This document shows positions 1 through 34,705 of a stretch of DNA of 34,705 nt, piece after piece. The notes beneath the pieces are model-generated. The model saw nothing but the letters and a program-made list of their open reading frames with translations. It had not been told where the DNA came from and did not search any database. The position numbers and the translations under genes are program-made. Source of the stretch: a virus. How positions within the stretch are numbered: position 1 is the stretch's first letter; every line of letters begins with the position of its first letter. The stretch covers positions 1 to 34,705 of the IMG/VR virus record IMGVR_UViG_3300000101_004790; one strand, given 5' to 3'.

Positions 1-1773
1 AAATTATTTAGTCGTCGTCAATTACAAGCCGCGGACTCGTTTTTAATAGATGATGTTACATATTCGGGTCGAGGTTTTGCAAGTAGAAATACTCAATTAG
101 GAGCCGGATCAAAATTTCCTATAGGTCCAGAAGGACAGATTCATCAATTTGATAAAGTAAGAATAGGATTTACACCAGAATCTAAATACGGCGACCAATA
201 CGGAGTTAAATTTGGTTATTCTGGATTAGCAAATACATATACCACCAATTCTCCAATTGATGATATGTACAATAAATTTAATCTGCGAGATGATGCCACT
301 CCAAATTCATATATAAAACATCCTTTAATTTTAAGAGGCATTCAAAGAGATGGATCATCTGATCCTCAGCATTGGGGAATAAATGTAGGTCCTGGGTTAA
401 GTGGAGCATTTGATATACCAAGAGGCGGCATATTAACTGCCACGAACAGAACATTAATAGATACAGCTAGAATAGGTAAATTTTTAGCATCACCAAAAGG
501 TATAGGATTCCTAGCTAAACAAGTTGGATATCAGTTAATGAATCCAAAAGCAGATACAAGAATATATAATCCTTTATCATTAGGTTCATTGGCACCTATG
601 GTGCATATCAATAGACATGCCGGAGCATCGAATGCTCTTATAGGTGGTTTAGTCAGTGAATTAACAAATACAGATTTACATGCATCGTTAAGAAAAAATT
701 TATTTAAAAACTTTGACGGGAATAGTTCAAATAATTCAATATCGATTGGTTCGCAAATTTCTCAATTAAGTTCTAAAATAGGAGGCCCTGGATCAGTTTT
801 AGGTTTAGGTGGAACTATTATAAGAAGATATGAAGACACTAGTCTTGCAACACAATTGGATGGAACACGAGCTGGTACCTTAACTGAAATTAATGCCATA
901 TTAAATCGTTTATATCCAAATCTTCCAGCAGATTATGTATATCATCGGTATTCATATGAAACCCCATTCATAACTAAACAAGATGCAACTGAGTCGTCTA
1001 ATGAAATTAAAAGCCAATTTGGAGAAACTGAAGTTACACGTCCTTTCAAAGGACCTAAGGGCGGCGGTATTGCCAAAAACACAGAAAAAGAAAAAGGTTT
1101 AGATTATACATTGCTCCCATACAATGATATTCCTGTTAGGCCAATTGGAACAACTGCAATTATCAGAACAAAAGATGGCATTAGTGAATCATATGAAGGT
1201 AAAAGTAATTTTGGCGCCAATTTAAAAAAATTAAATGATATCTACAAAGATGTTGACCAATCGTTGATAGATTTTAAATTTAAAAGCGATGATCATGAAA
1301 TTAAATTCAAGGCATATTTAGGAACCATATCAGATACATTTGCTCCTACCTGGGATTCTACACCTGATCAAGGCCGAGCTGATCCTAGATATCAATATAC
1401 TGGGTTTGAACGATCAATATCATTAGATTTTAGAGTGGTAGTAGAACAAGGTAAATCTGAAGGTAATGCTTCTCCAGATGGATTTAAAGTTATTTGGAAT
1501 AAATTACAAAATTTAGGGCGTATGACACATCCAGTATATGGATCAGAAGGATTTTACGGACAAAAAATTGATGTTACCATAGGAAAATTATTTTCTTCAA
1601 TACCAATGATTATTACAGATTTAGGATTTGATTGGGATAATGAAAGTCCATGGGAAATAGACCCAGATTATCAAGCACCTCTTTATACAAATGTAATAAT
1701 GTCATGTACAGTGTTAGGTAAAAACCGCCCGGATAAAAATAGTAAATTATATGATATAACAGGATTAGAATAA
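1..1773 (+). CDS. Tail/baseplate structural protein, 5'-truncated by window edge
   Basis: The reading frame is open from base 1; the first internal ATG is at 265, but the 88 codons before it are uninterrupted and protein-like (Gly/Asn/Thr-rich), so the real start lies upstream of the window. About 590 residues are visible. The C-terminal part (roughly the last 100 codons) has the look of a tail-tube/baseplate junction protein: a segment with IPMIITDLGFDWD followed by a Pro-rich loop and a beta-strand ending in a short tail. The family assignment is inference from that pattern and from position. It ends in a TAATG overlap with a LysM/gp53-like baseplate gene and is followed by a hub-like gene, so it is read as part of a baseplate operon. 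No enzymatic motif, signal peptide or membrane segment is evident. Confidence 0.6.
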   Translation, partial: KLFSRRQLQAADSFLIDDVTYSGRGFASRNTQLGAGSKFPIGPEGQIHQFDKVRIGFTPESKYGDQYGVKFGYSGLANTYTTNSPIDDMYNKFNLRDDATPNSYIKHPLILRGIQRDGSSDPQHWGINVGPGLSGAFDIPRGGILTATNRTLIDTARIGKFLASPKGIGFLAKQVGYQLMNPKADTRIYNPLSLGSLAPMVHINRHAGASNALIGGLVSELTNTDLHASLRKNLFKNFDGNSSNNSISIGSQISQLSSKIGGPGSVLGLGGTIIRRYEDTSLATQLDGTRAGTLTEINAILNRLYPNLPADYVYHRYSYETPFITKQDATESSNEIKSQFGETEVTRPFKGPKGGGIAKNTEKEKGLDYTLLPYNDIPVRPIGTTAIIRTKDGISESYEGKSNFGANLKKLNDIYKDVDQSLIDFKFKSDDHEIKFKAYLGTISDTFAPTWDSTPDQGRADPRYQYTGFERSISLDFRVVVEQGKSEGNASPDGFKVIWNKLQNLGRMTHPVYGSEGFYGQKIDVTIGKLFSSIPMIITDLGFDWDNESPWEIDPDYQAPLYTNVIMSCTVLGKNRPDKNSKLYDITGLE

Positions 1774-2066
1774 TGGCAATCGATCGATATCAATTCACAA
1801 AAAAAAATCAAGACAGATATCAAATGACTAGATATCCTAAATTTCCAAAACAACAATCAGATTTATATATAATTTCACGCGAAACAGATCGCTTAGATTT
1901 ATTGGCAAACGAATTTTACAAGGATCCACGATATTGGTGGGTTTTAGCAGATGCAAATAAATTAAATAATGGTTCCATGTTAATACCAGCTGGTAAACAA
2001 ATTCGCATTCCATTTCCAATTACAGATCTACTTGAAACCCTTCGTGAATCAGAAGAGGTTAAGTAA
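1773..2066 (+). CDS. LysM-like baseplate wedge protein (T4 gp53-like)
   Basis: A 97-residue protein. Residues about 30-80 carry a LysM-like fold signature: the segment beginning DLYIISRETDRLDLLA, then YKDPRYWWVLADAN, then a hydrophobic strand ending in IPAGKQIRIPFP. The RYWW...AN...IPAGKQIRIP pattern is typical of phage gp53-type and gpX-type baseplate proteins, which help build the wedge or join hub and tube. The start overlaps the upstream stop by one base (TAATG) and its stop overlaps the next start in the same way, indicating translational coupling within the baseplate operon. A cell-wall-binding role is unlikely, since virion LysM domains of this size usually serve in assembly; that is family knowledge, not seen here. 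Confidence 0.72.
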   Translation: MAIDRYQFTKKNQDRYQMTRYPKFPKQQSDLYIISRETDRLDLLANEFYKDPRYWWVLADANKLNNGSMLIPAGKQIRIPFPITDLLETLRESEEVK

Positions 2067-3931
2067 TGGCAGGAAACTTCTTTTATAGACAATCTAAAAT
2101 TAAACAATCACAAATTGAAACAAATGCACGTATACGTAATAATGCATTTGTAACAGTTTCTAGCGGCGATTTTAAATTACCTATAGATGGTACTAGTTAT
2201 TCATCAACGTATAATCCAAATGGTACAGGAAGGGCAGCGCCAATTTTAAAAGATGTAAAAATTTCCTTGCAAGGCGAAGCTGCTTCACTACGTAAAGCTG
2301 AATTATCATTCGTATGTTTTGATCGTACTTCATTTGAAAAGGCAGAGAAGGCATTATTAACACCGGGATCTGAAATTACAATCAAATATGGTTATGTAGG
2401 ACCCGAAACTCCTTCCGAAGCCGGCGAATATGAATTCCGAGTATATGATTATTCATTTAAGATTACAAAACAAAATTATTTTGAATGTTCTTTAAAGGCA
2501 GTTGCAAAAGGACAATCCGGCGCCTTTTTTGATAAATTAGATATAAATGGACAGCAGTCATTCCCAGCTGAAACATTTGTAACTAATTATGATTTAAGAA
2601 ATGAAACATCAGAAGTAAAAAATATATTTGATTATATTGATTATCGAGTACAACTAGAAACTGGTGAAGTTGATGATGATGATTTTGATCCAGATAATGG
2701 AACATGTGGGCCTATAGGTGATGGCCTGGAAGGTCATTTTGGAGTTTTGGAAGCTCCGGATGATTATGATCCACCTACAAAATTACCAAATGGTTGGTTT
2801 ACTGGCGGTCCTCGTATAATATATATAACTCTGCAAGCCTTAGTATCGATGGTAAATAAATATATACTTAAAAATAATAAGAATAAGTACCAAATAGAAT
2901 TTGATGAAGATTATTCCGGTATAAAATATGATTATAAAACATTAGGAAAAATATGGAGCCCATCTCCATTTTTATTATTATTCCCATATCAGAAAGGATC
3001 TCCAGAAAATAATTATTCAGATGACGAAGGTGGAATAAATTGTGATGCCTTTGCTGAAAAGGATAAATCTGCATATGATGACTTTCGAATAGATGCAAAT
3101 GGAGTAGGTGGAATATTAATCTCAAGAGATTTGTTACGTGATATTCAGCGTGAATTTGATGAAAAGGCATTGAAAGAAGATGATTCTACGGAAGAAACTG
3201 AAAAGGCAAATGCAAAATTAAATCTTACTGAATTTTTCAAAAAAATATTTGCATCAATCCGCGATAATAGTGGAGGTGATTGGGACCTTGTTTTAGAGGT
3301 AGATGAATCAAAACCAGCTGGAACAATTTCCATAGTTAATAAAACAGCTCCAAATAAGGGTTCAGTGACGCCGCTAATATTACGACCTGTATCTGGTAAC
3401 AATGGTATACGTGAAATGTCATTAAGTAGCGCAGTACCAAGTGATGTACAAGCAGAAGCATTTGGCGGCGCGCCAAGTCTTAATAAAAATAAAACAGCGG
3501 CTGATATTATAGCAGAAAATGAATCAGAATTAGCAGAGGCAAGAAAAAAATATAATGAAGATTTAGGAAAACTGTTACCAAAATTAGCTGAAGGTCAAAA
3601 AGATATTCATAAAAAATCATATGCACAAGATTCTATTACTGCTGCAAAGGGATTAATAAAATCAATGGTAAATACATTAACTCCGGAAGAATTTGCTAAA
3701 GAGAATAAATTATTAGCACCAATTCCATATCCATTAACATTGGAACTTACTATTGATGGTATTGAAGGATTTAATTTTGGAGACACTATAACATCAGATT
3801 ATTTACCAGCTAGATATACAAAAAATTCTGGAATGAGAGTAGTGTTTACTGTAACTGAATATACACATACCATATCTAGCAATGATTGGAAAACACAAAT
3901 TAAAACTGTATCACGTATAGTGGGAGATTGA
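2066..3931 (+). CDS. Baseplate hub-like tail protein
   Basis: A 621-residue protein. Residues about 60-110 contain strands and a turn (KAELSFVCFDRTSFEKAEKA, then ITIKYGYVG) that resemble the first domain of gp27/gpD-type hub proteins. The last 60 residues have a Gly-rich strand (IDGIEGFNFGD), then YLPARY, then VVFTVTEYTHTISSNDWKT and a short polar end, a pattern common at the C-terminus of phage hub proteins. Between them lie an acidic, low-complexity stretch (Asp-rich near 205-212) and a coiled-coil-prone Glu/Lys-rich segment around 480-520. It directly follows the LysM-like protein with a TAATG overlap. The hub assignment is inference from pattern and order; a wedge protein is the main alternative. 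Confidence 0.5.
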   Translation: MAGNFFYRQSKIKQSQIETNARIRNNAFVTVSSGDFKLPIDGTSYSSTYNPNGTGRAAPILKDVKISLQGEAASLRKAELSFVCFDRTSFEKAEKALLTPGSEITIKYGYVGPETPSEAGEYEFRVYDYSFKITKQNYFECSLKAVAKGQSGAFFDKLDINGQQSFPAETFVTNYDLRNETSEVKNIFDYIDYRVQLETGEVDDDDFDPDNGTCGPIGDGLEGHFGVLEAPDDYDPPTKLPNGWFTGGPRIIYITLQALVSMVNKYILKNNKNKYQIEFDEDYSGIKYDYKTLGKIWSPSPFLLLFPYQKGSPENNYSDDEGGINCDAFAEKDKSAYDDFRIDANGVGGILISRDLLRDIQREFDEKALKEDDSTEETEKANAKLNLTEFFKKIFASIRDNSGGDWDLVLEVDESKPAGTISIVNKTAPNKGSVTPLILRPVSGNNGIREMSLSSAVPSDVQAEAFGGAPSLNKNKTAADIIAENESELAEARKKYNEDLGKLLPKLAEGQKDIHKKSYAQDSITAAKGLIKSMVNTLTPEEFAKENKLLAPIPYPLTLELTIDGIEGFNFGDTITSDYLPARYTKNSGMRVVFTVTEYTHTISSNDWKTQIKTVSRIVGD

Positions 3932-3932
3932 T

Positions 3933-4490
3933 ATGCAAAGACCTGTTTATACACCAAAATTTAAAATAGAAACTGGATTTTATACTAAAGGTTTAGAATA
4001 TATGACTTTAGATAATAAAGAATATATAGGCGTATACCATAAATATCCTAACGGTGCAGTATATTCAGAAGCTATCTTTAATGATTATAGTATTGAACTA
4101 CAAGAGTATTCCATGGCAGTTGAATCAGAAAAACCTGGAATATATTTTGAGTTGACTGGTAAACGATTTAATAATTATATATCGCCGATATATTATTACC
4201 CAGATCTTAAAGATGCTGATTATAAATTAGCAAATTTTACAAGATATTTTGTTCAGCGTAAAAATAATTTATCTGAAATATTAGAGATAAATAAGGATTC
4301 ATATAAATCGATAAATGCCGCGAATAAAGTCGGTATAGATTCTGGATTATATAACAAAACATTGATTAAATGGTCAATCACCGGTCCTATAGATTCAGTA
4401 CGTGCTGCAAATCATCGAGTTATATTTAATTCAGATATATCAGACCTAGATTCTTATTTAACTGATTTAATAGAATTTTACAAGTATTAA
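3933..4490 (+). CDS. Hypothetical protein, end of baseplate operon
   Basis: A 185-residue soluble protein, not recognised. It is rich in Tyr, Asn and Ile with no membrane segment, Cys cluster or catalytic motif. It starts one base after the hub-like gene stop (TGATATG), so it is co-transcribed and probably virion-associated. The next 40 bases hold a strong promoter for the polymerase-like gene, so this appears to be the last gene of the tail block. Confidence 0.6.
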   Translation: MQRPVYTPKFKIETGFYTKGLEYMTLDNKEYIGVYHKYPNGAVYSEAIFNDYSIELQEYSMAVESEKPGIYFELTGKRFNNYISPIYYYPDLKDADYKLANFTRYFVQRKNNLSEILEINKDSYKSINAANKVGIDSGLYNKTLIKWSITGPIDSVRAANHRVIFNSDISDLDSYLTDLIEFYKY

Positions 4491-4492
4491 CA

Positions 4493-4523
4493 TTTGGTAG
4501 ATTGAAATATTTTTCTTATATTG
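4493..4523 (+). promoter_or_regulatory. Bacteroidota-type phage promoter 1
   Basis: TTTG at 4493-4496, 20 nt, then TATATTG at 4517-4523. The fuller shared pattern is TTTGGTAGA near -33 and TTTCTTATATT around -7. The same arrangement with identical spacing recurs upstream of five other genes. The predicted transcription start is at or very near the ATG at 4530, giving a leaderless or almost leaderless mRNA. Confidence 0.82.
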
Positions 4524-4529
4524 CTATAC

Positions 4530-5879
4530 ATGCAGATAATCGAAGATGAAATAGAGTTACAAAAAGTGTTAATGTCATTAAATGCCGGTGATTCATTCTG
4601 GATTCCAATTTACTCGGATCCATTCCAGCATTATATGAATAATCGTATTAGTTTTATATACATATATTCAATTGCAGATGATATTGATTATGTGTTACCT
4701 TTCCGTCATATGGACTGTATAAACCTCAATACCGAACGTTTACAGGACCTTACTAGTAGTCATGATATATATGTCTTAGCCAAGAAACGGTTCGCTCATT
4801 TCAATGCTAATAAATGTTATGATGCGGATATGGTCGCATGGTGGCAAACACATCGAATGTTACCATTAAATGAAACAAATACAGTTGCCCATGATGTTTG
4901 GAATCGGTGGTGGCATAATGAAACAAATACATATGACTGGTTACCAATAACATGTCATATAGATCGGTGTATTGCAATGCGTATAAAATTTATGGAATCA
5001 TATGCAACATTTGAAAAGACAGATAAATTTGAAGCATATGAACAAATGATTACAGATAATTTGTATGCAATAGAAAATTCTGGATTGCAAGTTGATTATA
5101 CAAAATTTTTAGAAAAGTTTAAATCAAATGGCATTCATAATCATAAAGCATATTCAGAATATAACATGTATACAACTACAGGCCGCCCATCTAATAAATT
5201 TGGAGGTGTAAATTATGCGGCATTGAATAAAGAGGATGGTTGCCGTGAATCATTTATAAGCCGTTGGGAAAGAGGCATGTTATTGGAAATGGACTTTGAT
5301 GCATATCATCCACGCTTAATAGCAGATATTATAGGATACAATTTACCAGAAGGATCCATTCATGAATATTTTGGTAAACAATATTTTGGAAAGGATGAAT
5401 TATCTGAATCAGAATATGAAGATTCTAAAAAAATCACATTTAGGTTATTATATGGAGGTATAGATAAAGACTTTGAAACAATACCATTTTTTGGTAAAGT
5501 TAAAGAATTTATAAAGGTGTTATGGTCTCAATTTAAAAAGAATGGCCATGTACTTACTCCATACTTTAAACGACCTTTATATGCCAATCATTTACATGAT
5601 ATGAATCCTAATAAATTGTTTAATTACTTATTACAGGCCTCGGAAACCGAAAATAACCTACATGTGATAAATGATGTTAATGCATTGATATCAGAATATA
5701 ACACAAAATTAATATTATATACATATGATTCATTGTTATTTGATTTTGATCTACGAGATGGTAAAGAATTAATGATAAAAATAAAAAATGTTATGTCACA
5801 AGCAGGTAAATATCCAGTTAAAATTAAAGCTGGCGTAAATTATCATGCCATGTCTGATATGACTTCTAAAATTGTTTAA
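4530..5879 (+). CDS. Family A DNA polymerase-like protein, exonuclease-less
   Basis: A 449-residue protein. The C-terminal half carries all polymerase A landmarks: a TTTGRPSNKFGGVNYAAL segment like the Pol I TGRLSS...PNLQN region; motif A with D255 (LLEMDFDAYHPR); motif B/O-helix with K300, F304, Y308 and G309; and motif C with D400 (YTYDSLLF). The two metal-binding Asp residues are kept, but Pol I E710 is replaced by H260, R754 by Y296, and the motif C His-Asp-Glu by Tyr-Asp-Ser. Motif A to C spans about 145 residues, against 177 in Klenow, so the fingers look short. No 3'-5' exonuclease motif is seen in the first 180 residues. ATG 4530 was preferred to TTG 4521, which lies inside the promoter -7 box. 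It is a second polymerase beside the family B enzyme at 17975. Confidence 0.82.
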   Translation: MQIIEDEIELQKVLMSLNAGDSFWIPIYSDPFQHYMNNRISFIYIYSIADDIDYVLPFRHMDCINLNTERLQDLTSSHDIYVLAKKRFAHFNANKCYDADMVAWWQTHRMLPLNETNTVAHDVWNRWWHNETNTYDWLPITCHIDRCIAMRIKFMESYATFEKTDKFEAYEQMITDNLYAIENSGLQVDYTKFLEKFKSNGIHNHKAYSEYNMYTTTGRPSNKFGGVNYAALNKEDGCRESFISRWERGMLLEMDFDAYHPRLIADIIGYNLPEGSIHEYFGKQYFGKDELSESEYEDSKKITFRLLYGGIDKDFETIPFFGKVKEFIKVLWSQFKKNGHVLTPYFKRPLYANHLHDMNPNKLFNYLLQASETENNLHVINDVNALISEYNTKLILYTYDSLLFDFDLRDGKELMIKIKNVMSQAGKYPVKIKAGVNYHAMSDMTSKIV

Positions 5880-5902
5880 TATTTATTTAAAAGAAAGTGT
5901 TT

Positions 5903-7129
5903 ATGAACAAAGAAAGCATTATACGCGAATGGTTTTACCGACTTCCTAATGGATATGCAACAGCACCTTATTCGGAAAAAGAAATGAACGTGCTACATGA
6001 AGTTCTAACAGAGAATGGAATAAATGGCTCGATATTTGTTAAAGAAGTAGATCAATTAGATCAGGCATTTCATGATGCTAAACCAATAGAAGATGAAGAA
6101 GCTGTTAATATAAGAGAAGCATTAGTTAAGATTGGTGATAAAAAATATCAATTAAATAAAGCTGAAATTGAAAAAATTACTGGATATCTTGAAAAGGATA
6201 TGAAGAAAAAAGATTTTAATCCAATGTCTAGACAAACAAAAACAGCATCGGGCAAATCATTACTTCCAAAAGCTAAGCGTAAAATTGGACAATTTGCTGA
6301 AGAAGATCATTGGCAACAGTGGTTAGACACAGTAGAAGGAATTATTCCAGATAACAAATTACAAAAACTATATTTTACATTATATGATATAACTTCAGCA
6401 ACATATACTGCTAAATATATAGATGAAGTTTTAGATGAACTTTATAGCGCAGATCCAAAATCATTAGCAAAATGGTTATTTAGTCTCGATAAAGTTCCTG
6501 TAGGTGGAGGTGAGATAGGATGGGATGTGCCAAAAGATTTTTATGGATTAGCAGATATAGGAACAGCTAGAGGAGGGTCAAAAGGTACTGAAATGGGTAG
6601 AGGTGAATATTTGATACCATTTTTGTTTGATCGTGGGGAATTGGGTGGAGCGAATGCAACTCATGATGTAGATATAAATGGTAAAGGTTGGCATGTTAAA
6701 GAATTAAAAAATAGAAACACATATATTAGATTAGGTAAAAATACCTTTGCAGGTTCTAATTTAGCAAAAGCATTAACGCCAACCGGTATATCAAAAACAG
6801 AATTTGCATTAACTGCGGTTTTCAAAGAAGGAACTACAGTTCCTGGTGTGATAGAAGCATTAAATACAGAATATGGTGGGGTTGAAAATGACTCTGATGC
6901 ATTAATGAAGATACAAGAAGAATTAGATAAAGAAATGAGAGCAGATGGTATAGCATTTGGAGATGGGCAAGGAGTGATATTTTATGTTCCAGCCGAACAA
7001 AAAGTATGGTTTGTATCAACAGAAGACTGTATATGTGGTGGTGGAACGCAAGGAGCCCATACAGTAGGAATGTCTCATTCGGGCCGGCCCGAAGGTAAAT
7101 TTGCTGCACAAGCTAGAAAGATAGGATAG
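5903..7129 (+). CDS. Hypothetical protein, possible divergent nuclease-like core
   Basis: A 408-residue protein of unknown function. The start ATG at 5903 follows an A/G-rich leader; a GTG at 5897 in frame is possible. Residues about 8-40 (EWFYRLPNGYATAPYSEKE, then a short helix) form a compact N-terminal module. Residues about 60-120 are charged and helical. The middle of the C-terminal half has GRGEYLIPFLFDRGE followed by THDVDINGKGWHVKELKN, which vaguely recalls a PD-(D/E)XK layout (Asp, then Val-Lys), but the position two before the Lys is His, not Asp/Glu. A Gly/Cys-rich loop with CICGGGTQG lies near the C-terminus. It sits between the polymerase A-like gene and small unknowns. Confidence 0.55.
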   Translation: MNKESIIREWFYRLPNGYATAPYSEKEMNVLHEVLTENGINGSIFVKEVDQLDQAFHDAKPIEDEEAVNIREALVKIGDKKYQLNKAEIEKITGYLEKDMKKKDFNPMSRQTKTASGKSLLPKAKRKIGQFAEEDHWQQWLDTVEGIIPDNKLQKLYFTLYDITSATYTAKYIDEVLDELYSADPKSLAKWLFSLDKVPVGGGEIGWDVPKDFYGLADIGTARGGSKGTEMGRGEYLIPFLFDRGELGGANATHDVDINGKGWHVKELKNRNTYIRLGKNTFAGSNLAKALTPTGISKTEFALTAVFKEGTTVPGVIEALNTEYGGVENDSDALMKIQEELDKEMRADGIAFGDGQGVIFYVPAEQKVWFVSTEDCICGGGTQGAHTVGMSHSGRPEGKFAAQARKIG

Positions 7130-7138
7130 GAAAATATT

Positions 7139-7525
7139 TTGAAAACACAACTATTATGCACATTTGCACATAAGAGAGATTTGGAGTTGGTAGCAGATTA
7201 TGTGTCAAAGTCATACATTATCTCAGAAAAGAGATTGTTTGTGTTTGAAGATGCAAATAGCAGAGCAGACTTATACGTAACTTATAACGTTGAACCAGAT
7301 GATTATGGTAAAACACCAAATACCATAATGATACATAGAAAAAAAGAAACTAACACATTATACACGGTAAATGCATTGAATGCAATTATTAGAAAAACAA
7401 ATAACGGTGTATTAGATAAAAAGTTTATTATCAATTGGCCAATATATGAAAATTCATTAATGTTAAATGATGGTAATGATGTGCGACATATACATTTAAA
7501 TTTATTCAAAAGAATCGATTTATAA
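7139..7525 (+). CDS. Conserved-looking hypothetical protein, TTG start
   Basis: A 128-residue soluble protein, function unknown. It begins with TTG at 7139 preceded by a purine-rich GATAGGAAAA; no in-frame ATG lies nearby, and the N-terminus MKTQLLCTFAHKRDLE looks natural. A central segment IMIHRKKETNTLYTVNALN is followed by a WPIYENSLML strand. From memory, proteins of this shape occur in marine T4-like phages without known role; that recollection is not a database result. It starts nine bases after the upstream stop. Confidence 0.6.
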   Translation: MKTQLLCTFAHKRDLELVADYVSKSYIISEKRLFVFEDANSRADLYVTYNVEPDDYGKTPNTIMIHRKKETNTLYTVNALNAIIRKTNNGVLDKKFIINWPIYENSLMLNDGNDVRHIHLNLFKRIDL

Positions 7526-7528
7526 CAC

Positions 7529-7543
7529 ATATTTATATTAAAT
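7529..7543 (+). promoter_or_regulatory. Candidate -33-less promoter box (ATATTTATA class)
   Basis: A 15-base ATATTTATATTAAAT that recurs exactly at 7940-7954 and has the core ATATTTATA also seen at 12725 and 30347. No TTTG lies 20 nt upstream. T4-like late promoters have only a -10-type box, so a late-promoter role is plausible but inferred. Confidence 0.35.
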
Positions 7544-7553
7544 CGGAGTACTC

Positions 7554-7910
7554 ATGAAAAAGAATTTATTAAAAGAACAGTATGCAAGACTATTTAAAGG
7601 TCGACCAATGTCTGATGATGCAAAATTAATTAATGAAGATGTTGATCCAGGAAAATACATCGATGTAAATAAGATGCAACAAATTAATCGTTACGATGAT
7701 AGAGATGACCAAAGTATGTATGAAGATGGTGAAGAAATAACTGTTCCATTAAAAATGCCTATAGGTGGAAAAAAAGAATTTATAGCAACAGTATATAAAG
7801 ATGATGGATTTACAAGTTTCTCATTTGAAGAAAAAGATGAAGATGCAATGGATGTTGTAGGATTAGATTCATATGACGTAGGTGAGTGGATGGAAGAACA
7901 TATGTTCTAA
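7554..7910 (+). CDS. Small acidic hypothetical protein
   Basis: A 118-residue, strongly acidic protein (many Asp/Glu, especially residues 20-70 and the last 35). The N-terminus MKKNLLKEQYARLFKGRPM is basic and helical, then the chain becomes acidic, with a predicted beta region (EITVPLKMPIGGKKEFIATV) in the middle. There is a GGAG ribosome-binding site seven bases before the ATG, one of the few clear ones in the window. It lies just after a candidate -33-less promoter box. Function unknown. Confidence 0.55.
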   Translation: MKKNLLKEQYARLFKGRPMSDDAKLINEDVDPGKYIDVNKMQQINRYDDRDDQSMYEDGEEITVPLKMPIGGKKEFIATVYKDDGFTSFSFEEKDEDAMDVVGLDSYDVGEWMEEHMF

Positions 7911-7914
7911 ATGA

Positions 7915-7946
7915 TTAGGATAATTGAAAAATATTCATTATATTTA
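7915..7946 (+). promoter_or_regulatory. Degenerate TTTG-N20-TATATTTA promoter
   Basis: TTAG at 7915-7918, then 20 nt, then TATATTTA at 7939-7946. Spacing is identical to the six clear copies, but the -33 element is one base off and the conserved TTTCTTA before the -7 box is ATTCATTA. It also overlaps the ATATTTATATTAAAT box shared with 7529, so it could belong to either promoter class. Confidence 0.4.
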
Positions 7947-7968
7947 TATTAAATAAAAAGAGCAAGTT

Positions 7969-8205
7969 ATGGCAGATGTATATACATCAGATTTTAAAGC
8001 ATTTAATACCGGAGATATAATCACAGAATCTCGGGCATTAGAAAAATGGGACACCTGGTTTGGTTATCCGTACGGGTTAGCAGAAACATTTGTAATGAAA
8101 ACAACAGTTGCAGATACAAACGAATTTCTAGAAGCATTTAAAATACCATGGCGCGTTACTGCAGTAAATGTAGTGTCTGGCGTTAGACAATGGACAGTAG
8201 CTTAA
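7969..8205 (+). CDS. Small hypothetical protein
   Basis: A 78-residue soluble protein, not recognised. It has a Trp-rich centre (EKWDTWFGYPYG) and ends in VVSGVRQWTVA. The ATG follows a purine-rich AAAAAGAGCAAG leader. It is a single-gene unit between two promoter-containing gaps, so it may be made in high amounts, but nothing in the sequence gives a function. Confidence 0.55.
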   Translation: MADVYTSDFKAFNTGDIITESRALEKWDTWFGYPYGLAETFVMKTTVADTNEFLEAFKIPWRVTAVNVVSGVRQWTVA

Positions 8206-8224
8206 CAAATAACAAATAACAAAT
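8204..8224 (+). repeat. Three tandem copies of AACAAAT
   Basis: Heptamer AACAAAT repeated three times without change at 8204-8210, 8211-8217 and 8218-8224, overlapping the stop codon of the 78-residue gene. The unit puts stop codons in several frames. It precedes the gp32 promoter. Confidence 0.85.
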
Positions 8225-8249
8225 AAATTTAAACTTTTTTCAGAAAACC

Positions 8250-8280
8250 TTTGGTAGAGTGAAATAAGTTTCTTATATTA
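8250..8280 (+). promoter_or_regulatory. Bacteroidota-type phage promoter 2 (gp32)
   Basis: TTTG at 8250-8253, 20 nt, TATATTA at 8274-8280, with the shared TTTGGTAGAGTGAAATA start and TTTCTTATATTA end. It drives the SSB gene after a leader of about 35 nt that is almost pure A/T with an AAAAAGGAAAAA ribosome-binding stretch. Confidence 0.85.
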
Positions 8281-8320
8281 GCAAATAATAAATAACCATT
8301 AATAATTAAAAAGGAAAAAA

Positions 8321-9085
8321 ATGGCAATTAATTTAGACGCGATTAAGGCAAAACTTAATCAATTACAAACGACAGGCGCTCGCCGAGACAATCTATGGAA
8401 ACCAGAACCTGGTAAACAAGTAGTAAGAATTGTTCCTTATCAACATGATAGAAACAATCCATTCCAAGAACTTTATTTTCATTACAATTTAGGTAAGAAA
8501 AATTATCTATCTCCAGTGACTCATGGCAAACCAGATCCTGTAGTAGAATTTTGTGAAAAGCTCAAGGCATCTGGCAATTCAGATGAATGGAAGTTAGGTA
8601 AGCAAATGGAACCTAAAATGAGAACATATGTTCCGGTATTGGTTCGAGGTAAAGAGTCTGAAGGCGTAAAAATGTGGGGCTTTGGTAAAAATGTATATCA
8701 AGAGCTTCTAGGCTTCATTACAGACCCGGATTATGGTGATATTACCGATGTATCCGGTGGCCGTGATATTGTAGTTGAGTTTACTCCGGCAGAAGGTGCA
8801 GGCCAATATCCTAAAACATCGATCCGTGTTAAGCCTAATGTAACGGCTATGACAGAAGATCGTAATGTCGCAGAACGTGTTGCAAAAGAGCAACCAGATT
8901 TAGCAGTTATATTTAAAGAGCCATCATATGATGATCTTAAAGCTGCATTAGAAACATATCTGAATCCAGATGCAGTTGCATCAACAGAAACGGTTACACC
9001 CGCAAAAGCTCCAGAAGTAGCTCCAGCCGGCGTCAATAAAGTAGATGATGTATCTGCGGCATTTGACGAATTATTTAACGACTAA
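8321..9085 (+). CDS. Single-stranded DNA-binding protein, T4 gp32-like
   Basis: A 254-residue protein. It coats single-stranded DNA during replication and recombination. The core (residues about 25-190) has the gp32 pattern: LWKPEPGKQVVRIVPY, FQELYFHYNLG, MRTYVPVLVRG, VKMWGFGKNVYQELLG, then the DITDVSGGRDIVVEF segment. The C-terminus is Ala/Pro-rich and ends in an acidic tail (VDDVSAAFDELFND) of the kind that contacts partner proteins. The Cys-rich zinc motif of T4 gp32 is absent: the equivalent region has one His and one Cys only. It is first in an operon with UvsX and the exonuclease, behind its own promoter and an A/T-rich leader that could serve autoregulation. Confidence 0.85.
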   Translation: MAINLDAIKAKLNQLQTTGARRDNLWKPEPGKQVVRIVPYQHDRNNPFQELYFHYNLGKKNYLSPVTHGKPDPVVEFCEKLKASGNSDEWKLGKQMEPKMRTYVPVLVRGKESEGVKMWGFGKNVYQELLGFITDPDYGDITDVSGGRDIVVEFTPAEGAGQYPKTSIRVKPNVTAMTEDRNVAERVAKEQPDLAVIFKEPSYDDLKAALETYLNPDAVASTETVTPAKAPEVAPAGVNKVDDVSAAFDELFND

Positions 9086-9095
9086 AAGGTTATAA

Positions 9096-10241
9096 ATGGC
9101 AAAGTCAAAAACAAAAAGTGAGCTAGCGGATTCCCTGGCCGTAGAATTAGCTGATAGTCTTAATAAGAAATTTAAGAATACAGGATATCAAACTGCATTT
9201 TTCTTAGATGGTGATACAAAGGCTCCTAGTGAAGTGCGTGGCTGGGTAGGTAGTGGATCATCAATGCTCGATCTTGCAATTTCAAATCGTAAAGGTGGTG
9301 GTTTTCCAGTAGGAAGAATATCAGAAATTACAGGATTAGAAGCATCTGGTAAATCACTATTAGCAGCACATGCATTGGCAAATTGTCAAAAAGAAGGCGG
9401 CTTAGCGGTTTATATAGATACTGAAAATGCAATTAGTAGAGAGTTTCTAGAAGCAATTGGACTTGATCTCGAAAAGATGTTATATGTTCCATTGGAAACT
9501 ATTGAAGATATTTTTGAAGCAATTGAAAGTATAGTTGTAAAAATACGAGAATCTAATAAAGATCGTTTAGTTACAATTGTAGTAGATTCTGTAATGGGCG
9601 CTTCTACAAAAATTGAAATGGCAAAGGAATTTGATAAAGATGGTTATGCAACTAGTAAAGCCATTATATTATCAAAAGGTATGCGAAAGCTTACTAACAT
9701 GATAGGTCGCGAAAAGATTTGTTTAATATTTACAAATCAATTAAGAACTAGATTGGGAGTAGCATTTGGCGATCCTTATACTACCTCTGGTGGTAAAGCT
9801 ATTCCATTCCATGCCTCGGTACGGTTACGATTAAAATCGGTTGGTCAAATCAAAGTTAAGAAAGACGGGGTCGATCAGGCCATCGGAATCAAGACTAGAT
9901 GCCAAGTGGTTAAAAACAGAATGGGACCGCCATTAAAAACCGTTGATTATGATATCTATTTTGAATCAGGTATTGATAATTACGGTGGATGGCTTAACAT
10001 TATGAAGCAATTTAAGTTAGTGGCAACAGCAGGTGCATGGTATACATTTACTAGACCAGATGGTTCTGAAGTTAAATTTTTATCAAAAGATTTTGAAAAG
10101 AAGTTAGATGAACTTGATGGCCTTAAGGATGAAATATATACTCAAATTTGTGATGCGTATATACTTAAATATAAACCAGGCGAAGATTTTGGAATAGATG
10201 ATGTTACGATATCAGAAGAATTTGTTAACGAAGAAAGCTAA
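9096..10241 (+). CDS. uvsX: RecA-like recombinase UvsX
   Basis: A 381-residue ATPase that forms filaments on single-stranded DNA and drives strand exchange and recombination-dependent replication. Walker A is at residues 80-87 (GLEASGKS). The region KGGGFPVGRISEITG precedes it. A Walker B-like strand ends in VTIVVDSVMGAS, followed by the RecA-family NQLRTRLGVAFGDPYTTSGGKA segment. Length matches T4 UvsX (about 390). It follows the gp32-like gene by 10 bases and overlaps the exonuclease gene by one base (TAATG), consistent with joint expression. Confidence 0.92.
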   Translation: MAKSKTKSELADSLAVELADSLNKKFKNTGYQTAFFLDGDTKAPSEVRGWVGSGSSMLDLAISNRKGGGFPVGRISEITGLEASGKSLLAAHALANCQKEGGLAVYIDTENAISREFLEAIGLDLEKMLYVPLETIEDIFEAIESIVVKIRESNKDRLVTIVVDSVMGASTKIEMAKEFDKDGYATSKAIILSKGMRKLTNMIGREKICLIFTNQLRTRLGVAFGDPYTTSGGKAIPFHASVRLRLKSVGQIKVKKDGVDQAIGIKTRCQVVKNRMGPPLKTVDYDIYFESGIDNYGGWLNIMKQFKLVATAGAWYTFTRPDGSEVKFLSKDFEKKLDELDGLKDEIYTQICDAYILKYKPGEDFGIDDVTISEEFVNEES

Positions 10242-11290
10242 TGGATTCTAAATATCTTAACATACTACGAGAAATGGAAAAGGATCGTGAGCAAGGAACG
10301 GAGTCAAGTAAAGACAGCCATCTTTTAATTATTGACGGGTTGAATACATTCATTAGAGTGTTTTCAGCCGTTCCGGCTCTAAATGATGATGGACAACATA
10401 TTGGAGGGGTAACAGGCTTTTTAAGGTCTGTTGCTGCCAATATCCGTCAGTTAAAACCTACTAGATGTGTAATTGTATTTGATGGTAAAGGCGGATCTAA
10501 ACGGCGAAAAGCAATTTATCCAAATTATAAAGCCAACCGCGCAAATAAAACAGCATTTAATAGATATCAGGAATTTGCTTCATTAGAAGATGAATCAATG
10601 TCGATGAAAAAACAATTTGGTCGATTGGCACAATATCTTAATTGTTTACCAATTACTACATTATCGGTTGATAACGTCGAGGCAGATGATATAATGGCAT
10701 ATATTGCCAATGAGTTATACACAGAAAAAGAAAACCGAGCAACTATTGTATCAACGGATAGAGATTTTTTACAATTAGTAAACGATCGTATTTCAGTATG
10801 GAGTCCTATAAAAAAGAAGTTATATACTCCAAGTCTAATGAAAGAAGAATTTGGATTTAGTCCTGAAAATTACTTGTTGTACAGAACGTTTATTGGTGAT
10901 AAATCAGATAATATCCCCGGCATTAAAGGTGTAGGTCCAAAAAGTTTGATTAAACATTTTCCTATAATATGTGAAGATAGAGAGATAACAGTTGATGAAA
11001 TAGTCGAATATGCAGATAATGTTGATAAGAAATATAAAGTTCATGAAACTGTATTACAGAATAAAGAAACTTTACAACTAAATTATGACCTTATGCAATT
11101 GAAAGAAGTTGATATACACGGTGGTGCAAAAATGTTAACTCTAGATAAAGTTAAAGGTAAAGTTGATCGCACAAATACATATGAGTTCAAAAAAATGTTT
11201 ATGGCAGATAAAATGTATACAGTAATAAAGGATTTAGATTCCTGGTTACATACTTCATTCAATGCATTAAATGCTTACACTTCTCTTTGA
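10241..11290 (+). CDS. 5'-3' exonuclease / RNase H, FEN family
   Basis: A 349-residue flap endonuclease/5'-3' exonuclease that removes RNA primers and flaps, as T4 RNase H does. Metal-site acidic residues are visible: D32 in LIIDGLN, Asp in VIVFDGKGG, E147/D149/D150 in VEADDI, the STDRDF motif, and D220/D223 in GDKSDNIPGIKG. The helix-hairpin-helix GIKGVGPKS follows. A RRKAIYPNYKANR arch segment is also present. Translationally coupled to uvsX by TAATG. It ends just before a promoter for the helicase. Confidence 0.9.
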   Translation: MDSKYLNILREMEKDREQGTESSKDSHLLIIDGLNTFIRVFSAVPALNDDGQHIGGVTGFLRSVAANIRQLKPTRCVIVFDGKGGSKRRKAIYPNYKANRANKTAFNRYQEFASLEDESMSMKKQFGRLAQYLNCLPITTLSVDNVEADDIMAYIANELYTEKENRATIVSTDRDFLQLVNDRISVWSPIKKKLYTPSLMKEEFGFSPENYLLYRTFIGDKSDNIPGIKGVGPKSLIKHFPIICEDREITVDEIVEYADNVDKKYKVHETVLQNKETLQLNYDLMQLKEVDIHGGAKMLTLDKVKGKVDRTNTYEFKKMFMADKMYTVIKDLDSWLHTSFNALNAYTSL

Positions 11291-11316
11291 TTATTGAAAA
11301 AAATTTATTATAATTA
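11286..11316 (+). promoter_or_regulatory. Bacteroidota-type promoter for helicase, N19 spacing
   Basis: TTTG at 11286-11289 (inside the end of the exonuclease gene), 19 nt, then TATAATTA at 11309-11316. It lacks the GGTAGA and TTTCTTATATT extensions of the main family. The helicase ATG at 11320 begins 11 bases after the first T of the -7 box, so the mRNA is predicted leaderless. Confidence 0.55.
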
Positions 11317-11319
11317 AGT

Positions 11320-12675
11320 ATGACAGATAGATTAAGTTCATACGGATATGCCTTTCAGATAAAAGTTATAACTGCTTTATTAACTGATAAAAGCTTCTTA
11401 CAGCAGATATCAGATATAATGGTTCCAAAATATTTTGAATCAGAAGCCAATAACTGGATAGTCGACATAATCCTTGAATACCATAAAGAATATAAATCTT
11501 CGCCTACATTAGAAGTAATGAAAGTGAAGATGGAAGATTTGGATCAAGAAGTGCTCAAAACTTCAGTAATTCAACATCTTAAGGATGCATGGCGATATAC
11601 CGATGCGCCAGATTTAGAATATATCAAAGACCAAGCTTTAGATTTTTGTAAAAACCAAGAAATTAAAAAAGCAATTTTATCATCGGTAGAATTGCTTAAA
11701 CATGGTAAGTATGAAGAAATAAAGGCCGCGGTAGATGATGCATTAAAATCCGGAGGAGATAAGGATATTGGTCATGAATATATGACTAATATTGAAGAGC
11801 GTTATAGCGAAGCAGTGCGCCATGTACAAGAAACCCCATGGGAAGTAATTAACGAATTAACAGATGGTGGTATAGGTAAAGGTGAACTAGGAGTTATGGT
11901 AGCACCAGCTGGTATTGGTAAGTCTTGGGCATTAATGAATGTAGGTGCTAATTTAGTTAAGAAAGGAAAGACGGTTGTACATTATACATTAGAATTAAAT
12001 GAGGCATATGTAGGATTGCGGTATGATTCTGTTATAACAGGTATAGCTCAACAAAACTTGAAACATTATATGGATGAAGTTAAAGAGCAGTTATCTAAAA
12101 TAGATGGTGAATTAATTATTAAACATTATCCTACAAAATCTGTATCTGTAATGGGTATACGTTCTCATATTGAAAAATGTATAATGCAGGATAAGAAACC
12201 AGATATGGTCATTGTTGATTATGCAGATTTGTTGAGAGGCCATGGCCAAGAAAAACGACATGAGTTGGAAGGTATATATGAAGATTTGAGAGGTATGGCA
12301 GGAGAATATGAAATTCCAGTATGGACAGCATCTCAAGCAAATAGATCAGCCTTAGAAGAAGATGTAATTGATGCTAGTAAAGTTTCTGAATCATATGGTA
12401 AGGTAATGGTTGCAGATTTCATATTATCATTATCTAGAAAAGTTCAGGATAAATTAGCAGGAACTGGTCGTTGGCATGTCATTAAAAATAGATTTGGACC
12501 AGATGGTATAACATTACCTAGTAAGATGAATACATCAAATGGCCAATTTGATATATATACAGATACATCTATACAAGGAAAAGATACTCAAAAGGCAATG
12601 GATAATGGTAATGAATTAGCAAGGCAAATGCTAGCCAGAAAATACAATGAAACCCAAAATACTGGTTTTGAATAA
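11320..12675 (+). CDS. Replicative DNA helicase, DnaB/T4 gp41-like
   Basis: A 451-residue hexameric helicase that unwinds DNA ahead of the fork. The N-terminal helical domain (about 1-150) is followed by the RecA-fold motor. Walker A is at about 195-202 (APAGIGKS), then the DnaB-type GKTVVHYTLELNE strand, Walker B with MVIVDYADLL, and WTASQANRSA with the sensor Gln. KNRFGPDG near the end is the arginine-finger region. Length is close to T4 gp41 (475). A predicted leaderless start is suggested by the promoter position. It is the last gene before the RNR leader region. Confidence 0.92.
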   Translation: MTDRLSSYGYAFQIKVITALLTDKSFLQQISDIMVPKYFESEANNWIVDIILEYHKEYKSSPTLEVMKVKMEDLDQEVLKTSVIQHLKDAWRYTDAPDLEYIKDQALDFCKNQEIKKAILSSVELLKHGKYEEIKAAVDDALKSGGDKDIGHEYMTNIEERYSEAVRHVQETPWEVINELTDGGIGKGELGVMVAPAGIGKSWALMNVGANLVKKGKTVVHYTLELNEAYVGLRYDSVITGIAQQNLKHYMDEVKEQLSKIDGELIIKHYPTKSVSVMGIRSHIEKCIMQDKKPDMVIVDYADLLRGHGQEKRHELEGIYEDLRGMAGEYEIPVWTASQANRSALEEDVIDASKVSESYGKVMVADFILSLSRKVQDKLAGTGRWHVIKNRFGPDGITLPSKMNTSNGQFDIYTDTSIQGKDTQKAMDNGNELARQMLARKYNETQNTGFE

Positions 12676-12723
12676 AAGTTTAAAAAAAGTAATCAAAATC
12701 CGGCTAGCTAATGCAGCGACTGG

Positions 12724-12803
12724 TATATTTATATGAGAAAACGTAGAATAAGTAGTCTTTAAAGACTACATTTTTACACTAAAGAAATAATTATAAGGAA
12801 AAT
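12724..12803 (+). promoter_or_regulatory. RNR leader: -7-like box, 9-codon ORF and hairpin
   Basis: The gap before the RNR gene holds TATATTTATA at 12724-12733, a possible 9-residue ORF at 12733-12762 (MRKRRISSL), and a perfect 18-bp palindrome at 12752-12769 (GTAGTCTTT and its complement) followed by ATTTTT. The palindrome plus T-run looks like a weak intrinsic terminator or attenuator. The ORF stop codon falls inside the hairpin. No cobalamin riboswitch core was recognised. Confidence 0.4.
12752..12775 (+). terminator. Candidate intrinsic terminator/attenuator hairpin
   Basis: An uninterrupted inverted repeat at 12752-12769, able to fold as a 6-7 bp stem with a short A/T loop, followed directly by ATTTTT to 12775. 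It lies between the helicase stop and the RNR start, so it could end the replication operon or modulate RNR transcription. Stem GC content is low, so efficiency is uncertain. Confidence 0.45.
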
Positions 12804-14660
12804 ATGGAAGTATCAAACAAAATTTTATCAGATATTACAGTATATATGAAATATGCTAAATATGTGCCAGATTTAGAACGACGTGAAACATGGGATGAAT
12901 TAGTATCGCGTAATAAAGCAATGCATCTTAAGAAATATCCTACACTCGTTAAAGAAATTAATGATGCATATAAAATGGTATATGATAAAAAAGTACTTCC
13001 GTCAATGAGGTCAATGCAATTCGCTGGCAAGCCAATTGAAATATCTCCGAATAGAGTTTATAATTGTGCATATGTTCCTATTGATGACTGGAGAGCCTTT
13101 TCAGAATCAATGTTTCTATTATTAGGCGGGACAGGTGTAGGATATTCAGTACAGCAACACCATGTTGATAATTTACCAGAAATTAGAAAACCTAATTATA
13201 AAAGAGCTAGAAGATTTTTAATTGCAGATTCAATTGAAGGATGGGCAGATGCAGTTAAAGCATTGATGAAAAATTATTTTACTGGCGGCTCTCATTTAAA
13301 ATTTGATTATTCAGATATTAGAGCAAAAGGCGCGAGGCTAGTCACTTCAGGTGGAAAAGCACCAGGCCCTCAACCCCTCAAAGAATGTTTAGTAAAAATT
13401 GAAGGATTGTTAAAAGAAAAATCTGATGGTGATAAATTATCAACATTAGAAACGCATGATATTGTATGCCATATTGCAGATGCAGTATTAGCGGGTGGTA
13501 TTCGTAGAGCCGCATTAATTAGTTTGTTCAGTGCTCATGATGAAGAAATGATATCATGTAAATCAGGCAATTGGTGGGAATTGAATCCTCAGAGAGGTAG
13601 AGCAAATAATTCAGCTGTATTAATGCGACACAAAATTACCAAAGAATTCTTCACAGATTTATGGAAACGTGTAGAATTGTCCGGAGCTGGTGAGCCTGGA
13701 ATATATCTATCAAATGACAAAGATTGGGGAACTAATCCGTGTTGTGAAATTGCATTACGTCCATATCAATTCTGTAACTTATGTGAAGTAAATGTATCTA
13801 ATATTGAATCTCAAGAAGATTTTGAAGCTAGAGTAAAGGTAGCATCGTTTATAGGAACACTCCAAGCCGGATATACTGATTTTCATTATTTAAGACCAGT
13901 ATGGCAAAGAACAACAGAAAAGGATGCTTTAATTGGTGTATCAATGACCGGTATAGGATCTGGTATGGTATTAGGTTATGATATGAAATCTGCGGCTAAA
14001 ATTGTAAAAACAGAAAATGCAAGAGTAGCAGAGTTAATCGGAATAAACAAATCAGCTAGAACGACTACCGTTAAACCGGCCGGAACAACTTCGTTAACAT
14101 TAGGAACATCATCAGGTATTCATGCATGGCACAACGATTATTATATCAGACGAATCCGTGTTGGTAAGAATGAATCTATTTATAAACATTTAATGGAACA
14201 CCACCCAGAATTGGTAGAAGATGAATATTTTAGACCTCATGATACCGCAGTTATTTCTGTACCACAAAAAGCTCCAGATGGCGCAATAATGAGAACTGAA
14301 TCTCCATTCCAATTACTAGAAAGAGTTAAAAAGGTAGCACAAGAATGGATTAAGCCCGGGCATAGATCTGGTAATAACACCCATAACGTATCAGCTACAA
14401 TATCATTACGAGACCATGAATGGGATGCAGCCGGAGAATGGATGTGGGATAATAAAGAGTCTTATAACGGATTATCAGTATTACCTTATAACGGAGGAAC
14501 ATATACTCAGGCACCATTTGAAGATATCACAAAAGAAGAATATGAACGTCTTATGGGATCGTTGACATCTATAGATTTAACAGAAATAATTGAAACTGAA
14601 GATGAAACTGATTTGAAAGGTGAATTGGCATGTGCCGGAGGAAGTTGTGAAATCACATGA
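12804..14660 (+). CDS. nrdJ: Adenosylcobalamin-dependent ribonucleotide reductase (class II)
   Basis: A 618-residue enzyme making deoxyribonucleotides from ribonucleotides using coenzyme B12, independent of oxygen. The cysteines match the monomeric Lactobacillus-type enzyme: C88 (VYNCAYVP) and C324 as the redox pair, C313 (NPCCEIA) as the thiyl-radical position 11 residues before C324, and C610/C615 in the C-terminal CAGGSC, spaced as in the family. E315 follows in NPCCE. Also present: MRSMQFAGKPIE near 72 and LLGGTGVGYSVQQHH. It is shorter than the 739-residue L. leichmannii protein. It needs host-supplied cobalamin, since no B12 genes are nearby. Confidence 0.92.
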   Translation: MEVSNKILSDITVYMKYAKYVPDLERRETWDELVSRNKAMHLKKYPTLVKEINDAYKMVYDKKVLPSMRSMQFAGKPIEISPNRVYNCAYVPIDDWRAFSESMFLLLGGTGVGYSVQQHHVDNLPEIRKPNYKRARRFLIADSIEGWADAVKALMKNYFTGGSHLKFDYSDIRAKGARLVTSGGKAPGPQPLKECLVKIEGLLKEKSDGDKLSTLETHDIVCHIADAVLAGGIRRAALISLFSAHDEEMISCKSGNWWELNPQRGRANNSAVLMRHKITKEFFTDLWKRVELSGAGEPGIYLSNDKDWGTNPCCEIALRPYQFCNLCEVNVSNIESQEDFEARVKVASFIGTLQAGYTDFHYLRPVWQRTTEKDALIGVSMTGIGSGMVLGYDMKSAAKIVKTENARVAELIGINKSARTTTVKPAGTTSLTLGTSSGIHAWHNDYYIRRIRVGKNESIYKHLMEHHPELVEDEYFRPHDTAVISVPQKAPDGAIMRTESPFQLLERVKKVAQEWIKPGHRSGNNTHNVSATISLRDHEWDAAGEWMWDNKESYNGLSVLPYNGGTYTQAPFEDITKEEYERLMGSLTSIDLTEIIETEDETDLKGELACAGGSCEIT

Positions 14661-14714
14661 TTGGATTCGAACCTTATATTATAGAGAATTCATCTGGAAA
14701 AAGCAGTAAAAAGA

Positions 14715-14746
14715 TTTGGTAGAGTCAAATATATTTCTTATATTTA
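14715..14746 (+). promoter_or_regulatory. Bacteroidota-type phage promoter 3 (que/folE operon)
   Basis: TTTG at 14715-14718, 20 nt, TATATTTA at 14739-14746, with the full TTTGGTAGA and TTTCTTATATTTA context. It is the only promoter visible before the run of ten closely packed genes from 14769 to 20725, which includes QueD, QueE, GroES, FolE, the phosphoribosyltransferase and DNA polymerase. Confidence 0.85.
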
Positions 14747-14768
14747 TATAAATTAAAAAGTAAGAGAT

Positions 14769-14951
14769 ATGTCAAAAGAAGAACAAGTGCTAGAATTAAT
14801 TAACGGTTATGCAGAAGGTTTAATTACAGATGAGGAATGTAATTATCAAAGCGATTTAATAATGAATGAAATATCAGTTATTGATGGAATGGTAACCGAC
14901 CATGAAACTGATACTCGAGTTCCAAAAGAAGAATATTTAAAAAACAATTAG
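14769..14951 (+). CDS. Small acidic hypothetical protein
   Basis: A 60-residue acidic protein with no recognised domain; it looks helical (EEQVLELINGYAEGLITDEE). The ATG follows AAAAAGTAAGAGAT. It is the first gene downstream of promoter 3 and is separated from the next gene by four bases. Confidence 0.5.
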   Translation: MSKEEQVLELINGYAEGLITDEECNYQSDLIMNEISVIDGMVTDHETDTRVPKEEYLKNN

Positions 14952-14955
14952 TTAC

Positions 14956-15252
14956 ATGGAAAATTTTAAATTTAAAGATGTCGAAATGACATTTGATTAT
15001 CGTAAATTAGCTTACTATGATCAAGAGTATTTACGAACAATGGCATTTGAAACAGTTAATGATCGATCGGTAAAATTCAGTGGCCTTGTATTTACAGATT
15101 ATTATCCATATGCGGATAACTTTACTATGTTTACAAGTGAAACGGAATTATTAAATTATATGGCTGATTTTGCAGGTCATATTGCTAAAACAGCATCTCA
15201 TTTATTACATGGTAAAAAGTATTGGATGGCATGGACATATTCAAAGGAATAG
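14956..15252 (+). CDS. Hypothetical protein upstream of QueD
   Basis: A 98-residue aromatic-rich protein (many Tyr and Phe), not recognised. No membrane segment. It lies four bases after the preceding small gene and one base before the QueD start, so it belongs to the deazaguanine operon; whether it takes part in the pathway cannot be told from sequence. Confidence 0.55.
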   Translation: MENFKFKDVEMTFDYRKLAYYDQEYLRTMAFETVNDRSVKFSGLVFTDYYPYADNFTMFTSETELLNYMADFAGHIAKTASHLLHGKKYWMAWTYSKE

Positions 15253-15253
15253 T

Positions 15254-15718
15254 ATGAGTAAATATCAATCAACAAAATTATTTGATGGATTTAGTTGCTG
15301 TTTTAGACAATGGAAAGCAGAAACTACTCATTGTAGATTTTTACATGGATATGGAGTATCATTCCGAGTTACTTTTGAAGGTGATCTAGATGAACGTAAC
15401 TGGGTTTGGGATTTTGGTGGCATGAAACGAGCCAAAACATTAATAGATGGTATGCAACCAAAAGCATGGATGGATTATATGTTTGACCATACTGTAATTG
15501 TAGCAGAAGATGATCCTGAATTGATGAAGTTTGAAAATTTACATAGAAGAGGTGTTATTCAATTAAGGCATGTAAAAGCTACAGGTGCAGAAAAATTCGC
15601 AGAATTTATATTTCATAAATTAAATAAATTTGTAACAGAAGAAACTAATAGTCGTGTAAAAATAGTTCAAGTAGAATTTATGGAACACGGTAAAAATACA
15701 GCAATATATACGGAATAA
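15254..15718 (+). CDS. queD: QueD-like 6-carboxytetrahydropterin synthase
   Basis: A 154-residue member of the 6-pyruvoyl-tetrahydropterin synthase family, which converts dihydroneopterin triphosphate to 6-carboxytetrahydropterin, step two of 7-deazaguanine synthesis. ATG 15254 was chosen because the in-frame extension to 15170 overlaps the upstream gene and is not QueD-like. Catalytic C27 (THCRFLHGYG), the DH pair in MFDHTVIVAEDD and the Glu near the end (VEFMEHG) are kept. Two of the three classical zinc His residues are replaced: the His in the FxAAHR motif by F17, and the second His of HGH by Y33; H31 remains. Extra Cys residues at 15 and 16 and H26 might substitute. Next to QueE and close to FolE, which supports the role. 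Confidence 0.82.
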   Translation: MSKYQSTKLFDGFSCCFRQWKAETTHCRFLHGYGVSFRVTFEGDLDERNWVWDFGGMKRAKTLIDGMQPKAWMDYMFDHTVIVAEDDPELMKFENLHRRGVIQLRHVKATGAEKFAEFIFHKLNKFVTEETNSRVKIVQVEFMEHGKNTAIYTE

Positions 15719-15721
15719 GTT

Positions 15722-16495
15722 ATGAATAAACGAATAAAAGATTATGATAAGGTACTCCCTATCAATGAATTGTACAGATGTGTGCAATCTGAAGGAAGTC
15801 GATTTGGTAGACCAACTATTGCGATACGAGTAACTGGTTGTACTCATCGATGTTATTTTGGTGAAGGAGGTTGGTGCGATTCATGGTATTCATCTATACA
15901 TCCAGAAAAAGGTAAGTATTCATTTAATGATATTGTTAAAATATATGATGATAATCCTCATGTAAAAGAAATGATGTTAACTGGTGGATCTCCGACAATG
16001 CAGCCAGCATTAGTAAACGAGTTAACACATTTTGCGCATGAAAGAGGCATTATTATTACTATCGAAACTGAAGGATCTCATTTTATTGAAACCGATTATC
16101 CTATTGATCTTATTAGCCTTAGTCCTAAGTTCTCTAATTCCATTCCTGTTATTGGGGCTGTTACTCCTGGTGGTCAAGTTGTTGACCAAAAATTTATAGA
16201 CGTCCATAATAGGAAACGTTTAAATACAGATGCAATACGTCAAATGATATTATTCCATGACGATTATCATTACAAGCCTGTGTGGGATGGTACTACGGAT
16301 GGCCTTAAAGAAATTGAAGAATATCGTATAGAATTAGGCATTCCGAAAAATAAAACATATATTATGCCGGCGGGTGATACGCGAGAACAATTAATTAAAA
16401 TGTATCCGATGGTATTTGAATTATGTGCCGAACATGGTTATAACATGACAGGTAGAGATCATATCATAGCATTTGATACAGAAAGAGCAGTCTAA
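15722..16495 (+). CDS. queE: QueE-like 7-carboxy-7-deazaguanine synthase (radical SAM)
   Basis: A 257-residue radical SAM enzyme that contracts 6-carboxytetrahydropterin to 7-carboxy-7-deazaguanine. The opening YRCVQSEGSRFGRPTIAIRV matches QueE, which starts with a Gln-Ser/Gly-Glu-Gly substrate segment. The cluster cysteines are C40, C44 and C52, a CX3CX7C spacing instead of the usual CX3CX2C, because a Gly-rich insert (FGEGGW) precedes the third Cys. The SAM-binding MMLTGGSPTMQ and the ETEGS strand follow. It lies three bases after queD. Length is typical of the family (about 220-260). Confidence 0.88.
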   Translation: MNKRIKDYDKVLPINELYRCVQSEGSRFGRPTIAIRVTGCTHRCYFGEGGWCDSWYSSIHPEKGKYSFNDIVKIYDDNPHVKEMMLTGGSPTMQPALVNELTHFAHERGIIITIETEGSHFIETDYPIDLISLSPKFSNSIPVIGAVTPGGQVVDQKFIDVHNRKRLNTDAIRQMILFHDDYHYKPVWDGTTDGLKEIEEYRIELGIPKNKTYIMPAGDTREQLIKMYPMVFELCAEHGYNMTGRDHIIAFDTERAV

Positions 16496-16506
16496 AAGGA
16501 AATTAT

Positions 16507-16809
16507 ATGAAAATGAAACCAATGGGAGATTTTGTACTCCTGAAAACTCATGAAGGTCAAGAAACGACCAAAGCAGGTATTATTTTAACTAGTAATACTA
16601 CAAATCATGTTAAAGCAGATGTGATAGCTGTAGGACCTGGATTATTTACACAAACGGGTGACCGCATTCCAATTACAGTGACAGTAGGTGATACGGTCAT
16701 GGTAACTAATCAATCTGCTAAGCCACATAATCAAATCAAATTAGAAGAAGATACATATGTACTTCTCAGAGAATCAGAAATAGTAATGGTATCAATAAAA
16801 GAGGTTTAA
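16507..16809 (+). CDS. groES: Co-chaperonin GroES
   Basis: A 100-residue co-chaperonin that caps the GroEL ring. The N-terminus KMKPMGDFVLLK, the mobile loop at residues about 15-34 with the GroEL-binding tripeptide IIL at 25-27, and the ADVIAVGPGL strand are diagnostic; VGDTVMVTNQS corresponds to the roof-side domain. Length is close to host GroES (97) and less than T4 gp31 (111). It sits inside the queE-folE gene run, about 9.2 kb from the phage GroEL at 26001, so the two chaperonin genes have separate promoters. An AAAAGGAAA ribosome-binding stretch precedes the ATG. Confidence 0.9.
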   Translation: MKMKPMGDFVLLKTHEGQETTKAGIILTSNTTNHVKADVIAVGPGLFTQTGDRIPITVTVGDTVMVTNQSAKPHNQIKLEEDTYVLLRESEIVMVSIKEV

Positions 16810-17469
16810 ATGAAAGACTCGGTAAATTTAGAACTAGTAAAGGCAGGTTTTGCAAACGGTGTAGCAAAAACCCGGCCCTTGACAGAGAGTGAAAAACAGA
16901 TAATGATTCAAACTGCGGCTTTTGCCTTTGGAGATTTTTTGGATGCATTGCAATGTGATTGGCGTAATGATCCAAATTCGGATAATACACCAACGCGTGT
17001 AGCAAAGGCATATGTTAATGACTTATGGGCAGGTAGGTATGAGGCTCCACCATCGATAACAGCATTTCCTAGTGATGGATATGATGGCATAGTATTCGAA
17101 GGTGGCATTCCTTTAACGTCTATGTGTTCACATCACCATCAAACTATAATGGGTAAAGTCCATGTTGCATATATTCCAGGTAAAGATAGCAAAGTAATTG
17201 GTCTTTCCAAATTGAATAGGCTGGTGGAACATTTTGCTCGAAGAGGTGCGATACAAGAGCAATTAACAGTTGCAATACATAATGCAATAACGCAGATTAT
17301 TGCTGATAATAATGGTGTAGCAGTAATGATAGAAGCTACTCATAATTGTGTGCAATGTCGTGGAGTGAAGCATGGCGGTGCTAGTATGAAAACTAGTAAA
17401 TTAACTGGTGCATTTAAAGATGATGCAGCGACTAGAAATGAATATTACGAATTTGCTAAAGGATATTAA
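16810..17469 (+). CDS. folE: GTP cyclohydrolase I (FolE)
   Basis: A 219-residue enzyme converting GTP to 7,8-dihydroneopterin triphosphate, the first step towards 7-deazaguanine bases (and folate). The zinc ligands are present: C106 and H109 in MCSHHH, and C180 in HNCVQCRGV. The PTRVAKAYVNDLWAG helix, the KVIGLSKLNRLVEHFARR segment and QEQLT follow the family exactly. Length equals the E. coli enzyme (222). Its ATG directly follows the groES stop, and its stop overlaps the phosphoribosyltransferase start (TAATG). Confidence 0.95.
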   Translation: MKDSVNLELVKAGFANGVAKTRPLTESEKQIMIQTAAFAFGDFLDALQCDWRNDPNSDNTPTRVAKAYVNDLWAGRYEAPPSITAFPSDGYDGIVFEGGIPLTSMCSHHHQTIMGKVHVAYIPGKDSKVIGLSKLNRLVEHFARRGAIQEQLTVAIHNAITQIIADNNGVAVMIEATHNCVQCRGVKHGGASMKTSKLTGAFKDDAATRNEYYEFAKGY

Positions 17470-17975
17470 TGGAAATTTTAATACCAGAATATAAAATAGA
17501 ACGGCGTGTAAGAGCTTTAGCTCATGCAATATCAGAAGAGCATAAAGCTTCTGGTAATTCATATCCACCAGTGATGATTTGTGTATTAAATGGTGGTTAT
17601 GCATTTTTTGCAGACCTAATGAAAGATATGGGTATTGATGTACAAATGGATTTTGTTCGAGCCAAGTCATATGAAGGTCAAGACAACTCCGGAGGGGTTA
17701 AGATTACCAAAGATTTGGAAATTCATTGTAAAGGTAAACGTGTTTATATCATTGATGATATAGTAGATACCGGAGCAACTATGATGGAGATATTAAGACG
17801 AGTTGATGATATGACGCCTGATGAAGTTAAAGTAGTTACATTACTTAAACGTAAAGAAGATAGTCCACCAGTAGATCATTATTGTTTTGAAATTGATAAG
17901 GAATGGGTAGTAGGTTATGGATTAGATGATAATTCATTGAAAAGAAATTATAGAAACATATATAAGATTAACTAA
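17469..17975 (+). CDS. hpt: Hypoxanthine/guanine phosphoribosyltransferase-like
   Basis: A 168-residue type I phosphoribosyltransferase. The PRPP-binding motif is at about 92-105 (VYIIDDIVDTGATM, with D96/D97), and the N-terminal PVMICVLNGGYAFFADL supplies the LNGG loop. The C-terminal HYCFEIDKEWVVGYGLD segment matches bacterial Hpt (Val/Asp purine-binding region). It would turn hypoxanthine or guanine plus PRPP into IMP or GMP. It is coupled by TAATG to folE upstream and to DNA polymerase downstream. In this setting it may recycle guanine released by base exchange or supply GTP to FolE; use of a deazaguanine base is also conceivable. These roles are inference. Confidence 0.85.
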   Translation: MEILIPEYKIERRVRALAHAISEEHKASGNSYPPVMICVLNGGYAFFADLMKDMGIDVQMDFVRAKSYEGQDNSGGVKITKDLEIHCKGKRVYIIDDIVDTGATMMEILRRVDDMTPDEVKVVTLLKRKEDSPPVDHYCFEIDKEWVVGYGLDDNSLKRNYRNIYKIN

Positions 17976-20455
17976 TGTATCAAGCAGTTGCATATCATAA
18001 ACGTACTAATAAAGTACATATCTGGGATGATAAGAATGGTCATTTCACTATTAATTACAAGCCATATGCTTATCGTAAAGCTACGTATGGAAATATGGTG
18101 GCATTAGATGGCCAAACTGTACAACGTGTAGAAAATCCTGATCGCGAAGAACGTGGATTATACGAAGCAGATATCAATCCGGAAATGCGTACTTTAATCG
18201 ATACATATACAGATTCGGACGAAGTATCGGTAGGCCATAGAACATTGTTTATTGATATTGAGGTAGATATCGCATCTGGATTTCCTACTCCGGAAGAAGC
18301 TCAAAATGAAGTTACTTCCATTGCAATATATGACGAAGCAGGTGATCAAAGACATGTATGGATATTAGATAAAGATAATGTAGTTGAAAACGTATCTAAA
18401 CCAGGATATGAAGTAGTATCATGTAATAATGAGCATACTTTATTACAAAAATTCTTATACAAATATTATGAGATACAGCCTACCATTATAACCGGATGGA
18501 ATATTGATTTCTTTGATATACCATATCTTTATAATCGTATGGTACAAATATTAGGCGAAGAACAGGCTAGATCATTATCTCCTATCAAAGATGTCATTTG
18601 GTTAAAACATAGAAACAGATATCGTATATCCGGAGTATCATGTTTAGATTATATGGCATTATATAAGAACTTTACATATTCTCAAGAGTCAAGTTATTCA
18701 TTGGAAGCTATATCTCAGAAAGAATTAGGTAAAGGTAAAATGAAGTATGAAGGTACATTAGATGACCTCATGCGTAATGATATTCAAGGTTATATTGATT
18801 ATAACATGAATGATGTGGATCTGGTTTGGGAAATTGATCAAAAAATGAAGCTGATTGATTTGGCTCGTGGTATATGTCATAAAGGGCATGTTCCTTACGA
18901 AGACTTCTTATTTCCAACTAGATACTTAGATGGTGCTGCATTAACATATATGAAGCGTATGAACATTGTATCTCCTAGCCGTCCGCCTAGGTCTAATGAA
19001 GAATTAAATTTATTAGGAGCATATGTCAAGCCACCAAATGCTGGTCGTTATAAATGGGTATATGACCTTGATTTAACATCATTATATCCTAGTATCATCA
19101 TGACACTTAATATATCACCAGAAACCAAAGTAACTAAGTTAGAAAAATTTGATCCTAAGGCATATGTTAAGAATACCGGGACTCATTATTCAGATGAATG
19201 GAACGGTTGGGAAACATCTCAAGACTTAAGAAAATATCTAGAATCAAATAAATATTCAATAGCAGCAAATGGAGTCGTATATGATACTCAGATAAAAGGA
19301 TTCCTGCCATCTATCCTGGATAAATGGTTTAATGAGCGTGTTGAATATAAAAACTTAAGAAAGAAGTATGAAAAGGAAGGAGATGAAGCTAAAGCAGAAT
19401 ATTTTGATAGGATGCAGTTAGTGACTAAGATTCTTCTTAACTCATTCTACGGAGTACTAGGTAACCCTAGCTTCCGGTTCTTTGATCCAGATAATGCAAT
19501 TGCAATTACAAGTACTGGTCAGCAATTAATTAAGTTCACTGCCGATATTGGTAACCAGTTTTACTTTAAAGAGTTAGGAAAAAAGAAAGATTATAATATA
19601 TACATTGATACAGATTCTGTATTCTTTTCATCATTACCATTAATAGAAAAACGGTATCCTGATTATGATATTACAGATGAGAAGTTTATGTCTGATAAGA
19701 CAATTGAAATAGCGGACGAAGTTCAAGGCTTTATGAATAAATCATATGATATATATGGTAAGAAATTTCATAATGTTGATACTCATAGATTTGATATCAA
19801 GAAAGAAAATGTGGCTAAAGCAGGATTATGGATTGCTAAGAAGCGTTATGCTCAATGGATAATTAATGTGGAAGGCCATACTGTATCAAAACTAGACGTG
19901 AAAGGTTTGGATGTGGTACGATCATCCTTTCCACCTTCATTTAGAAAGTTCATGGCAGAGGTATTAGAGGACATGTTAAATGACATTGATAAACCAGAAT
20001 TGGATCAGAAGATATTAGATTTTAAAGAACATATGAAGACATTGGAACTGATAGATGTCATGTTCCCAATTGGAGTTAAAAATGTTAAAAAATATATACG
20101 TAAAGGTGATAAGCCATTTGCGGTCCGTATGAAAGGTACTCCGGTCCATGTTAAGTCTGCGCTAAATTATAATGACATGTTAAAGCATCATAAAATTAAA
20201 ACTATACGTGGCATTATAAATGGAGAAAAGATTAAATGGACATACCTTAAAAATAATTCAATGGGATTAGATACTATAGCATTAAAAGGATATGATGATC
20301 CAAAAGTAATTGCAGACTTTGTACAAGGCCATATAGATTATGATAAAGTATTTAAATCAGCATTTGCAAATAAGTTAAACGATTTTTATAGTGCTATGAA
20401 TTGGGGATTGATCCCAGAAAATAATAATTTAGGAAAGTTTTTTGCATTCGGCTAA
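17975..20455 (+). CDS. Replicative DNA polymerase, family B (T4 gp43-like)
   Basis: An 826-residue polymerase with proofreading. Exonuclease residues: D94/E96 (LFIDIEVDI), D178 (GWNIDFFDIPYLYNR) and D280 (YNMNDVDLV). Polymerase motif A is DLDLTSLYPSI with D366; motif B is KILLNSFYGVLGNP; motif C is YIDTDSVFF with D545 and D547. The C-terminal NLGKFFAFG resembles the clamp-binding tail of T4-like polymerases. Slightly shorter than T4 gp43 (898). No intein or split is seen. Coupled by TAATG to the phosphoribosyltransferase gene. Confidence 0.95.
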   Translation: MYQAVAYHKRTNKVHIWDDKNGHFTINYKPYAYRKATYGNMVALDGQTVQRVENPDREERGLYEADINPEMRTLIDTYTDSDEVSVGHRTLFIDIEVDIASGFPTPEEAQNEVTSIAIYDEAGDQRHVWILDKDNVVENVSKPGYEVVSCNNEHTLLQKFLYKYYEIQPTIITGWNIDFFDIPYLYNRMVQILGEEQARSLSPIKDVIWLKHRNRYRISGVSCLDYMALYKNFTYSQESSYSLEAISQKELGKGKMKYEGTLDDLMRNDIQGYIDYNMNDVDLVWEIDQKMKLIDLARGICHKGHVPYEDFLFPTRYLDGAALTYMKRMNIVSPSRPPRSNEELNLLGAYVKPPNAGRYKWVYDLDLTSLYPSIIMTLNISPETKVTKLEKFDPKAYVKNTGTHYSDEWNGWETSQDLRKYLESNKYSIAANGVVYDTQIKGFLPSILDKWFNERVEYKNLRKKYEKEGDEAKAEYFDRMQLVTKILLNSFYGVLGNPSFRFFDPDNAIAITSTGQQLIKFTADIGNQFYFKELGKKKDYNIYIDTDSVFFSSLPLIEKRYPDYDITDEKFMSDKTIEIADEVQGFMNKSYDIYGKKFHNVDTHRFDIKKENVAKAGLWIAKKRYAQWIINVEGHTVSKLDVKGLDVVRSSFPPSFRKFMAEVLEDMLNDIDKPELDQKILDFKEHMKTLELIDVMFPIGVKNVKKYIRKGDKPFAVRMKGTPVHVKSALNYNDMLKHHKIKTIRGIINGEKIKWTYLKNNSMGLDTIALKGYDDPKVIADFVQGHIDYDKVFKSAFANKLNDFYSAMNWGLIPENNNLGKFFAFG

Positions 20456-20476
20456 ATATTCAAAAAAAGGAATATT

Positions 20477-20725
20477 ATGGAAACATTAATTACAGTTTTA
20501 AGTACCATTGGGGTTGGAGCGTTATCGTTTGCAGTTTCAAGAGTGATAAGGTTGGCCAGACAGGTTAATGAGTTGAAAGCACATCAAGAGAATAGTGATA
20601 TGGCTCTTGAAAATTCATCTAGAGATTTCTTCGGAAGTTTAGATGGATTAACTTCTTCTATAGATAGAAGATTTGATAAAGTATGGGCAGATGTTCATAA
20701 TTTAAATAGTAAAAAAAGTAAATAA
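20477..20725 (+). CDS. Small single-pass membrane protein with coiled coil
   Basis: An 82-residue protein. Residues about 4-24 form one hydrophobic segment (LITVLSTIGVGALSFAVSRVI), followed by a basic turn and a heptad-like helix (VNELKAHQ... then DGLTSSIDRRFDKVWADVHNL). A membrane-anchored coiled coil is the clear reading. Function unknown; holin/spanin-like or an anchor for a phage complex are guesses. It follows the polymerase by 21 bases with AAAAAAAGGAA before the ATG. Confidence 0.6.
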   Translation: METLITVLSTIGVGALSFAVSRVIRLARQVNELKAHQENSDMALENSSRDFFGSLDGLTSSIDRRFDKVWADVHNLNSKKSK

Positions 20726-20741
20726 CATTTAATTAAAAACA

Positions 20742-20773
20742 TTTGGTTGTTTGCAAAAACTTTCTTATATTAA
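20742..20773 (+). promoter_or_regulatory. Bacteroidota-type phage promoter 4 (GT-dpdA-clamp operon)
   Basis: TTTG at 20742-20745, 20 nt, TATATTAA at 20766-20773. The -33 side reads TTTGGTTGTTTGCAAAA, a variant shared with promoter 6 (TTTGCAAAA), and the -7 side is the common TTTCTTATATT. It heads a run of seven genes to 25941. Confidence 0.82.
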
Positions 20774-20789
20774 TAAAAAATAAAAAGAT

Positions 20790-21209
20790 ATGTACGGAAA
20801 AAGTTACTGGTATGGTAAAGAGGTAGAAGGCAGGTTGTCTGATATCGAAACGGTTTTTGTTAGAGGTCAATTACCTAAAAATTACAAAGAATATCCTCAT
20901 GTTTATTTTACAATTGAATATATTGAAATGTGTTGTGTACATGAGAATTGGGATGATATCCATATGATATTGACTACTAATCAATATGTAACAATAGAAG
21001 CTAATAAAGGTACAATGGATAAAATTCCAATGTCTATCTTTAACAGAGTTCATGTGATATATAGAATTCAAGATGAGAATTTAGCAAAGCTAAAGAATAC
21101 AGATACATTATCGATTGACGCTGGATGGTATAGAGTACATCAGATTACAAAATGCAATATGATGGAAATTAATCCAGATGATTATAAATTTGATAGAACA
21201 AAAGAGTAA
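20790..21209 (+). CDS. Hypothetical protein, head of the GT-dpdA operon
   Basis: A 139-residue protein with a mixed alpha/beta look, not recognised. It begins MYGKSYWYGKEVEGRLSDIETVF and has two Cys in EMCCVHENWDD. No membrane segment. It starts one leader after promoter 4 and ends one base before the glycosyltransferase start. Co-expression with the glycosyltransferase and DpdA makes it a candidate accessory factor for DNA modification, but nothing in the sequence proves it. Confidence 0.6.
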   Translation: MYGKSYWYGKEVEGRLSDIETVFVRGQLPKNYKEYPHVYFTIEYIEMCCVHENWDDIHMILTTNQYVTIEANKGTMDKIPMSIFNRVHVIYRIQDENLAKLKNTDTLSIDAGWYRVHQITKCNMMEINPDDYKFDRTKE

Positions 21210-21210
21210 T

Positions 21211-22416
21211 ATGAAAAGAAATTTATTTTATTTTGGCCTTGAACCTTTAAAGGCTAGGTATACATATCAGTTATGTAAAGAATGGATGCCAAAGACTTTT
21301 GCAGAATATCCAGATCTTAATTTTGTAGATATTGAAGGAGAGTTTGATCCGGATTGTGAAATTAAGGTAGGTGCGGTATTAGATGCAATTGGTAGAGGTA
21401 AATATTGTTTATCTCAATGTCAAAACTTCTTAAACCTACTGTATAATGACAAAGTACAGGATGGTGATATAATATTCTTGCAAGACTATTGGACACCAGG
21501 AATTGAAGCCATATGGTATGCATTAGACCTATATGGCTATAAGGATGTGAAAGTGTATACAATGTGTCATGCGCAATCAGTTGATGAATATGATTTCACA
21601 TATCCAATGCGTAATTGGATGCGTCCTTATGAATTAGGATTGGATAAACGATTGACTGGTATATTTGTAGGAAGTACAATTCATAAAGAACAACTTCGTG
21701 AAGCAGGATTTGAAGCTCCTATACATGTTGTATCATTGCCAATACATTTAGAAGCTACTCATGATGTATTAGAAGGATCTGCAGAGCTTGATAAGAAAAA
21801 TGTAATTGTATATTCATCCCGGTTAGATAAAGAAAAGAATCCTTTCTTTATGATGAGAGTAGCTGAACAATTTTTAAATGAAAATCCAGATTATGAGTGG
21901 CATGTTACCACTTCTGGTAAATCGTTTAGAAGCATGTTACCTGGAGTCTTAGATGCAATGAATGAATTAGCTCATGAGCAGCCTAGATTCAAATTGCTAT
22001 CCGGTTTAACTAAACAAGAATATTATACCGAGTTAGCTACATGTAAAGTGCAATTTAATTCATCATTACAAGATTATGTATCATGGACAGTAATTGAATC
22101 GACTACATTTGGTGCTGATATAGTATTTCCAGATTTTAGAAGTTTCCCAGAATTTATCGATCATGACAGATTATATAAACCATTTGATGTGCAGTCCGCA
22201 GTAGATACCATATGGGATGCTATCAATGATCCTAGGACACATTTTGATATTGGTAATACATCTGACCTAGGTAGAAGAATGGAAGGATATATTATAGCAA
22301 ATGACTATGATAAAGAACTTAATATATGGCATGAAAAAGAATATTGTCAAGAATTATTATATCAAGATTTTGATAATAAAATAAAAGAACGAACAACTCA
22401 AATGGAATTATTTTAA
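21211..22416 (+). CDS. GT-B glycosyltransferase next to dpdA
   Basis: A 401-residue glycosyltransferase-4-like protein. The start ATG 21211 follows the upstream stop by one base; the longer frame from 21178 overlaps the upstream gene. The C-terminal Rossmann domain has NVIVYSSRLDKEKNPFFMM (the usual start of the GT4 sugar-nucleotide half), WHVTTSGK, the LSGLTKQEYYTEL helix and the VSWTVIESTTFGADIVFPD acidic motif (E in place of the E-x7-E first Glu). The N-terminal domain has DIIFLQDYWTPG and a TMCHAQSVDEYD segment. It overlaps dpdA by one base (TAATG). Acceptor unknown: the modified base in DNA, or a glycan as for the cluster at 30378. Confidence 0.75.
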   Translation: MKRNLFYFGLEPLKARYTYQLCKEWMPKTFAEYPDLNFVDIEGEFDPDCEIKVGAVLDAIGRGKYCLSQCQNFLNLLYNDKVQDGDIIFLQDYWTPGIEAIWYALDLYGYKDVKVYTMCHAQSVDEYDFTYPMRNWMRPYELGLDKRLTGIFVGSTIHKEQLREAGFEAPIHVVSLPIHLEATHDVLEGSAELDKKNVIVYSSRLDKEKNPFFMMRVAEQFLNENPDYEWHVTTSGKSFRSMLPGVLDAMNELAHEQPRFKLLSGLTKQEYYTELATCKVQFNSSLQDYVSWTVIESTTFGADIVFPDFRSFPEFIDHDRLYKPFDVQSAVDTIWDAINDPRTHFDIGNTSDLGRRMEGYIIANDYDKELNIWHEKEYCQELLYQDFDNKIKERTTQMELF

Positions 22417-23600
22417 TGAAAGATTTGATTTATTACCCGTCATTATCTGCAGGAGGATGTGCAGGAGACTTCAAGAAAAACAAAGAAGTTAAGCCTGGAC
22501 TTACATGCAGATTTTATGATAAAGAATTTCCAGAACCATGGAGACATCCATATTTCCTAATTACGGCCGGCCACCATTACAAATGGATGGATGCCAGAGA
22601 TAGATATGGATTAGATGATGATGTATTAGTATTAGGAGATTCAGGAGGATTCCAGTTAGCTACTGGTGCCATTAAATGGGATCCTGCGTTTAAGAAGACT
22701 ATATTTGATTGGTTAGAAGCTAATTGCGACTTAGGTGTTAACTTAGATATCCCGCCGCGTGCGAAGTATGATGGAAAGTTTTACGAATGTATGGACATTA
22801 GTTATGATAACTTTACATATTTCGCAGATAACCAGACTGGTAAATGTAAATTCTTAAATGTTATTCAAGGTAACAATGTTGAAGAATATGAGGCTTGGTA
22901 TCAAAAGATGAAAGACTTTGAATTCAATGGTTGGTGTATTGGAGGTGCTCAAAAGCGCGTTACCATGTTTATGTCTGCCTTAGTTCCTATGATTAAAAAT
23001 AGAGAATTTGAAAAGGTTCGTAATCAGTTTATACACGTATTAGGTATATCAAAGATATCTGATTTCTTTATGTTGAGTTTCCTTCAAAAGATGGTAAACA
23101 AATATCATGGAGGTAGAATACAAGTATCTACAGATTCATCATCGCCAGGTTTATATCCTGTATATGGAACATATCTGCATTCACCTCAATTGAGTAAAAT
23201 GACCTTTACGGATTTATATTTTCCAAAAGGAGAAAATTTACCTTACAATGCAGATGATTTAGTTCCTAATCCATTAGGTCATCCAGTATCAGAAGGATTT
23301 ACGTTTGGTGATGTATCGAATTATAAAGGCGATGTTACAATGAAAATGACATTGAACAATTTATTTGTATTTAATGATACAGTTAAGCAAGTAGAAGAAA
23401 TTGTGAAATGTCATAATGAATTGTTACAAACAGTAGTTCCAAGAGACTTCTATTCAGTGTTAATGAGCATGGAAGAGATGTTTAAGGATCCAGATAAGGC
23501 TATACATATCTATAACAAGAATAGACAGTTATATGATAGGTTTGGTGGTAGTACAAGAGATTTAGTAAATAATGAAGTGTTTAATCAATTCTTCGAATAA
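22416..23600 (+). CDS. dpdA: DpdA-like DNA guanine transglycosylase (TGT superfamily)
   Basis: A 394-residue TGT-fold enzyme. The hallmark DSGGFQ lies at 75-80 (general acid/base D75), substrate-site D111 is in NLDIPP, then NVIQGNN, NGWCIGGA and HVLGIS follow the TGT order (VQG, IGG, MGVG), and the nucleophile region is STDSSSPG with D240. TGT enzymes swap guanine for a 7-deazaguanine base; the DpdA branch acts on DNA. The C-terminal CxCx2C zinc site of tRNA enzymes is not visible, as is common in DpdA. The presence of FolE, QueD and QueE in the same phage favours DNA over tRNA as substrate. Coupled to the upstream glycosyltransferase gene. Confidence 0.85.
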   Translation: MKDLIYYPSLSAGGCAGDFKKNKEVKPGLTCRFYDKEFPEPWRHPYFLITAGHHYKWMDARDRYGLDDDVLVLGDSGGFQLATGAIKWDPAFKKTIFDWLEANCDLGVNLDIPPRAKYDGKFYECMDISYDNFTYFADNQTGKCKFLNVIQGNNVEEYEAWYQKMKDFEFNGWCIGGAQKRVTMFMSALVPMIKNREFEKVRNQFIHVLGISKISDFFMLSFLQKMVNKYHGGRIQVSTDSSSPGLYPVYGTYLHSPQLSKMTFTDLYFPKGENLPYNADDLVPNPLGHPVSEGFTFGDVSNYKGDVTMKMTLNNLFVFNDTVKQVEEIVKCHNELLQTVVPRDFYSVLMSMEEMFKDPDKAIHIYNKNRQLYDRFGGSTRDLVNNEVFNQFFE

Positions 23601-23610
23601 AAGAGAACAA

Positions 23611-24327
23611 ATGGAAAAGAGAAAATTAACTAGTTTTATTGACAAGTATTATTTAGCAGGAAGTGCTAATTCAGTAGGTTTAAATGTTAAAGACAAAACA
23701 TTGTCATGTGAGTTTATTACAGATGATCAGAACGTTGTTGGTTCAGTATCAATGAACGATTTTGAAGTAGAAGATGGTACATTAGGAGTATATACAACTT
23801 CTCAATTAACAAAACTGTTAACTGCATTAGATGAGAATATTGATGTTAAAGTTAATAAAGCAGATGATGCTGCATTTTCAATCAATGTTGCTGATAAGAC
23901 GACCAATGTAACCTTTATGTTAGCTGATTTGTCAGTTATTAGACAAGTCCCTCAAATGAAAGGCCTTCCTGATTTTGGTGTTAAAATTAAATTGACAAAA
24001 GACTTTGCAGATAAGTTTATTAAATCAAAGAACGCGTTGCCTGAAACTGAAAACTTTGCGGTAGAAAGTAATAATTCTGGTACTAAGATGATATTGAATT
24101 ATTCAACTCTTAATACCAATAGAATTACATGGCCAATCGTTCCAGAAAAGTCAGAAACATTGAACGCAACTTGTTTTTCAGCTAATCTATTCAAAGAAAT
24201 TTTATCTGCTAATAAAGATGCAGATGAAGGTTATATTGAAGTATCTCAAGCCGGTCTAGCTAGAGTATCATTTGTTGGTAAGACATATACGTCCACATAT
24301 TATTTAGTACAATTACAAACAGCTTAA
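23611..24327 (+). CDS. Sliding clamp, T4 gp45-like
   Basis: A 238-residue processivity clamp. ATG 23611 was chosen because the frame upstream (to 23572) overlaps the end of dpdA; an AAAAGAGAA stretch precedes it. The overall pattern fits gp45: short N-terminal helix (LTSFIDKYYLAG), alternating strands, IRQVPQMKGLPDFGVKI in the middle, a second-domain helix (KDFADKFIKSKNALPE), and a C-terminal strand FVGKTYTSTYYLVQL. Length is close to T4 gp45 (228). It precedes dUTPase and the gp44-like clamp loader, the T4 order 45-44-62 with insertions. Confidence 0.85.
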   Translation: MEKRKLTSFIDKYYLAGSANSVGLNVKDKTLSCEFITDDQNVVGSVSMNDFEVEDGTLGVYTTSQLTKLLTALDENIDVKVNKADDAAFSINVADKTTNVTFMLADLSVIRQVPQMKGLPDFGVKIKLTKDFADKFIKSKNALPETENFAVESNNSGTKMILNYSTLNTNRITWPIVPEKSETLNATCFSANLFKEILSANKDADEGYIEVSQAGLARVSFVGKTYTSTYYLVQLQTA

Positions 24328-24328
24328 T

Positions 24329-24766
24329 ATGAAAGTAAAATTTAAAAAATTAGTCGATACGGCAGTTACTCCTAGTTATGCAAAGCCTGGAGATGCTGGA
24401 ATGGATATAACTACTATTGCTCATAAGATTAATACGGAGCATAATTTTATAGAATATCATACCGGGCTGGCATTTGAATTGCCAAAAGGATATGTAGGAT
24501 TGTTATTTCCTAGATCATCAGTTTCTAAAAAAGACATTAGTTTAGCAAATTGTGTAGGAGTAATGGATTCAGGGTTTAGAGGTGAAATAACATTTAGATA
24601 TAAATTCGATCGTGATGAATATTTTGCAAATGTAAAACGATATGATGACGGAGACCGTATCGGTCAATTGGTAATAATGCCTTACCCAGAAATTGAATTA
24701 GAAGAAGCTAATGAATTAGCCGATAGTTCAAGAGGTAAAGGCGGCTATGGTTCAACAGGTAATTAA
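24329..24766 (+). CDS. dut: Trimeric dUTPase
   Basis: A 145-residue dUTP diphosphatase that keeps uracil out of DNA and yields dUMP. All five motifs are present: PGDAGMDI, PRSSVS, the GVMDSGFRGEI loop (D80), GDRIGQLVI, and the C-terminal SSRGKGGYGSTG lid. In motif 3 the usual Tyr that stacks on deoxyribose is F83. It starts one base after the clamp stop (TAATATG) and lies seven bases before the clamp loader gene. Confidence 0.94.
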   Translation: MKVKFKKLVDTAVTPSYAKPGDAGMDITTIAHKINTEHNFIEYHTGLAFELPKGYVGLLFPRSSVSKKDISLANCVGVMDSGFRGEITFRYKFDRDEYFANVKRYDDGDRIGQLVIMPYPEIELEEANELADSSRGKGGYGSTGN

Positions 24767-24772
24767 ATAAGT

Positions 24773-25702
24773 ATGTTTGGAAATCAAGAAAATACATTAT
24801 GGGTGGAAAAGTTCCGTCCAGGTACATTAGAAGGATATGTAGGTAATGAACATATCATAGACAAAGTTAAATTATATTTAGAAAATGGCGATGTGCCACA
24901 TCTATTATTTTATGGACAAGCAGGTACTGGTAAGACTACGCTTGCAAAGATTATAGCAAATGGATTAGATGCTGATATCATGTATATCAATGCTTCGGAT
25001 GAAAACAATGTGGATACTGTGCGTACTAAGATAAAGAATTATGCAAGTACTATTGGATTTAAAAAATGGAAGATTGTTATATTAGATGAGGCAGATTATA
25101 TGACTCCTAATGGCCAAGCTGCATTACGTAATCTAATGGAAACATTTTCTAAAACTACTAGATTTATACTAACATGTAATTATGTTGAAAAGATTATTGA
25201 TCCTATACAATCTAGATGCCAAGTATTTGGTATTACGCCTCCTAACAAAAAGGAAGTTGCTAAACGTATAGTTGAAATCCTTAATGAATTACAAGTTAAA
25301 TATGATAACAAAGACCTAGTTACTATTATAAACGCCGGCTATCCTGATATAAGGAGGGTGTTAAATGGCTGTCAAAGACAGGTTATAGATAATGAACTAA
25401 AAATTGATGCGACTAGTGTTATACAAGCAAATTATATGACCAAGTTGTTAGATCTTTTAAAATCTAGTTCTGATAAGAAAACAGCATTTAAAGATATTAG
25501 ACAATTGATAGCAGATAGCAAAGTAAAAGACTTTACAGCTTTGCATAAATACCTGTTTGATGAATTAGACAATTACGCAACTGGTCATATAGCCAGTATC
25601 ATATTAATATTAGCTGAATCGCAATATCAAGATTCATTTGCAGTTGATAAAGAATTGCATATCATGTCTACAATTGTAAAAATGTTAAATGAATTAAAAT
25701 AA
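24773..25702 (+). CDS. Clamp loader large subunit, T4 gp44/RFC-like AAA+ ATPase
   Basis: A 309-residue AAA+ ATPase that loads the sliding clamp. The N-terminal WVEKFRPGTLEGYVGNE is the RFC box; Walker A is at 48-55 (GQAGTGKT), Walker B at 102-108 (VILDEADYM with D105, E106), sensor 1 in FILTCN, and the SRC motif at 147-149. Length is near T4 gp44 (319). It follows dUTPase and is coupled (TAATG) to a small unknown gene. The partner gp62-like subunit lies 1.9 kb downstream, beyond groEL. Confidence 0.93.
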   Translation: MFGNQENTLWVEKFRPGTLEGYVGNEHIIDKVKLYLENGDVPHLLFYGQAGTGKTTLAKIIANGLDADIMYINASDENNVDTVRTKIKNYASTIGFKKWKIVILDEADYMTPNGQAALRNLMETFSKTTRFILTCNYVEKIIDPIQSRCQVFGITPPNKKEVAKRIVEILNELQVKYDNKDLVTIINAGYPDIRRVLNGCQRQVIDNELKIDATSVIQANYMTKLLDLLKSSSDKKTAFKDIRQLIADSKVKDFTALHKYLFDELDNYATGHIASIILILAESQYQDSFAVDKELHIMSTIVKMLNELK

Positions 25703-25941
25703 TGAATGATCGTATATTCATAATAATTAAATATCATAGAAACCCGGATGGCAATTCAAATAAAGCTTTACCAGTATTAATGATGGATAATGATGACCAT
25801 CCATTAGAATTTGATCGATCAGGGTCGGCAAATGAAATGGTAGACATACTCAATATGAATAGCAACCAAGGATTTCATTACGAGATAAAAGAATTGGGAG
25901 TCCGATATACAAAAATATCTACAAACAATAAAGAAGAATAA
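25702..25941 (+). CDS. Small hypothetical protein after clamp loader
   Basis: A 79-residue soluble protein, not recognised; hydrophobic N-terminal strand (RIFIIIKYHRN), then a polar middle and an LGVRYTKIS strand. Start overlaps the clamp loader stop by one base. Its stop is immediately followed by promoter 5. Confidence 0.55.
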   Translation: MNDRIFIIIKYHRNPDGNSNKALPVLMMDNDDHPLEFDRSGSANEMVDILNMNSNQGFHYEIKELGVRYTKISTNNKEE

Positions 25942-25973
25942 TTTGGTAGAACGAAATATTTTTCTTATATTTA
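25942..25973 (+). promoter_or_regulatory. Bacteroidota-type phage promoter 5 (groEL)
   Basis: TTTG at 25942-25945, 20 nt, TATATTTA at 25966-25973, in the full TTTGGTAGA/TTTCTTATATTTA context. It begins at the base after the previous stop codon. It drives groEL after a leader of about 25 nt ending AAAAAAATAAGAATATATT before ATG 26001. Confidence 0.86.
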
Positions 25974-25991
25974 AATAAATAAAAAAAATAA

Positions 25992-27626
<1,635 letters not shown>

Positions 27627-28073
27627 ATGAAGAAGCCAGCTTCAATTTTTGATCATTTAGCTAATATAACTAATAAGAAAACGGCTTGGAGTACGTTGTC
27701 TGAATCAGATCGTAAATCGTTCTCTCCGTATCTTATTAATAGGTGGCTATCTATGCATCCAGACTTAATAGAAATTGTAGATATGTTTCAACAATACACA
27801 ATAGGTCCATTAAGCAAGAAACATGTGTATCAATTGTATCATGACATATTACCTAAACAACGTATGTTTGCTAAATACATAAAAGGAAAAAAAGTGGACA
27901 AATATAATCCTGAGTTAGTTAAATTTTTAGCAAATTCTCTGCAATGCGGTAAAACAGAGGCTGAAGAATTCGTTGGTATATTATTGCCTACTGAATCCGG
28001 TCGTGATAACTTAATTAAGTTACTTAAAACATATGGTCATACTGATAAAGAAATAAAAAAATTATTGAAATGA
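27627..28073 (+). CDS. Clamp loader small subunit, T4 gp62-like
   Basis: A 148-residue protein. The opening KKPASIFDHLANITNKK and the SPYLINRWLSMHPD helix are typical of gp62-type proteins from marine T4-like phages, with a later YHDILPKQRMFAKYIKGKK basic stretch. gp62 completes the loader with gp44 and does not hydrolyse ATP; no Walker motif is present here. Its start directly follows the groEL stop, and the next gene overlaps its end by four bases (ATGA). Shorter than T4 gp62 (187). Confidence 0.7.
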   Translation: MKKPASIFDHLANITNKKTAWSTLSESDRKSFSPYLINRWLSMHPDLIEIVDMFQQYTIGPLSKKHVYQLYHDILPKQRMFAKYIKGKKVDKYNPELVKFLANSLQCGKTEAEEFVGILLPTESGRDNLIKLLKTYGHTDKEIKKLLK

Positions 28074-28471
28074 AAACAATAAAAGATCGTCCTCGAGTAG
28101 ATTTTACAGAAATAGTAGTAGACGTCGTAGATGAACAATCCGCAGTTAAATATTGCGAATCACATTATCCAGAAACATGTCAAGAATTTAAACGTATACA
28201 AAATGAGCAGTACATATTATTTTGTAAAAAGCAAAAAAATTATGGACCTGGTAATATATCTGTAGGTACAAATTTAGAAAGCGCTGATGATGTTAAATTA
28301 TCATTAACTGGATTATGGTTCCGTATGAATGATAAAATACAACGACTGAAACAATTGATTGTATTAGGACATCGTGATGAGGTAGGAGAGGCTGAGACAG
28401 ATACATTTCAAGATCTATCAATATATGGTGTGATAGCTCAATTAGTTTCTGCTAAAGTTTGGGGTAAATAA
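28070..28471 (+). CDS. Nucleotide-modification-associated domain protein (DUF1599-like)
   Basis: A 133-residue protein. The segment KKQKNYGPGNISVGT followed by LTGLWFRMNDKIQRLKQL matches the pattern I associate with the nucleotide modification associated domain 1 family (Pfam DUF1599), phage proteins found near base-modification genes: a Lys-x-x-Tyr-Gly, a glycine loop and an R-x-x-D-K-x-x-R-L helix. The molecular role is not established; a MazG-like nucleotide-binding function is one idea. Here it shares an operon with gp62 in a phage carrying 7-deazaguanine genes, which fits. The family call is from memory of the motif. Confidence 0.6.
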   Translation: MKTIKDRPRVDFTEIVVDVVDEQSAVKYCESHYPETCQEFKRIQNEQYILFCKKQKNYGPGNISVGTNLESADDVKLSLTGLWFRMNDKIQRLKQLIVLGHRDEVGEAETDTFQDLSIYGVIAQLVSAKVWGK

Positions 28472-28503
28472 TTTGGTACTTTGCAAAATATTTCTTATAT
28501 TTA
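28472..28503 (+). promoter_or_regulatory. Bacteroidota-type phage promoter 6 (nuclease), leaderless
   Basis: TTTG at 28472-28475, 20 nt, TATATTTA at 28496-28503. The -33 side, TTTGGTACTTTGCAAAA, resembles promoter 4. The ATG at 28508 begins 12 bases after the first T of the -7 box, so transcription should start at or within a base or two of the start codon. Confidence 0.84.
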
Positions 28504-28507
28504 ATAT

Positions 28508-29443
28508 ATGAATAAATTTTTAAAATACGGAGCGCGAGAGCCTGTACCAGGAGAGCGTAGAATATCATATTCACAATATGGAATGTATGAAACATGTCCT
28601 AAACATTGGGAATTGGCGTATGCAAAAGGATTGCGTACATTTAGTCAAAGTATACATACTATATTTGGTACTGCTATGCATGAAACATTGCAGCATTACT
28701 TAACTGTAATGTACGAAAAGACAGTTAAGGATGCAGATGCAATTGATTTAAATGCATTATTAAAGCAACATATGTATGACCTATATAAAGAAGCTGTTTC
28801 AAAAATGGATGATCATTTTTCTACTAAATTTGAAATGAATGAGTTTTATGATGACGGTGTTGCAATTATTGACTGGTTTAAGAAAAAGCGCGGAGCATAC
28901 TTTAGTCGTAAGAATGAAGAATTAATAGGTATTGAAGTTAAAATATATCATCCTGTTGATGAGGATAATAAACATGTTATGATGTTAGGTTATCTAGATA
29001 TTGTAATACGAGATAAACGTGATGGTAAAATAACTATCATTGATCTTAAGACTAGTACCATGGGATGGAACAAATATCAGAAAGCTGATAAGATAAAGAC
29101 ATCTCAATTAGTATTATATAAAAAATACTTTGCAGAACAGTATGGGTATGATGTAGAAAAGATTGATATCAAGTATATGATTCTTAAACGCAAATTAATT
29201 GATGGTGCAATGTTTCCTCAAAAACGTGTTACAGAATTCATGCCAGCAAGTGGTAAGCCAACTAGAAATAAATTAGCTCGTTCTATAAAAGGTTTTGTAG
29301 AATCTAGTTTTGATAGCGAAGGTAATTATAATTTGAATAAAGAATATCCTGCAATGGCAGGTAAAAATAAAAAGAATTGCAAGTATTGTGAATTCAAAGA
29401 TCGTGAAGATCTATGTCCAATGTCAAATAGAATAAAAGGTTAA
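28508..29443 (+). CDS. Cas4/RecB-like PD-(D/E)XK exonuclease with Fe-S cysteines
   Basis: A 311-residue nuclease of the PD-(D/E)XK superfamily. H58 (TAMHETL), D164 (GYLDIVI) and D179-x-K181 (IIDLKTS) are the metal and catalytic residues. C30 (YETCPKHW) with C291, C294 and C303 near the end (NCKYCEFKD...LCP) form the four-Cys iron-sulfur cluster pattern of Cas4 and AddB-type nucleases. SQLVLYKKYFAEQYG after the active site is the QxxxY motif. Such proteins degrade DNA ends; in a phage this may serve recombination or host DNA breakdown. No cas gene or CRISPR is near. It has its own promoter and predicted leaderless start. Confidence 0.88.
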   Translation: MNKFLKYGAREPVPGERRISYSQYGMYETCPKHWELAYAKGLRTFSQSIHTIFGTAMHETLQHYLTVMYEKTVKDADAIDLNALLKQHMYDLYKEAVSKMDDHFSTKFEMNEFYDDGVAIIDWFKKKRGAYFSRKNEELIGIEVKIYHPVDEDNKHVMMLGYLDIVIRDKRDGKITIIDLKTSTMGWNKYQKADKIKTSQLVLYKKYFAEQYGYDVEKIDIKYMILKRKLIDGAMFPQKRVTEFMPASGKPTRNKLARSIKGFVESSFDSEGNYNLNKEYPAMAGKNKKNCKYCEFKDREDLCPMSNRIKG

Positions 29444-29447
29444 AAAA

Positions 29448-29702
29448 ATGACACAACAAATCGTTCAAGCGTTAAACGCAAAGTACATGGCTAGTAAATT
29501 AGAAGCAGCTGCCAATTTACAAAATTATTTAACAAACCCAGCTGGTATCGGTGAACATCCGGATATTGTAGCGGAATGTGATAAATTGTTAAAACAAATA
29601 TCAGATGCTGATGGTTATTTAACAACGTTGCAAAATATGATGCAACCAGCGGCACCAGCAACCTCAGATGTAGAAGTACCACAGCCTGCCGCTAAAAAAT
29701 AA
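29448..29702 (+). CDS. Small helical hypothetical protein
   Basis: An 84-residue Ala/Gln-rich protein, mostly helical (ALNAKYMASKLEAAANLQNYL), with a Pro/Ala-rich C-terminus (MQPAAPATSDVEVPQPAAKK). Not recognised. It lies four bases after the nuclease with AAAAAA before the ATG and is coupled (TAATG) to the SLOG-like gene. Confidence 0.55.
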   Translation: MTQQIVQALNAKYMASKLEAAANLQNYLTNPAGIGEHPDIVAECDKLLKQISDADGYLTTLQNMMQPAAPATSDVEVPQPAAKK

Positions 29703-30103
29703 TGAAAGTTGCGTTAATTGGAAGTAGAGATTATGCGAATATACGTCGTATAAAGGATACTTTATTTCAATTAAAACAAAAGTTCGGTTCAGATTTAATA
29801 ATAATATCTGGTGGTGCTAAATATGGAGCAGATAAATTTGCAAGAAAATATGCATTAGAATTTGGAATCCGATATAAGGAATTCAATCCAGCTCATACTA
29901 CTAAAAATTTATATTCTGCTATGTCAGATGATTATTATAGTAAACCATATCATGTATCACAATTTCATCATCGCAACATGTTGATTGCACGAGATTGTGA
30001 TGTCATGATAGCATTTATTAGCGAACAAGAATCATCTAATGGATCGATGAGTGCAATTAAAAAAACTAAAAAATTAAATAAACCAGTAACAATTATTGTA
30101 TGA
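29702..30103 (+). CDS. SLOG-superfamily DUF2493/YspA-like protein
   Basis: A 133-residue Rossmann-like protein. The N-terminal MKVALIGSRDYAN, the IIISGGAKYGADKFARKYA loop and the RNMLIARDCDVMIAFI strand are the marks of the SLOG/DUF2493 family (relatives of DprA and LOG proteins) that bind nucleotide-like ligands. The exact ligand is unknown; phage members are common. It starts coupled to the upstream gene and overlaps the next by four bases (ATGA). Confidence 0.75.
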   Translation: MKVALIGSRDYANIRRIKDTLFQLKQKFGSDLIIISGGAKYGADKFARKYALEFGIRYKEFNPAHTTKNLYSAMSDDYYSKPYHVSQFHHRNMLIARDCDVMIAFISEQESSNGSMSAIKKTKKLNKPVTIIV

Positions 30104-30318
30104 TAGAAATTTTAGGTTGGATAAGTACAGCGTTAGTGTTAATAGGATTTGGTCTTAATGCCAGAGGCAAATTTCATTATGCTATGATAACATGGATAAT
30201 TGGCGATATTGGCTGGATTACATATGATTTTTACATTACTAATTTTAGCCATTTAGTATTAAGTTTAGTGATAATTGCAATAAACGTATATGGAATAATT
30301 AACTTAAAAAAGCAATAA
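30100..30318 (+). CDS. Small multi-pass membrane protein
   Basis: A 72-residue protein with about three hydrophobic segments: EILGWISTALVLIGFGLNA, MITWIIGDIGWITYDFYI, and LVLSLVIIAINVYGIIN, ending in LKKQ. The arrangement resembles one half of small PnuC-like or related transporters, but no substrate motif is clear. The ATG overlaps the preceding stop by four bases. Confidence 0.55.
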   Translation: MIEILGWISTALVLIGFGLNARGKFHYAMITWIIGDIGWITYDFYITNFSHLVLSLVIIAINVYGIINLKKQ

Positions 30319-30345
30319 TAAAAAGGTGGTTAAGAACGCTTTTTG

Positions 30346-30356
30346 TATATTTATAA
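30346..30356 (+). promoter_or_regulatory. Candidate -33-less promoter box before glycan cluster
   Basis: TATATTTATAA with no TTTG 20 nt upstream. A ribosome-binding GGAG lies at 30368-30371 before ATG 30378. It resembles the boxes at 7529, 7940 and 12725. An imperfect AAAAAGC...GCTTTTT pair (30307-30313 with 30338-30344) just before it could form a long-loop hairpin. Confidence 0.35.
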
Positions 30357-30377
30357 TAAAGTTATTCGGAGAATTTA

Positions 30378-31835
30378 ATGGAACCAATAAAGTTACCTAA
30401 GCTTAGGAAGATAGATCCTAACAAACAAAAAAAGAAAAAGATATTATTATTATCTGATGATTTACGAATGCATTCCGGAATCGGTACAATGTCTCGTGAA
30501 TTTGTATTAGGCACATTAGATCAATACGATTGGTGCCAACTTGGAGCAGCAATTAAACATCCAGAATCTGGTAAAGTTTTAGATTTATCTAATGACGTTA
30601 GTAAAGAAACAGGTGTAGAAGATGCATATTTAAAAATATACCCTTGTGATGGATATGGTAATTCAAATATATTACAACAGATAATGAATATTGAAAAGCC
30701 TGATGCTATTTTACATTTTACAGATCCTAGATTTTGGGGATGGTTATATCAAATAGAACATCAAGTTCGGCAACATATACCAATTATGTATTATAATATC
30801 TGGGATGACCTTCCATATCCACATTGGAATGAGCCATTTTATGAGTCATGTGATTTATTAATGAATATTTCCAAACAAACAAATAACATTGTAAAAAATG
30901 TGTTACAGAAATTCCCAAAACCAGATTGGGCTGTACAATGGGTACCACATGGAGTAAATGCCAATAAATTTTTTCCAATTACATCATTACATAAAGAATA
31001 TAATGAATTTGAAAAATTTTCAAATGAATTTAAAAAAACTAATGATGTTGATTTTATATTCTTTTGGAATAATAGAAATATTAGACGAAAACAACCAGGC
31101 GATTTAATCATTGCATATAAAGAATTCTGTGATAAATTACCAAAAGAAAAATCTAGTAAATGTGCATTGTTTATGCATACTCAGATACGAGATGATAACG
31201 GTACTGATTTATTTGCAGTTAAAAAGGCATTATGTCCAGATTATAAAATAATCTTTAGTGATAAAGCAGTAGATACTCGTATATTGAATTATTATTATAA
31301 CATGGCTGATGTAACTGTTAATATTGCATCTAATGAAGGCTTTGGAATATCTTGGTGTGAATCATTACATGCCGGCACGCCAATTATTAATAATGTGACC
31401 GGTGGATTGCAAGACGGTTGTAGATTTGAAAATGCGACAGGTGATTGGATAGAATTTGATACTCATTTCCCAAGTAACCATGATGGAACATATAAAGTGC
31501 ATGGTGAATGGGTAAAGCCAGTATTCCCAACTAATCGGTCATTACAAGGATCGCCTATGACTCCTTATATATTCGATGATAGAGTTGATTTCCGTGATGT
31601 TGCAGATGCAATGTATTATTGGTATGATATGAAAAAGGAAGATCGTGAGTCCAATGGTCAGGTAGGCCATGATTGGGTTTGTGGAGATGAATCAAATATG
31701 TCAGCAACTGGTATGAGTAAATTAATGGCCAATTGTATTAATACATGTTTAGAAAAATGGACGCCGAGAAAGCGATTTACCATGTATAAAATAGAACAAG
31801 ACAAGAAAATAGAAAATCCAGGAGTTGTAGTATAA
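30378..31835 (+). CDS. GT-B glycosyltransferase, first of glycan cluster
   Basis: A 485-residue glycosyltransferase-4-like protein. After a basic N-terminus (EPIKLPKLRKIDPNKQKKKK) comes a GT-B Rossmann half beginning ILLLSDDLRMHSGIGTMSRE, then DAILHFTDPRFWGW and VPHGVNANKF; the second half has FFWNNRNIRRKQP and the NIASNEGFGISWCESLHAG donor motif, with the E...E pair typical of the family. It transfers sugar from a nucleotide donor; the acceptor is unknown. It is translationally coupled (TAATG) to the next glycosyltransferase. The N-terminal KLPKLRKI echoes repeats at the end of that protein. Confidence 0.82.
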   Translation: MEPIKLPKLRKIDPNKQKKKKILLLSDDLRMHSGIGTMSREFVLGTLDQYDWCQLGAAIKHPESGKVLDLSNDVSKETGVEDAYLKIYPCDGYGNSNILQQIMNIEKPDAILHFTDPRFWGWLYQIEHQVRQHIPIMYYNIWDDLPYPHWNEPFYESCDLLMNISKQTNNIVKNVLQKFPKPDWAVQWVPHGVNANKFFPITSLHKEYNEFEKFSNEFKKTNDVDFIFFWNNRNIRRKQPGDLIIAYKEFCDKLPKEKSSKCALFMHTQIRDDNGTDLFAVKKALCPDYKIIFSDKAVDTRILNYYYNMADVTVNIASNEGFGISWCESLHAGTPIINNVTGGLQDGCRFENATGDWIEFDTHFPSNHDGTYKVHGEWVKPVFPTNRSLQGSPMTPYIFDDRVDFRDVADAMYYWYDMKKEDRESNGQVGHDWVCGDESNMSATGMSKLMANCINTCLEKWTPRKRFTMYKIEQDKKIENPGVVV

Positions 31836-33157
31836 TGAAACCATTTATAGTAGTACAAGGACCAGTCTCGACTCGGTCAGGTTATGGAAATCATACAAGA
31901 GATTTAGTAACAGCTTTAATTAAAGCAGATAAATATGATATCAAAATTATATCATTGCCATGGGGATCATGCCCCACTAATGCATTACTTGCCGATGATC
32001 CTAATCATAAAGCAATAATTGATAGAATTGCAACACAGAATATTAATAAGAAGCCAGATGTATTTATACAAGTATCTGTACCAAACGAATTTCAAGTTCT
32101 TGGAAAATATAATATAGGTATAACAGCTGGTATAGAAACAAATAGAGTCGCCCATGCATGGATCGAAGGATGTAACCGCATGGATATGAATATTGTGACA
32201 TCTGAACATTCTAAACATGGGTTTGTAAACACTGTATATGATGCAATTGATGAGCAGTCAAAACAAAAAACTGGTGAATTGCGATTGAATAAACCTATTC
32301 AAGTTTTATTTGAAGGATTGGATTTAAATGTATATAATAAAACAACTAAAATTCATGATACGGTATTATCTGAATTAAAGGATATAAAGGATGAATTTTG
32401 TTTTTTATATACAGGTCATTGGTTAAAAGGCGCCATGGGTCAAGATCGGAAAGACGTTGGAATGATGATCAAAACGTTTTGTGAATCATTTAAAAATAAA
32501 ATGCCTAAAAATAGGCCAGCGTTAATTTTGAAAACATCTCATGCAACATTCTCGATTATTGACCGAGATGAGATAATGAAAAAGGTTCAGCAGATTATAG
32601 AGCCATATGGTAATAAGGCTCCGAATATTTATCTATTGCATGGAGACTTAACTGATGAAGAAATGAATTCATTATACAATCATCCAAAAATCAATGCAAT
32701 GATTTCATTTACTAAAGGAGAAGGATTTGGCCGGCCATTATTAGAATTTGGTATTACTGGTAAGCCAATTATTGCTAGCAATTGGTCAGGTCATCTAGAT
32801 TTTTTACATAAAGATTATTGTACATTATTACCAGGTGAACAGACTCCAGTGCATAAGTCTGTTATAGATAATTTTATATTGAAAGATTCAACGTGGTTTA
32901 CTGTTGATTATGGCTATGCAGTTCGTGTATTACAAGACTGTGTATCTAATTACAAGCAATATTTAACTAAAGCTAGAAAGCAGTCTCATCATGTTAAGAC
33001 TAATTTTAATCTAGATTTAATGTCAGAAAAATTTTGCGAGATTGTAGATGTTGGATTACAAACAGTACCTCAGCAAATGTCTTTAAATTTACCAAAACTT
33101 AAAAAGGTAGGATCGCCAAAAATAAATTTACCAAAACTTAAAAAGGTAGAATCATGA
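31835..33157 (+). CDS. GT-B glycosyltransferase with C-terminal repeats
   Basis: A 440-residue glycosyltransferase-4-like protein. The N-terminus VVQGPVSTRSGYGNHTRDLV is the acceptor half's glycine loop; ITAGIETNRVAHAWIEGCNR and VTSEHSKHGF follow, and the donor half has FLYTGHWLKGAMGQDRKD and SFTKGEGFGRPLLEFGITG with an E-x7-E type motif. The end carries two copies of a 13-residue unit with core NLPKLKKV, encoded by an exact 27-base direct repeat. Its stop overlaps the next gene by four bases (ATGA). Confidence 0.82.
   Translation: MKPFIVVQGPVSTRSGYGNHTRDLVTALIKADKYDIKIISLPWGSCPTNALLADDPNHKAIIDRIATQNINKKPDVFIQVSVPNEFQVLGKYNIGITAGIETNRVAHAWIEGCNRMDMNIVTSEHSKHGFVNTVYDAIDEQSKQKTGELRLNKPIQVLFEGLDLNVYNKTTKIHDTVLSELKDIKDEFCFLYTGHWLKGAMGQDRKDVGMMIKTFCESFKNKMPKNRPALILKTSHATFSIIDRDEIMKKVQQIIEPYGNKAPNIYLLHGDLTDEEMNSLYNHPKINAMISFTKGEGFGRPLLEFGITGKPIIASNWSGHLDFLHKDYCTLLPGEQTPVHKSVIDNFILKDSTWFTVDYGYAVRVLQDCVSNYKQYLTKARKQSHHVKTNFNLDLMSEKFCEIVDVGLQTVPQQMSLNLPKLKKVGSPKINLPKLKKVES
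33084..33149 (+). repeat. Exact 27-base direct repeat in glycosyltransferase tail
   Basis: Copies at 33084-33110 and 33123-33149 are identical, with a 39-base period that keeps the reading frame and encodes LNLPKLKKV and INLPKLKKV. This is a protein-level repeat at the very end of the glycosyltransferase. Confidence 0.92.
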
Positions 33158-33633
33158 ATTTAAATTACGATGAAATATCACCTATTACAGGTAATAAATG
33201 TGTATTAATAGAGGCTGATCAAAATACAAATATTGAATCGCGTATATGTATGGAATCAGGTTATACGACTAATGATTATTTAAAAATTGATTCTGACCAT
33301 ATCGCAAAATTTGAATCAACTATTACCGAGTATATGAGTACAGTGAAATATGTAGATAATGAATTAGGATGTATTTGGTATCCTACATTTATAAATTTAC
33401 CTGGTGGCATGATATACTGCGAACCTAAGGATAATGAACTTGTATGGAAAATAGCATCTGTCATTAATATGACCGAAGAAGAGCAATTAAAATATCCGGT
33501 ACCAAATAAACCTGGAGAATATTTTCCATCGCGATTAGATGTTGATAATGCCAAGGCATTTGGTAAGTATGACTTTAAAACTGCATTAGATGAACTGTAT
33601 TCCATAGTATTGGAGGTAAATAATGAAGATTAG
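33154..33633 (+). CDS. Hypothetical protein in glycan cluster
   Basis: A 159-residue soluble protein, not recognised. It starts NLNYDEISPITGNKCVL, where the P-x-x-G-x-x-C could be half of a zinc-binding knuckle, but only one partner Cys (RICMESGY) is near. Later: GCIWYPTFINLPGGMIYCEP. It overlaps the preceding gene by four bases and the next by eleven; the ribosome-binding GGAGG for the next gene lies inside its end. Confidence 0.55.
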   Translation: MNLNYDEISPITGNKCVLIEADQNTNIESRICMESGYTTNDYLKIDSDHIAKFESTITEYMSTVKYVDNELGCIWYPTFINLPGGMIYCEPKDNELVWKIASVINMTEEEQLKYPVPNKPGEYFPSRLDVDNAKAFGKYDFKTALDELYSIVLEVNNED

Positions 33634-34255
33634 CTATGCAATTACTGCTTGGAATGAACATAAAGAATTAGAAAAATTATTGACTCATTTGATATGGAAA
33701 AAGCGAAAAGATGATGAAATTATAGTACAGACCGATAACGGAAAAACGACTCCAGAAGTATATGATGTACTAGAGCGGTTTGATGGTAAGACTCAATATA
33801 ATGATTATCGTCATTATTCTCACCCATTGGCTAAGAACTTTGCTCAATATAAAAATAAATTGACTGCAAATTGTAAAGGAGATTGGATATTTCAAATCGA
33901 TGCAGATGAAATGCCAAATGAATACCTTATCCAGGCGTTGCCGTTCATATTAGAAGCGAACCCAGAAACCGAGGCTTATTGGATACCTAGAGTCAATACA
34001 GTTGCAGGGATTACAGATCCGCATATTCAAAAATGGGGATGGAGAGTTGATGATCGGGGATGGGTCAATTTTCCAGACTGGCAAATGCGATTATATAAAA
34101 ATTCGGAACATATATATTGGATAAAGCCAGTTCATGAGCAATTAAAAGGTTATACTAAGTTTGCTAGCTTGCCGGCAGAAGAAAGATATGCATTATATCA
34201 TGCAAAAGATATTGGAAGGCAGGAAGAACAGAATAAATTTTATGATACGATATGA
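33623..34255 (+). CDS. Family 2-like glycosyltransferase (GT-A)
   Basis: A 210-residue GT-A protein. The opening ISYAITAWNEHKELEKLL is the nucleotide-binding start of GT2 enzymes, DEIIVQTDNG follows, and D93-x-D95 in IFQIDADEMP is the metal-binding DxD. Later WQMRLYKN and WIKPVHEQL fit the acceptor side, as in short GT2 enzymes of glycan clusters. A strong GGAGG lies upstream of the ATG. Its stop overlaps the start of the last gene (ATGA). Confidence 0.85.
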   Translation: MKISYAITAWNEHKELEKLLTHLIWKKRKDDEIIVQTDNGKTTPEVYDVLERFDGKTQYNDYRHYSHPLAKNFAQYKNKLTANCKGDWIFQIDADEMPNEYLIQALPFILEANPETEAYWIPRVNTVAGITDPHIQKWGWRVDDRGWVNFPDWQMRLYKNSEHIYWIKPVHEQLKGYTKFASLPAEERYALYHAKDIGRQEEQNKFYDTI

Positions 34256-34705
34256 TTAAAGTTAAATTATCAGACCCAAATGACTCTAAAAACTTTAGTG
34301 GATTAATTTTAAATAAAGATAGATTACGTGATTATAGTATCGAATTAACTACATCTAATGACTATGATTATGAATTTATAAGTCAAAATCAATATTTAGA
34401 TTTATCCGTCCCTTTGGCTCAAAGCATAGATACCGGTTTAGAATATCTTTCAAATAAATCTGGAGATTATTTCTTATTCCATGGAGCGGATTCCACATCA
34501 CTATTAGGCGCATATGAAGTTTTCTCTCAATGCAATGCCAAGGCATTATTCAAAAAACAAATATTATCTCAACTCGATTATAAACATCCGGCTATATTAA
34601 ACAAATGGTTTTTTGGTACCGGCGATGTTTTAAATGTAGGTTATGATATACCTAATGACACATATTCCAGAATACATCTTACTGGATTCAATGTTGGTCA
34701 TAACT
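34252..34705 (+). CDS. Hypothetical protein, 3'-truncated by window edge
   Basis: An open frame of 151 codons from an ATG overlapping the GT2 stop (ATGA) to the end of the window. Visible features: an N-terminal MIKVKLSDPNDSKNFSG, a FLFHGADSTSLLGAYEVF segment, and NKWFFGTGDVLNVGYDIP. Not recognised. Its coupling suggests a role with the glycosyltransferases. The C-terminus is outside the window. Confidence 0.6.
   Translation, partial: MIKVKLSDPNDSKNFSGLILNKDRLRDYSIELTTSNDYDYEFISQNQYLDLSVPLAQSIDTGLEYLSNKSGDYFLFHGADSTSLLGAYEVFSQCNAKALFKKQILSQLDYKHPAILNKWFFGTGDVLNVGYDIPNDTYSRIHLTGFNVGHN

Follow-up and report, generated by a model that had tools for sequence, protein, structure and literature searches.

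We identified a small family A DNA polymerase, here called PolA-s, in a 34,705-nucleotide stretch of viral DNA (IMG/VR record IMGVR_UViG_3300000101_004790, positions 1 to 34,705; this whole stretch is referred to as the window) which also encodes a family B replicase (PolB). PolA-s is likely to be an accessory polymerase without proofreading that works beside the phage replicase, and its task is probably gap filling or the copying of damaged DNA, not replication of the whole genome. This accessory role is supported by an intact two-metal core, lost exonuclease carboxylates, the changes E710H, R754Y and H881Y (Pol I numbering), strict linkage, retention of PolA-s with either a family B or a family A replicase, and a promoter motif common to the gene for the single-stranded DNA-binding protein (SSB) and other DNA-metabolism genes.

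4530..5879, plus strand: PolA-s, small family A DNA polymerase of 449 amino acids (Pfam, hhalign, AlphaFold, PDB fold matches, IMG/VR relatives)

The open reading frame of PolA-s is intact, with an ATG at 4530, a stop codon at 5877-5879 and 449 codons. The protein matched the Pfam domain DNA_pol_A (PF00476) with 36.4 bits (cut-off 34.3, E 3.9e-9), and the same domain was matched by 18 of 21 relatives with an E-value of 0.1 or better. An hhalign comparison with 11 PolA reference sequences gave a probability of 97.9 and an E-value of 4.7e-13 over residues 180-432. A phmmer search of the PDB with the single protein yielded no real match and a profile was needed; the profile of the 21 relatives identified Pol I structures (best E 9.5e-7). 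No match was found in PHROGs with the window protein, and nine of the 21 relatives matched phrog_17. The AlphaFold model (pLDDT 90.5, pTM 0.88) has the palm, fingers and thumb fold, as also indicated by a Foldseek search in which the best 50 PDB matches were all family A polymerases; Pol nu had the lowest E-value (2.5e-18), and Klenow reached a TMq of up to 0.78. A divergent family A polymerase at this position, together with fold prediction and a search against family A as ways to check it, had been proposed in a preliminary description of the window, and the reading frame, Pfam, hhalign and the fold agree with it. PolA-s is a family A member by profile, fold and catalytic aspartates, in which the E710 and RxxxK signatures were not found, and is best read as a new family A subfamily that is divergent and does not proofread. 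It evolves under purifying selection, with pairwise dN/dS values of 0.13-0.26 (Nei-Gojobori method, with some dS values near saturation).

Relatives of PolA-s in other phages, which the preliminary description had suggested looking for, are numerous. In a tblastn search PolA-s was detected in six of 50,697 phage records, consisting of four entries of Flavobacterium phage immuto, Microcystis phage Mel-JY01 (complete, 190 kb) and the 484-kb record LR756508; T4 and the cyanophages with a related PolB were not among these six. One scan of IMG/VR revealed at least 218 relatives, and in a second scan relatives were present in 578 of the 600 stretches examined. The carriers are T4-like viruses that infect aquatic bacteria, a large group of which most members are uncultivated. 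A search of genome contigs also gave two loci on short contigs of marine metagenome-assembled genomes (L084 and L085), assigned to an archaeon (Nitrosopelagicus) and to Flammeovirgaceae; these are probably misbinned phage DNA. In a phylogenetic tree the small polymerases form one group apart from the 11 references; the tree is unrooted with long branches and therefore does not tell which PolA is nearest. Gene 1 of immuto (QQO91919.1, deposited as DNA polymerase family A) and WWT39333.1 of Mel-JY01 (deposited as hypothetical protein) are orthologues of PolA-s in the same gene order, 28-35% identical to the window protein, and their annotations have no word on the residue changes or the accessory position. 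In the papers searched, no account of this second polymerase was found.

4530..5009, plus strand: N-terminal domain of PolA-s, residues 1-160, probable vestigial 3'-5' exonuclease fold (model, TMq, local match, motifs)

PolA-s had been described as lacking the exonuclease. The catalytic carboxylates are indeed gone, but the domain is not simply absent, as a remnant of its fold appears to remain in the model: residues 1-160 show the strand and helix order of an exonuclease domain, and residues 36-63 locally match strands two and three of the Klenow exonuclease, a match which is not significant by itself. An hhalign comparison of the N-terminal domain alone with Klenow was not significant either, so that the exonuclease remnant is deduced from the model and the whole-length fold match; residues 180-449 represent 60% of the chain, and a TMq of 0.78 therefore requires that the N-terminal domain is superposed too. 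Neither the DxE motif nor the exoII NxxxD motif of proofreading exonucleases was found in PolA-s, and the catalytic carboxylates D355, E357, D424 and D501 are missing. Since the domain could not be aligned significantly by profile, residues were paired by hand, which placed P26 and Y28 at the positions of D355 and E357 and made non-catalytic exonuclease features (PxxH, the exoII Lys and a later Asp) recognisable as H60, K86 and D98. H34 is invariant where present. The exonuclease domain of PolA-s thus appears to be degenerate in the modelled structure, with a fold remnant left and catalysis lost.

The lost carboxylates would suit a dedicated translesion polymerase, acting for example on sunlight damage and resembling Pol nu and Pol theta with their dead exonuclease. 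Human Pol nu being the best PDB fold match by E-value points in the same direction, and the shortened fingers described below could open the active site. We nevertheless regard such a specialist as rather unlikely, since Klenow and the Bacillus fragment match about equally well and with higher TM-scores, no lesion-bypass loop was found in PolA-s, and its fast divergence suits many roles.

The active site was analyzed by counting residue conservation over 154 aligned PolA-s sequences, with Pol I numbering taken from the 11 references. Three motifs were located by alignment.

5292..5309, plus strand: motif A, DFDAYH (D255-H260); catalytic Asp kept, His at the E710 position in all 154 sequences
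5415..5456, plus strand: O-helix, Y296-xxx-K300-xxx-F304-xxx-Y308-G309; RxxxK changed to YxxxK
5724..5732, plus strand: motif C, Y399-D400-S401 (H881-D882-E883 in Pol I)

In this alignment R682, D705, E710, H734, R754 and K758 of Pol I correspond to R239, D255, H260, H278, Y296 and K300 of PolA-s, F762, Y766, N845 and Q849 to F304, Y308, N365 and Q369, and H881, D882 and E883 to Y399, D400 and S401. The catalytic aspartates D255 and D400 (D705 and D882) are present in 154/154 sequences, and H260, K300, Y308, Q369 and Y399 likewise show no variation; the positions of R682, F762, N845 and Q849 are nearly or fully invariant, with Phe or Trp at F762. The steric-gate residue E710, which is Glu in 11/11 references, is not kept, and H881, His in 11/11 references, is Tyr in every PolA-s. 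At the R754 position Tyr is found in 142 of the 154 sequences, including the window protein, and Arg in the remaining 12. His occupies position 278 in 135 of the 154 sequences and Glu in 18, and position 401 (E883) has Ser or Ala. Relative to the PolA references, PolA-s lacks about 16 residues following the O-helix (hhalign). The earlier reading that both catalytic Asp residues and the O-helix Lys, Phe and Tyr are kept (K300, F304, Y308), that E710 is changed to His and R754 to Tyr, and that the fingers are shortened is borne out by these data. As the RxxxK signature is variable, YxxxK speaks against typical membership of family A and not against descent from it.

E710 and R754 are important for Pol I catalysis, so that PolA-s could be slow or use another substrate. 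Going by these residues, the combination of E710H with R754Y in most members might even represent a new nucleotide-selection chemistry, such as the use of ribonucleotides or modified nucleotides or a different triphosphate-binding mode, and with it a new functional class in recombination-dependent phage replication; we consider this joint reading unlikely.

PolA-s could alternatively be an RNA or mixed-primer polymerase, similar to TV-Pol or T7 RNA polymerase, that uses ribonucleotides since the E710 gate is lost. The invariant His and the YDS motif C would agree with this, as would the fact that the PolA-like TV-Pols are predicted primase-polymerases (PMC2579912). A bulky His could nevertheless serve as a gate, which is the role of Tyr at the corresponding position in family B, and the Phe or Trp at F762 is retained. 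Moreover, a DnaG-type primase is encoded in immuto, Mel-JY01 and LR756508 (all three genomes from outside IMG/VR) and in several large contigs, and no linkage to a D5 helicase or resolvase was seen at PolA-s loci. Taken together, an RNA or mixed-primer polymerase is improbable. That PolA-s is a PolA-derived scaffold without catalytic activity is equally doubtful: the changes at the usually conserved E710, R754, H881 and E883 would agree with it, but D705, K758, Y766 and D882 are invariant and the other core positions nearly or fully so, and Ser at the E883 position is also found in the T5 sequence aligned here and in the polymerase of phage Tt72 (PMC9324360).

The genes surrounding PolA-s in the window are the following.

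3933..4490, plus strand: p185, conserved upstream neighbour, in 135 PolA-s-bearing loci
5897..7129, plus strand: p410, variable neighbour in the slot of varying length between PolA-s and p128
7139..7525, plus strand: p128, conserved neighbour of 128 amino acids between PolA-s and SSB
8321..9085, plus strand: SSB (phrog_1192, synteny)
9096..10241, plus strand: UvsX-like recombinase (2.5e-68)
10241..11290, plus strand: Pol I-type 5'-3' exonuclease (PF02739 and PF01367)
11320..12675, plus strand: DnaB-like replicative helicase

The order p97 (baseplate wedge), p621, p185, PolA-s, a variable slot, p128, SSB, UvsX, 5' nuclease and DnaB recurs in contigs from marine and freshwater sources as well as in isolate or assembled genomes. 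PolA-s thus directly precedes the SSB-UvsX-nuclease-helicase block, whereas the preliminary description had placed it away from the replication genes; of that description as a whole, the second, divergent polymerase stands, and the remote position and the absent exonuclease do not. The variable slot measures from 0 to about 6 kb across relatives and seems to carry differing genes. The Pol I-type 5' nuclease was present in 23 of 24 related records, and p128 in exactly the same six of the 50,697 phage records as PolA-s. Among loci collected with p128 as the seed, PolA-s lay upstream in 51; it was missing from no locus that extended over 5 kb upstream, and 20 were too short to tell. The structural model of p128 (pLDDT 91) gave no informative relative in a fold search. 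Distance matrices of PolA-s correlated with those of UvsX, DnaB, SSB, the nuclease and p128 with r values of 0.905-0.937 (61 loci), against a permutation maximum of 0.15; for UvsX, DnaB, SSB and the nuclease the values were 0.92-0.94, with a permutation maximum of about 0.13. Synteny and distance correlation together indicate that PolA-s is a core gene of the lineage and is passed on vertically along with the recombination-replication block, although the linkage could mirror vertical inheritance of the whole block and not joint function.

A promoter-like motif is located directly in front of the gene.

4494..4522, plus strand: TTGGTA-N17-TATATT, promoter-like, ending 7 nt before the ATG of PolA-s

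This pattern, which was derived from two of the copies themselves, occurs six times in the window (4494-4522, 8251-8279, 14716-14744, 20743-20771, 25943-25971 and 28473-28501) compared to 0.32 expected, and none of 100 shuffles reached six. The common core is TTTCTTATATT. The copies precede PolA-s, SSB, the deazaguanine region, a small open reading frame, GroEL and a PD-(D/E)XK nuclease, and the motif is kept upstream of PolA-s in many close relatives, in line with the earlier suggestion that the polymerase has its own promoter. At 4530 and 28508 the motif ends 6-7 nt ahead of the ATG, which suggests that the mRNAs of PolA-s and of the gene at 28508 may be leaderless. The GroEL is phage-encoded (26001-27626; phrog_5725, 6.7e-167), and a ribonucleotide reductase at 12804-14660 matches the B12-dependent insertion domain.

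Further replication genes are located downstream in the window.

17975..20455, plus strand: PolB, family B replicase with exonuclease (DIE, DLTSLYPS, NSFYG and DTDS intact)
24773..25702, plus strand: clamp loader ATPase (2e-81)

The intact exonuclease and polymerase motifs of PolB confirm the family B replicase recognised earlier beside PolA-s. PolB was found in 22 of 34 records examined. No replicase was found in 11 of the 34, all of which are 78 kb or shorter, and this was attributed to truncation; two contigs (G007 and G008) end short of where Mel-JY01 has PolB. Immuto carries a full-length PolA of 777 amino acids (gene 71) instead of PolB, after its deazaguanine genes. The site of the replicase exchange is at 16855-19188 of locus L165 (immuto 37854-40187), with PolA in the position that PolB holds in the window and in Mel-JY01. 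Another full-length polymerase was present in all 11 records larger than 80 kb (PolB in ten, PolA in immuto), and in none of them is PolA-s the only or main polymerase. PolA-s was thus retained when the replicase was swapped, which points to a task of its own. An ATP-dependent DNA ligase was detected by PF01068 in only one of 23 of these phages, indicating that most do not encode the full set for Okazaki fragment maturation. In LR756508.1 the PolB matches, at 260623-262308 and 266583-266900, are spread over two distinct open frames of 1022 and 625 amino acids, and the replicase of this phage may therefore be split.

The window also encodes a 7-deazaguanine pathway at 15170-17469, consisting of QueD, a radical SAM protein (QueE-like) and GTP cyclohydrolase I. 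A link of PolA-s to modified bases had been suggested, and QueD, QueE and FolE genes are indeed found in the window and in immuto; a polymerase specialised for 7-deazaguanine DNA is nonetheless very improbable, because Mel-JY01, LR756508 and contig G009 (which has both polymerases) all keep PolA-s and have no QueD-type gene.

The anatomy of PolA-s points to a polymerase without proofreading, and its neighbours to work on single-stranded DNA or recombination intermediates; since a separate replicase, primase and helicase are present, PolA-s is none of these. Repair or translesion work, as put forward earlier, is plausible, whereas nothing observed points to the terminal filling proposed with it. 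We propose that PolA-s would synthesize short patches on intermediates that are coated with SSB or made by UvsX. Together with the neighbouring 5' nuclease it would in effect make up a Pol I divided between two genes, filling gaps that stem from primers, excision or recombination, and it might tolerate lesions or mismatches because it cannot proofread. As to the individual task, gap filling or repair synthesis is a serious candidate, though short of probable, lesion bypass is possible with less confidence, and other accessory roles account for the remainder.

TV-Pols are a family of small (400-600 amino acids) PolA-like polymerases of mobile elements (Iyer, Abhiman and Aravind 2008, PMC2579912). 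PolA-s resembles them in the template-contact/beta-hairpin Arg and two Asp residues, its R219, D255 and D400 being invariant. The TV-Pol fingers carry RxxxK, whereas the window protein has YxxxK, and PolA-s differs further by its exonuclease-like N-terminal domain. TV-Pols are linked to a D5-like helicase or resolvase without conserved nuclease linkage, PolA-s to DnaB, UvsX, SSB and a 5' nuclease. Membership of PolA-s in the TV-Pol family was rejected on the basis of YxxxK and the different gene linkage.

Pol nu and Pol theta, which are best or near-best fold matches, have a degenerate exonuclease domain as PolA-s does, and PolA-s is shorter than both. Pol nu and Pol theta retain RxxxK and the motif A and C signatures and carry lineage-specific inserts. 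Like bacterial Pol I (Klenow, Bacillus fragment), PolA-s has thumb, palm and fingers and a TGR motif, shares D705, K758, F762, Y766, N845, Q849 and D882, and combines an exonuclease-like N-terminal fold with a Pol I-type 5' nuclease encoded nearby. It differs from Pol I in its low identity (about 15-19%), in E710H, R754Y, H881Y and E883S/A, in the lost exonuclease carboxylates and post-O-helix residues, and in having the 5' nuclease as a separate gene. PolA-s therefore offers natural variants at the best-studied active-site positions of Pol I (E710, R754, H881), and may also be of practical use, as it is small and exonuclease-free.

The textbook picture of a replisome with a single polymerase is that of the T4-type phages. 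In the large aquatic lineage of such phages described here, a second polymerase of another family is a core component, kept even where the replicase changed between families B and A, with p128 as an uncharacterised partner protein that always accompanies it. The division of labour between phage polymerases thereby becomes testable.

Follow-up and report, generated by a model that had tools for sequence, protein, structure and literature searches.

A 7-deazaguanine gene run lacking QueC and adjoined by a candidate glycosyltransferase suggests sugar decoration of guanine in the DNA of a marine virus

In the Dpd pathway of Vibrio phage nt-1 (carrying DpdA2) and phage 9g, FolE, QueD and QueE feed a DNA insertase with the fold of tRNA-guanine transglycosylase (TGT), according to Hutinet 2019 (PMC6884629). 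The window, i.e., the whole 34.7 kb stretch of viral DNA analyzed, very likely a genome fragment, resembles these systems in encoding FolE, QueD and QueE together with a TGT-fold enzyme (Table 1). In contrast to nt-1 and 9g, no QueC or Gat-QueC was found in it, its DpdA belongs to another group, a glycosyltransferase (GT) is added, and the protein family phrog_17812 occurs in its relatives. The records of Mycobacterium phage Bipper and Cellulophaga phage phiST, like the window, gave no QueC match; the QueD and QueE of phiST are 66 and 62% identical to those of the window, and phiST also has phrog_17812. Unlike the window, both phages fall outside the 20 phage records with a GT homologue, and their DpdA displayed no profile similarity to that of the window (E 0.7 for phiST and 0.32 for Bipper, the latter partial). 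The nearest DpdA group, with GT and phrog_17812 present, is found in Pseudomonas phages PA5oct, MIJ3 and Paride and in Sinorhizobium phage Phosso; Paride and Phosso also lack a QueC match, whereas their DpdA is longer (540-549 aa vs. 394 aa in the window), the gene order differs and the hosts are Pseudomonas or Sinorhizobium. The deazaguanine system of PA5oct was noted by Iyer 2021 (PMC7824862), and a 2026 review of jumbo phages includes MIJ3 in a list that comprises hypermodified DNA (PMC13282480); the portions of these two sources considered tie no GT of these four phages to a modified base. Host assignment of the window from contigs of bacterial and archaeal genomes was abandoned, as the 3 hits, two of them in one Nitrosopelagicus MAG and with differing identities, are probably mis-binned viral contigs.

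All genes between 14956 and 24327 are located on the + strand, with intergenic gaps of -1 to 64 nt, and no terminator-like site was found on this strand between 12769 and 24886 (scan of 12600-25800, in which 4 sites appeared vs. 3.9 expected by chance). The first-pass annotation had described the pathway as split over two operons, which finds no support in this continuous run devoid of internal terminator-like sites; promoter-like sites do occur inside the run, and the genes may still form separate transcripts. Riboswitch control was discarded, since Rfam gave no match at the gathering threshold in the window. The genes previously recognized as FolE, QueD, QueE and DpdA-type retained their identities, by profiles in general and by residues and fold for DpdA, whereas the hypoxanthine-guanine phosphoribosyltransferase (HPRT) and the GT directly 5' of DpdA had been overlooked. 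A GroES gene is also included in the run, and no part in the pathway is assigned to it. The GT probably starts at the position given in Table 1, within a longer ORF beginning at 21178. The preceding orf139 adjoins GT in 50 of 51 loci and had no match at E 0.01 among 50,697 phage records; it is not the counterpart of the small ORFs found beside GT in named phages, which form phrog_17812 and to which hhalign revealed no relation.

Table 1. Features of the + strand gene run in the window.
Feature	Position	Strand	Evidence
QueD-like 6-carboxytetrahydropterin synthase, phage type	15254..15718	+	PF01242 1.3e-15; phrog_2389 6e-42
QueE radical-SAM CDG synthase	15722..16495	+	phrog_2076 4e-48; TIGR03365 8e-14
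GroES	16507..16809	+	PF00166 4.5e-19
FolE GTP cyclohydrolase I	16810..17469	+	PF01227 1.4e-46
Hypoxanthine-guanine phosphoribosyltransferase (HPRT)	17469..17975	+	TIGR01203 147.9 bits, cut-off 150
Family B DNA polymerase (PolB)	17975..20455	+	PF00136 1.7e-35
orf139, no function assigned	20790..21209	+	Immediately 5' of GT
GT4-type glycosyltransferase (GT)	21211..22416	+	BshA-like fold match; adjacency to DpdA
DpdA-type guanine transglycosylase	22416..23600	+	TGT residues; Foldseek best 7ui4

The joint presence of FolE, QueD and QueE provides the genes for 7-carboxy-7-deazaguanine (CDG) supply. QueE carries the CX3CX7C cluster motif and matched the QueE structure 6nhl at 1.4e-6 in a search of PDB. 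The canonical QueD motif is HGH; all 20 phage sequences aligned have HGY instead, among them those of immuto, phi38:2 and a PhiXhv phage, and the QueC score exceeded the cut-off for immuto, phi38:2 and PhiXhv-15. An odd or inactive QueD was therefore discarded, as the HGY motif is shared by all aligned rows, QueC-bearing phages included. The absence of QueC (PF06508) from the window, stated in the first pass, held when the search for QueC and amidotransferases was extended beyond it: QueC was over cut-off in 0/28 and 0/12 related records (0/40 in all, many of them fragments, the longest three measuring 127, 140, and 153 kb), and the glutamine amidotransferase PF00310 (GATase_2) appeared in 0/10 related records, partly fragments. 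The preQ0/G+ branch (QueC or Gat-QueC) thus went undetected over cut-off in the window record and in the related records searched. Matches below the cut-off were obtained in the distant relative G008 (a single one of 15 bits) and in X1. Regarding the products initially envisaged (CDG, an amide or another derivative), the QueC-less CDG pathway stood and the amidated base was weakened, while phrog_17812 and GT had been left out.

Sequence models recognized the window DpdA poorly, with values of 4e-4 for PADLOC DpdA and 1.4e-3 for NF041059 (under the curated NCBIfam cut-off) and no Pfam match at 0.01. We call it DpdA-type because the TGT residues D75, S76, G77, G78, Q80, D111, G152, H207, and D240 are invariant in 17 aligned sequences and because of the fold search; a transglycosylase of the DpdA/TGT type with its catalytic residues is thus present. 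The predicted structure was moderate (pLDDT 62); the best Foldseek E corresponded to 7ui4, a DpdA that inserts preQ0 into DNA (2.4e-6), and all 49 matches at E ≤ 1e-3 were TGT or DpdA entries, with low TM-scores (about 0.32-0.47). Identification from PDB sequences was dropped, the profile having no chain at E ≤ 1 and nothing relevant. It does align with phage DpdA proteins, most closely with the Paride/Phosso/L079 group (hhalign 4.9e-35) and next with the BUCT-ZZ01/ACP17/X1 group (1.4e-6), which in turn matches nt-1 DpdA2 at 1.5e-46. Single sequences gave weak or higher values: 2.3e-3 for nt-1 DpdA2, 0.23 for phage 9g, and 0.1-0.7 for the small DpdA of phiST, immuto and MA9V-3, which we take to be DpdA3 and which the Paride/Phosso/L079 group, sister to that of the window, matched at 3.6e-6. 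Judging from sequence, this kinship and the lack of a PDB sequence match would agree with an enzyme of the DNA-acting side.

The zinc site of tRNA TGTs begins with CxCxxC. This motif is absent from the window protein in the alignment, and of 17 further DpdA-type proteins from phages searched for the pattern, only those of GR7B, Aura and PhiXhv contained it. It is therefore most improbable that the enzyme is a tRNA-guanine transglycosylase and that the pathway serves tRNA modification during infection, even though VIA-align placed tRNA TGTs on top (Z 15.0) with the 7ui4 DpdA outside the best 50 matches, and the NCBIfam TgtA value (4.7e-3) was near that of DpdA; the profile affinity to phage DpdA groups, the nt-1-like one among them, argues in the same direction, and with no QueC found the phage does not, so far as the search shows, produce preQ0 or preQ1 on its own. 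A pathway that makes CDG and inserts a base into DNA without QueC is thus supported, and the virus of the window probably swaps some guanines in its DNA for a carbon-7 analogue.

The small protein phrog_17812, annotated as 'unknown function', was present in six records of the wider lineage of the window (G001, G029, G030, G031, G033, and G034; about 39 kb from DpdA in G001) and absent from the window fragment and 11 other related records (up to 85 kb). Among named phages, QueC scored over the cut-off in 1/12 of those carrying phrog_17812 and in 9/10 of those lacking it, so that this protein seems to replace QueC in the pathway. The QueC-family matches over cut-off in large records carrying phrog_17812 or GT (4/20) reached 23-32 bits, each covering less than half of the model; the carrier D479 had a partial match over cut-off, and PhiXhv-15 combines GT with a Gat-QueC-type gene and has no phrog_17812. 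A weak similarity to QueD over the C-terminal half (hhalign E 4e-5, probability 70%) would make phrog_17812 perhaps QueD-like; identification from PDB sequences was given up, as nothing was convincing (best E 0.63, a thioredoxin). The association of GT with phrog_17812 in 22 named records, which were chosen by the searches and not at random, was not significant by itself (Fisher test, P = 0.16), and Faecalibacterium phage Roos carries phrog_17812, yet none of the annotations in the stretch inspected is a pathway gene.

The hallmark of GT4 / GT-B glycosyltransferases is R...EK followed by an E-x7-E motif. The window GT displays R-x3-EK and D-x7-E, with R204, E208, K209, and E296 invariant and D288 replacing the first glutamate (L078 has E-x7-E), and its model is closest to BshA-like GT4 enzymes among the matches listed (BshA, Z 23.2, rmsd 3.8, 323 aligned); the predicted fold and the motifs thus place it in GT4 / GT-B, and no membership of the T4 glycosyltransferase family is claimed. 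The model also resembles 9v0l, a tetrahydrobiopterin glucosyltransferase (Z 20.1). This, together with BshA using malate and with pterins being made by FolE, would be in line with GT adding a sugar to a free pterin or deazaguanine precursor, the product being either a small molecule or a base already glycosylated when DpdA inserts it; we hold this to be quite unlikely, as 9v0l occupied only rank 42 among many GT-B entries and the cassettes also hold QueE and DpdA, pointing to the base and not to a pterin.

GT ended within 120 nt of DpdA in 61/61 loci with upstream DNA available. In a second set, collected with GT as the query, it was beside DpdA in 21/23 new contigs, after removal of contigs already in the first set (18 of 45 new locus numbers). 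In L142 GT and DpdA are apart, and in L143 DpdA was not seen, though in each of these loci FolE is no more than about 1.5 kb from GT. A tblastn search of 50,697 phage records detected GT homologues in 20, each of which has 7-deazaguanine genes: 13 are in the QueD list (60 of 105 records listed), 5 more in the DpdA list, one was assigned via phrog_17812 (a RefSeq copy of ACP17) and one, PhiXhv-12, by an annotated neighbour whose PhiXhv-15 counterpart holds the QueC match. By our own grouping, there are about six named lineages in which GT tracks the pathway, and it pairs with two DpdA groups (BUCT-ZZ01/ACP17/X1 and window/Paride/Phosso/L079) in differing gene orders. A PIG-L deacetylase was rejected as general partner of GT, being found only in PhiXhv-15 among 13 records. 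Another cassette gene accompanied GT in 80/80 further metagenomic loci (phrog_17812 in 75, FolE in 73, DpdA in 66, and QueE in 61), these being the best 80 of a longer list and mutually related, so that counts are not independent events; neither QueD nor HPRT, the latter searched with the window-type profile, was detected in them. Where 3 kb were available on either side (n = 52), the figures were 52 for DpdA, 52 for phrog_17812, 51 for FolE and 46 for QueE, and in 74 of the 75 loci holding both genes at most 310 nt separated phrog_17812 from GT. From its co-occurrence with the pathway in other viruses, a sugar would seem to be attached to the new base afterwards, and on this association GT may be the enzyme that transfers it to the base in DNA.

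DpdA could also insert undecorated CDG or 7-deazaguanine, with GT acting elsewhere, e.g., on glycans of the virion or the host surface. CDG was considered for the QueC-less Mycobacterium phage Bipper in Hutinet 2019 (PMC6884629); phiST has phrog_17812, gave no QueC match and is not among the 20 records with a GT homologue; further GT-like genes lie in the window at 30378, 31835, and 33623, and in G001 sugar-nucleotide-like ORFs, read by eye, are near the counterparts of these genes. We nevertheless find this rather unlikely in view of the constant position of GT by DpdA and its tracking of the pathway across lineages, whereas another GT of the same phage tracks it less, with homologues in 12 records of which at least 4 (immuto) are known QueD carriers (60 of 105 QueD records listed).

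Our preferred reading, with a probability of roughly 0.55, is a post-replicative hypermodification of guanine in phage DNA. FolE, QueD and QueE would convert GTP into CDG. For the reactions after CDG we infer the following course: phrog_17812, whose gene lies elsewhere in the longer relatives of the fragment, would change the 7-carboxyl in place of QueC, most likely by decarboxylation to 7-deazaguanine; DpdA would exchange chosen guanines for the altered base; the adjoining GT would then put a sugar on it; and the HPRT of the same run may, in this lineage, recycle the guanine displaced by DpdA. HPRT was located between FolE and PolB in 14/19 loci and was missing in 5/19, and PF00156 was missing in 18/26 records. 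Against this reading, decarboxylated CDG offers no obvious handle for a sugar at C7, and GT resembles small-acceptor enzymes (BshA) and a tetrahydrobiopterin glucosyltransferase.

Eight 7-deazaguanine derivatives are reportedly known in phage DNA and, to our knowledge, none of them bears a sugar; no report of a sugar-bearing deazaguanine in DNA was found among literature titles and abstract openings. The locus is thus apparently a new, QueC-less and sugar-linked variant of a known pathway. In T-even phages a glycosyltransferase decorates the modified base after replication (glucosyl-hydroxymethylcytosine DNA), and the same logic is proposed for the window, but on guanine instead of cytosine. 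At slightly less than even odds, we extend this to many large phages, in which a QueC-less cassette of FolE, QueE, phrog_17812, DpdA and GT4 (with QueD in many) would write a sugar-bearing 7-deazaguanine, phrog_17812 replacing QueC and some phages recycling guanine by a phosphoribosyltransferase. If true, this would account for the otherwise seemingly incomplete pathway of a large set of phages lacking QueC, and would give phrog_17812 a candidate function. Cultured phages carrying the cassette are Synechococcus phage BUCT-ZZ01 (host PCC 7942), Phosso and Paride (laboratory host PAO1). A bulky sugar decoration would join guanine-based anti-restriction chemistry, as the guanine counterpart of glucosylated hydroxymethylcytosine, and such a change in DNA would shield a marine virus of microbes from host defences.

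The first-pass annotation had recognized FolE, QueD, QueE and a DpdA-type transglycosylase but overlooked the glycosyltransferase gene directly before DpdA. QueD, QueE and FolE were borne out, all three being clear by family models. Sequence-model scores for DpdA, a TGT-fold enzyme, were weak (4e-4 with PADLOC, 1.4e-3 with NCBIfam). Residues D75, S76, G77, G78, Q80, D111, G152, H207, and D240 were invariant in an alignment of 17 DpdA proteins; from TGT biochemistry, we take D75 to be the general acid/base, D111 to bind the substrate and D240 to be the nucleophile position. The AlphaFold model was of moderate quality (pLDDT 62, pTM 0.67); its best Foldseek E-value was obtained with the DNA preQ0 insertase DpdA (7ui4; 2.4e-6), all 49 matches at E ≤ 1e-3 belonged to TGT or DpdA structures, their TM-scores being low (about 0.32-0.47), and VIA-align superposed the model on mouse TGT (Z 15.0, rmsd 6.9, 294 aligned). 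The window DpdA aligned with those of Paride, Phosso and locus L079 at 4.9e-35 (group 2) and with those of BUCT-ZZ01, ACP17, and X1 at 1.4e-6 (group 1, which aligned with DpdA2 of nt-1 at 1.5e-46). Taken as a whole, the locus very probably makes 7-carboxy-7-deazaguanine (CDG) and has a deazaguanine placed in DNA.

Positions of the genes considered in the window
Gene	Position	Strand	Remark
QueD	15254-15718	+	
QueE	15722-16495	+	
GroES	16507-16809		
FolE	16810-17469	+	
HPRT	17469-17975		
PolB	17975-20455		
orf139	20790-21209		
Glycosyltransferase	21211-22416	+	longer start 21178; DpdA directly after
DpdA	22416-23600	+	
GroEL	26001-27626		
Control glycosyltransferase	31835-33157		

The window, all 34,705 bases of an IMG/VR virus record, is very likely a fragment, because the records of relatives run to 127-153 kb. 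It carries genes for the tail, replication and nucleotide functions, on one strand. Among 50,697 phage records the top match of its polymerase was Microcystis phage Mel-JY01 (43%), and the nearest QueD and QueE came from Cellulophaga and Flavobacterium phages (62-66%). The deazaguanine genes form a single plus-strand run in which neighbours are -1 to 64 nt apart, and no plus-strand terminator-like site was found between 12769 and 24886; the proposed division into two operons is therefore unsupported, internal promoters being possible. The chaperonin pair is split across the replication genes, GroES lying between QueE and FolE and GroEL some 9 kb off. In six close relatives (L004, L007, L015, L017, L037, and L069) queD looks as if swapped between lineages, QueD being only about 42% identical to that of the window and QueE and FolE 77-98%; in L041 and L057 queE differs too.

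Wherever over 400 nt of sequence preceded DpdA (61 loci), the glycosyltransferase ended within 120 nt of it, without exception; a search starting from the glycosyltransferase gave a second set, in which DpdA started within 300 nt of it in 21 of 23 contigs, leaving out those already in the first set (36 of 38 with repeats counted). Its model (pLDDT 78) displayed a GT-B fold, nearest to the BshA GT4 enzymes (Z 23.2, rmsd 3.8, 323 aligned; Foldseek 2.2e-11), and R204, E208, K209, and E296 were invariant in 27 aligned rows. GT4 enzymes carry an E-x7-E motif, whose place is occupied by D288-x7-E296; the distant locus L078 has E-x7-E. Of 51 loci from the lineage, 50 have the small orf139 adjoining the glycosyltransferase; this ORF had zero matches in the 50,697 phage records.

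Homologues of the glycosyltransferase were found by tblastn in 20 of these phage records: 11 PA5oct-like phages, Phosso, BUCT-ZZ01, ACP17 (two records), X1, and four PhiXhv/Ep032 phages. All 20 hold deazaguanine genes (13 were among the QueD matches listed and five more in the DpdA list; the remaining two were the RefSeq copy of ACP17, with the small protein family phrog_17812, and PhiXhv-12, judged by an annotated neighbour). The control glycosyltransferase of the same phage had homologues in 12 records, at least four of them (immuto) known QueD carriers among the 60 of 105 QueD records listed. The glycosyltransferase precedes DpdA in the window and X1, follows it in Paride and ACP17, and follows it after an intervening ORF in BUCT-ZZ01; in Phosso an ORF precedes it and DpdA is far off. 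These varied orders, together with the two DpdA groups, indicated that the gene follows the pathway rather than one DpdA group or arrangement, and we place the probability that it belongs to the deazaguanine pathway at roughly 0.85. Two short contigs of a Candidatus Nitrosopelagicus MAG (L185 and L186) also encode the phage glycosyltransferase, at 86 and 73% identity, likely through mis-binning.

A larger scan, with an alignment built from the Paride/Phosso/ACP17/L078/L079 side, matched at least 600 stretches, at least 560 encoding relatives. Each of the best 80 loci had a further cassette gene around the glycosyltransferase: phrog_17812 in 75 (within 310 nt in 74 of them), FolE in 73, DpdA in 66 and QueE in 61, with QueD and the window-type HPRT in none. 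Where at least 3 kb was present on both sides (n = 52 of these 80), DpdA and phrog_17812 occurred in 52, FolE in 51, and QueE in 46. The phages are related to one another, which means that the counts are not independent, but the cassette is consistent.

QueC (PF06508), which would make preQ0 from CDG, had no match in the window, and none over cut-off either in 28 records behind DpdA loci (largest 127 kb; three were the distant relatives L077-L079, one with a sub-cut-off match of 15 bits) nor in 12 further records (largest 153 and 140 kb), many being fragments in both searches; control genomes gave QueC matches in both. Among 20 larger records of glycosyltransferase loci, four had partial QueC-family matches (23-32 bits) and 16 none over cut-off. 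Glutamine amidotransferase (PF00310) had no match in 10 of 10 related records.

Small ORFs beside or near the glycosyltransferase in X1, BUCT-ZZ01, ACP17, Paride, and Phosso form one family, phrog_17812 ("unknown function"); one query or another placed it in 21 or in 27 phage records. GTP cyclohydrolase I adjoins or is near it in RHph_I1_18, Ahp1, Bakedbeans, D479, and MA9V-3; no annotated pathway gene occurred in the stretch seen of Roos. Of 35 records scanned, 13 carried the family; the window fragment lacked it, as did 11 other related records. In the wider lineage it occurred in the 127 kb relative G001 and in G029, G030, G031, G033, and G034. QueC was over cut-off in 1 of 12 named records with phrog_17812 vs. 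9 of 10 without (Fisher P = 2.9e-4; the 22 were not randomly chosen), the match in the sole exception, D479, being partial and falling on a PP-loop protein; for the glycosyltransferase against phrog_17812 in the same 22, P was 0.16. The family is weakly related to QueD (hhalign E 4e-5, probability 70%, against no better than 0.04 for six other profiles), with an H37/H39 pair invariant in seven aligned sequences. In MA9V-3 (L175, 8428-9309) and Bakedbeans (L173, 7212-8363) the annotation makes it the C-terminal end of a longer ORF; in MA9V-3 the part ahead looks HNH-like by eye. Cui in 2023 reportedly named a CDG decarboxylase DpdL, the bases being dDG and dCDG. A good candidate for this enzyme is phrog_17812, which rather likely alters CDG in place of QueC.

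HPRT scored as a hypoxanthine-guanine phosphoribosyltransferase (147.9 bits against a cut-off of 150) and is flanked by FolE and PolB in 14 of 19 loci. Eight of 26 records had a PF00156 match: four from the window's lineage; Paride, BUCT-ZZ01 and immuto, inside their deazaguanine clusters; and phiST, elsewhere in the genome. The other 18 had none. Each DpdA exchange must free one guanine, and we propose that its salvage, first to GMP and then to GTP, would supply FolE.

Hutinet 2019 (PMC6884629), in the part available, describes DpdA and DpdA2 and CDG as possible in the QueC-less Bipper. The accessible sections of Iyer 2021 (PMC7824862) note the deazaguanine system of PA5oct and do not connect a glycosyltransferase with that system. 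In a 2026 jumbo-phage review (PMC13282480), MIJ3 is listed among phages whose tRNA sets are expanded, whose pathways are unusual or whose DNA is hypermodified, the excerpt not stating which trait applies; the available text of the MIJ3 paper (PMC6892783) mentions neither deazaguanine nor queuosine. Titles and abstract beginnings, with subscription literature mostly outside the search, yielded no report of glycosylated 7-deazaguanine in DNA.

In Xanthomonas phage PhiXhv-15 (L086, 9654-12888) the order is "aminotransferase" gene, PIG-L deacetylase, glycosyltransferase. The first, annotated as glucosamine-fructose-6-phosphate aminotransferase and two genes from the glycosyltransferase, is probably Gat-QueC, with a PF06508 match inside; the adjoining deacetylase would fit a GlcNAc that is later deacetylated. 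BUCT-ZZ01, a Synechococcus phage, has a second glycosyltransferase-like gene between FolE and DpdA (L082, 9007-10350; PF13692, 3.4e-5), so two sugars may be added there. Near other glycosyltransferase genes of G001 (L108, 20001-38600), ORFs resembling by eye UDP-glucose dehydrogenase, epimerase, GDP-mannose dehydratase, and aminotransferase could supply sugar donors. For the glycosyltransferase itself, we lean slightly towards an enzyme that glycosylates the base in DNA.
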